44,328 nt of DNA from a virus. The first letter of the stretch is position 1. Each line of letters opens with the position of its first letter. This document shows positions 1-44,328 of the stretch, one piece after another. The notes below the pieces were generated by a model, which was not told the origin of the DNA, ran no database searches, and was given only the letters and a program-made list of their open reading frames with translations. Made by a program: the position numbers and the translations under genes. Location: positions 1-44,328 of the IMG/VR virus record IMGVR_UViG_3300036768_000383; one strand, given 5' to 3'.

Positions 1-21
1 TTGGTATAGCTGGGTGGTCAA

Positions 22-51
22 GAAAACGGCTTATAAGTCAAAATTGTGGGA
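22..51 (+). promoter_or_regulatory. Palindromic operator-like element, copy A
   Basis: A 30-bp element centred on GGCTTATAAGTC (28-39). It differs at only 4 of 30 positions from 35894-35923, and at 7 of 30 from the inverted copy at 35829-35858, whose core GGCTTATAAGCC is a perfect palindrome. It lies just upstream of the first gene and repeats at 44223-44252. Its position before the structural and early operons suggests a shared regulator-binding site or a phage-specific promoter; no binding protein can be named. Confidence 0.6.
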
Positions 52-57
52 GAAGCG

Positions 58-120
58 ATGGACGTTTCCTACGAAAGATGCAAGAGCTACAAGGACGAAT
101 GGCTTACTCCCCGAGGGAGG
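58..120 (+). pseudogene. Decayed 5' copy of the Dam-like methyltransferase gene
   Basis: From ATG at 58 the reading frame gives about 20 residues that match the start of the methyltransferase at 404: YERCKSYKDEWLTP here against YERCSDYRDEWLTP there. The DNA also matches around GACGAATGGCT. The similarity stops at about 99-105, where the text becomes the ribosome site of the next gene (GGGAGG at 114-119). The frame stays open into that gene, so a fused 112-residue product is possible. I read it as a leftover of a second methyltransferase copy truncated by arrival of the small gene at 127. Confidence 0.6.
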
Positions 121-126
121 AAGACG

Positions 127-393
127 ATGAGTGATTCTAAGAACATGCGTTTATGGATGAGTGCTCTGACGGATATTGAAGAGCTTGAAGTTGAGTTAAC
201 GGAGGATGGTGATGGCATTTTGCGTGTTGTATACGGTGATATGTTTATCGAGTTGAGCCATCCAGATGCGAGATGGTTTGCTCAGCGCTTGCGTGAGCTT
301 GCTAATGAGCTAGAGACACTTATCGAGACTGGTGGTGTTTTTTGTGGTGGTATAAGGCGAAGGCCGTCTGACAAAGAGACGGGGCAGGATTAG
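127..393 (+). CDS. Small early-type protein, beta-meander plus helix family
   Basis: 88-residue hypothetical protein. ATG at 127 is chosen over 46 or 58 because GGGAGG (114-119) lies 7 bases upstream and the earlier codons are a methyltransferase remnant. The pattern GILRVVYGDMFIEL followed by RLRELANELE resembles the protein at 36286 (GVLHIFGSDIWTEV, then RLREIADEIE) and more loosely those at 36509 and 36733. The predicted form is beta-strands followed by one amphipathic helix. Function is unknown. A member of an early accessory family sitting at the head of the structural operon suggests a mobile small-gene cassette. Confidence 0.75.
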   Translation: MSDSKNMRLWMSALTDIEELEVELTEDGDGILRVVYGDMFIELSHPDARWFAQRLRELANELETLIETGGVFCGGIRRRPSDKETGQD

Positions 394-403
394 AGCGAAA
401 ACG

Positions 404-883
404 ATGAATACAGCATATGAGCGCTGCAGCGATTATCGAGACGAATGGCTCACCCCACCATGGATAATCGAGCGGCTCGGGCCGTTCGATTTGGACCCAT
501 GCGCTCCCGTGGTTAGGCCATGGGACATGGCGCGGACTCATTACACGGTTGAGGACAACGGGCTATCGAAGGCATGGAGCGGCTTCGTGTGGCTGAATCC
601 TCCGTACAGCAAGGTTGCGGCTTTCATGGCTAGGATGGCTGAGCACAACAACGGCTTAGCTTTGATATATGCTCGGACTGACACGAGATGGTTTCACGAC
701 CACGTTTTCGAGAAGGCGCGTGGCCTATGTTTCCTGAAGGGCAGGTTGCGTTTTGTGGACAATGCTGGTAGAGAAGCGAAGAACAGCTCCGGTGCCCCTT
801 CTGTGCTCATTGCCTATGGGCAGGAAGCGTTTACGAGGCTTCGTGAAAGAACGAAAGGCTTGGGAGCGTTTGTGAAGCTATGA
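404..883 (+). CDS. dam: Phage DNA N6-adenine methyltransferase (Dam-like)
   Basis: 159 residues, the usual length for the phage Dam family (PF05869 type). The family-typical opening EWLTPPWI is at about 14-21, followed by FDLDPCAP near 28-35. The catalytic motif NPPYS starts at N65. It would methylate adenine N6 using S-adenosylmethionine, protecting phage DNA from host restriction or marking it for packaging or replication. It overlaps the next gene by 4 bases (ATGA), so the two are translationally coupled. The methylase domain inside the giant protein at 17552 is a different class, so the phage carries two adenine methylases. Confidence 0.9.
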   Translation: MNTAYERCSDYRDEWLTPPWIIERLGPFDLDPCAPVVRPWDMARTHYTVEDNGLSKAWSGFVWLNPPYSKVAAFMARMAEHNNGLALIYARTDTRWFHDHVFEKARGLCFLKGRLRFVDNAGREAKNSSGAPSVLIAYGQEAFTRLRERTKGLGAFVKL

Positions 884-1608
884 AGCGAGGTAAAGAGCCG
901 AAGCCTTACAACAGGTACCTCGGGCCTGATGTGCTGCCTGTGAGGACGCCCACGAAGCAGGACGCAGAGGCTTGGCGCATGAAGAAGGTCAACGGGTACC
1001 TGTACAAGCAGATAGCCTGGATTCAGAAGAGGTCAGTGGCTGCTGTGAGGCGGTCAATTGACATCGTGGAGAGTTATATTAGATTTGGTGATGGAAGGAC
1101 GGTGTTCGTTATGCCTGACTCTATCAAATCCGAGCGTACGAGACTGAACGCCCTGCTCATGAGGATTCGCGGAAAGAGCTACATCGAGATTGCGAAGGAG
1201 CTCGAACTCGCGAACACGGAGCAGGCGAAGCAAATCATCAAGCAGGCCATCGAGCAGCTGCCAGAGCCGGTCAAGGAGGAGATTCGCAGGGTTGACCTTG
1301 AGCGGCTGGATCAGCTCTATGACCTGGCCTGGCAGAGGGCGCAGGAAGGGGACGTGAAGGCCGTGCATGCATGCTTGGCCATCATCGAGAAGCGCTGGAA
1401 GCTCTTTGGGCTTGGTGACAAAGAAGAGCGGGCTGGGGAGAAGAGCGTTGGCAGCTTGCTTGCGAAGCTGGCTACGATGAGCGACGATCAGCTGATTGAG
1501 CTCGCGCATAAGCAGCGGACGGTCATTGAATCGCTGAATCAACAGAGCAAAGAAGAGGCTGCGAAGCAGCTGGAGAAAATCCTGAATGGCGAGGACGGTG
1601 TCAACTGA
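880..1608 (+). CDS. terS: Small terminase subunit-like DNA-binding protein
   Basis: 242 residues. A helix-turn-helix-like segment is seen near 100-125 (RGKSYIEIAKELEL). It is followed by DLERLDQLYDLAW and GDVKAVHACLAIIEKRWKL, a pattern common in phage small terminase-like proteins, and a charged coiled C-terminus. The gene begins in the ATGA overlap with the methyltransferase and its end overlaps the large terminase start (1586). The role would be recognising the packaging site and delivering DNA to the motor. The pac or cos site itself was not identified. Assignment rests on motif style plus position directly before the ATPase. Confidence 0.75.
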   Translation: MKRGKEPKPYNRYLGPDVLPVRTPTKQDAEAWRMKKVNGYLYKQIAWIQKRSVAAVRRSIDIVESYIRFGDGRTVFVMPDSIKSERTRLNALLMRIRGKSYIEIAKELELANTEQAKQIIKQAIEQLPEPVKEEIRRVDLERLDQLYDLAWQRAQEGDVKAVHACLAIIEKRWKLFGLGDKEERAGEKSVGSLLAKLATMSDDQLIELAHKQRTVIESLNQQSKEEAAKQLEKILNGEDGVN

Positions 1609-2290
1609 CCAGGGGGCGAATCGCAGGGACATCGAGCTGCTTGCGGCAGCCTCGCTTGTTCTTTTGGACAGACAGTACTCGAAAGACCCGTGGCTTTGGC
1701 TCACGGAAGAGGTTATGACTGTTGATGAAACGACGAAGCGCGTTGCCCCCTGGCCGATTGACAAGGTCTATACGAAAGAGCTGCTGGAGGTTTATCAGAC
1801 ACACAGGCTCGTAGCAGTACCAAAGAGCCGGCGCATGATGGTTTCCTGGCTTACGGCAGCGTGGGTGTTGTGGAACATCAGGTACAAGCAGAACTGCGCT
1901 GTGTTCTGGCAGTCGGATACTGAGGCTCATGCGGCTTACGTGATTGACAAGCGCATCAAGTTTATGGAGGACCACCTGCTCACGGAGGCCTTGCGGAAGC
2001 CGTACGAGGAGCACAGAACGAAAGATGGGCTCGTTGGGCGGATGGACTTTCACGAGAACAGGTCATACGTTTGGGCGATTCCGCAAGGCGACTCGGTTAT
2101 CAGGTCGTACACGTTCAGCATCATGGTCATGGACGAATGCGAGTTTCAGCCAGAGGCACACAGGGCTTTTACGGCGGCAATCCCGATTGCAGAGAAAGGC
2201 GCGCAGTTGATTTTGATTTCTTCGAGCAATGGACCTTCTGGAGTTTTGGCGAGTATTTGCAAGGAAGTAGGCTTTACGAGATTTTCTTGA
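1586..2290 (+). CDS. terL: Large terminase, N-terminal ATPase half (split gene)
   Basis: 234 residues containing only the ATPase half of a packaging motor. A non-classical Walker A, PKSRRMM, starts at P79. Walker B with the catalytic acid is VMDECE (D183, E184). The coupling motif SSSNG lies near 212-216. The protein ends in GFTRFS, where intact large terminases run on towards the nuclease domain. The nuclease half is a separate cistron at 2457, after a 52-residue ORF. The frames differ (the nuclease reads in another phase), so this is not one stop codon but a true split. Joining the two halves would give a continuous terminase of normal size. Confidence 0.88.
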   Translation: MARTVSTDQGANRRDIELLAAASLVLLDRQYSKDPWLWLTEEVMTVDETTKRVAPWPIDKVYTKELLEVYQTHRLVAVPKSRRMMVSWLTAAWVLWNIRYKQNCAVFWQSDTEAHAAYVIDKRIKFMEDHLLTEALRKPYEEHRTKDGLVGRMDFHENRSYVWAIPQGDSVIRSYTFSIMVMDECEFQPEAHRAFTAAIPIAEKGAQLILISSSNGPSGVLASICKEVGFTRFS

Positions 2291-2301
2291 CGGGAGAGCC
2301 T

Positions 2302-2460
2302 ATGCCGAAAGAACTCGAAAAGGTCTTGAAGAAAGAGGCGAGAGAGAAGTTCCCTGGCGATAAAGAAAGACAGGATGCATACGTCTACGGTACACTGAGA
2401 AAGACAGGCTGGGTACCTGAGCGAGAGAAGAAGTTGAAGAGCAAGAAGTCAGGGAAATGA
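2302..2460 (+). CDS. Small basic protein inserted between terminase halves
   Basis: 52 residues, very rich in Lys and Glu. The pattern KKEAREKFPG followed by DAYVYGTLRKTGW is, as I recall, seen in many small hypothetical phage proteins. GGGAGA about 5 bases upstream can serve as ribosome site. It starts 11 bases after the ATPase stop and its stop overlaps the nuclease ATG (ATGA at 2457-2460), so all three cistrons look coupled. It shows no homing-endonuclease motif. It could be a structural or regulatory peptide that interrupted the terminase gene. Confidence 0.7.
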   Translation: MPKELEKVLKKEAREKFPGDKERQDAYVYGTLRKTGWVPEREKKLKSKKSGK

Positions 2461-3326
2461 GCGACTTCAGTCACTTCAAGGTTCTGAAGCCAGTAATTAG
2501 CCCAAGGGGCTTCGTAATAGTACCGGTTCATTATTCTCACGACCCAGAGAAAGACGAAAACTGGAAAAGGGCAGAGCGAGCGAAGTATCAAGACGATGCT
2601 TCGTGGCAGCGTGAGCAGGAGATTGACTTCGGGAGCATTTCAGGAGCCCCCGCCTACCCGAACTTCAGGAGAGAAGTCCATCTCAAGGATAACGTAAAGC
2701 TATACAAGGACTTGCCTCTGTGTCTGTGCGTGGATTTCAACGTCGAGCCGATGATTTGGGAGATTGCGCAGATTCGAGGTGACACGGTTTGGTTCATTGA
2801 CGAAATCAAGCTAAATCCTGGTTCGACGCAGGAGGCGATTCACGAGTTCAGGCGTCGCTATCCAGCTCATGCTGGTGGCATCAGAATCTATGGTGACGCA
2901 ACAGGGAAAGCTCGAACAAGCCCGACAGCACATTCCGACTATGACATCATCAGACTCAACCTTCGGAACTATCCTACTGAAAGCAAATACTTTATACCTC
3001 CAGTGAATCCTCCTGTGAAGGATAGGCTGAACGCTTTCAACGCAAGGCTTCTCGACCCAAACGGGACGCCGCGGGTATTCATCAACCCGACGTTGTGCCC
3101 CGAGCTGGTGAGAGACTTGGTAGAGGTGGTGCTCGACCCGAGCAATCCTGGGAACGTCTACAAGGTCAGAAGGCGTGACGATCCGTACTTCTACAGGACT
3201 CACGCAAGCGATGCTGCAGGTTACTTGATTGCGTTCGAGTGGCCTGTTGTTTCCGAGCTGGCGAAGCTTGCCGGCAGGAAACAGCGCAAGCGCATGCCAT
3301 ATAGAGTACTGGGAGACTTGATGTGA
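2457..3326 (+). CDS. terL: Large terminase, C-terminal nuclease half (split gene)
   Basis: 289 residues with an RNase H-fold terminase nuclease pattern: VDFN with D93, IDE at 114-116, GDATG with D147, and a last acidic residue in ASDAAG (D252). The start MSDFSHFKV leads into RGFVIVPVHYS, which would follow directly from the end of the ATPase half. An in-frame stop at 2436 blocks any extension upstream, so ATG 2457 is the start. The protein cuts concatemeric DNA at the beginning and end of packaging. Separate translation means the motor must assemble from two chains, unless the ATPase half carries a docking surface. Confidence 0.87.
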   Translation: MSDFSHFKVLKPVISPRGFVIVPVHYSHDPEKDENWKRAERAKYQDDASWQREQEIDFGSISGAPAYPNFRREVHLKDNVKLYKDLPLCLCVDFNVEPMIWEIAQIRGDTVWFIDEIKLNPGSTQEAIHEFRRRYPAHAGGIRIYGDATGKARTSPTAHSDYDIIRLNLRNYPTESKYFIPPVNPPVKDRLNAFNARLLDPNGTPRVFINPTLCPELVRDLVEVVLDPSNPGNVYKVRRRDDPYFYRTHASDAAGYLIAFEWPVVSELAKLAGRKQRKRMPYRVLGDLM

Positions 3327-3640
3327 TGACTAAGATTGACCAGATTGCTACGTTTTCATGCGTTGCCTGTGGCAAACCAGGCACGGAAACGCAGTTGTTC
3401 AAGCTGCGTGGCGCTATCAACGAGAACGCCTATGCCTGCGCTCTGTGCCTCGCACGCTTTGGCAATGATGCTCTTGCTCGCGAGTACGATAGGCAGCTTT
3501 CCGAGGCGACGGTGGCGAGCTACATTCAGCCCCGCTGCCTTCACTGCGGAGAGCCAGTTATTATGTTAGGAGACGGGAATATCCCGTTGTGGTGCTCGGC
3601 TTGCGAGCGGGAACGGAGAGAGCTATATGGCAAGCGATGA
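3326..3640 (+). CDS. Zinc-ribbon protein between terminase and portal
   Basis: 104-residue hypothetical protein with three Cys pairs: CVACG near the N-terminus, CALC in the middle, CLHCG and CSAC in the C-terminal third. This implies one or two zinc sites. Starts at GTG 3323 and ATG 3326 are both possible; ATG 3326 overlaps the nuclease stop. The end overlaps the portal start at 3627. Position suggests an accessory packaging or head-assembly factor, but no function can be assigned. Confidence 0.7.
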   Translation: MTKIDQIATFSCVACGKPGTETQLFKLRGAINENAYACALCLARFGNDALAREYDRQLSEATVASYIQPRCLHCGEPVIMLGDGNIPLWCSACERERRELYGKR

Positions 3641-5690
3641 AATCCTGATTCCTGGCGAAGAGCTAACGGAGGCCTCTCCGGACAATGACGAACCAACCAT
3701 CCAGGTACTGGAGCAGCCTCTCGAAATCAGGTTGCGTTATGACCCAAGGACTGGGCCAACGCAGGAGCATCAGCGCATCCTCTCCCGCCTGAATGCCAGG
3801 CTTGACCTTTCGTACCAGCAAATGCGGCAGCGCAGTGCTCAGTGGGATGAGCTTGACAAGTACCTGCGCCTTTATGTTGATGCTTCATATCCGAGAAAGC
3901 CTACAACTGCTGATGGTACAGGCGAAGATAAGCGGCGTCTGATTATCCCAGTCAGCTTGGCCATCCTGCAGGTTAGGACAGTGCAAATGTGGGGCATGTA
4001 CGCTGCAAGGGCTCCGCTGTTTGCCATCAAAGGCATCGGCCCTGAGGACGTGGAGCCAGCCAAGTACATCGAGGCGGCCATCCACTACGACACGGAGCAA
4101 TCTAACGCAGCAGCGCAGCTCTATATGTTCTTCTTCGACGCAGAGCGTTATGGCTCTGCCTGGATTGGTGATTGGTGGGAGGAGAAGTACGGCTGGAAGC
4201 GTGTGCCACCGTCAACGTTCGAAATGATGATGTACAAGATGGCCACAGCAGCCGGGATGAACGTACCACCTCCAAAGGGCAGGCGCGAGTGGCAACTGCT
4301 TTGCGAGCACAACGCTATCGAGGCCAAAGACCCGAGGCTTATGTACCCTGACCCAAGGGTGCCACTCTCGGAGCCTGACGCTGGGGAGTTCATCGGCGAG
4401 AAGGACTTCCAGACGTATCTTGCCTTGCTGGAGAAGTCGCAGGAGAACGGCGGACCTTACTTCAACCTTGACGCCGTCAAGAAGATGCGGCTAGGCTCCA
4501 TCTCCGGGGACGACAGGGCAACGACGCGGGCACGTCGAAGAGCTATTGGCGACCCGCTCGAAACCATGAACCTTGCTTACACGTCCGACCCAGATGATGC
4601 AGTTGGCATTATCCCCATTGAGCACATCAGAATCAAGCTCGTGCCCCGCGACTGGGAGCTTGGAGATTCGGAGAAGCCGGAGATTTGGTGGTTCACCATC
4701 GCTGACGAAAAGGTCATTATCCGGGCTCACAGGTCGGCATATGATCACAATTCGTTCGGCTACTCGTACGCAGAAAGCCAGTTCGACACGCATTCCATCG
4801 GCAACCCGTCGAGCATCGAGACGTTGCTTCCTCTGCAGAAGGCCATGGACTGGTTGTTCAACTCGCACTTCGAGAACATCCGCAGGGCGCTCAACAACGT
4901 CCTTATCTACGCTCCTACGCTGATTGAAGAAGAAGACTTGCTGAACCCAGGTCCGATGCAGCACATTCGGCTATCGAGGTTGGGTGAGCAGCTGGTTATG
5001 AGTGGCCAGCTTCAGCCTCAAGCCGCTGTACAGCAGCTGCCAATCACTGATATAACGAGCCCGCACCTTCAGGCCATGCAGCAGATCTTCGATATGATTC
5101 AACGCGTTGCGGCAACTTCAGATCCGCAGATGTCCTCAACGACACCAGCGAAGCGCACTCTTGGCGAGATCCAGGCCATGATGCAGAGCTCCTCCCAGAG
5201 GCTTACCGCTTTGGCGCGGCTCATTGATCTCACTGCTATCAGGCCAATGGTTCGAAGGCTGATTTCGAACCGTTTGCAGTTCACCCAACTTCCGCAATGG
5301 GTTGGACTCACAGGTGATATGGCCGAGAAGGCTGGGCTGAAGCAGATTCTCATTACGCCGTCGAACATCGTTGGGAGCTATGACTACGAGCTGTTGGACA
5401 CACAGGCAGAGAATGATCCAGCGCGTCAAAGCGAGGCGTGGTCGCTCTTCATGCAGGCTGCTGGAACTCTTTACAAGTTCCCAGGGTTTGGAGTTCCTGA
5501 CCAGAATGGCTTTGTCTTCAACATCAAAAAGGCTTTCAAGGAGTTCGCCAAGGTTCTTGGTGTACGCAACGTTGACGCGTTCTTTACGCAGGTTGCCCCA
5601 AGCCCTATGGCCGGACCTGCTCAAATCCAGGTTGTGCCAGATGAAGAAGCCGTGCAAATGGCGGAACGCGGAGATGCCATTCCGCAGTAG
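3627..5690 (+). CDS. Portal protein
   Basis: 687 residues, in the size range of short-tailed phage portals. It has a long N-terminal helical region, a central segment with IPIEHIRIKLVPRDW, and a C-terminal part with PLQKAMDWLFNSHFENIRRALNN-type helices followed by TLGEIQAMMQSSSQRL, typical of portal stem and crown regions. It would form the dodecameric vertex ring through which DNA enters and leaves. The gene follows the terminase and precedes scaffold and capsid, the standard order. The ribosome site is GGAGAG. I call it from order, size and composition rather than one diagnostic motif. Confidence 0.85.
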   Translation: MASDEILIPGEELTEASPDNDEPTIQVLEQPLEIRLRYDPRTGPTQEHQRILSRLNARLDLSYQQMRQRSAQWDELDKYLRLYVDASYPRKPTTADGTGEDKRRLIIPVSLAILQVRTVQMWGMYAARAPLFAIKGIGPEDVEPAKYIEAAIHYDTEQSNAAAQLYMFFFDAERYGSAWIGDWWEEKYGWKRVPPSTFEMMMYKMATAAGMNVPPPKGRREWQLLCEHNAIEAKDPRLMYPDPRVPLSEPDAGEFIGEKDFQTYLALLEKSQENGGPYFNLDAVKKMRLGSISGDDRATTRARRRAIGDPLETMNLAYTSDPDDAVGIIPIEHIRIKLVPRDWELGDSEKPEIWWFTIADEKVIIRAHRSAYDHNSFGYSYAESQFDTHSIGNPSSIETLLPLQKAMDWLFNSHFENIRRALNNVLIYAPTLIEEEDLLNPGPMQHIRLSRLGEQLVMSGQLQPQAAVQQLPITDITSPHLQAMQQIFDMIQRVAATSDPQMSSTTPAKRTLGEIQAMMQSSSQRLTALARLIDLTAIRPMVRRLISNRLQFTQLPQWVGLTGDMAEKAGLKQILITPSNIVGSYDYELLDTQAENDPARQSEAWSLFMQAAGTLYKFPGFGVPDQNGFVFNIKKAFKEFAKVLGVRNVDAFFTQVAPSPMAGPAQIQVVPDEEAVQMAERGDAIPQ

Positions 5691-5699
5691 GGAGGATGT

Positions 5700-5993
5700 A
5701 TGAGCGAGGCATACAAAGAGCATCTTCTGAGGCAGTTGCGCGAACTTGATCCTGATGTGGCCAGGGCAAAGATGATCATTGAAAGCGGCATCTTCACAGC
5801 TCGTAAGAAGCGGCTCATTGAGCAGCTTGTCGAGGAATGCGCGATGCTCACCAACAATGCTACCAGCTTCGATCTTGGCTACATTCACAGGCTCGCTTGC
5901 GAAATCAAAGAGCTTGACGAGCCAGTGCAAATCATTGAGCGGTACCAACATCTCAAGGATAAGCTTGCCGCATTGGATAGGGAAGGCCTATAA
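5700..5993 (+). CDS. Small alpha-helical protein between portal and scaffold
   Basis: 97 residues, almost entirely predicted helix and rich in Leu, Glu, Lys and Arg, with no membrane segment or Cys pair pattern. GGAGG lies 5 bases before the ATG. It fits between portal (ends 5690) and scaffold (6012) in the head operon and probably helps head assembly. I do not recognise the family. Confidence 0.7.
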   Translation: MSEAYKEHLLRQLRELDPDVARAKMIIESGIFTARKKRLIEQLVEECAMLTNNATSFDLGYIHRLACEIKELDEPVQIIERYQHLKDKLAALDREGL

Positions 5994-6011
5994 TGGCGAA
6001 TGGAGGGACGT

Positions 6012-7019
6012 ATGAATACTGAACTTCAAGGGCAAGACACTGGGCTCCATCCTGAGCTGGAGGATCTTCTCGAAGAGATCCCCGACCAGCCGGATTCTGG
6101 AGGAGATGACGAACAACTGGCGTCTCCTGACCAGAAGGGCGAATCGGTGTCCGATGCCAGCGGTTCCCAGGAAGGGTCTGAAGGGCAGAAAGCTGTAGAG
6201 CAGGTAGTTCGCATCGGTGACAGAGAGTTCAAGCTCGGCGAGCTCGAAGAGCTTATCCGCAATGCTGACACCTGGCGCAATCAGCTGCCTCACTTCCAAA
6301 AGCTGTACGAGGAAGAGCGAAAGCGGGCGGAGATGCTCGCTGCTCAGCTCGTTGCTGGACAGCCTCAGGAAGCGAAGCAGGGCGCTGAGATGCAGCAGGA
6401 GAGCGGAGAGCCACAGCAGCAGCATGATGAGCGAAGTGCTGTTGCCACGCCTGAAGAGCTCGTCAAGCGTTATACCCCAGCCATCGAGCGGCTCGTGCAA
6501 GACGGATGGATCTCGGAGGCTCTGGCTGAAGAGCATCCAGAACTCGTTGCCGAGTACTTGAGGTTCCGGGATCAAGAGCTTCGGCCGCTGTACACGTTTC
6601 TACAACAGACAGTAATGCCAGCGATCAGCCTCGTGCAGATGTGGGCCAGGGATAAGCAGAGCAAGGCCATTGAAGAAACCTCGCAAAAGCTCGCCTCCAT
6701 CATTGAAGAACTCGCAAAGGAACCGGACTTTGCCCCGCTGGCAGAAGAGAAGACTGCTGTAGACTTCGTGCAGCACCTGGTTTCTCAAGGGCAGCTCGAC
6801 AGGCTCACAGATCCTGACTGGGTCAAGGCCGAGTGGGTGCGCAAAAACTGGCAACTCTACCGCGAAGGAGCGCTTGAGCGGTTCAAGAGTTCCACGCAGA
6901 ATGCCAGGCGAGAGCGCGCATCCGCCTCGGCAAATCGGCAAGGTGTTGGCCATAGCCGCGCTCCGCAGGCTGAGGCCAACTGGTTCGATGATCTACTTGA
7001 GGACTTACCAAAAACCTAG
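6012..7019 (+). CDS. Scaffolding protein (putative)
   Basis: 335 residues, acidic N-terminus (about 1-75, rich in D, E, Q, S, P, G) followed by long charged helices and a Gln-rich coiled region (about 100-150), then a basic tail (NARRERASASANRQG). This composition, plus a location directly before the major capsid gene, is typical of podovirus scaffolds. ATG 6012 is chosen because GGAGGG sits 4-5 bases upstream; an in-frame ATG at 6000 would place the ribosome site inside the gene. Confidence 0.75.
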   Translation: MNTELQGQDTGLHPELEDLLEEIPDQPDSGGDDEQLASPDQKGESVSDASGSQEGSEGQKAVEQVVRIGDREFKLGELEELIRNADTWRNQLPHFQKLYEEERKRAEMLAAQLVAGQPQEAKQGAEMQQESGEPQQQHDERSAVATPEELVKRYTPAIERLVQDGWISEALAEEHPELVAEYLRFRDQELRPLYTFLQQTVMPAISLVQMWARDKQSKAIEETSQKLASIIEELAKEPDFAPLAEEKTAVDFVQHLVSQGQLDRLTDPDWVKAEWVRKNWQLYREGALERFKSSTQNARRERASASANRQGVGHSRAPQAEANWFDDLLEDLPKT

Positions 7020-7029
7020 GAGGTGAACT

Positions 7030-8208
7030 ATGGCGATGCTGCCTGGGATGTTTGGAACTGGTAACTGGCAGGCTGATCAGCGACCGAAGAACTTTCGGGA
7101 GATGATTCTGCGGCTCTTCCCTGACTCTCCGGCTACCTTCACTGCTTTCCTTGGGAAGCTGCCGGACGAGTCTACTGATGACCCTGAGTTTGCGTGGTTC
7201 GAGCAGGGCCTGCCTGAGCTGCGACTTATTGCTTCTGCTGCTTTCACAGCTACTGCGACTAACATCACGCTCCAGGGGCAGGACAGCTACAAGAACGTGC
7301 GGCCTGGACTGGCCTTGCTGAACGAGCGCACGCTGGAGGTGATGTGGGTCACCAACTCTGCGCCGATTGACGCGAGCACCTCGCAGGTAACCGTGGTGCG
7401 TGGTAAGGGGTCTACCGCTGCCGCTGGCAACTCCGGCGACGGCTTGTTGATCCTCGGCTCCCATCACCCTGAAGGCGATAGCGTCCCCAAGGCGCTGCAC
7501 ATGAACCCAGTGAAGTACTACAACTACTGCCAGATCTTCCGCGATTCTCTGCACCTGACCCGTACCGCCGATAAGGTCAACCTGCGCACCGGCCCTGATT
7601 ACCAGAAGAAGAAGAGGGATCTCTCCGAGCAGCATGCAATTCGCATGGAGCAGTCCTTCCTGTTTGGAACTGGCGTTGAGGAGGTGAACGCCACGAATGG
7701 TATGCCGGAGCGCACCACCAAGGGCTTCATCCGCTTTGTGTCTACCTACGTCCTCGACTGGAACAGTGGTGTGAGCTCCACAGTGATTGATGATGCATGC
7801 GAGCAGATCTTCCGTTCTGGTTCCAGCACTAAGCTCGTTCTGGCTGGCTCCACGTTCCTGAACACCGTGAACAAGGCTCTGAAGAAGCAGTCCACCTACA
7901 TGATCAACCAGGGCGAGTCTGTCTACGGTGTCAAGCTGACCGAGTACGTAACTCCATTCGGTACGCTCATGATGAAGATGCATCCGCTGCTGTCGCAGAA
8001 CCCGACCTTCCGTAGCTGGGGTCTCGTGATTGACACGAAGAACGTGCGCTACCGCTACCTCCGTGGGCGTGATACCCAGTACTTGAAGGATCGGCAAAAC
8101 CCTGGAGACGACGTGATTCTTGATGAGCTGCTGACTGAGGCCGGGCTCGAAGTGAACCTGGAGCAGACTCACGCTATCATCAAGAATGCTTTGACCGTCG
8201 CTCCGTAA
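7030..8208 (+). CDS. Major capsid protein (SU10/DUF5309-like)
   Basis: 392 residues with an excellent ribosome site (AGGAGGTGAACT before ATG). The segment TRTADKVNLRTGPDYQKKKR (about 178-197) and the following helix with RMEQSFLFG are characteristic of the SU10-type major capsid family (DUF5309), which has the HK97 fold. The codon choice is visibly more biased (many gct, ctg, aag, gac) than in neighbouring genes, consistent with very high expression. It builds the icosahedral shell. No protease gene or obvious cleavage site for an N-terminal delta domain is seen. Confidence 0.9.
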   Translation: MAMLPGMFGTGNWQADQRPKNFREMILRLFPDSPATFTAFLGKLPDESTDDPEFAWFEQGLPELRLIASAAFTATATNITLQGQDSYKNVRPGLALLNERTLEVMWVTNSAPIDASTSQVTVVRGKGSTAAAGNSGDGLLILGSHHPEGDSVPKALHMNPVKYYNYCQIFRDSLHLTRTADKVNLRTGPDYQKKKRDLSEQHAIRMEQSFLFGTGVEEVNATNGMPERTTKGFIRFVSTYVLDWNSGVSSTVIDDACEQIFRSGSSTKLVLAGSTFLNTVNKALKKQSTYMINQGESVYGVKLTEYVTPFGTLMMKMHPLLSQNPTFRSWGLVIDTKNVRYRYLRGRDTQYLKDRQNPGDDVILDELLTEAGLEVNLEQTHAIIKNALTVAP

Positions 8209-8218
8209 GGAGGTTGCT

Positions 8219-8617
8219 ATGGCTAAATACCGGTGTGAGCAGTACCCCAACTACTTGGTTGGCTATATCGTCAGCGATTCTGGCTCCCTTCCAGTGCGCT
8301 TCGAGCGCGGGGTATTGGAGACAGACGATCGTGACGCCATCGCTCTCGTCGAGCGTAACGACTGGTTTGGGGTCTTCATCCACCGGGAAGACGAAGGCAA
8401 CGAGCAGGGGGGGGAGGAAACTCTCTCCCCTGCTTCTTCTTCTTCCGAGGGGCAAAAGAAGGCCGAAACGAGGAATTTCAGGCAGCTGGCTGCTAAGCTT
8501 GGAAGGATGGCGAAGCCTATGCTGATTGACTTCGCGAACTCCAGAGGCATCGTGATCCCCGAGTCCAAGCAGACCAGAGCCGAGATCATCGAGTACCTGC
8601 TCGAAAGGCTGAGGTGA
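8219..8617 (+). CDS. Head-associated protein, possible decoration or connector factor
   Basis: 132 residues. An N-terminal beta-rich domain (1-60) is joined by a low-complexity linker of E, G and S (about 60-80) to a C-terminal helical domain of about 50 residues (FRQLAAKLGRMAKPMLIDFANSRG) resembling a small SAP/HeH-like helix-extension-helix fold. The ribosome site AAGGAGG directly follows the capsid stop. Such proteins often sit on or under the capsid or at the connector. The exact role is not known. Confidence 0.7.
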   Translation: MAKYRCEQYPNYLVGYIVSDSGSLPVRFERGVLETDDRDAIALVERNDWFGVFIHREDEGNEQGGEETLSPASSSSEGQKKAETRNFRQLAAKLGRMAKPMLIDFANSRGIVIPESKQTRAEIIEYLLERLR

Positions 8618-8620
8618 GCC

Positions 8621-9262
8621 ATGACGTTCGGAGAGATGCAAGCCGCACTTGCCGACTGGCTGGCTGTCAATGACAAGCGCCTGCCCGTTAGCGCCAGGAA
8701 ACACCTCATCAACCTCGCCCTGGTAGAGCTCCAGAGGATGGAGCTATGGCGCTTCTGCTACTACCAGACCACGTTCACTGTACTCGCTGGTTCTGGGACG
8801 GCCCAGACTCCACAAGACATGATCGAACCTGACTCCCTGGCTTACCGCGACAGCGTAAGCGGGGTTTACATGCAGCTCGGCTACTTGCCTCCATCCGAGT
8901 TTCAGGCAAGGTATGATGTGCTCAACATCTCTCCGGGAACTCCAGAGGCTTATACGATCATCGGAACGAATATCGTGCTATCCCACAAGCCGACGGTTGA
9001 TACGCAGTTCGTCTTCACCTACTACAGACTCCTTCCGGAGCTTGTGGCGGATAGCGATACGAACGACTTCCTGAAGCTGGCTTGGGATGCCGTGCTCTTT
9101 GCGGCGTTGGAGAAGGCTGTTGTGTTCGGTATCGAGGATGCCAGAGCACCGCTCTTTGCTCAGCTGAAACAGCAGGCCTTGCAGAAGATCCTTGTGAACG
9201 AAGGGCGCCTCGGCGGACAGCAACAGACATATCGGCCGAAGTCTCGTATTCCTGATGTCTAA
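8621..9262 (+). CDS. Head-tail adaptor / tail tubular protein A-like
   Basis: 213 residues. An N-terminal helical section (FGEMQAALADWL, ARKHLINLALVELQR) is followed by a beta-rich middle that contains PEAYTIIG and FVFTYYRLLPEL, then a helical C-terminus. This is the usual layout of podovirus adaptor proteins (T7 gp11 or P22 gp4 type) that bind below the portal ring. Position directly after the head genes and before tail genes agrees. The ribosome site is GAGGTGAGCC. Confidence 0.75.
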   Translation: MTFGEMQAALADWLAVNDKRLPVSARKHLINLALVELQRMELWRFCYYQTTFTVLAGSGTAQTPQDMIEPDSLAYRDSVSGVYMQLGYLPPSEFQARYDVLNISPGTPEAYTIIGTNIVLSHKPTVDTQFVFTYYRLLPELVADSDTNDFLKLAWDAVLFAALEKAVVFGIEDARAPLFAQLKQQALQKILVNEGRLGGQQQTYRPKSRIPDV

Positions 9263-9271
9263 GGAGGGGCC

Positions 9272-9979
9272 ATGGGCATCTTTCCATCAAACGCTGAGCA
9301 AGGAAAGGCAGTAAACACATTCCCAGGGCGCCTCAACTCTTACATCGCATCTATCGCTGAGGCTCTCGGCATCGCGTTGGACACGGTATTCTCTGGGAAG
9401 CAGGTAGTGAAGCAATCCGATGTAGGCGCTCCGAACGGCGTCGCCCCACTGGATAGCCAGGGTAAGATCCCAAACTCCTATCTCAATGTTTCCCAAACGG
9501 CAGCTGCTGGAAAGATTCCGGTTGCCAACGCGAGCGGCGTTCTCGATCCGTCGTGGTTTCCACCTCGGTCGCTGCCGTTGTCGCACTGGTTCATGTATTC
9601 ATCTTCTGGATCGTCAGGTCAGACACTGGATTTTTCTATCTCCAGTACTAGCGTGGTGTACAACGAGAACGGTTTTGGACTTACTAACGGATCGAACTAT
9701 TTTGTTGTACCGTCCAACAAACTTTTCCTACTTATAGTGTGGGCAAAAGTTGTTTCGAACAGCGCATCACGTTCATTGTACCGCGTGTGGTATAACGTCC
9801 CATCCTTTGGAACTCCAACGATTGATTTGGAAGCAAGCTCAAGCATGGCCTATGATACGCAAACGCTTACCCACACGTTGCCGATTCAGGGTTCTTCGTA
9901 TAACATCATCCCAAAGATTGACCTTTTTGGGAGTCTAAATATATCGCAATTGGCATTTTGGGCTCTGAGGTTGAAATAA
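9272..9979 (+). CDS. Tail fibre-like protein 1 (paralogue of next gene)
   Basis: 235 residues. The N-terminal about 70 residues match the next gene: MGIF, SIAEALGI, FSGKQVVKQSD, then VAPLDSQGKIP, a fibre-type repeat common in phage receptor-binding proteins. The C-terminal about 150 residues are beta-rich and unlike the neighbour, with little charge and many Ser, Asn and aromatic residues. It probably attaches through the shared N-terminus and carries a receptor-binding tip. The ribosome site is AAGGAGGGGCC. The stop and next start overlap as TAATG. Confidence 0.7.
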   Translation: MGIFPSNAEQGKAVNTFPGRLNSYIASIAEALGIALDTVFSGKQVVKQSDVGAPNGVAPLDSQGKIPNSYLNVSQTAAAGKIPVANASGVLDPSWFPPRSLPLSHWFMYSSSGSSGQTLDFSISSTSVVYNENGFGLTNGSNYFVVPSNKLFLLIVWAKVVSNSASRSLYRVWYNVPSFGTPTIDLEASSSMAYDTQTLTHTLPIQGSSYNIIPKIDLFGSLNISQLAFWALRLK

Positions 9980-10683
9980 TGGGAATCTTCAGAAATAACA
10001 TGGAGGTCAACAAAACCCTTGCTGGATTCCCAGTACGCTTCCAAGAGCTTATTGACTCTTTAGCAGAAGCCTTAGGTATCCAGAAAGATCAACAGTTTAC
10101 AGGGAAACAGATAATTTCCCAAAGTGATAGGGGTTCAATAGTAGCTCCACTAGATGGCAATGCCAAGGTTCCAGTGGCTCATATTATATCCTCGACTCTT
10201 CCGTCGCCGAATGTGATTCCGTTTCCAGACAATGATGGGCTCCTCTCTGGCTGGTCGGGTCCTGATGGTAACCCATTACTCGTATCGTCAGCAAAGGCAG
10301 ATCTTGCACTTCCAGCGGCAGGAGGTCAGGTGACATGGACGCAGGATTCTGGTAGTGACTTCCAGCTAGTATGGTCAAGCGGACTATATATTGCTACTGG
10401 AGGTACGTACATTCTATTTGTTAGCGGCACTGCATCAAAAATAAGTGTAAATGATGATGACATGCTACATCTCGCCGTCAATCTTACAGATAAATATGGC
10501 TCACGGCCTTATAATGTGGAAACAGGCGCAAAGGCCATGGTCAGCGGGCAAAAAGCCTGTTATGCAGAGCTTATGATTCTGGCGCCTATGACGAGCGGAA
10601 ATAGTCTCAGCGTGAACGTGAGCGCAACAAATTCTGATAACCAAATTTACTTTACCGGCTATGCCGTGGCGCTTAAGTTCTGA
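9979..10683 (+). CDS. Tail fibre-like protein 2 (paralogue of previous gene)
   Basis: 234 residues. It shares with the previous protein MGIF, SLAEALGI, FTGKQIISQSD and VAPLDGNAKVP. The C-terminal half is different: a beta-sandwich-like domain with SGLYIATGGTYILFVSG, reminiscent of C1q/TNF-like trimeric fibre tips. The start at 9979 is set by the TAATG overlap; an upstream in-frame ATG at 9958 would lie inside the previous gene. DNA here is more AT-rich than the flanks, suggesting recent exchange of the tip. Confidence 0.7.
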   Translation: MGIFRNNMEVNKTLAGFPVRFQELIDSLAEALGIQKDQQFTGKQIISQSDRGSIVAPLDGNAKVPVAHIISSTLPSPNVIPFPDNDGLLSGWSGPDGNPLLVSSAKADLALPAAGGQVTWTQDSGSDFQLVWSSGLYIATGGTYILFVSGTASKISVNDDDMLHLAVNLTDKYGSRPYNVETGAKAMVSGQKACYAELMILAPMTSGNSLSVNVSATNSDNQIYFTGYAVALKF

Positions 10684-10685
10684 CC

Positions 10686-12185
10686 ATGCCTACGTCTGTT
10701 GACCTGATCCACCTGCTTCAACCCCTGTCAGGCGTAAGGCCTGACATATCAAGGACTGGTATTCCTGACGCGGCAGCATACTACTCGGAGAATCTTGCTA
10801 GGTTAGCAGGTAAAGTAGTATCGAGGCCTGGCCTTACAAAGATTGCTGATTCGATGTCTGGTGTTGTTACCTCGATACTGTCGTTCATCTCAGAGATTTT
10901 CGAGAAGACAACCATCGTCCAGACAACAAGAAAAATCTATAGATACGACTACAACACGGATCAACTCATTGACATAAGCGGTACTGTCACTCTCGGAGGT
11001 TCGAGTCAGTTTCTGTCGCAGATGCGGGTATTCTTCAAGAACGACGCTTCCGCGGTTATCATGGTGAACGGTGTAGACACTCCGAAGGTCTGGCAGCCTT
11101 CTGTAGGCGGGAACATCAGGGATGTTGCTGGAAATCCACCAATAGCCCATGCTGTGGCCGTCCTAGCCAACAGGGTTATCATGGCCCATGACGGGAAGCT
11201 CATTTCGGTATCGGCCTTCAATGATTTCGACGCCGGATGGCCATCAACGCAGATCGTGAACCTCGCAGACACGCCTGGCTCGATAGTTGCCATCGTTGAG
11301 CGAAGCTCGCTCATGGCCTACGTCTTCAAAGAAGACGCCATGTACGAGATGCAGGCCACAGGCGGCAAGTACCCATTTAGGTTCGAGATGCGGGCAGCTG
11401 GCATCGTTGGACCTGCTTCGTCACAGGCTATCGTTACCCTGCCGTCTGGGCAGTTTCTCTACCTTGGGTGGGATGGCAACATCTATTCCTTCGACGGTGT
11501 GAACGTCCAGCTTGCGAGCACTGCAGCCCAAGCTGTCCTTTCAAGAACAGCTGATGTGAAACATATCTATACTTCGTTCGGCTATTTCGATAACAAACTG
11601 CAAGCCGTAGTATTCTTCTTCCCGGACATGCGATGGGAGTGGCCTTCCATGGCAATCTCGTTGACCTACCCAGACCTCGCAGTCTTCCCGTTCAGGTTCA
11701 ACACTCCAATAACCGCTGCTTCGATTGTGCCGCTCATCACACCTCTTACCTGGGATCAGATCGTCGCAATATGGGGTCCAGACAAAACCTGGGAGACCAT
11801 GGTAGACGAAGATGAGGTTCCGGTTTTTGGCTCTGATGGTAGGCTTTACTCGTTCAACGGCCTCGATGACGATGGCATACCGATAGACATCAGGATAGAG
11901 AGCAAGGCCGTTCCGAATGACGGGAGCTGGCATACACTCCATACGACAGAGCACTTGTTTTCCGGGACGCTCACCAATCCACAGGTCGAGATCGTTGGCT
12001 CAGAGATTGGCGAAGACGAGTCACTTCTCGACGCCTCACCATTGTTCAACGCACAGCTCTGGCGATACGAGTCGCAGCATAGGGTAACTGCGAGGACATT
12101 CGCCTTCAACTTGACAGCACAGCTAAACTCTCAGATAGAGTACAAGGGCTCGATGCTATCCCTAGCTCGGGCCTGGAGGAGGTGA
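10686..12185 (+). CDS. Tail hub / DNA-stabilisation protein, beta-propeller-like
   Basis: 499 residues made almost completely of beta-strands with repeated blades: TTRKIYRYDYNTDQLIDISG, FLYLGWDGNIYSFDG and VFGSDGRLYSFNG mark blade-like units. It resembles P22 gp10-type hub or tail-nozzle proteins of podoviruses that close the tail after packaging. It starts 2 bases after the fibre 2 stop and is followed by GGAGGTGAG leading into the next gene. I rate the propeller reading as likely but unproven. Confidence 0.75.
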   Translation: MPTSVDLIHLLQPLSGVRPDISRTGIPDAAAYYSENLARLAGKVVSRPGLTKIADSMSGVVTSILSFISEIFEKTTIVQTTRKIYRYDYNTDQLIDISGTVTLGGSSQFLSQMRVFFKNDASAVIMVNGVDTPKVWQPSVGGNIRDVAGNPPIAHAVAVLANRVIMAHDGKLISVSAFNDFDAGWPSTQIVNLADTPGSIVAIVERSSLMAYVFKEDAMYEMQATGGKYPFRFEMRAAGIVGPASSQAIVTLPSGQFLYLGWDGNIYSFDGVNVQLASTAAQAVLSRTADVKHIYTSFGYFDNKLQAVVFFFPDMRWEWPSMAISLTYPDLAVFPFRFNTPITAASIVPLITPLTWDQIVAIWGPDKTWETMVDEDEVPVFGSDGRLYSFNGLDDDGIPIDIRIESKAVPNDGSWHTLHTTEHLFSGTLTNPQVEIVGSEIGEDESLLDASPLFNAQLWRYESQHRVTARTFAFNLTAQLNSQIEYKGSMLSLARAWRR

Positions 12186-12189
12186 GACT

Positions 12190-12576
12190 ATGAGCGCAAT
12201 GACGGATTACCTTGAGAACGCCCTGGCTAACCACGTCCTGCGGAATGTGGCCTATACGAGTCCATCCGCGGTGTACGTTGGCCTCTTTACCGTCGCTCCT
12301 GGCGAGACTGGTGGCGGGACTGAGGTTTCTGGCGGTGGATACGCTAGACAAGCCGTGACGTTCGGAGCTCCATCGAACGGTACAGTGACGAACTCGGCCG
12401 ACGTGACGTTCCCTGTGGCTACTGCCAGCTGGGGAACGATCGTTGCCTTTGCAATCTTCGATGCTGCGAGCGGCGGCAACATGCTGATCTACGGCAGCCT
12501 TACGAGCTCGAAGAGTGTTGGATCCGGGGACCAGTTCAAGTTCCCTGCCGGTCAGTTGCAGATCTCGTTCCAGTAA
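12190..12576 (+). CDS. Small tail/structural protein (Gp80-like beta-sandwich)
   Basis: 128 residues. The opening SAMTDYLENALANHVLR followed by AVYVGLFTVAPG and VSGGGYARQAVTF is a widespread pattern in phage structural modules, usually annotated as a hypothetical tail or fibre-associated protein. It should form a compact beta-sandwich exposed on the tail. Function within the virion is not established. The ribosome site GGAGGTGAGACT is strong. Confidence 0.75.
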   Translation: MSAMTDYLENALANHVLRNVAYTSPSAVYVGLFTVAPGETGGGTEVSGGGYARQAVTFGAPSNGTVTNSADVTFPVATASWGTIVAFAIFDAASGGNMLIYGSLTSSKSVGSGDQFKFPAGQLQISFQ

Positions 12577-12582
12577 TGAGCC

Positions 12583-14559
12583 ATGGCGAAAAGCCTGCGG
12601 CTGCTGGCCGAGCGAGAAGGACACAGGGTCCTCAAGGAGGATAGGCGAAGTGTCCACATCGAGAGGCCGGACGGCACACGGCAGTTCATCGTAGGCCTAG
12701 TTGACGAAGAACACTTCGTCCTTCGTGAGCCTACTAGCCCTTGGTTTGTCTTTCTCGATGGCCATGATTCGAGGATACTTTTTGGGCCGCAGGGAATCCT
12801 CTACAGCAGCAAACTTCAGGATGGACCGCAGCTATCTCTGGAGGATCCTTCCAACCAGCCGATCGAGTTTGTCAAATCAGAGCGAGACCTTATCACGACC
12901 AGTTGGCCATCATTTGGAGAGCTCAGCTTTCTTGCTGATGAAGATGGCCTAAAGATCTATACGAAGTTCACTAAAGCCGTAGACGAGATACGGCTGCCTT
13001 TCAAGTTCACTGCGAATGGCAACGTAGACGCGTCTTCTGGCAGTTTAGTAGTTTCCTCAGGTCAGGCATCCATCATCATCGGACCTCCAGTAGTACTGAA
13101 GAACAAAAAGCAAGTAGCCGAAGGAACATGGTCTGTAGACGGAGCATCAGCTATTCTTCATGTCTCTACGAAAGACATCAATCCACAGTTCATTCTCGAC
13201 CCAACCTCGACCTTCTATGTCGCCAGTACTGATCCATTTGTTAGGTATCATCGCTATAACGATCAAATATTAGGGCCACCTTATACAAACAGGCAGGGGT
13301 ATGATTTCAATTCTGGAAACAACCAGTGGCTAATAGAAGATGGACTATCTGCTTCAACTTTTAACTACAGCCAAGTATGGGCGCGCTTCGACGTATCTTC
13401 ACTTCCAGCTAATGCTACAATCCAGAGTGCTACACTTAGCATAAACCCTACACACGTCGTGAATAACAGCGGTTGCATTTATTACTTAGATTGGGGAGAC
13501 CCAAATGTAATCTACCCTTGGAGCGAGTCGGGCTATTCACATCCTCCATCAGGCAGTGCTGCGTCAGGATTTAGCCTACAGGCCAATGTAGCTTCTAACG
13601 TGTCACTCTCTAATCTAGGGAATATAGTTAGTCCATACACATATATCAAGGTTATAATGTATTTAGGATCAGCAAATTCGTATTCTGATTACGTTGCTAT
13701 TAACACATTTTCAAACTCAAGGTTCAATCTCTCTATTACATATACTGTTCCTCCTGTTACCGGATCAGCATCAGTCACATGCGTAGCATCAGTGTCTGCG
13801 TCTGCGCTAATACAAAAGCCGGCGGCTGCTTCTGTGGTATGCGCCGCAACAAAGAGCGCAAAAGCTTCCAAGACTGCAAATGCCGCATCCAGTGTGATAT
13901 GCCGTGCTACTGTATCCGTTGCTGGTGTGTCTGTTCGGATTGGTGCAGCATCTGTCGTGTGTGCAGCTACGTATACTGGTTCTGGAGCTTTATATGTTAT
14001 AGTTAATGGCAGTGAAAAGTGTGTTGTATTAGCTTCTGCAGAAGGCGAAACAAGTTCTGGCTCTTTTGCTTTTGTCCTGTGTGTAGCGGATGCTAGCGCT
14101 GATGCTACGATTTACAGAAACGGAGAAGGCGATGCCACAGCATCGGTTGCTGCTACTGCCACAGGCATAGGTGCTCAATCAGGCTCAGCCAGCGTCTCTT
14201 GTTCTGCAGTGTGCTCAGCTATCGTGAACATCGCTATGGGCTCTGCAGGAACAGCAATATGCAGAGCTATAGCCGCAGGCATTGGCGCTCTTCTCTATGG
14301 TGACCGCACTGAAGATGAACTGCGTACCAGGATTTACCTTCCGTCTTATCCTAGGACGCTTGAGGATGTCATTCGTTGGATAGTAGAACTCTCGAATGCT
14401 ATTGACAGGTCGAACATCGAGCAGCTCACGAGGTCCGGCTCCCAGGTTCAGGTAGGCTTTCTCTCGCAGCGTCCGCAAGCTAGCGGGAGCAGGTCATTCT
14501 ACTGGGCTGTAGATACTGGCCAGATGTTCTTCGACGATGGCCAATGGAGGCAGGTGTGA
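12583..14559 (+). CDS. Long tail protein with DNRLRE-like domain and Cys repeats
   Basis: 658 residues. About 1-210 is beta-rich with no recognised family. About 210-390 has a jelly-roll pattern (VWARFDVSSLPANATIQSA, later LSITYT) like DNRLRE domains of surface-adhesive proteins. About 394-570 is a stretch of short Ala/Ser/Val repeats of form ASVxCxA, seven of which carry Cys. About 575-658 is a C-terminal attachment-like region with LPSYPRTLEDVIRWIVELSN and a tail-fibre-type ending (FYWAVDTGQMFFDDGQWRQV). It is probably a tail spike or fibre shaft. The repeats are described in the findings. Confidence 0.7.
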   Translation: MAKSLRLLAEREGHRVLKEDRRSVHIERPDGTRQFIVGLVDEEHFVLREPTSPWFVFLDGHDSRILFGPQGILYSSKLQDGPQLSLEDPSNQPIEFVKSERDLITTSWPSFGELSFLADEDGLKIYTKFTKAVDEIRLPFKFTANGNVDASSGSLVVSSGQASIIIGPPVVLKNKKQVAEGTWSVDGASAILHVSTKDINPQFILDPTSTFYVASTDPFVRYHRYNDQILGPPYTNRQGYDFNSGNNQWLIEDGLSASTFNYSQVWARFDVSSLPANATIQSATLSINPTHVVNNSGCIYYLDWGDPNVIYPWSESGYSHPPSGSAASGFSLQANVASNVSLSNLGNIVSPYTYIKVIMYLGSANSYSDYVAINTFSNSRFNLSITYTVPPVTGSASVTCVASVSASALIQKPAAASVVCAATKSAKASKTANAASSVICRATVSVAGVSVRIGAASVVCAATYTGSGALYVIVNGSEKCVVLASAEGETSSGSFAFVLCVADASADATIYRNGEGDATASVAATATGIGAQSGSASVSCSAVCSAIVNIAMGSAGTAICRAIAAGIGALLYGDRTEDELRTRIYLPSYPRTLEDVIRWIVELSNAIDRSNIEQLTRSGSQVQVGFLSQRPQASGSRSFYWAVDTGQMFFDDGQWRQV

Positions 14560-15068
14560 TGGTCTCACTCCCAACAGACGGGCTGAATACCCTAGTACCA
14601 CTCAGGCCTGACGTTGCTGTGGCCTGGAAAGTGATGCCAGAGTTCCTCGAACGGGTGAAGAGGTTCGCTGCGAAGTATACGCCCGAGGCCGATGTTGGCA
14701 GACTCCTCATTTCCATCGTCAAATCCTTTCCGCACATGGGGCCATACTTTGGCTTTGCGTTGTTAGCGAACGACAGCGGCAAGATTGTTGGACACTCGCT
14801 GGTTTCGCTTGAGCGTGAATACGATGATGCAGACCCGTGGGTAACGATACACCACGTTGAGTCAGACATACCCCTCTCTTCCACGATAAGAAGCAGGTTC
14901 ATGGATATGGTAGAGGAGTATGCACAGGCATTTGGTGCGAAAGAGCTTCGGCTTCTTGCTCTAAGTCAGGCACATGCGCGATATTATAGGCGGTGGGGGT
15001 TCGGAGATGAACGCATCTGGATGCGCAGAGAGTTAGAAGACAAAGGGGGAATGAGCAATGGCTTCTAA
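14559..15068 (+). CDS. GNAT-like acetyltransferase fold protein in virion operon
   Basis: 169 residues. The C-terminal pattern ELRLLALSQAHARYYRRWGF matches the last strand-helix-strand of the GNAT fold, and FGFALLANDSGKIVGHSLVSL matches its central strands. The acetyl-CoA loop (Q/RxxGxG/A) is not evident, so catalytic activity is doubtful. ATG 14559 overlaps the previous stop (TGATG) with GGAGG 8 bases upstream. GNAT-like genes are common beside internal virion genes in podoviruses, perhaps as assembly factors or host modifiers. Confidence 0.65.
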   Translation: MVSLPTDGLNTLVPLRPDVAVAWKVMPEFLERVKRFAAKYTPEADVGRLLISIVKSFPHMGPYFGFALLANDSGKIVGHSLVSLEREYDDADPWVTIHHVESDIPLSSTIRSRFMDMVEEYAQAFGAKELRLLALSQAHARYYRRWGFGDERIWMRRELEDKGGMSNGF

Positions 15069-16092
15069 TGCCACGACTACCGCAAAGATCCCGGACGAAC
15101 TGAAGCCGCTGTACAGAAACACCGTCGCGTACATGACTGGACTTCAGAACTTTCTCTGGGGTGGCAACAGGTATCCTGGAACTGGTGGAGATGGAGGTGG
15201 AAACGGGGAACAACCTCCTGGCGAGCACAGGCAACCTAGGAGGCACCTAGGTATCCAGCCAGGAGGAGATTTTGTGAAGCCCATCGGCGGAGTTGGTTTT
15301 AATCCGAACGTCACCACTCTTGATGAGGGCCCTCTTGAGCCAGTCGGCTCTGATAACGACACTCCTGGTGGCCCTGGTGACGAAGGCGGTAATGGCGGTG
15401 GTGGTTGGGGTGGTGGCGGCGGTTACGGCAATTTTGGTCCATTCATGTTCAATCCTCAAAATCTTCCTATTCCTTTGCAGTTCATGCCCAGGGAAATTGC
15501 CGACATCGGCCAAAATCCATACATTGGGTCAGCATTTACGAAAGCGTACAATCTCGGCGAAATGTCTCCATGGGAACTTGAGGGTGTAGGAGCTGCTAGA
15601 GATACTATTCCTTGGGCAGACCAGAGAGTGACTGGCTTTTCCATCAGCGAGCAAAACCCGCTCGTGCAGGCCCAGAAACAGGCGTTTATGGCTTCTATGC
15701 TTCCGGAGATACAGAACCAGATGGCTGTTGCTGGCCTTGGGAGATCATCTTCGGCAGCTGACGCAGTTGCAAACGCGTGGGCTCAGATGCTTCCCAGTGT
15801 CTTCGAGTCCGAGCTCGGGCGAGAGGAAAGGCGGATCGAACGTGGTCTTGGTGCTAGGCAGGGCTTGGCGAACTACCTCGCAGGTGCTGGAGGGCAGTAC
15901 TTCCAGAGGCAGCAGGCTCAGTATGGTGCGTTGCGCGACATCGGTGACTGGTACCAAAACTATCTACAGAGTCGGGCTGATGCGAGGAATGATGAAATCA
16001 GGAGGCTTCAGGGCATCGGGGAAAACGCTCTTTTCCAGCCCCTCGGAGGCTTTTTGCCTTCTACGATTGGCTCACACACGAGGTCGAAATAG
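15058..16092 (+). CDS. Putative internal virion protein with Gly-rich segment
   Basis: 344 residues. A short helical start is followed by a disordered Gly/Pro/Asn-rich stretch (about 38-135, with GGNGGGGWGGGGGYG) and a helical C-terminal half rich in Gln, Ala and Arg (QKQAFMASMLPEIQNQM, then REERRIERGLGARQG). Placement just before the giant ejection protein and this low-complexity plus helical build fit an internal core or ejection protein. No enzyme motif is seen. The ribosome site is GGGGGAATGAGCA. Confidence 0.65.
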   Translation: MASNATTTAKIPDELKPLYRNTVAYMTGLQNFLWGGNRYPGTGGDGGGNGEQPPGEHRQPRRHLGIQPGGDFVKPIGGVGFNPNVTTLDEGPLEPVGSDNDTPGGPGDEGGNGGGGWGGGGGYGNFGPFMFNPQNLPIPLQFMPREIADIGQNPYIGSAFTKAYNLGEMSPWELEGVGAARDTIPWADQRVTGFSISEQNPLVQAQKQAFMASMLPEIQNQMAVAGLGRSSSAADAVANAWAQMLPSVFESELGREERRIERGLGARQGLANYLAGAGGQYFQRQQAQYGALRDIGDWYQNYLQSRADARNDEIRRLQGIGENALFQPLGGFLPSTIGSHTRSK

Positions 16093-16101
16093 GAGGTTGA
16101 C

Positions 16102-16455
16102 ATGGCGTTTCCTATCATTGCGGCTATAATCTCGGCTCTAGGATCGGTGGCTGCAGCAAAGATGCAATCTCAAGGCCAGGCTGCTCAGGCAAGTGCATCG
16201 CGGATGGGTGGAGCGCAACAGCCGTTTACACCCGTCTCCAGCAATAGAGCTGCTGCCGCAAATGCTGCATCCGACGTTGCGCAAGCTATCCTGGCTCAGC
16301 GCGCTGCTTCTCAGCAGCCTGTTCCACCAGTCGTGGCGAGTACAGGAGGGCAGACACAATCAGGCGTTCCGTCGCAGCAGAACTACAATCAGTATCTCAG
16401 CAACGTCATCAGGCAGACTATGGAACAGTATCTCGGCCAGCGGGCTGGATACTAG
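16102..16455 (+). CDS. Small internal virion protein with hydrophobic N-terminus
   Basis: 117 residues. The first about 20 residues (AFPIIAAIISALGSVAAAK) are hydrophobic and Ala/Gly-rich, able to insert in a membrane. The rest is polar, rich in Ala, Gln and Ser, with a helical C-terminus. This resembles small ejected proteins that help form a channel across the host envelope (compare the role of T7 gp14), but homology cannot be claimed. AGGAGG precedes the start. Confidence 0.65.
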   Translation: MAFPIIAAIISALGSVAAAKMQSQGQAAQASASRMGGAQQPFTPVSSNRAAAANAASDVAQAILAQRAASQQPVPPVVASTGGQTQSGVPSQQNYNQYLSNVIRQTMEQYLGQRAGY

Positions 16456-16464
16456 GAGGATGTG

Positions 16465-17547
16465 ATGCCAGTCTATGATGCTGCCATCCGGCCGATCATC
16501 GCTGATACGTTAGCACGAGGCCTCGTGGCCGGCAGGCCGTCTGGAGCGTCTATCAACAGGGCAATCATGCAGGCTGCCATTGGCTCCGGAGTGGCGCCGG
16601 CTGACACCACGGACAACGGTATCCAGCTCAAGGACCTCATTCTTCCCGTGGTAGCCGGAGCCATCGCTTCCATCTCCCCGAAGGCGGCTCATGCGGTGCA
16701 GATTGGCAGTGGTCTGCTTGGACTTCAAGCGCAGTTGCGCGGCCAGAAGCGACAGCAGGCCATGGAGCAGCAGGTCATGGAATCTGCTGCCAGGGCAAAC
16801 CAGGAGCTTAGGGCCAGAACCGAAGCTGTTATCGCCGATCCTAACATGGATAGGCAGAAGAAGATTGCAGCCCTGGTCGCTCTCGGTCACAAGCCTGAGG
16901 ACGCTATCAGGCTCACCGACCCATTCATCTCCATGGCTCCGAGCGAGGCTGCGCAGCAGTTCCAGCAGCTTCCGACAGGTTTCTCGTGGAAGCAAGGGGC
17001 TCCGCAGTACTCTACCTCCCTCCAGAAGATCGAGACGGATAAGGGGCAACAGCCGAAGGAGCCGAAGGTCAAGGAGGTAGTGGAAACGCCAGGCTTTGGG
17101 TTGGTTGGCATCATGGATACTGGAGAGGTCAGGCAACTGAAGCTAGGTGATAAGCGCCTCGACAAGCTGCAGAAAGAGGAAACCTCTAAGCGAGGTCAGG
17201 AAAGGGATAGGACGGTCGAAGAGCTTGACAGGGCCTATCGCTCGCTCATGACTGAGGCAAAGAGCCTCGATGCAGCTGCTCAGAAATCCTTCGAAACGAC
17301 AGGTCACGTCCCTCAGCCGTTGAACGATCGTAGGCAGGAAGTGAAGCAGATGCTAGATGAACTCTCACGGCAGCTGTTTGAAGCTACTGCAGGGAAGCTG
17401 AAGAAGCAGCAGCCGCAGCCGACACCAGCTGCGCAGCCGACACAGCAGCAGCAGCAGCAAACGCAAAAGGACCCGAGGCAGGAGTACCTTGAGTTCTTTG
17501 GTGTAAAGCCTGGCGCTACCCCTGGCCTGGGCCTGAAGCTGAGGTAA
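16465..17547 (+). CDS. Putative internal virion protein, helical and Gln-rich
   Basis: 360 residues. An N-terminal section contains a weakly hydrophobic helix (DLILPVVAGAIASISPKAAH), followed by long charged helices and a Gln-rich tract near the C-terminus (TQQQQQQTQK, about 328-337). No enzyme motif was found. Start ATG 16465 has AGGAGG 5 bases upstream; the in-frame GTG at 16462 is too close. It precedes the giant polyvalent gene by 4 bases and is likely ejected with it. Confidence 0.65.
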   Translation: MPVYDAAIRPIIADTLARGLVAGRPSGASINRAIMQAAIGSGVAPADTTDNGIQLKDLILPVVAGAIASISPKAAHAVQIGSGLLGLQAQLRGQKRQQAMEQQVMESAARANQELRARTEAVIADPNMDRQKKIAALVALGHKPEDAIRLTDPFISMAPSEAAQQFQQLPTGFSWKQGAPQYSTSLQKIETDKGQQPKEPKVKEVVETPGFGLVGIMDTGEVRQLKLGDKRLDKLQKEETSKRGQERDRTVEELDRAYRSLMTEAKSLDAAAQKSFETTGHVPQPLNDRRQEVKQMLDELSRQLFEATAGKLKKQQPQPTPAAQPTQQQQQQTQKDPRQEYLEFFGVKPGATPGLGLKLR

Positions 17548-17551
17548 AGAG

Positions 17552-20500
17552 ATGGCTGACCTTAGGGAACTCTTGAACGACCCAGAGTTCATACTGATGC
17601 CGCGTAAGGATCGGCTTCAGATCATCAACCAGATCGCTCCCACTGATAGCACCTTCGCTTCGCTCGCTCCAGAGGAGCAGCAGGCGGTTATCTCCAGGCT
17701 GCTAGAATATCAGCAGGTTGACCTCCGAGCCGTCGTACAGCATCCGAAGTGGCAACAGATGCCAATAGAAGAGAGAGCTGATTGGCTCAACAAAAATGCC
17801 GGACGCGACCCGATGCTGTCGCAGCTGAAGCCTGGAGAGCAGCGAGTGGTACTCGGTAAGGCCCTTATCGCGAAGCAGACGCCTCCGCCACCTGACATGC
17901 TCGACCTGATGGTAGGCGACACTCAGCAAGTTCCTCTACAGCAGCGTAATGCGAAGCTGTTGCTTGGACGTTTGTATCCGCCTGAAATCCAGCAATACGG
18001 GCAGGAGCAGCTGATACGCTCCGCTCAGGAGGCCGTAGACAAGCAGAGCCTTGCCGAGCAGGTAGCGAACGCCTTGTCTCGCGGCATCAACCAGTTCGGC
18101 CAGAACACCATGGCCGTCCAACATGCGCTGGGCCTGCCGTACTCGCCGGAGATCGAATCTGGCGTTACGCTGCCGCTGGAGATGCAGCTCAAACCAAGCA
18201 AGCAGCAAGAGTACGAGGAGCAAGCCAAGCAACGCGCTGAGAAAGTAGCTAGGATCAGGGAAGCACTCTCGCAGAAGCTCGGTGTTCTTGGAAACATCGC
18301 CGGCATTCCCGCAAGCGTGGGCCTCTCCGTACTGAATGCCGTCGAGGGGGCTGTACAGAATCCAAAGGGAACACTGCTTGCACAGGCTGAGCAACTGCCA
18401 ATCAGCTTGCCGCCGATGGTCATGGGCGGCATGGTAGCTTCGGCTCTCGGACCTCTTGCGCCGGCACTGTCGAAGTTTGTGGCGTATGGCGTTTCGTCAG
18501 CCATTCCAGAGGCTCTGTCTGAAGCCGGCGATACTTACCTGCAAGCCAGGCAGTCCGGAATGAGCCATGCCGAAGCCAGAAATGCGTTCGCCAAGGACTT
18601 TGCTAGCAACCTTGTTCTGCTATCCACCAGCAACAGCCTTGAGGCTGCATCGGCCTTTGGAGGTCTGAAGGCTCTCGCTGGTGGAGAGAAGGCCATCCAG
18701 AAGGCAGTCGAGGAGGCCGCTAAGAAGACGGCCGAACGCGTTGCCAAGACTTCGCTCATGCAACAGGCGCTGGATACTACCTTCCGATTGCTTGGTACTG
18801 GTGCCGAGGAAGGATTTGAAGAGTACGCCCAGGCAGGTTTCCAGCAAGCTGCGCAGGCTCCTGGGCAGTTCTGGGAGAAGTTGCTCAACCCGAGCCAGCG
18901 AGAAGAGCTCGAACGCATGACCCAGGCCGAGGCTGGCGCTGCACTCGGCATGGCGTTTGGCGCAGCCGGTGCCACGAAGGCACGGCTGGAGGATGCGGAG
19001 GCGCGTTATGAGGCTTTCAAACGAAGTCAAGAGGCAGCTGGAGGAGCTGGAGGGGATGGCTCTGCTAGCGAAGTGGAGGGCGGCGGAGTACCTCCGGAAG
19101 GCCCCACCGGACGAGGCAAAGGCTTTACGTGGTGGCCATGGGGACGAAAGGATCGTCAGGGAGGGGTGGATTCGGAGCGTACTGTCAGCTCTCGAAACGG
19201 GCAAGAGGGCATGGATTCAAGCGGTGAGGGAGAAGAAGGTCAAGGAGGTAGTCCTCCAGAAGGCCGAGGACCTCAGCCGCCTGTACCGCCTGTACGTCCT
19301 AGGGGGCCTAATGTCCCCGGAGGCATCGGAGTTAGCGTGGAGTCAAGTGATGGTGGAGGATCCGACGTTGTGGGAGATGACACCTCAGGAGGCGATGGAG
19401 GAGGAGGAACGCCTCAGGGCAGCGGAGGAGGAGGCCTCGGACTTGACGAAAACCTGGCTGAGCAGGCAGTCCTAGAGATTCTCGGTCAGGGCGAAGAAGC
19501 AGAACGCCGCAGACCATTCACTGCAGAGCTAAGGCGGCTACGCAACGTAGTTGCCAACATGGCACAGAGGCTCAACAGGCCAGGCCTGGCAAGGGCAGCC
19601 TTGACTGCCCCACTGGCGCACGGCTTCGCCAACGCTACCGCACTCCAGCTCCACGAGCGACTGTTCCCTGAGTCAGAACCTGGTGTACCGTTCTTCACGC
19701 TGGCCTTCGACGCACGAGGGTTCAAGAACGTCAATGATCACCTCGGCCAAGATGCTGGCGATGCACTGATAGAGACGATCGCCGCGGAGATGGCCGATGT
19801 TCTTGATCGCTATGCCAGCACGGGCTTTCGTGTCTTTGCGGCAAGACCAGGTGGCGACGAGTTTGTCGTTCGAGCTGGCTTGAGCTCCCAGGAGTCAGCT
19901 GAGGCTCTGGCAGCTAAGATTGCGGAAGTTACTGCACCAGAAGTACTTATGGGCAAGGTTACTGTGATTCCTCAAGAGGAGTTGACAAAGTACTACGGAG
20001 GGCTTAGATTCGGTATTGGGAGGACGAGTAACGATGCCTACGAACAACTTGCAGCAGTCAAGGGACGAGAGGGATCCTTTCGAGAGGTTGTTCGAAAACA
20101 TAATGACAGGGAAGGTGGCTCCGGACAATCTGTACCTCCAGTTCCCGAGCGGTCGTCAAGTACTGTGGATAACGAAGGAGCAACTCCTCCAAGCGGCCCA
20201 GAGGTGGTGGCAGAAGAAACAGAACAGTCAGAACCAACCGTAGTAGAGAAGAAGCCGAAGAAGCCCAAGATTCTGCCTCCGAAGGAGCAGAACAAGGTCA
20301 GGAGGAAGGCGAAGTCCGATAAAACGGCCGTACAAGCCGTCGAGGAGGAGGGGGTGGCTACTACACCTACCCCAACCGAAGAAAAACGCGTTATAGAGGA
20401 ACCTCGTGCGACTTCTGAGGAGCAAGCTGAGCCAAAACCTCCAACCGAGCCGACCGAAGAGGTCAAGACCGCCAAAGAGCCAGAAGCAAAGCCCACACAA

Positions 20501-23500
20501 CCTACCCAGGAGGTCAAGTCGAAGGAGGAGGGACCTACGTTTGAAAGGTCGTCCTCTCTGCCGACCTCTCCAGAGGATTATCGTCAGTGGGCGTCTGAAG
20601 TTACAAGCCAAAAGGCCGGTAACATTCGCTCTTCCAGAAGGGCATGGCGTGACGCCCTACTTCATGGAGTTCCAGCCAAGTCCCCTGCGCCACAGACCGA
20701 GCGATACAGGGGCCTGCCAGCCCAGTCGAGGTCATACAACCCTGAAACTGTCGCTGCTTCGAACCTTGCTGCGATAAAGCTGATCAAGCAGCTCGAAGCA
20801 GAGGACAGAGGGCCGACCGATGAAGAGCTTGCCATCCTTCAGCGATTCAGAGGGTGGGGAGGGCTATCCGGACTCTTCAGCGCTTCGACCGAAAAGCTCT
20901 ACCAGATGTATAAAGAGCTTGAAAACCTCCTTGGTAGGAGCGTCGTTTCCGCGATACGGTCCACCGTACTCAACTCGCATTACACGGATCCTGTTATCGC
21001 GATGTCTATCTGGGACGGACTCAAGCGAGCCCTGGAGGGCTATAAGGAACTGTTCGCTCTCGAACCTGCTGTCGGCTCAGGAATATTTATCGCAACCTCT
21101 CCGGAGGACATCACGTTCAAGTGGCATGCGACCGACATTGATCCGATTGCTACCAAGGTTACCAAGGTCGTAACAGAAGCTACTGGCATTCCGGCAATCG
21201 TCGAAAACAGAGGCTTTGAGACCCTATCAGTGCCTGATGGTTCATTCGACCTCGTAATCACCAACGTTCCGTTTGGTGACTACAAGCTTTACGAGAAGCG
21301 GTACAATCATCTTGAGCTGAGCATTCACAACCACTTCATCGTGAAGTCTCTTGACCTTGTGCGTCCCGGTGGGCTTGTTGTGGTTATCACCTCGCGCTAC
21401 ACGATGGACTCGAAGTCCCAGAAGGCCCGCCAGGAGATGTATCAGCGAGCCGATCTTGTCACTGCTATCCGTCTCCCTCAGGAAGCCCATGCGTTCGCAG
21501 GAACGAGAGTAGTCACTGACATCCTGGTATTCCGAAGGAGGAAACCAGGAGAACTTCCCGGTGATGCGACATGGCTCTCTACTGAAGAAGTAGAGATTGC
21601 TCCTAAACAAACCGTTGACCTCAACAGTTACTGGGCTGACCACAAGGATCACATTCTTGGCCATGCGTTTCTTGGGCGTGGTCTCTACAGCGATAACGAG
21701 TACGTGGTTGCCACCTATAACCCAGAGAAGATCCCAGAACAAATAACCGACCTATTTTCTCGTGATTTACAACAAGGCATATTTGCACCAGAGGACATCA
21801 AGTCTGAGCTTGCCAGCATCAAGTCTTCCATTTCAGGCAATTATCTTGGTGGCATAGTTCACGCAGATGGTAAACTCTACAGGGTAAAGAAAGATAGGCT
21901 TACTGACAGAGAAGAATACCACGAGATTGGCCCAGCTTCTGCCGATGATATCAAGAGGTTGAAGGCGCTTGACGCTCTTTATCAGGCGCTCGATAACGTC
22001 ATTCGCGTTGCTAAAGACGGCATTCCTTCTCTCACTGAAGATGCGCTGGAGAAGCTCAAGGCTGCGTACAATGAGTTCAATAAGTCTTTTGGGCTCCTAC
22101 GCTTTGAGAAGAACATGCGGTTCCTGCAACTTACTGAACACGGCAAGGCTTTGTTTGCCATTGACCATCCGAATGGCATTGAGCATACAAAGTTCTTCAC
22201 GACGCAGAAGTCCATTCTCGGCCAGTCTAAGCTAAGAAGGATCGAGGAAGCGATTCCTATCATTGCTCTGAGGTCCGATGCTGACATAGTTGACATCCTA
22301 GCCCGCTCTGGCTATGAGGAGCTCGCAGGTAAGTCCAAAGCAGAGATAGTCGAATACCTATCAGAGCGAGGTCTTGCCTACTTTGACCCAGAGGAGCGCA
22401 AGGTTGTTCCTGCATTCATGTACCTCTCTGGGGACATAAGACACAAGCTTGAGATTGCCAAGAAGAACGCTGAAACGAACCCTCTCTTCAAGCACAACGC
22501 TCAGGCGCTTGAGCGCGTCCTTCCTCCTTGGAAGAGCTTCCAAGATATACCATTCAGACTTGGCAGCTCGTTCTTGGATAAGGAGCTTGTTGCAGGGTTT
22601 CTGCAGCTGATGCTGATGTACCCTGATAGATATGCTTCTCCTAGTGCCGCTGAGATCGTCCATGATCTTGTCGTCAAGGCAAGAGACCTAGGTCAATCAG
22701 TAAAAGATGTTCCAGAGCTAGTAGCTAGACGCGAACGTAGGAATTATTGGCTACGCATAAGGACAAATCGTGTTAACGGCGTTACAGATGTAGAGTTTAC
22801 TGTTGAAAACAGTCGTGATTTTGACAGAGCTCTAAAGACGTTTTTCGACACGCGTGTTTCTAAGAGCATCCCAGAAGGGCGGATGCAGACTGTACTCAAG
22901 GACTTCTTCTTTGATCTCCTCAATGGGACGCGGACATTCCATACTCCATTCACAGCACGTGATTTTGAAGGGAGCGAGGAATATAGGAGGGACCAAGCAA
23001 GAAGCGAAAACGAGCAGTTCAACGCAGCTATGGAGCAGCTGTACGATGAGGCACTCCAAGGATTTCGGTCCTTCGTGGAAGGACACAACGGACTTCGCCA
23101 GTACGTTGAGGAACGCTATAACAGCCTACTCAACAGCTACGTCGCGCCGAAGCCTCCGATAGAGATGCTGAAGGATGAAGACGATGGTGCTTATAGGGTG
23201 CCTGGTATGAGCAAAGACAGTTGGCTTAGGCCATATCAGGCAGAATCTGTGGTAAAGACTGTATTTCGAGGCAGCCAGATGATTGCCCATGAGGTTGGCC
23301 TCGGGAAGACGTACGTCCTGTTGTCTACCGCTGCCTATGCCAAGCACCTTGGTATTGCGCGAAAGCCTGTTATCGCTGTACCAAAAGCTACGATCCGTCA
23401 GTTCGCTGAGGAGGCAAGAAGGAGCTTCCCTGGCCTTACGATCCTATCATCTGAGTCGGTAACCAAGGGAAGGGAAACGCTTCAATCCTTCCTTGCCGTC

Positions 23501-26500
23501 ATGGCAGCAAGCGACTTCGATATTGCGATCATCACCCACGAACATCTAACACAGATCTCGCCATCTCCTGAATATATCCAGCAGGTCTTTGAAGAGATAG
23601 ACGCACAAATCAGCGATGCTATCCGCGCTGCATCTGGTGACAGGCGGCTTGTCAAGAGGCTTCAGAAGGAGGCGCAAAGGTTTGAGCGCACGTTTAGGTA
23701 TTTGGAAGGCCGTGCTAAGAAGAGCGGTATCTTCACGCTTGATAAAATCGGTATTGACTTCCTCTTTGTTGACGAAGCACACTTCTTCAAGTCTTATCCG
23801 TTGTTCGTGCTGCAGAACGTCAAGGGTGTTCCAACTACTAAATCACAGAGGTCTGTGATTCTCGATCTTCTGATTCGCAACATCAAAGATAGACGGCAGT
23901 CTGATACTGGCATCGTTCTCGCTACTGGTACGCCAATCGCCAATACGCTTCCAGAAGCCTACATTATGGCTCGCCTTGTCTCGGCAGAAGAACTGTCGAG
24001 AATTAACGTCAACACGATCAATAACTGGCTAGCTGCATTCGCTGCTGTGGATAACGACGTTGAGGTAAAAGCGACAGGAGAGATTGACGTTGTAGAGAGG
24101 CTGTCGCTGTTCGTTGATCCTGCCGCTTTCAGGAGAGCGCTCCGCACGAGCTGGTCTGTCGAGCTCGGCGAGGATCATGAGGACATTCTGCAGAGACCTA
24201 GGAAGGAGCAAATCGTCATTGAAGTAACGCCGACGCCAATTTTTCAGAAGTTCTTACTCTCGCTGCAAGAGAGAGCACAGGCTATCAAGAGGGGAGATGT
24301 AAGGCCTGAAGAGGACAACTTCCTGTACATAACTACCGATGCCTCCAAGGCTTCTGTTGACCTTCGCCTCGTAAGCAAGGATGCGACAGAAGAAGATGGC
24401 GTCAAGCTGCGTGCTGTGGCAGATAATGTGGCAAGGCTCTACAGTGAGTTTCCTGGTACTGCCCAGCTGATTTTCCTAGACAGAGGTATTTCCAGGACAA
24501 GCTGGGGCTTCTCGGCCTATGAGGAGCTCATTAGGCAGCTTGTCAAGCTTGGTATTCCACGAGAGGAGATCATTGACTTCTCGAAGCTAACCCAAGCTAA
24601 GAGGAAAGATGCTGAGGAAGGCATAAGGAGCGGAAAATACAGGGTTGCCATAGGTTCGACGAGGAAGCTAGGTACCGGCTTGAATGTCCAAGATGTCCTC
24701 GTTGCTGTTCACCATGTTGATGCTTCGTGGGTTCCGGCCGATATGGAGCAGCGTGAAGGACGCATCTGGCGCTCTGGCAACAAGAGCGATGTAGCCCGTA
24801 TCTTCACGTATGTGACCAAAGGTTCTCTCGATACGCTCTTCTACAAAGCGCTGCACAGGAAGTCTTCTTTCATCAAGCAGTTCCTCAAGGATGGTGCTCT
24901 TGAGAGCGTCGTTGAGAGCATCCCAGATCAAATCACTTATGACGATATTGCCGCCGTCGCTGCTGCAGACAAGCGCCTTATTACCCTTGCCCAACTCCAG
25001 AAAGAGCTCAAGAAGCTAACACTTCGCAGAAAAGCGCAAGAAGACAAGGTAACTCGTACAGGATCGTCTATCGCAGAGGCACAGAGGTCGCTGCGGGTTG
25101 TGAGTGACGCGATACGCGACTACGAAGAAACCCTGAAGTTGCTAACTGGCCAAAAGGATATTCCAGCTAACGCCTTGGTAGACAGCATAGACATTGACGT
25201 AGATGAGAAGGATCCGAGGAAGCTTATCGTTCAGTACTATCCTGGGATGGACGGATTCGACGAACTCCTACCGAGGCTTCGCGAAAAGTTCGAGCAAATC
25301 AAGCAACGTGTGCGCGAGCAGCACAAGCGCATGGGTGATTACGATGTCAGCTTCATCGAGAAAGTGGAGCCTAGGGCGGTTCGAACTATCCCAGCAGAGC
25401 GCAAGCTTCACTTCCTCTCGCTGTTCGATATAAAGGTCAAATACGAAGCAAAGGAAGGTGCTAGAGAAGTTCGCGAGTCAATGTCCCTGTCCAACCAGCG
25501 GGACGAGCACTGGACTCCGCTCATGAGAGCCGCAGGTGCCGCCTGGTACTTGCCATCGCACATCGCTGCAGATATTTCGGTTGACAGGGCAAACCTTATC
25601 AATCGCGTGGAGAAGTCCATCGGTCCTGTAGCTGTATTTCGCGCTGCTCTCGGCGACGCAACAATGCTACAGCAAGGCCTCGAACTCCTTCGCGATGTCG
25701 AAGGGAAGCTCAATGAATACATTGAAAAAAGACAAACATCACTCGAACAAGAACAAAAAGCTCTGGCTGAAGCTAAGACGAACGAAAGGCAGGTAGCTCA
25801 GCAGATTGACGACGTGAAGCAAGACATTGCAGCCAATCCTCATGTTATCCAGTCTTCTGATGCTAGCTTTGTACGATCTTCAGCGCAGGAAGTAAGCGAG
25901 GAGGAACGCTCACTCGAAGAGGCTGGAATACCAGAAGGAGAGGGAGACGAAGAGGAAGGTGAGGAGACACCTCCTGAAGGTACGAGAGGAGTTCCACAGA
26001 AAAAGCTGAGCGTGGCCTCCGAGGAGGCTGGCATATCCATCGAGCTGACAGCTGAGAAAGAACGGCATGGCGTCAGCAGAGCCGATATCATTCGCTACGT
26101 TCAGGATAAGCTCGTATTGCGCGTCGTGAGGCCAGCACACATGAAGCTGTACCAGAAGAAGTATGCTGCGCTGTACGATGTTGATGCTGACTACGTCTCG
26201 CTTGCCTTCGGCGGTGATACCGACGCGCTCGCTCACGAGATAGGTCATGCCTTCTGGAATAGGTTCAAGATCAAAGATGCTCTGCCTAGTAAAGAGGCCA
26301 TAGAGGAAATGCAGGCACTCGGCCGTGAGCTGTACCGTGATCCAGACATGGCCGACGATTTAGCCCTTGAGGAGGGCTTCGCCGAGGTCTTCAAGGCGTG
26401 GCTCTTTGGCGATGAGGCTCTGCACAAAGCCGCTCCGGCTGCCGGAAGCTGGCTCTCCTCGTTCATTGACGAACTTCCCGAGTACTCCAAGGACTACAAA

Positions 26501-29254
26501 GACCTCCGCGACATGTTCGATGCCTTCAGGAGGCAGGGGACGCGGGAACGCATGCTCAGGCAGCTCGGAATGTACAGGCCAAGTTTCGCAGAGAGGATTC
26601 GCCAGGCCTACCAGAAGTTGAAGATCGAACTTCCGCGCAAGCAGGCAAAGTTCCGGCGCCGCTGGCTAGATAGGTATGCTGCCATTCGCGACATCGTAGA
26701 CGCCGTCTCTGAGGTCACGCAGCTTACCGCAGAGAAAGACCCATACAAGCTCGCCAGAGCCTTCTCCATGGCTTCCCGTGGCATAGCGAAGCAATGGGTG
26801 CTGGATGGCGTTGTTGATCCATTCACCGGCCAGCACCTGTTCAAATCGCTGCGTGATGCGTTCGAGCCGGCATTCGAAGCAGCTGCGCATCTACCAACGG
26901 AAGAGGTTGCTGAGGACGTTATCCTCTACGGCATAGCCCAGTACACCCTTGAACGTGCTGGCCGCGGTCAGAAGACTGGTGTGTACGTTGCTGATGCCAA
27001 CGAGATGCTCCGGCAGCTTGCCGTGAAGTACCAGAGCAAGATCGGCGTTATCGAGCAGGCAGCCAGGGACGTGACTGCGTGGAACCACGCCGTCATTGAC
27101 TGGCTCGCCTACGTTGGCTCGCTTACCCAAGAGCAGGCAGAGCGAATCAAGGGGAGCTTCGCCTTCTACGTCCCGATGCTGCGGGCCTTCAAGGAATACG
27201 ATGAAACGACGGTCAAGCGCGAAGGGAAGCCAGGAGGTCGGCGAATCCCCATTAGCACGGTTCGGAGGTTCAAGGGCTCGAAGCGCGAGACCATCAATCC
27301 TCTCGATGCGATGGTTTTCCAGACCGAGAGGTTCATTGACGCCGGTATCCGAACCAGGATTGCGATCGCGTTCCGCGACCTTGCAGAGAAGACGCCAATG
27401 CACGGATGGTGGATGGCCAAGGTTCCGCGGACGGACCAGGCCAAGCTCAAGTTCAAGCTCGGCAGGGTTGTTGAGGAGATCGAAAAACAGTTCGGCACAG
27501 AGCTTGACGAAGTCTTCGACGAGCAGGAGCTCGATGCTTTTCTGACGCTCTGGGCCAACCATCCGGCCTTTTTGGACCCGAAGGAGCCCATCATCGTATT
27601 CCGCGATCGTGGAAAAACTGAGTTCTGGCGCATCAATGACCAAGACCTGTTGGACACGCTGCGAGAATCGGATGAACTTACAATCGGCTCGTTCCTCCGC
27701 ACGCTTCTTGCGCCTCTTGGGCGGCTAGCGCGTCTGCAACGTCTTGGCGCCACAGGTCTGAACCCTGGATTCACCTTCGTGACGGCGCTCTTGCGAGACG
27801 TTTGGGATGCCTTCATGGTTACTAAGTGGACTGCCAAGGCGTATCCGAGGCGGACCTTCGAAGCGCTCCAAGAGCTTGTGCTTCAGACGCTCGGCAAGGA
27901 TTCTCCTGCTGCAAAGGCGTTCAAAGAGATGGGCGCTGAAATGACCACTCTTATGGGCCTTGACAGGCGCGTCGCGAAAGACATTCGAGACTCCATCATG
28001 CTGCGGGCAAAGACAACGAAGGGCAAGGTCAAGTTCATTATCATGCACCCTGTTGACAGCCTGAGAGCATTCTTCGGTGGCGAGGAAATTGCCCTTCGTC
28101 TACCTGAGTTCTCCAAGACGTATGAAGAGCAGAAGGCCAAAGGCGCAAGCGAGCAGACAGCTCGCATCGAGGCGCTGCTGGCAGCGAAGGAAGTCACCCT
28201 TGACTTCTCCAAGGCTGGTGTCTATGCCAGGTTCCTGAATAACTACATCCCGTTCTTCAATGCTGCTATAAGGGATATTGACAGGTTCGTTTCCTCGATG
28301 CGGACGAACCCGAGGAAGGTATTCTGGCGAGCCTTCCTCTCGATTACAGTACCCTCTATCATTCTCTACCTCATGAACTCTGATGAAGACTGGTATGACG
28401 AAATCCCAGAATGGGAGCGTGCATTGTTTATCCACATCAAGATTGGAGAGCACAGCGATGGAAAACCGTTCGTTCTACGCATACCGTACCCATTCACCTT
28501 TGGTCTGGTATTCGGTGCCTTCCCAGTCATGCTGTTGCGAACCCTTCACAAGGGCTCCAATGACGTTGACTGGCAGCGGTGGAAGCAAACTGTCATGGAG
28601 AAGCTCCTGCCTCCTACCAGAGTTCCACTCATCTCCACGATCTACGACCTGGCGGTAAACAAGGGATGGACCGGCCAGCCGATCGTTCCAGAGGGTCTCG
28701 CGAAGGTGGAAGACAAATACCAGTTCCTGCGGAACACTTCGGAGTTCTATAAGTGGATTGGGGAAATGACCGGGCTCAGCCCGCTCAAGGTGCAGTATGC
28801 TGTGCGAGACCTTACCGGCGGCCTATCCGAGACGTTCACGAACCCGCTGAAGGCCAGAAGGGAAATGGCTGACTGGCCGGTTATCGGACGCTTGTTCATG
28901 CGTAACGAGCGCTTCGGCAAGAGCTATCAGGAGCTCTATGATGACCTGAAGAAGGCAGAGGAAGCTTATAACACCATCCTCAGGCTTCGGAAGATGGGAG
29001 AGATTGACAAGGCGGTCAAGGTGGCTCTTGATAATGCGGAGCTGCTCGGATTCAAGGATACAGACTTCAGAATCGCAATGCTGAGAAGGTCGCTTGAGCT
29101 TAGGAATCGTGACTTCCCGGCGAGCTTCTACTTCCCGAACCTCAAGCGCCTACGCGAGCAAGCGGACACGCTTGGCCAAATGACGAGAGAAGGTTCCTCG
29201 CCCTATGATATAACCTTAGAGGCGCGGAAGATGCGCCAGGAGGCGGCGCGATGA
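17552..29254 (+). CDS. Giant polyvalent ejection protein (GGDEF, methylase, helicase, zincin, LPD38-like)
   Basis: 3,900 residues, roughly 430 kDa, 26% of the genome. Domains in order: helical virion region with a Gly-zipper-like hydrophobic stretch (about 1-485); Gly/Glu-rich linker (486-640); GGDEF domain (about 700-840; D720, N728, D737, GGDEF at 767-771); Pro/Glu/Lys linker (857-1000); N6-adenine methylase with LEPAVGSG from L1170 and NVPF at 1238-1241; SF2 helicase with GLGKT 1916-1920, DEAH 2074-2077 and QREGR 2400-2404; coiled coils (about 2440-2810); zincin HEIGH at 2895-2899 with a possible third ligand E2940 or E2941; LPD38-like helical end (about 3380-3780). The methylase-helicase is preceded by the family-typical FRGWGGL. 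The layout matches phage polyvalent proteins thought to be injected with DNA and active against host defences. The stop overlaps the next start (ATGA). Confidence 0.92.
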   Translation: MADLRELLNDPEFILMPRKDRLQIINQIAPTDSTFASLAPEEQQAVISRLLEYQQVDLRAVVQHPKWQQMPIEERADWLNKNAGRDPMLSQLKPGEQRVVLGKALIAKQTPPPPDMLDLMVGDTQQVPLQQRNAKLLLGRLYPPEIQQYGQEQLIRSAQEAVDKQSLAEQVANALSRGINQFGQNTMAVQHALGLPYSPEIESGVTLPLEMQLKPSKQQEYEEQAKQRAEKVARIREALSQKLGVLGNIAGIPASVGLSVLNAVEGAVQNPKGTLLAQAEQLPISLPPMVMGGMVASALGPLAPALSKFVAYGVSSAIPEALSEAGDTYLQARQSGMSHAEARNAFAKDFASNLVLLSTSNSLEAASAFGGLKALAGGEKAIQKAVEEAAKKTAERVAKTSLMQQALDTTFRLLGTGAEEGFEEYAQAGFQQAAQAPGQFWEKLLNPSQREELERMTQAEAGAALGMAFGAAGATKARLEDAEARYEAFKRSQEAAGGAGGDGSASEVEGGGVPPEGPTGRGKGFTWWPWGRKDRQGGVDSERTVSSRNGQEGMDSSGEGEEGQGGSPPEGRGPQPPVPPVRPRGPNVPGGIGVSVESSDGGGSDVVGDDTSGGDGGGGTPQGSGGGGLGLDENLAEQAVLEILGQGEEAERRRPFTAELRRLRNVVANMAQRLNRPGLARAALTAPLAHGFANATALQLHERLFPESEPGVPFFTLAFDARGFKNVNDHLGQDAGDALIETIAAEMADVLDRYASTGFRVFAARPGGDEFVVRAGLSSQESAEALAAKIAEVTAPEVLMGKVTVIPQEELTKYYGGLRFGIGRTSNDAYEQLAAVKGREGSFREVVRKHNDREGGSGQSVPPVPERSSSTVDNEGATPPSGPEVVAEETEQSEPTVVEKKPKKPKILPPKEQNKVRRKAKSDKTAVQAVEEEGVATTPTPTEEKRVIEEPRATSEEQAEPKPPTEPTEEVKTAKEPEAKPTQPTQEVKSKEEGPTFERSSSLPTSPEDYRQWASEVTSQKAGNIRSSRRAWRDALLHGVPAKSPAPQTERYRGLPAQSRSYNPETVAASNLAAIKLIKQLEAEDRGPTDEELAILQRFRGWGGLSGLFSASTEKLYQMYKELENLLGRSVVSAIRSTVLNSHYTDPVIAMSIWDGLKRALEGYKELFALEPAVGSGIFIATSPEDITFKWHATDIDPIATKVTKVVTEATGIPAIVENRGFETLSVPDGSFDLVITNVPFGDYKLYEKRYNHLELSIHNHFIVKSLDLVRPGGLVVVITSRYTMDSKSQKARQEMYQRADLVTAIRLPQEAHAFAGTRVVTDILVFRRRKPGELPGDATWLSTEEVEIAPKQTVDLNSYWADHKDHILGHAFLGRGLYSDNEYVVATYNPEKIPEQITDLFSRDLQQGIFAPEDIKSELASIKSSISGNYLGGIVHADGKLYRVKKDRLTDREEYHEIGPASADDIKRLKALDALYQALDNVIRVAKDGIPSLTEDALEKLKAAYNEFNKSFGLLRFEKNMRFLQLTEHGKALFAIDHPNGIEHTKFFTTQKSILGQSKLRRIEEAIPIIALRSDADIVDILARSGYEELAGKSKAEIVEYLSERGLAYFDPEERKVVPAFMYLSGDIRHKLEIAKKNAETNPLFKHNAQALERVLPPWKSFQDIPFRLGSSFLDKELVAGFLQLMLMYPDRYASPSAAEIVHDLVVKARDLGQSVKDVPELVARRERRNYWLRIRTNRVNGVTDVEFTVENSRDFDRALKTFFDTRVSKSIPEGRMQTVLKDFFFDLLNGTRTFHTPFTARDFEGSEEYRRDQARSENEQFNAAMEQLYDEALQGFRSFVEGHNGLRQYVEERYNSLLNSYVAPKPPIEMLKDEDDGAYRVPGMSKDSWLRPYQAESVVKTVFRGSQMIAHEVGLGKTYVLLSTAAYAKHLGIARKPVIAVPKATIRQFAEEARRSFPGLTILSSESVTKGRETLQSFLAVMAASDFDIAIITHEHLTQISPSPEYIQQVFEEIDAQISDAIRAASGDRRLVKRLQKEAQRFERTFRYLEGRAKKSGIFTLDKIGIDFLFVDEAHFFKSYPLFVLQNVKGVPTTKSQRSVILDLLIRNIKDRRQSDTGIVLATGTPIANTLPEAYIMARLVSAEELSRINVNTINNWLAAFAAVDNDVEVKATGEIDVVERLSLFVDPAAFRRALRTSWSVELGEDHEDILQRPRKEQIVIEVTPTPIFQKFLLSLQERAQAIKRGDVRPEEDNFLYITTDASKASVDLRLVSKDATEEDGVKLRAVADNVARLYSEFPGTAQLIFLDRGISRTSWGFSAYEELIRQLVKLGIPREEIIDFSKLTQAKRKDAEEGIRSGKYRVAIGSTRKLGTGLNVQDVLVAVHHVDASWVPADMEQREGRIWRSGNKSDVARIFTYVTKGSLDTLFYKALHRKSSFIKQFLKDGALESVVESIPDQITYDDIAAVAAADKRLITLAQLQKELKKLTLRRKAQEDKVTRTGSSIAEAQRSLRVVSDAIRDYEETLKLLTGQKDIPANALVDSIDIDVDEKDPRKLIVQYYPGMDGFDELLPRLREKFEQIKQRVREQHKRMGDYDVSFIEKVEPRAVRTIPAERKLHFLSLFDIKVKYEAKEGAREVRESMSLSNQRDEHWTPLMRAAGAAWYLPSHIAADISVDRANLINRVEKSIGPVAVFRAALGDATMLQQGLELLRDVEGKLNEYIEKRQTSLEQEQKALAEAKTNERQVAQQIDDVKQDIAANPHVIQSSDASFVRSSAQEVSEEERSLEEAGIPEGEGDEEEGEETPPEGTRGVPQKKLSVASEEAGISIELTAEKERHGVSRADIIRYVQDKLVLRVVRPAHMKLYQKKYAALYDVDADYVSLAFGGDTDALAHEIGHAFWNRFKIKDALPSKEAIEEMQALGRELYRDPDMADDLALEEGFAEVFKAWLFGDEALHKAAPAAGSWLSSFIDELPEYSKDYKDLRDMFDAFRRQGTRERMLRQLGMYRPSFAERIRQAYQKLKIELPRKQAKFRRRWLDRYAAIRDIVDAVSEVTQLTAEKDPYKLARAFSMASRGIAKQWVLDGVVDPFTGQHLFKSLRDAFEPAFEAAAHLPTEEVAEDVILYGIAQYTLERAGRGQKTGVYVADANEMLRQLAVKYQSKIGVIEQAARDVTAWNHAVIDWLAYVGSLTQEQAERIKGSFAFYVPMLRAFKEYDETTVKREGKPGGRRIPISTVRRFKGSKRETINPLDAMVFQTERFIDAGIRTRIAIAFRDLAEKTPMHGWWMAKVPRTDQAKLKFKLGRVVEEIEKQFGTELDEVFDEQELDAFLTLWANHPAFLDPKEPIIVFRDRGKTEFWRINDQDLLDTLRESDELTIGSFLRTLLAPLGRLARLQRLGATGLNPGFTFVTALLRDVWDAFMVTKWTAKAYPRRTFEALQELVLQTLGKDSPAAKAFKEMGAEMTTLMGLDRRVAKDIRDSIMLRAKTTKGKVKFIIMHPVDSLRAFFGGEEIALRLPEFSKTYEEQKAKGASEQTARIEALLAAKEVTLDFSKAGVYARFLNNYIPFFNAAIRDIDRFVSSMRTNPRKVFWRAFLSITVPSIILYLMNSDEDWYDEIPEWERALFIHIKIGEHSDGKPFVLRIPYPFTFGLVFGAFPVMLLRTLHKGSNDVDWQRWKQTVMEKLLPPTRVPLISTIYDLAVNKGWTGQPIVPEGLAKVEDKYQFLRNTSEFYKWIGEMTGLSPLKVQYAVRDLTGGLSETFTNPLKARREMADWPVIGRLFMRNERFGKSYQELYDDLKKAEEAYNTILRLRKMGEIDKAVKVALDNAELLGFKDTDFRIAMLRRSLELRNRDFPASFYFPNLKRLREQADTLGQMTREGSSPYDITLEARKMRQEAAR
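19008..19475 (+). CDS. Overprinted ORF A inside the giant gene
   Basis: 155-residue ORF read +1 relative to the giant gene. GGAGG (18997-19001) lies 6 bases before ATG 19008, an ideal ribosome site. The product looks like a normal globular helical protein: KRQLEELEGMALLAKWRAAE, six Trp, well mixed hydrophobic and charged residues, natural codon variety. In the same stretch the giant protein is low-complexity Gly/Glu/Pro linker, so selection appears to act on the +1 frame. The family is unknown. Alternatives are chance opening in purine-rich DNA, or a frameshifted short form of the giant protein. Confidence 0.6.
   Translation: MRLSNEVKRQLEELEGMALLAKWRAAEYLRKAPPDEAKALRGGHGDERIVREGWIRSVLSALETGKRAWIQAVREKKVKEVVLQKAEDLSRLYRLYVLGGLMSPEASELAWSQVMVEDPTLWEMTPQEAMEEEERLRAAEEEASDLTKTWLSRQS
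20034..20243 (+). CDS. Overprinted ORF B inside the giant gene
   Basis: 69-residue ORF, also +1 relative to the giant gene. GGGAGG (20018-20023) lies 10 bases before ATG. The product is compact and protein-like: FERLFENIMTGKVAP, LYLQFPSGRQVLWITKEQ, AAQRWWQKK, suggesting helix, beta-hairpin, helix. The first third overlaps the last helix of the GGDEF domain, the rest overlaps linker. TTGACA (19982) and TAGATT (20005) with a 17-base gap lie just upstream and could drive it separately. The family is unknown. Confidence 0.55.
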   Translation: MPTNNLQQSRDERDPFERLFENIMTGKVAPDNLYLQFPSGRQVLWITKEQLLQAAQRWWQKKQNSQNQP

Positions 29255-29742
29255 TCATTGATGTACTACCCACGGTCTTCGTTCTCTGGCTTACCGCCAA
29301 CGGCGGTGCGATCGTGTTGCCCGAGACAAGTCAATATGACGCTCCACAATTTAGAGTAATGCCAATGAGGCCGATTGACGATGATAGCTGGTATGACAGG
29401 CGGCAGCCTCCAGAAATCTTCTGCGAACGAGGCAAGCCAGAATGTGAGAGAGCTTACCTCATTGGCAGGGGAAAATTCTCCTACGCAGCAATAACGTGCA
29501 CAGATTGGTGCGTTGCTATGACGCTCGGTAAGGCTGAGAACGGAGCGTACGAAGCGCATACCTACGAGTGGCATGGAACTATGACCTTCGGACCAGGGGA
29601 ATTCGATACCTTCATTTTCGAGCTTGCGCCGGAGCAGATAGTTTCCTACTGGCACATGGAAGCTTCCAGCATGTACTGGACAATCCTGAACTTTCATCCG
29701 TTCGACATGCTTTGCTGCCCATTCACTGGGTTGTGGAGGTGA
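29251..29742 (+). CDS. Hypothetical protein after the ejection gene
   Basis: 163 residues, beta-rich and aromatic, with eight Cys (CERGKPECER, then TCTDWC, then CC near the end), suggesting disulfides or metal. The first about 25 residues are moderately hydrophobic (VLPTVFVLWLTANGGAIVL) and may be a signal or anchor. The gene overlaps the giant gene by 4 bases (ATGA) and precedes lysis genes. It may be exported or envelope-acting. I do not recognise a family. Confidence 0.7.
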   Translation: MIIDVLPTVFVLWLTANGGAIVLPETSQYDAPQFRVMPMRPIDDDSWYDRRQPPEIFCERGKPECERAYLIGRGKFSYAAITCTDWCVAMTLGKAENGAYEAHTYEWHGTMTFGPGEFDTFIFELAPEQIVSYWHMEASSMYWTILNFHPFDMLCCPFTGLWR

Positions 29743-29744
29743 AG

Positions 29745-29972
29745 ATGCACGATATTCCGCTTATCCTAACAGTTGCACAGGGAATCATCGTTGGCCTGCT
29801 CTCGATTACGTGGTTCTACTTTCGAGCAGACAGGGACAACCTGATTAGGTCCCTAGAGAAGCTTTCAACACGTCTCGAAGAGTTGACAGAGGAGCTTAGG
29901 CAGACGATGGTGGAACATGAGAGGCGGCTTTCTCGTATCGAAGGAAAACATTACAAGCAATGGGTTGACTAG
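29745..29972 (+). CDS. Membrane-anchored coiled-coil protein (spanin- or holin-like)
   Basis: 75 residues. One transmembrane helix (about 5-24, LILTVAQGIIVGLLSITWF) is followed by a continuous coiled coil of about 45 residues (NLIRSLEKLSTRLEELTEEL). GGAGGTGA precedes ATG 29745, so the longer frame opening at 29568 is rejected. The topology resembles an inner-membrane spanin (Rz-like) or a small holin regulator. It is next to amidase and holin, supporting a lysis role. Confidence 0.75.
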   Translation: MHDIPLILTVAQGIIVGLLSITWFYFRADRDNLIRSLEKLSTRLEELTEELRQTMVEHERRLSRIEGKHYKQWVD

Positions 29973-29983
29973 GAGGAGTATCT

Positions 29984-30454
29984 ATGGAGAAGTTTACGGA
30001 GCTCCCTGATTTGGTTATTCTACACTGCAGCGATACAGAAGACGGTGAAGTGCTGGATGCTGAAAGCATCAAGCGCTATCACAAGTCGGTCAACGGCTGG
30101 GATGATATTGGCTACCACTTCGTCATTGAGCGCGTCGGTGACTCCCTCCGCTTGGTCCAGGGGCGTGACATTCGATACGTTGGCTCGCACTGCAAGGGAC
30201 AGAACCACAGGTCTATCGGCGTATGCGTGGTAGGCAAGTTCGAACGGGTCGTGCCTGACCCAGTCCTGGACTTCACGGCAAAGTGCATGGCGCAGATCAT
30301 GTACTCCTTCCACTTGCCACCGTCGGCCCTGGCATTCCACCGCGACTTCACCGACGCAAAGACATGTCCTGGAACGGCTTGGAAGAAAGACTACCTCCAG
30401 ACGCTGGTAGGCGAATACATGATGCGGCTAGGGGGCTTGACAAGGCGCCCATGA
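29984..30454 (+). CDS. Endolysin: N-acetylmuramoyl-L-alanine amidase, T7-lysozyme-like
   Basis: 156 residues, amidase_2/PGRP fold. Zinc ligands can be read as H14 (LHCSDT), H119 (AFHRDF) and C128 (KTCPG), with Y43 (GYHFVIE) and K126 near the active site. The Lys-x-Cys arrangement copies T7 lysozyme, where K128 and C130 play these roles. The enzyme cuts the bond between muramic acid and the stem peptide. It has no signal peptide, so release needs the holin. The ribosome site is AGGAGGAG. A promoter-like sequence lies in its last codons. Confidence 0.93.
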   Translation: MEKFTELPDLVILHCSDTEDGEVLDAESIKRYHKSVNGWDDIGYHFVIERVGDSLRLVQGRDIRYVGSHCKGQNHRSIGVCVVGKFERVVPDPVLDFTAKCMAQIMYSFHLPPSALAFHRDFTDAKTCPGTAWKKDYLQTLVGEYMMRLGGLTRRP

Positions 30455-30465
30455 GACGTTACGCT
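30437..30465 (+). promoter_or_regulatory. Sigma70-type promoter before holin
   Basis: TTGACA (30437-30442), 17-base spacer, TACGCT (30460-30465), followed by GTGA as in the promoters at 39300 and 42294. It lies inside the end of the amidase gene. Transcription would begin near 30472, at the left arm of a hairpin just upstream of the holin ribosome site. Confidence 0.55.
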
Positions 30466-30470
30466 GTGAT

Positions 30471-30494
30471 TGTCGGGCAGAAAGATGCCCGACA
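30471..30494 (+). promoter_or_regulatory. 5' leader hairpin before the holin ribosome site
   Basis: TGTCGGGC (30471-30478) pairs perfectly with GCCCGACA (30487-30494) across an 8-base loop. It is followed directly by AAAGGAGG (30496-30503) and the holin ATG. No U-tract follows, so it is not an intrinsic terminator. At the very start of an mRNA from the promoter at 30437 it may stabilise the message or modulate holin translation. Confidence 0.6.
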
Positions 30495-30508
30495 GAAAGG
30501 AGGCTAAC

Positions 30509-30712
30509 ATGAGTGATTACAAGGGTTTGTTGCTGTCCAAGACCTTCTGGGGGGCCATCCTCATGGCCGCCGCTTTCGTTTGGAAGCCGGCCCAGGATGT
30601 CTCTCCGGACGATATCGTGGCCATCCTTGACCACGTTATCGCCGCCGTCGGTCTGATCCTCGCCATCGTCGGCCGCATCAAGGCGAACAAGATCATCAAG
30701 GGAATCTTCTAG
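30509..30712 (+). CDS. Holin-like small membrane protein
   Basis: 67 residues with two hydrophobic segments: about 8-25 (LSKTFWGAILMAAAFVW) and about 37-55 (IVAILDHVIAAVGLILAIVG), then a basic tail (RIKANKIIKG). The opening LLSKTFWG is typical of two-pass phage holins. ATG 30509 has AAAGGAGG 5 bases upstream. It would make holes that let the amidase reach the wall. A separate promoter and leader hairpin suggest its timing is set independently of the structural operon. Confidence 0.8.
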   Translation: MSDYKGLLLSKTFWGAILMAAAFVWKPAQDVSPDDIVAILDHVIAAVGLILAIVGRIKANKIIKGIF

Positions 30713-30719
30713 AAAAACT

Positions 30720-30745
30720 CCCCCCGGCTTCTGGTGGCCGGGGGG
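30720..30745 (+). terminator. GC-rich hairpin after holin (terminator-like)
   Basis: Nine-base stem CCCCCCGGC / GCCGGGGGG with an 8-base loop, right after the holin stop. On the + strand no U-tract follows (ATGACGCG). On the opposite strand the A-run at 30713-30717 would give a U-tract. It may be a weak or RNA-processing site rather than a full terminator. Confidence 0.5.
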
Positions 30746-30806
30746 ATGACGCGAGGAGGAGTGGGCTGCGCGCCCACATAACAATATAAGACGGGAGGGA
30801 GAGTTT

Positions 30807-31799
30807 ATGGCAATCCAGAGGTTCAAATCCGAGGAGGAGTGGCTGCGGGCTCGTCAGGCATGGGTAGGTGCCTCCGAGCTCGCAGCTGTCTTGGGGCTCT
30901 CGCCCTGGAAGACGGCCTTCCAGCTTTGGCTTGAGAAAACCGGGAGGGCTCAGCCGCCGGCTGAAAACGTGCGGATGCGGGCTGGGAAGGCGCTGGAGCA
31001 GGTGGTGCTCAAGGAGTACGAAGAGCACACTGGCGCTGTGGTACTGCCTACGCCGCTGATGGTGCTGGTTCATGATCACCTTGCTCTGGCGGCCACTCCT
31101 GATGCGATCTGCGACACTCCGCCAGCCGGTGTGTCCGACATCAAGGTCGGGGTAGAGGCTAAGACCTCCATGTCCAGGTATGGCTGGGGTGAGCCCTTTT
31201 CTGATGATGTGCCGATGCACTACTACGTCCAGGTGGTAGCCCAGTTGATGCTCGCCCGCGAATACCTTGACAGGTCGTTCGAACGCTGGGACGTGGCAGC
31301 TATGTTCGCCTTGCGCGACTTCGACGTGTACACCATCACATATGCGCCACAAGTGAGAGCTCTATGGGAGCGCATCCTTGAGGAGGTGGACAAGTTCTGG
31401 TGGCACGTCACGCAAGACAAGGCACCAGCCGTGGACGGCTCGGACGCTGCGGCTCGATGGATATTGGACCAGTTCAGAATACCCGGCTCCAGCATCATCA
31501 AGCAAGCGACACCAGAGCAAGAGCAAATCTTGCGGGAGTACGCAGTTGTGCGGCTGAAGCTCAAGGAAATGGAGGCCGAGGTCGGCCGCCTTGAGAACGT
31601 CATCAAGATGGCTATCGGCGACGATCTTGGCCTGGAAGGCGAAGCTGGACTTGTGAAGTGGACGCCAGTCAAGGGCAGCGCAAGGGTTGATTGGAAGGCT
31701 GTGGCGATGGAGCTTGGTGCGACTCCAGAGCTGATCGCCAAGCACACGCAAATCGGCCAAGAGACGCGTCGTTTCATCTGGAAGGGAAAGGAGGACTAA
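30807..31799 (+). CDS. YqaJ-family viral recombinase exonuclease
   Basis: 330 residues. The opening with WLRARQAWVGASELAAVLGLS is typical of the YqaJ family (lambda-exonuclease-like, PD-(D/E)xK fold). Active-site residues can be read as D99 (ATPDAI) and E117-A-K119, followed by MHYYVQVVAQLMLA, the conserved helix. It resects 5' ends to make 3' single strands for the RecT protein encoded next. Together they form a two-gene annealing recombination system used in concatemer formation and repair. The ribosome site is GGGAGGGAGAG. Confidence 0.92.
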   Translation: MAIQRFKSEEEWLRARQAWVGASELAAVLGLSPWKTAFQLWLEKTGRAQPPAENVRMRAGKALEQVVLKEYEEHTGAVVLPTPLMVLVHDHLALAATPDAICDTPPAGVSDIKVGVEAKTSMSRYGWGEPFSDDVPMHYYVQVVAQLMLAREYLDRSFERWDVAAMFALRDFDVYTITYAPQVRALWERILEEVDKFWWHVTQDKAPAVDGSDAAARWILDQFRIPGSSIIKQATPEQEQILREYAVVRLKLKEMEAEVGRLENVIKMAIGDDLGLEGEAGLVKWTPVKGSARVDWKAVAMELGATPELIAKHTQIGQETRRFIWKGKED

Positions 31800-31800
31800 C

Positions 31801-32685
31801 ATGCAAGACAAGCTCGCTGTCCAGGAGAAGTATCGTACGCTTGCCCAGGCGCTGGAGCAGGCGAAGGCAGAGCTGGCCAAGGCTATCCCTGGTGACGTGT
31901 TCACCGCGGATCGCCTCGTGCGGCTCGCATTGACTGCCGTCACGCGGCAGCCGCTACTGCTGCAGTGCACCATCCCGACCATTCGTTTGGCCGTGCTGCA
32001 GTCCGCCCAGCTCGGGCTTGACCCGTCCGGTGTCTTGGGTGAGGCCTATATCGTGCCATTCTTCAATGGCAAGAAGAAAGTGTACGAGGCGCAGCTGATT
32101 ATCGGCTATCGCGGACTCCTGCTTCTGGCTTACCGCTCCGGAATCATCGAGCACATCTCGGCTCACGTGGTCTACAAGGACGATGAGTTCGTCTACCAGC
32201 CACATCTAAAGAACCCGATATTTCACCAGCCTGACATGAACAAGCCTCGTAGCCATGAGAATATTGTGGCTGCGTACATGGTGGCCCAAGTGAAGGGATC
32301 AGACTGGGTGCACTGCGAGGTCATGACGCGCCAGGAAATCGAAGCCGTCCGTGCGCGCTCGAAACAGCCCGATGGCGAACTCTGGCGACAAAACTACGCT
32401 GAAGCTTGCCGAAAGACGGTACTGCGCCGCGGTTTGAAGTACCTGCCGCTCAACTTGGTCGCGCTGGCTGAGGAGGAAGTTGAAGAAACGCCGGTAAGCC
32501 AGGAGGTGATTGATGTGGCCGTCGAGAGCGAGGAGCATGCTCCAGCAGAGGTCCAAGACGTTCAGGAAGCGGAGGACAGCGGCAAGGCGGCGGAGATCCT
32601 GCAGCGCGTGGAACGGCGCAGGGCACGGCTGCAGGAAGAGCCGGAACCGGAACCCACTGTGCTCTTCGGCTCCGATGAAAGCTAA
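31801..32685 (+). CDS. recT: RecT-family single-strand annealing protein
   Basis: 294 residues. The core is unmistakable RecT: FTADRLVRLALTAVTRQP, LQSAQLGLDPSGVLGEAYIV and AQLIIGYRGLLLLAYRSG, the last being the family hallmark. The C-terminal about 70 residues are acidic and disordered, probably for partner contacts. It anneals complementary single strands produced by the exonuclease encoded just upstream (AAGGAGG, 2-base gap). Its last codons overlap the nuclease gene starting at 32675. Confidence 0.95.
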   Translation: MQDKLAVQEKYRTLAQALEQAKAELAKAIPGDVFTADRLVRLALTAVTRQPLLLQCTIPTIRLAVLQSAQLGLDPSGVLGEAYIVPFFNGKKKVYEAQLIIGYRGLLLLAYRSGIIEHISAHVVYKDDEFVYQPHLKNPIFHQPDMNKPRSHENIVAAYMVAQVKGSDWVHCEVMTRQEIEAVRARSKQPDGELWRQNYAEACRKTVLRRGLKYLPLNLVALAEEEVEETPVSQEVIDVAVESEEHAPAEVQDVQEAEDSGKAAEILQRVERRRARLQEEPEPEPTVLFGSDES

Positions 32686-33085
32686 AGCCAAGGTAGACTT
32701 CTCGCCCTACAGGAGCGAGCTTGAGATGCTCTACGCGCAGTTTCTCGATCAGCTCGTTCGCGAGGGCATAATCCACTCGTACTACTACGAGCCTTCGACT
32801 TGGCACCTTGGCTATCGCATGTCCTACTGCCCTGACTTCCTCGTGATTCTTCCCGACGGTTCGATGGAGTGGCACGAGGTCAAGGGCAGGCCGAGAGAAG
32901 ATGCGCTGGTCAAGTTGAAGGCTGCGGCGTCACAGTACCCACTGTTTGCCTGGGCCCTAATCACGGCGAAGGTCAGGAAGAAAGGCTGTACGTTCTACCG
33001 CAAGGACGTTGGCAGCGACGCCCTGCGGGAGGTCGGCCACTTACACCTAGAGGGAAGGGAAAGCGGCAATGGAAAGCGTCGTTAG
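32675..33085 (+). CDS. PD-(D/E)xK nuclease, DUF1064/VRR-like
   Basis: 136 residues. The pattern SELEMLYAQFLDQL, then YCPDFLVIL (D54) and WHEVKG (E68-V-K70), is the active site of a small PD-(D/E)xK endonuclease, as in DUF1064 phage proteins linked to recombination or Holliday-junction cutting. ATG 32675 overlaps the end of recT by 11 bases. An upstream in-frame opening at 32510 lies fully inside recT and is rejected. With exonuclease and RecT it completes a recombination module. Confidence 0.85.
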   Translation: MKAKAKVDFSPYRSELEMLYAQFLDQLVREGIIHSYYYEPSTWHLGYRMSYCPDFLVILPDGSMEWHEVKGRPREDALVKLKAAASQYPLFAWALITAKVRKKGCTFYRKDVGSDALREVGHLHLEGRESGNGKRR

Positions 33086-33227
33086 CGGTGTCCTGTTAGG
33101 AATTGTCGGGCTTATCGGGATGTGGTACTTGGTAGCCAAGGCGCTTGAGGAAGAGGCGGAACTTGATGCCCACTTGAGGGGGTGGGACCATGATGCCGAT
33201 GAGTTTGATATCCAGAAAGACCGGTGA
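33069..33227 (+). CDS. Small single-pass membrane protein
   Basis: 52 residues. One transmembrane helix (about 4-24, VVSGVLLGIVGLIGMWYLVA) is followed by an acidic tail (EEEAELDAHL, then DHDADEFD). AGGGAAAG lies about 7-12 bases before the ATG. It overlaps the nuclease gene (ends 33085) and the next gene (starts 33190), consistent with tight packing. No family is recognised; small membrane peptides in early regions often target host envelope proteins. Confidence 0.6.
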   Translation: MESVVSGVLLGIVGLIGMWYLVAKALEEEAELDAHLRGWDHDADEFDIQKDR

Positions 33228-33882
33228 TGTTATCTACCTCCCAGCGAATGAGCGGAAGCGCGTCCACGATCGCTGGGTATACAGGCTTGGTGCGGCGCTA
33301 ATAGTAGACGCCATCGAAGCGGCATGCGCATATCCATATGAGAGAATGTCCAAGGTCGAGATCTTCACATCTGCACTCTGGCTCCTCTCTGAAGATCGCT
33401 CAGCCATGTCCTTCCGCTCCTGGTGCGAGGAACTCGGCTTCACATGGCATGACTGCCGAGAGGCGGTAAGGAAGCTGCTGCTCGAGCATGCGCGGACGTA
33501 TACAGTTACTCGCCTTGCTGAGTTTTCCGCGTCTAAGCTCGACCAAAAGACCATCCTGGAGCTGCTGGCAAGGGAGTTCAACTTTCGCAGCCCTTCCGAG
33601 CCCAGGCATACAATCAAGCCGCAAAGGTGCCCTACCTGCGGAAAAAACTCCAAGGTAAAGCATTCGCTCGCTCCGGTTGGTACATGGCCTGAAGATCTTC
33701 TCTTTCCCTTGCAGTATCGCGAAGAGGCTCTCTTCTGCTCCTACGCGTGCTACGTACAGGCGCTCGCTGACCTAGGCATAGCAGAACCACAGCGCTGCCA
33801 CCAGCGAGCGCCTTTCCACTCTACAGACCTCTCCCACCGCATCTACGGCATCATGAGGGTGATGTACGGAGAGGAACAATAG
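33190..33882 (+). CDS. Hypothetical protein with zinc-binding C-terminus
   Basis: 230 residues. About 1-120 is helical, with MSFRSWCEELGFTWHDCREAV like a small winged or HTH fold. About 140-190 has CPTCG (C147, C150) and CSYAC (C183, C187), a likely zinc site. It lies between the recombination genes and the replication initiator and may act in replication or transcription control. No enzyme motif is visible. Confidence 0.7.
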   Translation: MMPMSLISRKTGDVIYLPANERKRVHDRWVYRLGAALIVDAIEAACAYPYERMSKVEIFTSALWLLSEDRSAMSFRSWCEELGFTWHDCREAVRKLLLEHARTYTVTRLAEFSASKLDQKTILELLAREFNFRSPSEPRHTIKPQRCPTCGKNSKVKHSLAPVGTWPEDLLFPLQYREEALFCSYACYVQALADLGIAEPQRCHQRAPFHSTDLSHRIYGIMRVMYGEEQ

Positions 33883-33900
33883 TCTTCACAGGAGGGCACA

Positions 33901-35313
33901 ATGCACGTCAAGTATCGAAACCATGCCAAACTGGTGGAGGAGATGCTTCTTAGCTCAGTCTGGCTCGGCCAGCCGCTCCATGTGCGGGTGGTGTGGGTCG
34001 GCCTCCTCGTCATGGCTAGGCCTGGTCAGCTTGCCGACGGCACGAAGGTTGGCATCGTCTACGGCACGCGTGCGGCTCTTGCCAACGCTATAGACGTACC
34101 GCTTGACCTGTTCGAGGATGCCTTGGCCATCCTCATGGCTCCAGATCCTAACTCAACGTCGAAAGCCTTCGAGGGCAGAAGGGTGATCGAGGCCGGCCCG
34201 AATCTCTTGGCCGTCGTGAACTACCACAAGTTCAGGTCGCTACCAGACTACGAGGCCAGAAACGAGAAGAAACGGCTTGCCATGCGGCGCCTCAGAGATG
34301 AGAGGAGGGCTCAGGCGAACACCGATGTTGGGCCGTGTTACCAAATGTTACCCAAACTCGGTAACGGAAATGCAAAAGTCCATGTGGCTCAAGTGGCTAC
34401 AAAGACCCCTGTTACCACAGGTGTTACTACCCCTGTTACCACCTGTTACCAGATGTTACCCAAACTCGGTAATGGAATCGTAAAACTCGAATCGGCTCAA
34501 GTAGATACAAAGGGTGCTGTTACCACGGTGTTACCACGTGTTACCACGACCCCCCAAAACTGCCCCTCTGACCCCCATTTGCAGGAAAATGACAGTCACG
34601 AAACAGTCATAACCGAGAAAACTGCTCAAAACGGCCAGATCGAGGGTGCCAAAATGGCACATCGCGAGTCCCCTACCTTATTTTCTACCCGTAGTGTTAC
34701 CACTGTACTAGGTAATATATTAAGTACTACAGTAAAAGATAGAAAAGAAAACGTAGTTCAGGAGAAAATACAGGAGAGCGGAGAGATAGAGAGTAGAGAG
34801 GGGTGCAGGGGAGAGGAGAGAGGAAGAGAGACGCGGAGGATGGATGCCACGGCTGAAGGAGAACTTTTCGACTTTTCTGACGAAGACGTGACACTAGCCG
34901 AATCCAAACCAAAGACCAAGGCTTCGAACGGCAAGTCTCTCAGCCAGGCGTCCTCTCTCTGGGTGCTGGCCAAAGGCGAGAAGCCTGTCCTTGTCTTCCC
35001 CTGCAAGGGCACCGCGGATGAATGGCCGCTCTCTCCAAGGGCTTACGAGTGGCTGAAGCGGCAGTTTCCCATGCTTGACGTAGACGCCGAGCTTCGCTCA
35101 GCTCTCGCCTGGCTGATGGGTAATCCAGAACGCATCAAGACGTTCAAGGGCATGCCACGCTACATCACGAACTGGCTCGATAACGCAGCCAGGAGACCAA
35201 AGACGGCCTTCAGGCCTCAGCCGCAGCCAGACCAGCTCTTCACCCCAGAGGAGCAAGAGATGCTGCGCAGACGGCGTGAAGAGCGTAAAAAGCAGGAGGG
35301 AGGGATCCAATGA
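33901..35313 (+). CDS. Replication initiator / replisome organiser (lambda O-like role)
   Basis: 470 residues. The N-terminal about 125 residues look like a winged-helix replisome organiser, ending in NEKKRLAMRRLRDERR, a pattern frequent in phage initiators. About 140-215 is encoded by the iteron array and is full of VTT repeats. About 270-320 is an Arg/Glu-rich linker over AT-rich DNA. The C-terminal about 120 residues (ALAWLMGNPERIKTFKGMPRYITNWL) resemble the end domain of DnaD-like or O-like proteins that recruit helicase. The gene therefore holds its own origin, as lambda O does. The ribosome site is AGGAGGGCAC. Confidence 0.8.
   Translation: MHVKYRNHAKLVEEMLLSSVWLGQPLHVRVVWVGLLVMARPGQLADGTKVGIVYGTRAALANAIDVPLDLFEDALAILMAPDPNSTSKAFEGRRVIEAGPNLLAVVNYHKFRSLPDYEARNEKKRLAMRRLRDERRAQANTDVGPCYQMLPKLGNGNAKVHVAQVATKTPVTTGVTTPVTTCYQMLPKLGNGIVKLESAQVDTKGAVTTVLPRVTTTPQNCPSDPHLQENDSHETVITEKTAQNGQIEGAKMAHRESPTLFSTRSVTTVLGNILSTTVKDRKENVVQEKIQESGEIESREGCRGEERGRETRRMDATAEGELFDFSDEDVTLAESKPKTKASNGKSLSQASSLWVLAKGEKPVLVFPCKGTADEWPLSPRAYEWLKRQFPMLDVDAELRSALAWLMGNPERIKTFKGMPRYITNWLDNAARRPKTAFRPQPQPDQLFTPEEQEMLRRRREERKKQEGGIQ
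34336..34790 (+). other. Putative replication origin: iteron array plus AT-rich DNA
   Basis: Eight exact TGTTACCA copies begin at 34336, 34410, 34434, 34444, 34518, 34529, 34539 and 34695. Two TGTTACCC (34346, 34454), one TGTTACTA (34422) and an inverted GGTAAC (34360) add to the array. Neighbours are 10-12 bases apart, about one helical turn. From about 34700 to 34790 the DNA is strongly AT/purine-rich (TAATATATTAAG and following), suited to strand opening. Iterons followed by an AT-rich stretch inside the initiator gene is the organisation of lambda ori. Confidence 0.8.
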
Positions 35314-35816
35314 CTTGGGATGAGTTCGTTGACTGGTACAACGAGTATTGCTTCGTAAGCCCAAGGACGCCATCCTGGATGGCGGAGGTTGCCAAGCGTT
35401 CCACGGAGTCCGGAACGCCTATGACCTCCAGGAACGTGCTCGAAGGCTGGCATCGCTCGCTCCAGCCGCGAATGGCTTGGGCTGTGCGGCGAGCAACCGA
35501 ACAGCTTGCCCAGGAAGGCGTGCTCCATGAGCTGCATCCTGACAGGCACCTTGGGGCCATCATCGCCAGGGCCAAGGAAATCGAGGAGCGACAGACGTTC
35601 GGCCGGGCAAGTGACTCTTACTGGGACGACTACAGCTGCGACCTTTGCCATGGACTTGGCATCGTGGTGATTGACAAGAACTACCCAGATGGGAAGGTCT
35701 ACCAGGCTTCGGTGGCTTGCGTTTGCGAGCGCGGCAACAACCCTGGCTTCCCTGGGCTCAGGAGACTGCGGAAGGGAGACGTGTTCGCTGGAACCGAGGT
35801 GGCGTTCGAGGGATGA
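35310..35816 (+). CDS. Zinc-binding protein, possible replication accessory
   Basis: 168 residues. About 1-95 is helical and Trp-rich. About 110-139 holds CDLC (C110, C113) and CVC (C137, C139), a four-Cys zinc site around a beta-hairpin like those in DnaJ-type or primase-associated fingers. The start overlaps the initiator stop (ATGA). In lambda-type layouts a helicase loader follows the initiator, but no AAA+ or DnaC-like motif is seen, so this remains a guess. Confidence 0.7.
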   Translation: MTWDEFVDWYNEYCFVSPRTPSWMAEVAKRSTESGTPMTSRNVLEGWHRSLQPRMAWAVRRATEQLAQEGVLHELHPDRHLGAIIARAKEIEERQTFGRASDSYWDDYSCDLCHGLGIVVIDKNYPDGKVYQASVACVCERGNNPGFPGLRRLRKGDVFAGTEVAFEG

Positions 35817-35828
35817 GATGCCCGGATT

Positions 35829-35858
35829 TCGCACGACGTTGGCTTATAAGCCATTTTG
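35829..35858 (-). promoter_or_regulatory. Palindromic operator-like element, copy C (inverted)
   Basis: Core GGCTTATAAGCC (35841-35852) is a perfect 12-base palindrome. Read on the minus strand the 30-bp element matches copy A at 23 of 30 positions. With copy B, 35 bases downstream in the opposite direction, it forms a large imperfect inverted repeat upstream of the early operon. Confidence 0.6.
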
Positions 35859-35893
35859 ATGAGGGGGGTGGCATTGGTTCATTACCCACCACG

Positions 35894-35923
35894 GGAAAAC
35901 GTCCTATAAGCCAAAATCGTGGG
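35894..35923 (+). promoter_or_regulatory. Palindromic operator-like element, copy B
   Basis: Matches copy A (22-51) at 26 of 30 bases, including GAAAACG, TATAAG, CAAAAT and GTGGGA blocks. It lies about 65 bases upstream of the -35 box at 35987. Two inverted sites here and one at the other operon suggest binding by a dimeric regulator with looping or cooperative control. Confidence 0.6.
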
Positions 35924-35986
35924 ATTCTCGGGGGTATCATGACGGCCACCATTGGGGCATGCTGCGAGACCTTGGACCTGGACCCC

Positions 35987-36016
35987 TTGACAAGGTGACT
36001 GACGCTGTGCTATATT
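35987..36016 (+). promoter_or_regulatory. Sigma70-type promoter of the early operon
   Basis: TTGACA (35987-35992), 18-base spacer, TATATT (36011-36016). The spacer shares GGTGACTG with the promoter at 42294. AAAGGAGGG follows at 36025-36033. It would drive the small-gene array up to the terminator at 39241. Confidence 0.75.
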
Positions 36017-36043
36017 GGCAGGTGAAAGGAGGGCGATGCCGTG

Positions 36044-36262
36044 ATGCAATGGCTGGAAAGGGACGATGTGAAGGTTCGAGGGCACGAGGCAGTCCACGTC
36101 GGCTGCGGTGGTTCGGCGGCAAGCGAGGGGCGCGTGCTTCTACGGGAGATCGCGATGGAAGAGTTCGACCCGATCCCCTTAGGCGAGCCCATCAAGCTCA
36201 GGGCAGCTGTGTGTGAGCGCTGTGGGGCGATCCTCGCGGTGGTTTCCGTCGTGAGGCCGTAG
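36044..36262 (+). CDS. Small hypothetical protein with CxxC motif
   Basis: 72 residues. Mostly beta, with one CERCG pair near the C-terminus and a lone CGG near residue 22, too few for a sure zinc site unless it dimerises. It is the first gene after the early promoter. The start could be GTG 36041 or ATG 36044, both about 8-10 bases after AAAGGAGGG. No family is recognised. Confidence 0.6.
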   Translation: MQWLERDDVKVRGHEAVHVGCGGSAASEGRVLLREIAMEEFDPIPLGEPIKLRAAVCERCGAILAVVSVVRP

Positions 36263-36285
36263 CGGAGAAGAGGAGGGAGCTGAGC

Positions 36286-36516
36286 ATGGCGGATAAAAAA
36301 CTTACCTTCTGGATTCACGTGGCACCCGACGTAGATGCTGTCCACTGGGAGGCTATGACGAGAAGTCACGGTGTACTCCATATTTTTGGCAGCGATATAT
36401 GGACCGAGGTGTTCTCTGGATCCGCTGGAGGCGCGTGCCGTCGCCTGCGCGAGATCGCGGATGAAATAGAGGCCGAGACAAAGGTCGCGGCCAGGAAAGG
36501 AGAGAACGATGCCTAA
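36286..36516 (+). CDS. Small beta-helix protein, family member 2
   Basis: 76 residues. Strands LTFWIHV, GVLHIFGSDIWTEVF, then helix RRLREIADEIEAETK. It is related to the protein at 127 (GILRVVYGDMFIEL plus RLRELANELE). GGAGGGAGCTGAGC precedes the ATG and the end overlaps the next gene by 8 bases. Function is unknown. It belongs to a family of four in this genome. Confidence 0.7.
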   Translation: MADKKLTFWIHVAPDVDAVHWEAMTRSHGVLHIFGSDIWTEVFSGSAGGACRRLREIADEIEAETKVAARKGENDA

Positions 36517-36736
36517 GACACCGATCGCTGCGACATGCGAAGTAGAACTCCCGTTCGAAATGTTGTGGCTGAGCGTGACCGTTGGCAAGGATGGCGCTAC
36601 AAGCCTCCGCCTAGAAGGCAAGTACGAGGACATCTGGGTTCACACAGACTCGCCAGACGAGCTGCGCCGAATCCTCCAAACGGCGCTCAAGCTCCTGGAT
36701 GAGGCCGTCGCCGAGCGGCAACGGAGGAAATCATGA
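36509..36736 (+). CDS. Small beta-helix protein, family member 3
   Basis: 75 residues. It is a close paralogue of the next gene: IAATCEVE, LRLEGKYEDIWV, SPDELRRILQTALKLLDEAV, AERQRRKS against FAATCGMD, FILEGDNNNISI, SPYELRRIFEMALEVIDEAV, AEKKRRES. Beta-strands are followed by one long helix. AAAGGAGAG is the ribosome site. It shares the four-base ATGA overlap with the next gene. The pair arose by tandem duplication and has diverged. Confidence 0.75.
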   Translation: MPKTPIAATCEVELPFEMLWLSVTVGKDGATSLRLEGKYEDIWVHTDSPDELRRILQTALKLLDEAVAERQRRKS

Positions 36737-36969
36737 ATAGAGTACCGTTTGCCGCTACCTGCGGCATGGACTCAAGCTTCACGACACTGCGGTTGAAGGT
36801 CCACATCATGGAGAACGGATACACAAGCTTCATCCTGGAAGGCGATAACAACAACATTTCGATTTCTATGAAATCGCCATACGAGCTGCGTAGGATTTTC
36901 GAGATGGCACTCGAAGTTATTGACGAGGCCGTGGCTGAGAAAAAGCGCCGCGAGTCTGATGGGAGGTGA
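36733..36969 (+). CDS. Small beta-helix protein, family member 4
   Basis: 78 residues, paralogue of the preceding gene with the same strands and the helix SPYELRRIFEMALEVIDEAV. DNA is more AT-rich here than in the preceding copy, so the two copies are not a recent duplication. The start overlaps the preceding stop. Function is unknown; such arrays of small related early proteins often target host factors. Confidence 0.75.
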   Translation: MNRVPFAATCGMDSSFTTLRLKVHIMENGYTSFILEGDNNNISISMKSPYELRRIFEMALEVIDEAVAEKKRRESDGR

Positions 36970-36972
36970 CCC

Positions 36973-37245
36973 ATGGCATGGAGGCAATTCTGCGGTGTTA
37001 GCGAGGAATTCTATGATAGCCATAAAACAGCCATCAAACGACTGCGCGATCTTCTCGATATGGCAGAGGAGCATCTTGACGCTTACGGAAACACAGACGC
37101 GCAGTTCGCAGAGTATATGCTCAGAAAATACCAATCGCTTATCGTAGAGATGTATACCCTTGCAGAAGGAGTTCTTGATTATCTTCACAAGAACACAAAA
37201 TGGATCGTCTACGGCGATGATTTCCAAGACGACCATGGGAGGTGA
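36973..37245 (+). CDS. Small helical protein, tandem family member 1
   Basis: 90 residues, helical hairpin. The pattern FYDSHKTAIKRLRDLL, YGNTDAQFAEYMLRKY and IVYGDD recurs in the next two genes. GGGAGGTGACCC precedes ATG 36973. No Cys cluster, membrane segment or enzyme motif is seen. The N-terminal WRQFCGVS is shared with the next protein. Confidence 0.75.
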   Translation: MAWRQFCGVSEEFYDSHKTAIKRLRDLLDMAEEHLDAYGNTDAQFAEYMLRKYQSLIVEMYTLAEGVLDYLHKNTKWIVYGDDFQDDHGR

Positions 37246-37248
37246 ACT

Positions 37249-37518
37249 GTGGCGTGGAGGCGATTTTGCAGCATCTGTGATGTATTCTACGACTCCCATA
37301 AGGCTGCCATCAAACGAATGCGCGAGCTTCTCGATGAGGCAGAGCAATACCTTGACTCGTACGGAAATAAAGATGCAGAAATGTCAGAGAAAATGCTGAG
37401 ACGATACGAAGAGCTTGTTGGAGATGCCTACGAGATTGCTACGCGCATTTGGTCACACGCCGAAGATAACAAAAAGTTGGTAGTCTACGGCTCCAGTAGC
37501 CAGGGAGGGAAGGTATGA
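37249..37518 (+). CDS. Small helical protein, tandem family member 2
   Basis: 89 residues, GTG start after GGGAGGTGAACT. It closely resembles the preceding gene: FYDSHKAAIKRMRELLDEAE, YGNKDAEMSEKMLRRYEEL, LVVYGSS. The helices are amphipathic, so it likely forms a coiled bundle or dimer. It overlaps the next gene by ATGA. Confidence 0.75.
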   Translation: MAWRRFCSICDVFYDSHKAAIKRMRELLDEAEQYLDSYGNKDAEMSEKMLRRYEELVGDAYEIATRIWSHAEDNKKLVVYGSSSQGGKV

Positions 37519-37805
37519 AGGACACATTCACAGGCTTCGACGATAGGTTCTACGTCAGGCAGAAGCAGGTTCTCGATATGATTGAGGGACTGCTCGAAAC
37601 TGCAAGATCGGCTTTGGAGAAGTACGAGGCAGGCGAGCTCGAAGATGTTGTAGCTTCTCTTGAGAACTATGCGTCTGTGCTCGAAGCGCTTGCTTCTGCA
37701 GCTGATGAAGCGTTGGATGACACCGAGACCAAGGTGTGGTACCTCCTCTACGGAAATGAAGACGCAGACGACTACGTCAGGCTTGAGGAAAAGGAGGTCG
37801 AGTAG
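37515..37805 (+). CDS. Small helical protein, tandem family member 3 (divergent)
   Basis: 96 residues. It matches the two preceding genes in layout: FYVRQKQVLDMIEGLLETA, ALEKYEAGELEDVVASLENY, LLYGNEDADDY. Identity is low but order and spacing agree, so it is a third, older copy. It is very acidic overall. An ATGA overlap couples it to the previous gene. Function is unknown. Confidence 0.72.
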   Translation: MKDTFTGFDDRFYVRQKQVLDMIEGLLETARSALEKYEAGELEDVVASLENYASVLEALASAADEALDDTETKVWYLLYGNEDADDYVRLEEKEVE

Positions 37806-37807
37806 GT

Positions 37808-37945
37808 ATGCGGTTCGAGCTCGATGCGGACACAATGTTTTCATTGCTCTCTGTTGCGTTACTGCTTGTCGGTATCGGCTGGGCATGCTTCGGTATTTCC
37901 TGCCTTTGGACGCTGAAGAAGTTTTTCGGCAGTGATGAGGATTAG
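37808..37945 (+). CDS. Tiny single-pass membrane protein
   Basis: 45 residues. A short acidic N-terminus (MRFELDAD) leads into one transmembrane helix of about 25 residues (MFSLLSVALLLVGIGWACFG) and a basic, then acidic tail (LKKFFGSDED). AAGGAGG lies about 10 bases before ATG 37808. It fits exactly between neighbours. A membrane-targeted early peptide of unknown role. Confidence 0.6.
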   Translation: MRFELDADTMFSLLSVALLLVGIGWACFGISCLWTLKKFFGSDED

Positions 37946-37954
37946 GAGGTAAGT

Positions 37955-38197
37955 ATGGCAAGAAGGGCAATGTACTGCTTCTACTGCGGGCAGCCGCTCG
38001 ATAGTAGGTTCTCGGTTCCCGAGCATCAGGGAGGCGGGCGCTACTTCTTCATCTGCTCCGCCTGCAACCGTAGGTGGACGGACAATGAGATTGTGAAGGT
38101 GTGCCCGCACTGCAAGAAGGCCGGCGTGATGCTCGATCATGAAGTAGCCCCGTGCACTGAAGACGAACTCTACTGGGAGGAACACTATGACTCATAA
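37955..38197 (+). CDS. Zinc-ribbon protein
   Basis: 80 residues. Three Cys pairs, CFYCG, CSAC and CPHC, with Trp and Arg between, make a rubredoxin-like or double zinc ribbon. GAGGTAAGT precedes the ATG and the last codons overlap the MazG-like gene. It may bind nucleic acid or a host polymerase, but no specific function is visible. Confidence 0.72.
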   Translation: MARRAMYCFYCGQPLDSRFSVPEHQGGGRYFFICSACNRRWTDNEIVKVCPHCKKAGVMLDHEVAPCTEDELYWEEHYDS

Positions 38198-38522
38198 GGA
38201 TATAACTGCAGCACTGAACGAGCTTGCCGCGATATGCCATGCAGAAGCCAGACAGCGCGGCTTCTGGGACAAGGAGCGTAACTTCGGCGAGACGCTGATG
38301 CTTATTGTGACCGAGCTTGCCGAGGCTTGCGAAGCGGCGAGGCACAGGAACCCACCGAGCGAGTACCTCGACGGCATCCGGCAGGTGGAGGAAGAACTCG
38401 CCGATGCTCTCATCCGCATCATGGACTGGTGCGGTGGTACTGGAATCAAGATTGGCGATGTGGTCTTTGCGAAGATGGCCTACAATCGAACGCGTGAGCG
38501 GATGCATGGGAAGGCGTTCTGA
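38187..38522 (+). CDS. MazG-like nucleotide pyrophosphohydrolase
   Basis: 111 residues, all-alpha NTP-pyrophosphatase fold. VTELAEACEAAR and VEEELADALIRIMDW supply the acidic metal-binding pairs typical of MazG/dCTPase-type enzymes (ExxE then ExxxD). It hydrolyses nucleoside triphosphates to monophosphate and pyrophosphate. Phage MazG proteins may adjust nucleotide pools or lower (p)ppGpp alarm signals in the infected cell. The gene overlaps the zinc-ribbon gene by 11 bases. Confidence 0.88.
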   Translation: MTHKDITAALNELAAICHAEARQRGFWDKERNFGETLMLIVTELAEACEAARHRNPPSEYLDGIRQVEEELADALIRIMDWCGGTGIKIGDVVFAKMAYNRTRERMHGKAF

Positions 38523-38623
38523 TGTTCTCCTGTTCCTGCGAGTGCTCTTGATTGCACGCAAGATCATGCGATGGTGGAAGACGAGGTTTATCACGAGGAA
38601 GGAAATCGAAAGGAGGATTGACG

Positions 38624-38845
38624 ATGCGCTCAAAAAAGAAGGTCCTTGAACCATGGCCTGTAAGGTTGCTTGCCGCGGCCGAAGGGGCGGGAATGAATCT
38701 TGAGGAGCTGAAGAAGTTCATGATCTACGAGTTGCGGATCTCTCCAGCCGCGGTGAATGCGTGGTTTCGTGTAGGCAAGAACTCAAGGCAGCCTCGCATG
38801 TGGGTGCAAGAGCTACTCCTGGAAAGGATAAAGCGGGGGAAATGA
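38624..38845 (+). CDS. Possible helix-turn-helix DNA-binding protein
   Basis: 73 residues, basic. LEELKKFMIYELRISPAAVNAWFRVG looks like a helix-turn-helix of the Xre/lambda-repressor style (recognition helix AAVNAWF), preceded by a helix and followed by another. AAAGGAGG lies 7 bases before ATG 38624. It could be the regulator of the palindromic elements, but this is inference only. Its end overlaps the next gene by 4 bases (ATGA). Confidence 0.65.
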   Translation: MRSKKKVLEPWPVRLLAAAEGAGMNLEELKKFMIYELRISPAAVNAWFRVGKNSRQPRMWVQELLLERIKRGK

Positions 38846-39216
38846 TCTTCGTGATACGGCTCACGCGACAGTATGAGAGAAAAAGGCGGAAGCCAACAAC
38901 GAGGCTCCCAAGGCCTATTCGTCTTCGACTAACTCTCTTTCCCCGCGGTCCTTCCGTTACCACGCCACTGCGCCCGAGAACGGCCTGGGAGCAGCAGGTG
39001 TTCGACCTCATCAAAAAATGGTTTGGAAAATACCGCCCTGGTTACGCATTCGAGCTCTTGGACTGGCAGGGGTCCGGATATCTCGGCTTGTGGGCAGTCA
39101 GCGTGTTTTTGATCCCGCCGTCCAAGGCAGACAGGACGAAGTTGATTGAGCCCCGTCGTTTGAAACCCGAGGACCTTCGCGTAGAAGCCATGCCCGGGGC
39201 GCTCGACAAGAGATAA
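38842..39216 (+). CDS. Hypothetical basic protein
   Basis: 124 residues. A strongly basic N-terminus (about 8-50, many Arg, Lys and Pro) precedes a mixed domain with WEQQVFDLIKKWFGKYRPG and VSVFLIPPSKADRT. The start overlaps the preceding stop as ATGA. It is the last gene of the first early unit; a strong terminator follows 24 bases later. The basic tail suggests nucleic-acid contact. No family is recognised. Confidence 0.65.
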   Translation: MIFVIRLTRQYERKRRKPTTRLPRPIRLRLTLFPRGPSVTTPLRPRTAWEQQVFDLIKKWFGKYRPGYAFELLDWQGSGYLGLWAVSVFLIPPSKADRTKLIEPRRLKPEDLRVEAMPGALDKR

Positions 39217-39240
39217 CCTGGGTGTTTCCTCCCTTCGCAA

Positions 39241-39270
39241 GGCGGGCGTCGTGCCCGCCCCTTTTTTTTT
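39241..39270 (+). terminator. Rho-independent terminator
   Basis: GGCGGGC (39241-39247), 5-base loop, GCCCGCC (39253-39259), then CC and a run of nine T. It ends the first early transcription unit. The same stem sequence occurs at 42255, also followed by a near-identical promoter. Confidence 0.92.
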
Positions 39271-39299
39271 CTCCCGGCTTGGCGGAGTCGGGGGGGGAC

Positions 39300-39328
39300 T
39301 TGACAACCTGACCGCGAGGCGTTACATT
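39300..39328 (+). promoter_or_regulatory. Sigma70-type promoter of second early unit
   Basis: TTGACA (39300-39305), 17-base spacer, TACATT (39323-39328), then GTGAGCG and the ribosome site AAGGGAGGG. The predicted leader is only about 14 bases. The block from -35 to ribosome site closely matches 42294-42339. Confidence 0.8.
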
Positions 39329-39348
39329 GTGAGCGAAGGGAGGGAACT

Positions 39349-39567
39349 ATGAGGGACAGACGGATTTCCATCTTGAAGGAACAGTTGGAACGTATTGGCT
39401 TCCTGGTGATGATTTGGAAGCCGGACCGGCACTACAGGGTGCTGGTCGCGTGGAAAGACAGAGGCCAAGTATCTGCCTGGGGGAGCGCCGGCGAGATCGA
39501 GGCAATCCTTGCCGGCGTTCTCCTGGGCTACAACGCGGCAAGCGAGAAAGGAGGGGAGCATGCGTAA
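39349..39567 (+). CDS. Small hypothetical protein
   Basis: 72 residues. Alternating strands and helices: RISILKEQLERIGFLVMIW, YRVLVAWKD, then a helix around EIEAILAGVLLGY. AAGGGAGGG lies 4 bases before ATG, and the promoter at 39300 is 20 bases upstream. The end overlaps the next gene by 8 bases. No family is recognised. Confidence 0.7.
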   Translation: MRDRRISILKEQLERIGFLVMIWKPDRHYRVLVAWKDRGQVSAWGSAGEIEAILAGVLLGYNAASEKGGEHA

Positions 39568-39745
39568 GGTGGTCTCGTGCCCCCTGTGCGGGGGCCCGAT
39601 GTGGGACGGCCGGGCTATGTGCCCTGTGTGCTCGGCCCATCGAAGGGAGGCCGAGCAGCTAGGCCGTTGCCCTGGCCAAGGACGCAAGCCGCTGCCGGTG
39701 CACAACGGACGGTGCGGCATTTGCGGAAAGGAGAGGGAGCAATGA
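39560..39745 (+). CDS. Small zinc-finger protein
   Basis: 61 residues with six Cys in CxxC pairs: CPLCGG, CPVC and CGICG. A double zinc ribbon is likely, with basic residues between. GGAGGGGAGC precedes ATG 39560 and the end overlaps the next gene by 4 bases. It is probably a nucleic-acid or protein-binding adaptor. Function is unknown. Confidence 0.7.
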   Translation: MRKVVSCPLCGGPMWDGRAMCPVCSAHRREAEQLGRCPGQGRKPLPVHNGRCGICGKEREQ

Positions 39746-40170
39746 AGCATGAATGGAGCAACTGGGTTGTGGTACGGATAATGGGCGCAACCGGCTGGTA
39801 CGACCTGGTGGCGCAAACCCGTTATCACCATTGCACGCATTGCCACGAGCGGATGGTGGAGCTGAGGCCGATTTCGCGCAATGCTGATTCCTGGCGGCCC
39901 GCCGGCAACCCGTTCGCGGATCGTTGGCAAGGACCGATCTTCCTGGAGCTGGATGCTCCAGAGGCCGGGCGCTGGAATGGATGGCTGCGACGGATGCGCG
40001 CCACCATGTGGCCGGCGTGGATACGGCACCATGACGGCTACGACGGCCTAGTGACCTACGGCTTGTTTGTCGAAGGCCCCATCAATGAATCAACGACTGC
40101 TGGCTATGAAGCATCCTCGCCGGCAACGGCGCATAGCGAGGATGATGCATACGCCCAGCCCCGGGGCTAA
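39742..40170 (+). CDS. Hypothetical Trp-rich protein
   Basis: 142 residues. A beta-rich first third includes one CTHC pair. Trp is frequent (about ten), and the C-terminus is disordered. GAGAGGGAGC precedes ATG 39742. The longer opening at 39577 is rejected because it lies inside the zinc-finger gene. The last codons run into the 32-bp repeat at 40158. No family is recognised. Confidence 0.62.
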   Translation: MKHEWSNWVVVRIMGATGWYDLVAQTRYHHCTHCHERMVELRPISRNADSWRPAGNPFADRWQGPIFLELDAPEAGRWNGWLRRMRATMWPAWIRHHDGYDGLVTYGLFVEGPINESTTAGYEASSPATAHSEDDAYAQPRG

Positions 40171-40189
40171 GCGGGGCAAGAAGGGAGGG
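40158..40189 (+). repeat. 32-bp direct repeat with ribosome site, copy 1
   Basis: Identical to 40592-40623. It begins with the palindrome GCCCCGGGGC and ends with the ribosome site AAGAAGGGAGGG. Each copy sits 3-4 bases before a start codon. It looks like a cassette boundary or recombination hot spot. Confidence 0.9.
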
Positions 40190-40193
40190 TCAA

Positions 40194-40562
40194 ATGGCAA
40201 AACCTCACGAGGTCCACAGAGCACGGCTGGCGCTCGAGGAGGCTATCCGCGTCATGTTCGCCGCCAGGCGGGAAGTCAGGCCCCCTTGGGGCGAATGCAC
40301 ACGCGAGGCGCAGTACTACCGCGACCTCGACGTGAGCTCCCTGGCGGAGTTGCGGGATGCAGCGGAAAAGTTGCGGAGGCTCGCATGGCGGCCACCGGCG
40401 GAGCGAAAGGAGGGGCTATGGCCAGCATTATGGCGGTTGCAGCGAGCATGGGCGAATAGTCACGTCGCACTGGACGGGTTTTACTGGGCGCGGAGCACGA
40501 TGAAACCCGGAGACGCGGCGCTTGAGACGGTGCGCAGTGCGGTGGACACGCTCTTTCGATGA
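40194..40562 (+). CDS. Hypothetical helical protein
   Basis: 122 residues, rich in Ala, Arg and Leu, nearly all helix (RARLALEEAIRVMFAARREV, LAELRDAAEKLRRLAW). One Cys and several Trp. The ribosome site comes from the 32-bp repeat immediately upstream. No enzyme motif or membrane segment. Unknown function in the second early unit. Confidence 0.65.
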   Translation: MAKPHEVHRARLALEEAIRVMFAARREVRPPWGECTREAQYYRDLDVSSLAELRDAAEKLRRLAWRPPAERKEGLWPALWRLQRAWANSHVALDGFYWARSTMKPGDAALETVRSAVDTLFR

Positions 40563-40591
40563 TTGCGGAACCGAAGGCCGGCAAGACCCCG

Positions 40592-40623
40592 GCCCCGGGG
40601 CTAAGCGGGGCAAGAAGGGAGGG
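40592..40623 (+). repeat. 32-bp direct repeat with ribosome site, copy 2
   Basis: Exact copy of 40158-40189, 434 bases downstream. It provides the ribosome site of the gene at 40627. The GCCCCGGGGC palindrome can fold as a short hairpin before the ribosome site. Confidence 0.9.
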
Positions 40624-40626
40624 AAC

Positions 40627-41181
40627 ATGATCATTCTTGGATACAATCGCGAGTTGGGAATCGGCACGGTGAAGCTCCAAAACGGGACGATCCGGCTGGG
40701 GATGCAAGGCAAAACGAGGGGCAAGCTCACCATCGTGCCCGTGCTGGAGCAAGATCCTGGTGCCGAACGTTTGTGGACACTGCTTGCAAGTTTTGACCGT
40801 ACGCCTGATGGCATTGTGCTGCGGCCGTGCCGTGGGAGTGAGCGCGACGACAGGCGGTTGCTGCTGGTGGTGACGGGAGAACCGCCGAAAGCTCGTTACA
40901 ACGAATACTGGCGCGCCGCCGTGCCCATTTGGGGACGCGACAAGCTCGAAGGCGTGGAGACCCTGGCTTCCGGCTGGGGTGCGTGGGAAGAGGAAGGATG
41001 GGATTTTGACGGGGGCTGGGAAGAGGCAATACTCTTGGTAGAACCTGGCGCTGCGTTTGTGGTGCCGAGTTGGTATCGGCATGACGAGCAGCTAATCTCT
41101 TGGGATGGTGAGAGCCTGGCCGTATGCGGCCAAAACGAGCGAATGGAAATCGGGTATCCAATGGGAGGGAACAATGCCTAA
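40627..41181 (+). CDS. Hypothetical beta-rich protein
   Basis: 184 residues. Long beta-rich stretches with YNEYWRAAVPIWG, GVETLASGWGAW and EEAILLVEPGAAFVVPSW; the overall pattern is similar to hypothetical proteins I recall from phages and plasmids. ATG 40627 is fixed by the repeat-borne AAGGGAGGG; the earlier frame opening at 40522 lies inside the upstream gene. The end overlaps the next gene by 8 bases. No catalytic motif is identified. Confidence 0.65.
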   Translation: MIILGYNRELGIGTVKLQNGTIRLGMQGKTRGKLTIVPVLEQDPGAERLWTLLASFDRTPDGIVLRPCRGSERDDRRLLLVVTGEPPKARYNEYWRAAVPIWGRDKLEGVETLASGWGAWEEEGWDFDGGWEEAILLVEPGAAFVVPSWYRHDEQLISWDGESLAVCGQNERMEIGYPMGGNNA

Positions 41182-41470
41182 GCCTAAGAAGGTGCGCAAG
41201 GACCAATTCTTTCGGCTTATGCGGAGGTTCTATAATGCCAGGAGGCCTAATGTTAGCGTTATCAAAGAGTTGGCGTTCGGCGACGCCGTCAAGGAGTGCA
41301 GCAGCACGTTGAAGGCTTTGTTTGAGCAAGTGGGACCCGGCACGAGCGGTTACAAGGTTGTGATCGTATACGATGAAGGCGGTGGCAGCTACGTAGTGCG
41401 CGACCAATGGGGAGGCCGGCTGTTTTCCTACAAGGTCCACGTGGAAGCTGGGGTGTTACCCGGGGATTGA
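41174..41470 (+). CDS. Hypothetical basic protein
   Basis: 98 residues. The first 30 are Lys/Arg-rich (PKPKKVRKDQFFRLMRRFYN), followed by a helix and a beta-rich C-terminus (KVVIVYDEGGGSYVVRD). TGGGAGGG precedes ATG 41174, overlapping the preceding gene. The last codons overlap the promoter at 41467. No family is recognised. Confidence 0.65.
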   Translation: MPKPKKVRKDQFFRLMRRFYNARRPNVSVIKELAFGDAVKECSSTLKALFEQVGPGTSGYKVVIVYDEGGGSYVVRDQWGGRLFSYKVHVEAGVLPGD

Positions 41471-41494
41471 CAAACATGGTTTAGGCACTACATT
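41467..41494 (+). promoter_or_regulatory. Sigma70-type promoter inside the second early unit
   Basis: TTGACA (41467-41472), 16-base spacer, TACATT (41489-41494), then GTAACCTGAAGGGAGGG. It shares the -35, -10 and ribosome-site block with 39300 and 42294 although the spacer differs. It would drive the genes at 41516 and 41977 independently. Confidence 0.75.
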
Positions 41495-41515
41495 GTAACC
41501 TGAAGGGAGGGAAAC

Positions 41516-41980
41516 ATGGCAGCCTATACCGTGTACGAGGTCGGATACCCAGAGTTCGAGGAGGTTGTCGAGGCCGACAGCCCCCGCGAGGCGGCGGAGC
41601 TGGTGGCGTGCGACTTCGAGCGCGCCGACCGCACCTACTGGGTGCGGTTCATCGTCGAGGACCCGGGCGGGAGGCGCCGGTGGCGCGTCACGGTGCCCGT
41701 GCACCCCGAGGAACCCGATTGCCCCGGTGGCGGGCACGAGTGGCGCGCGCCCGTCGAGGTGGTGGGCGGGCTCAAGGAGAACCCCGGCGTCTGGACCCAC
41801 GGCGCCGGGGTGGTGTACCGGGAGGTATGCCGGCATTGCGGCACCTACCGCGTCACAGACACCTGGGCGCAGGATCCAGAGACCGGGGAACAGGGGCTAG
41901 AGGCCGTAGAGTACTTGCCGGCCGATGAGCTCTCGCTCGCATGGGTTCGGCGCTTGAGGGGAGAGGGGGATGAACAATGA
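41516..41980 (+). CDS. Conserved-looking phage hypothetical, possible zinc site
   Basis: 154 residues. The pattern CPGGGHEW, ENPGVWTHGAGVVYREVC, CGTYRVTDTWAQDPETGEQG and GLEAVEYL recurs, to my recollection, in many phage hypothetical proteins. His and Cys in CPGGGH and CRHCG could bind zinc. GC content is visibly high (about two thirds), unlike the structural genes, suggesting recent acquisition. AAGGGAGGG precedes ATG. Its end overlaps the next gene (ATGA). Confidence 0.72.
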   Translation: MAAYTVYEVGYPEFEEVVEADSPREAAELVACDFERADRTYWVRFIVEDPGGRRRWRVTVPVHPEEPDCPGGGHEWRAPVEVVGGLKENPGVWTHGAGVVYREVCRHCGTYRVTDTWAQDPETGEQGLEAVEYLPADELSLAWVRRLRGEGDEQ

Positions 41981-42234
41981 GGACACCAAAAACTTTGTTC
42001 GAGACACCTGCGGAATGGGGATGTGGTGGCGAGGTGTTTTGGCTCTCCCGGTGCTCGCTCGAACGTGCGCTGCGCGAGCTGTACGCCGGTGGTGGCCCGG
42101 GCTGGGAGCGGGCAAGCGTGCAGCAATGCCGGCAATGGTACCACGTCGAAGGCGGCGTGTATCAGGAACCGCGCTCTCGCGAGCAGAGGCGCTTCCGCTA
42201 CAACCGCGCTCGGGAGGTGTGGGAGCCGCTATAG
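41977..42234 (+). CDS. Small hypothetical protein
   Basis: 85 residues. Contains CGGEVFW, then helix LERALRELYAG, and a basic Arg/Gln-rich C-terminus (EQRRFRYNRAREVWEPL). GAGGGGGATG just before the start gives a weak ribosome site, but the ATGA overlap couples it to the preceding gene. It is the last gene of the second unit; a terminator follows. No family is recognised. Confidence 0.62.
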   Translation: MRTPKTLFETPAEWGCGGEVFWLSRCSLERALRELYAGGGPGWERASVQQCRQWYHVEGGVYQEPRSREQRRFRYNRAREVWEPL

Positions 42235-42254
42235 GCGCGCTCTCGGGAGCTATG

Positions 42255-42280
42255 GGCGGGCACGCAAGCCCGCCTTTTTT
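42255..42280 (+). terminator. Rho-independent terminator
   Basis: GGCGGGC (42255-42261), 6-base loop, GCCCGCC (42268-42274), then TTTTTT. The stem is the same as at 39241. It ends the second early unit. Confidence 0.92.
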
Positions 42281-42293
42281 GTTTCCCGGGGAC

Positions 42294-42322
42294 TTGACAG
42301 GTGACTGGCGGGGAGTTACATT
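42294..42322 (+). promoter_or_regulatory. Sigma70-type promoter of third early unit
   Basis: TTGACA (42294-42299), 17-base spacer, TACATT (42317-42322), GTGAGGCG, AAGGGAGGG. It is nearly identical in its conserved parts to 39300-39345. Terminator plus promoter appear to have been duplicated as a block. Confidence 0.8.
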
Positions 42323-42346
42323 GTGAGGCGAAGGGAGGGAAGCACG

Positions 42347-42874
42347 ATGAAACGTTACTACTACCGATGTTCAGATTGCTGCTCAACCATGGTGTTGGAG
42401 GAGCGCCTTCCCGGGGTGGAATGCGCCTGCGGGGGGGAGCTCATTTTGCTGGGCCCCGTGACCGATACCGGGCACTGGCGCCGCGTGGAAGAGCGGCCAG
42501 CGTGTGACGGCAGGTGCACGGGCGCTCATGGCCCGCGCTGTGATTGCCAGTGCCGCGGGGAAAATCACGGCACAGGGCTAGTGGTGCGGGTCTATCGCGA
42601 TGGCGGGGTGGCAAAAGTAAACCCGCCAGACGAAGCCGCAATACGCCGCGCCGCAGAATATCGGCAGGCCAGGGAGCGCGTGTATGCCACCCTTGCCGAA
42701 CGGTTCGGCGAGAACTACGAACGGTTCCTGGCCGGCCGGTGGGTGTCCCAGCGGAGCGCGTGGGAGACCATGTACCTGGCGCACAAAGCGCTCAAGGCCA
42801 TTGGAAAGCTGGCAACGCATGCCGCCCGCATGCGCAAGCTGGCGGCGCTGGAAGAAAGCATAAGGAAAGGTTAG
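42347..42874 (+). CDS. Cys-rich zinc-binding protein with CxCxCxGxNHG motif
   Basis: 175 residues. N-terminal zinc ribbon with CSDCC and CACGG, then a second cluster CDGRC followed by CDCQCRGENHG, a Cys/His motif that I recall from many phage and plasmid hypothetical proteins. The C-terminal half is helical (EAAIRRAAEYRQARERVYATL). ATG 42347 has AAGGGAGGG 7 bases upstream. With the next gene it forms a unit framed by its own promoter and two terminators. Function is unknown. Confidence 0.72.
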   Translation: MKRYYYRCSDCCSTMVLEERLPGVECACGGELILLGPVTDTGHWRRVEERPACDGRCTGAHGPRCDCQCRGENHGTGLVVRVYRDGGVAKVNPPDEAAIRRAAEYRQARERVYATLAERFGENYERFLAGRWVSQRSAWETMYLAHKALKAIGKLATHAARMRKLAALEESIRKG

Positions 42875-42884
42875 GGAGGTGGCT

Positions 42885-43166
42885 ATGATGCGCAATACAG
42901 ACTATGCACGCGAGTTCCTCCGGAAGATCTGTCACTTGAGGTTGTACGCAAGGTTTGGTTGGTGGGATAGTGCCGAGCGGGAGATGGCCGAGTTGGGGGA
43001 GGTCGCTCTCTGCCTAGGCCGTGATTGCTGCGAGATCGTGAGGGAACTTGCCGGCATGCTAAAAGACCATAACTACAGGCGATTCGGCAAGTTGGTGGAA
43101 CGGGCGTACCGTCAGCTGGCTTGGGTTGACCCGGAGCTGGCGGGGGTTGAGCGTAAGCGCCGCTAG
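42885..43166 (+). CDS. Small helical protein, last gene of the third unit
   Basis: 93 residues, all helix, basic, with several Cys (KICHLR, then LGRDCCEIV). GGGAGGTGGCT lies before ATG 42885; ATG 42888 is also possible. It lies 10 bases after the preceding gene and 27 before the terminator at 43194. No family is recognised. Confidence 0.65.
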   Translation: MMRNTDYAREFLRKICHLRLYARFGWWDSAEREMAELGEVALCLGRDCCEIVRELAGMLKDHNYRRFGKLVERAYRQLAWVDPELAGVERKRR

Positions 43167-43193
43167 ACGCTGTTACGGCGCATCTTGCCCAAG

Positions 43194-43220
43194 CCCCGGC
43201 GCAAGCCGGGGTTTTCTTTT
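43194..43220 (+). terminator. Rho-independent terminator closing the accessory region
   Basis: CCCCGGC (43194-43200), loop GCAA, GCCGGGG (43205-43211), then TTTTCTTTT. A textbook terminator with GNRA-type tetraloop. It ends the rightward early transcription before the control region. Confidence 0.94.
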
Positions 43221-43328
43221 GTCCTATCAATAACTTAGAGAGACCTGCTTGTACTTATGGGGGAATAAAAGGGGGTATAACGCATAATACCTGTAGTACC
43301 AGGGCTTATTCATTCCCAGTAGGATAAG

Positions 43329-43360
43329 AGACTAGCCTAGGCAAAGCCTAGGCGTAGTCT
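43329..43360. repeat. Strong hairpin built from CCTAGG palindromes
   Basis: Left arm AGACTAGCCTAGGC pairs with right arm GCCTAGGCGTAGTCT, with one bulged G and a three-A loop. Each arm also contains the palindrome GCCTAGGC, so the DNA can form two alternate structures. A second hairpin, CTATAA (43367-43372) with TTATAG (43379-43384), follows directly. No U-tract follows, so these are not ordinary terminators. Confidence 0.75.
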
Positions 43361-43904
43361 AAAAAGCTATAAGACGTGTTATAGACCATACCTAACCTAA
43401 CTAGCAGTAACTAACACTAAAACCAAGAGATTAGAAAAGATGGTAGGGAAAGAGTACTACGCACTAGCTAAAAAGGGACGCAGCGCCGCCAAAGCCGCGG
43501 CAAGCCGCCAAGCCGACCATCAACCTGGCCACCAAGCCAAGCCCAAAGCCGGGAGCGGGAGCGGTGGTAGCCAACCATGGTGGCCTAGCATGGCATCGGA
43601 AACCCCATTGGTTGACCATCATGGTGGCATGGTGATTGGATAAGTTATTGGGAATCAAAGACTTGCATCGAAAAAGGTCCGATAACATACATTCTGTTAA
43701 ATCGCACTGGGGTTGGCTTTGGCCGTTGGCGGGAGGCGGTGCAGCGGATGGTGGCGGAGGAAAGAGCCCCCCCCCGGGTTCGACGCGGGCCCGCGCGCGG
43801 CGCGCGCGTTGGAACCGCTCCAGTTCTTCTCTCTCTCCCTACAGTCTTTTCTAAACTCAAGAATACTTTATTCTAAGCTCTCTGACGTAGTATTTTCTAG
43901 GCTC

Positions 43905-43934
43905 TTGACGTAGTAGACCCAACGCTGTTATACT
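43905..43934 (+). promoter_or_regulatory. Sigma70-type promoter reading into the structural operon
   Basis: TTGACG (43905-43910), 18-base spacer, TATACT (43929-43934). A near copy of the -35 context (TCTGACGTAGTA) lies at about 43881. In the circular genome it faces the genes at 127 onward with a leader of over 300 bases that includes palindromic element A. It is probably the main promoter of the packaging and virion genes. Confidence 0.65.
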
Positions 43935-44201
43935 TTGTGCTGGGCGGTGTTGGTGTTCTTTGGAAACCAAGAATTCTGCGGGTAGGGTTGCTGGTTTGCG
44001 GAATTAAGTCTGGCTAGTCGAACCCCTCGCGGCTGGCCTGAATAAAGCCCTCCGGGTGCTTGCTTTCCCTCCCCAAGCGCCCTCGGACCCTGGATGACAC
44101 GGCATGACGACTCCTTTCGACGCAAGCCTGTGACCCTCCCGCAGAATGCCTCTCTTTTGCACGAGGTTGGCTCAGAATCGAAGATGGTGGTGTGGATAGT
44201 G

Positions 44202-44328
44202 TTGGTATAGCTGGGTGGTCAAGAAAACGGCTTATAAGTCAAAATTGTGGGAGAAGCGATGGACGTTTCCTACGAAAGATGCAAGAGCTACAAGGACGAA
44301 TGGCTTACTCCCCGAGGGAGGAAGACGA
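44202..44328. repeat. 127-bp terminal direct repeat, right copy
   Basis: Exact copy of bases 1-127, including the palindromic element at 44223-44252 and the methyltransferase-like codons from 44259. It shows that the non-coding region at 43.2-44.2 kb is directly upstream of the structural operon in the circular genome. Confidence 0.97.

Follow-up and report, generated by a model that had tools for sequence, protein, structure and literature searches.

The tailed-phage genome IMGVR_UViG_3300036768_000383 encodes a 3900-residue DarB-like protein with a GGDEF domain that keeps six of the seven residues by which function is judged in the diguanylate cyclase PleD. The best explanation, which we hold with moderate confidence, is that a true GGDEF domain has been taken up as an accessory cassette by a DarB-like polyvalent protein which would be packaged, enter the cell with the DNA and make cyclic di-GMP (c-di-GMP). 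The window analysed is the whole 44,328-nucleotide stretch, and coordinates refer to it.

A GGDEF domain in a giant polyvalent protein

The reading frame that carries the domain takes up 26% of the genome and has no internal stop. Its features are as follows.

17552-29254, + strand: DarB-like polyvalent protein carrying the GGDEF domain, 3900 aa (ORF; PHROG 10089 DarB-like, E=1.6e-230)
19040-19456, + strand: Gly/Pro/Ser/Glu-rich linker before the GGDEF domain, residues ~497-635 (composition scan)
19598-20074, + strand: GGDEF domain, residues ~683-841 (Pfam; AF2 model; Foldseek against the PDB)
20105-20611, + strand: Glu/Pro/Lys/Thr-rich linker after the GGDEF domain, residues ~852-1020 (composition scan)
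21059-21556, + strand: DNA adenine methyltransferase domain with EPAVGSG and TNVPFG (Pfam Eco57I, E=4.1e-6, and motifs)
23276-24778, + strand: SNF2-type helicase, SNF2-rel_dom and Helicase_C (Pfam, 4.1e-8 and 8.4e-8)
26234-26392, + strand: zincin-type metallopeptidase motif HEIGH...EEGFAE (sequence motif alone)
28385-28840, + strand: LPD38 large polyvalent protein-associated domain (Pfam, E=1.1e-30)

The GGDEF domain is set apart by the two long low-complexity linkers, and is followed by a DarB-like methylase-SNF2 module, the HEIGH zincin motif, for which there was no Pfam match, and LPD38. Several unrelated conflict domains in one protein, the hallmark of polyvalent proteins, are thus found here as GGDEF, methylase, SNF2 and LPD38. 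A search of IMG/VR with the whole protein returned weak matches to the SNF2 region and no near relatives.

Identification of the domain draws on several searches. Pfam GGDEF (PF00990) matches residues 710-793 with E=1.2e-9 (38.6 bits against a cut-off of 23.8), searching the record in all six frames yields 42.2 bits (E=1.8e-12), and phmmer against the PDB retrieves essentially GGDEF proteins (best E=9.9e-7). The AlphaFold model, built on an input alignment of 17 sequences from the fetched loci, has a mean pLDDT of 82 with core blocks above 90; all 50 Foldseek matches listed from the PDB are GGDEF proteins, headed by SiaD (SiaD-SiaC), WspR (PA3702) and PA0575, with PleD among them. The structure prediction and comparison with PleD that the sequence-only reading had proposed therefore return a confident GGDEF fold; the domain that it placed from 19650 is present, starting earlier, near residue 683 (~19598). 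By profile and model, then, this is a true GGDEF domain with a predicted palm-like fold.

Catalytic, regulatory and signature residues

19709-19762, + strand: DARGFKNVNDHLGQDAGD, with metal-binding Asp720, Arg722 (second Asp lost), Lys725, Asn728 and Asp737
19850-19864, + strand: GGDEF signature, residues 767-771 (R765-P-G767-G-D-E-F771)
20009-20074, + strand: C-terminal element F820-GIG...K837-G-R839; PleD Arg446 equivalent displaced or absent

Function in PleD is judged by D327, K332, N335, D344, D370, K442 and R446 (PMC6629876), and the first six are kept as D720, K725, N728, D737, D769 and K837. All metal- and guanine-binding positions (D327, N335, D344 and D/E370) are included, as is the GG[D/E]EF loop at 767-771; among the phosphate contacts K332, K442 and R446, the two lysines are retained, and the position four after K837 is Gly, the Arg (R839) lying at +2. 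The letters and positions first read from the DNA (FDARGFKNVND, D720, N728, D737, GGDEF at 767-771, FGIG and K837-G-R839-E-G) are exact, and the second Asp of the usual DxD is indeed Arg, R722. Four metal- and guanine-binding residues are named for tDGC of Thermotoga maritima (PMC4215984), and all four are present in the phage domain. As tDGC, a working cyclase, reads D-L-A-G-F-K at the same motif (phmmer PDB match) and likewise lacks the second Asp, R722 is no argument against activity.

What has been lost is regulatory or structural. Residues 749-766 contain no RxxD I-site, in line with the earlier observation that none precedes the GGDEF motif (the stretch reads ...RYASTGFRVFAARPGGDEF); the DxLTGLxNR motif at the start of the domain is degraded to APLAHGFANA, with its Asp, Thr and Arg gone; and part of the C-terminal loop is missing, which leaves it shortened. 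The domain, initially described as apparently intact, is largely so, with most catalytic residues kept.

A possible but less likely alternative is that the domain is degenerate, making no c-di-GMP and binding GTP, another nucleotide or a protein partner as a sponge, decoy or scaffold. Loss of catalysis is frequent among cellular GGDEF domains, and a binding-only or dead domain is conceivable here because the Arg446 equivalent is missing, the C-terminal loop shortened and DxLTGLxNR degraded, and because its row has the longest branch of the tree (5.0 changes per column); the missing second Asp points the same way. Against this, the GGDEF loop and all contacts to metal and guanine have stayed in place amid divergence elsewhere: non-catalytic core columns average only ~30% identity to aligned cellular GGDEFs, whereas seven of seven catalytic or signature positions tested are conserved, for which the chance under equal drift is ~2e-4, a rough estimate that treats positions as independent. 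A sponge that holds c-di-GMP through the I-site is rejected, that site being absent. An active cyclase is therefore plausible from residues and model, and we lean towards it.

Other activities of the wider family fit less well. In Hypr (cGAMP-making) GGDEF domains a Ser replaces the guanine-contacting Asp (PMC6456294); since the phage residue is Asp737 and not Ser, a cGAMP synthase is unlikely and c-di-GMP is favoured as product. The mCpol palm of Panoptes OptS nearly lacks the GG[D/E][D/E]F motif (PMC12657218), and the canonical GGDEF and PF00990 match argue against that assignment.

Distribution of GGDEF domains among phages

Giant proteins of the DarB type are widespread in phages, with 103 records. 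The suggested profile search of other polyvalent phage proteins found no GGDEF in any of 12 other DarB phages or of five capsid relatives, with two positive controls detected, which argues that the domain is an accessory cassette. No relative turned up with this domain in the equivalent protein; a GGDEF-like domain did emerge in one further giant protein. In this 3519-aa product (L018 / L019, ORF 8261-18817) an HGDEF variant precedes an inorganic pyrophosphatase domain (InPase); by clearing pyrophosphate, the latter could drive a cyclase reaction forward.

GGDEF domains occur in other phage settings as well. In Yuavirus PaSz-4 (L058, 5962-6432) and Bordetella phage CN1 (L060, 4953-5411; Vojvodinavirus) a small stand-alone GGDEF lies directly upstream of an antirestriction gene; Myxococcus phage Mx1 (L059, 7983-8714) has a separate GGDEF gene among its head genes (prohead protease, major capsid); and in five IMG/VR loci (L013, L016, L042, L043 and L044) the domain sits at the C-terminus of phage proteins of 727-1367 aa. 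The domains of these five and Mx1 form a well-supported group whose second Asp is replaced by Asn and whose signature reads R(P/N/T)GGDEF; the metal and guanine residues tested are kept in every member. Thus, catalytic residues are mostly kept in other phage GGDEF proteins, but the protein contexts differ from that of the 3900-aa protein.

A single phage-type clade, to which shared RPGGDEF, DxN/R..FK and short C-terminal loops had pointed, was not united by the tree, in which the GGDEF of the 3900-aa protein stands apart from other phage GGDEFs (4 changes; long branch); constraining all to one clade was not rejected (p-AU 0.25). RPGGDEF was discarded as a phage marker, being common in cellular GGDEFs too, and most MT83xxxx and Listeria-labelled matches look like ordinary cellular cyclases.

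Genome context and proposed packaging and injection

1-127 and 44202-44328: exact direct terminal repeat, 127 bp, which closes the contig into a ~44.2-kb complete genome
3627-5690, + strand: SU10-like portal protein (Pfam PF23899, 4.7e-12)
7030-8208, + strand: major capsid protein (PHROG 1328, E=9.8e-44; phage homologues matched)
16462-17547, + strand: 361-aa protein whose position matches that of the internal virion / DNA injection protein found ahead of the giant gene in relatives (gene order)

The length of the repeat, 127 bp, is also a common assembler k-mer size, a caveat on reading the genome as complete. A rightward run of terminase pieces, SU10-like portal, major capsid, and head and tail-type genes ends in the 11.7-kb gene at 17552-29254, beyond which lie a small gene, an amidase and RecE/RecT. 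The large terminase is seemingly split into an ATPase-like part (1586-2290) and a nuclease-like part (2457-3326); between the two, a different frame holds a third ORF (2071-2460). A frameshift, an insertion or a natural split may lie behind this. To the right of RecT (33190-43200), nine proteins compared with PHROG gave one weak match. Of the genes tested, none was recognised as an integrase; the genome lacks an EAL phosphodiesterase, the opposing activity; and RNA elements such as a c-di-GMP riboswitch were rejected, with zero Rfam matches. Neither tRNAs, of which the genome has none, nor the nearest phages, all distant and from many hosts, indicate a host.

By capsid protein the relatives are Vibrio VS-ABTNL-3, Desulfofustis, Microcystis, Caulobacter Kuura and Roseobacter CRP-810 phages, and in all five a gene for 1358-2016 aa occupies the corresponding end of the structural block. 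That gene adjoins an annotated DNA injection protein in VS-ABTNL-3 and an annotated 'internal virion protein D' in CRP-810; the corresponding 361-aa protein here has no PHROG match. The C-terminal part of the 3900-aa protein resembles the Desulfofustis giant (E 7e-5), which itself has an LPD38 match below cut-off. Judged by gene order, then, the 3900-aa protein fills the slot of an injected internal protein of related phages, and this position together with the LPD38-like likeness supports a packaged, ejected protein. DarB of P1 is a component of the virion head (PMC5512222), and by analogy injection into the host is likely.

Alternatively, the cyclase might be active not at entry but late in infection, in newly made protein, while particles are being assembled or are yet to be assembled. 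The gene closes the structural (late) block and would thus yield hundreds of copies at that stage, and Mx1 places its GGDEF gene among head genes; yet the DarB-like partners are known for their action on DNA as it enters (PMC5512222), and the gene position fits injected proteins, such that we regard late action as improbable. That the exact protein was found in one contig only, among the collections searched, might suggest a chance motif or chimeric assembly, but the Pfam match and confident fold refute a chance motif, and with an unbroken 3900-aa frame, like GC and GC3 along the whole gene and a self-closing contig either origin is scarcely credible.

Proposed mechanism and significance

In the favoured reading of a packaged, active cyclase, a GGDEF domain was captured as a cassette tethered by flexible linkers in a DarB-like polyvalent protein, and the giant protein would be packaged and enter the cell with the DNA, by analogy with P1 DarB and podovirus internal proteins. 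Copies of the protein might then pair two GGDEF domains as a dimer, each binding GTP, and the GGDEF loops would join the two GTP into c-di-GMP. Lacking both an I-site and a stalk motif, the enzyme would be neither inhibited by its product nor held by a regulatory stalk; it would stay on, which would suit a few injected molecules. The c-di-GMP could disturb host cyclic-nucleotide signalling or a nucleotide-triggered defence, while the methylase-helicase module would protect the DNA. We infer that the purpose may lie in motility, biofilm or the jamming of nucleotide-triggered defence. The boldest form of the idea, in which a constitutive, feedback-insensitive cyclase is injected at entry and its virus-made product, c-di-GMP or a dinucleotide akin to it, reprogrammes the host or shuts down a defence that senses nucleotides, is tentative and on balance doubtful.

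Phage-delivered cyclic-nucleotide synthases have been suggested by domain predictions since 2017, and in the open-access literature we found no experimental test of a phage-borne cyclase of this kind. If an active cyclase is indeed injected, it would be, to our knowledge, the first demonstrated virion-borne second-messenger cyclase. Being compact, flanked by disordered linkers and without inhibitory elements, the domain should pose little difficulty for expression and assay; activity, if present, would mean that viruses can write into, and do not merely erase, the host second-messenger pool on which defences such as CBASS and Panoptes depend.

Comparison with known systems

The phage domain shares with PleD, WspR, SiaD and tDGC (PF00990) the fold, the metal- and guanine-binding residues and the two phosphate-contacting lysines; it differs from them in having no receiver or stalk that we could see, no RxxD and no DxLT, in the displaced Arg446 equivalent, and in being embedded in a phage protein. 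With the DarB-like proteins (P1 DarB and the giants of Bcep22-like, SopranoGao, PEp14 and VvAW1 phages) the methylase-SNF2 module is shared, at 27-29% identity over ~1450 aa to DarB-like phage proteins, whereas GGDEF is absent from the 12 DarB records tested. A close counterpart, described by Iyer et al. (2017, PMC5512222), is the polyvalent protein WP_004096050.1 of an Acetonema longum prophage, which combines domains of the GGDEF, SWI2/SNF2, methylase, zincin and ART types; for the GGDEF domains of polyvalent proteins that paper proposed a role in interfering with host nucleotide responses or in fighting rival elements. Likened by description, the two proteins have GGDEF, SNF2, methylase, zincin and the same proposed nucleotide-conflict role in common, and differ in the ART domain, of which Pfam finds none in the 3900-aa protein, and in origin, a firmicute prophage as against a complete phage contig. 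The GGDEF-SNF2-methylase-zincin fusion is thus not new, having been reported in 2017; what is added here is a further example, with its catalytic residues checked.
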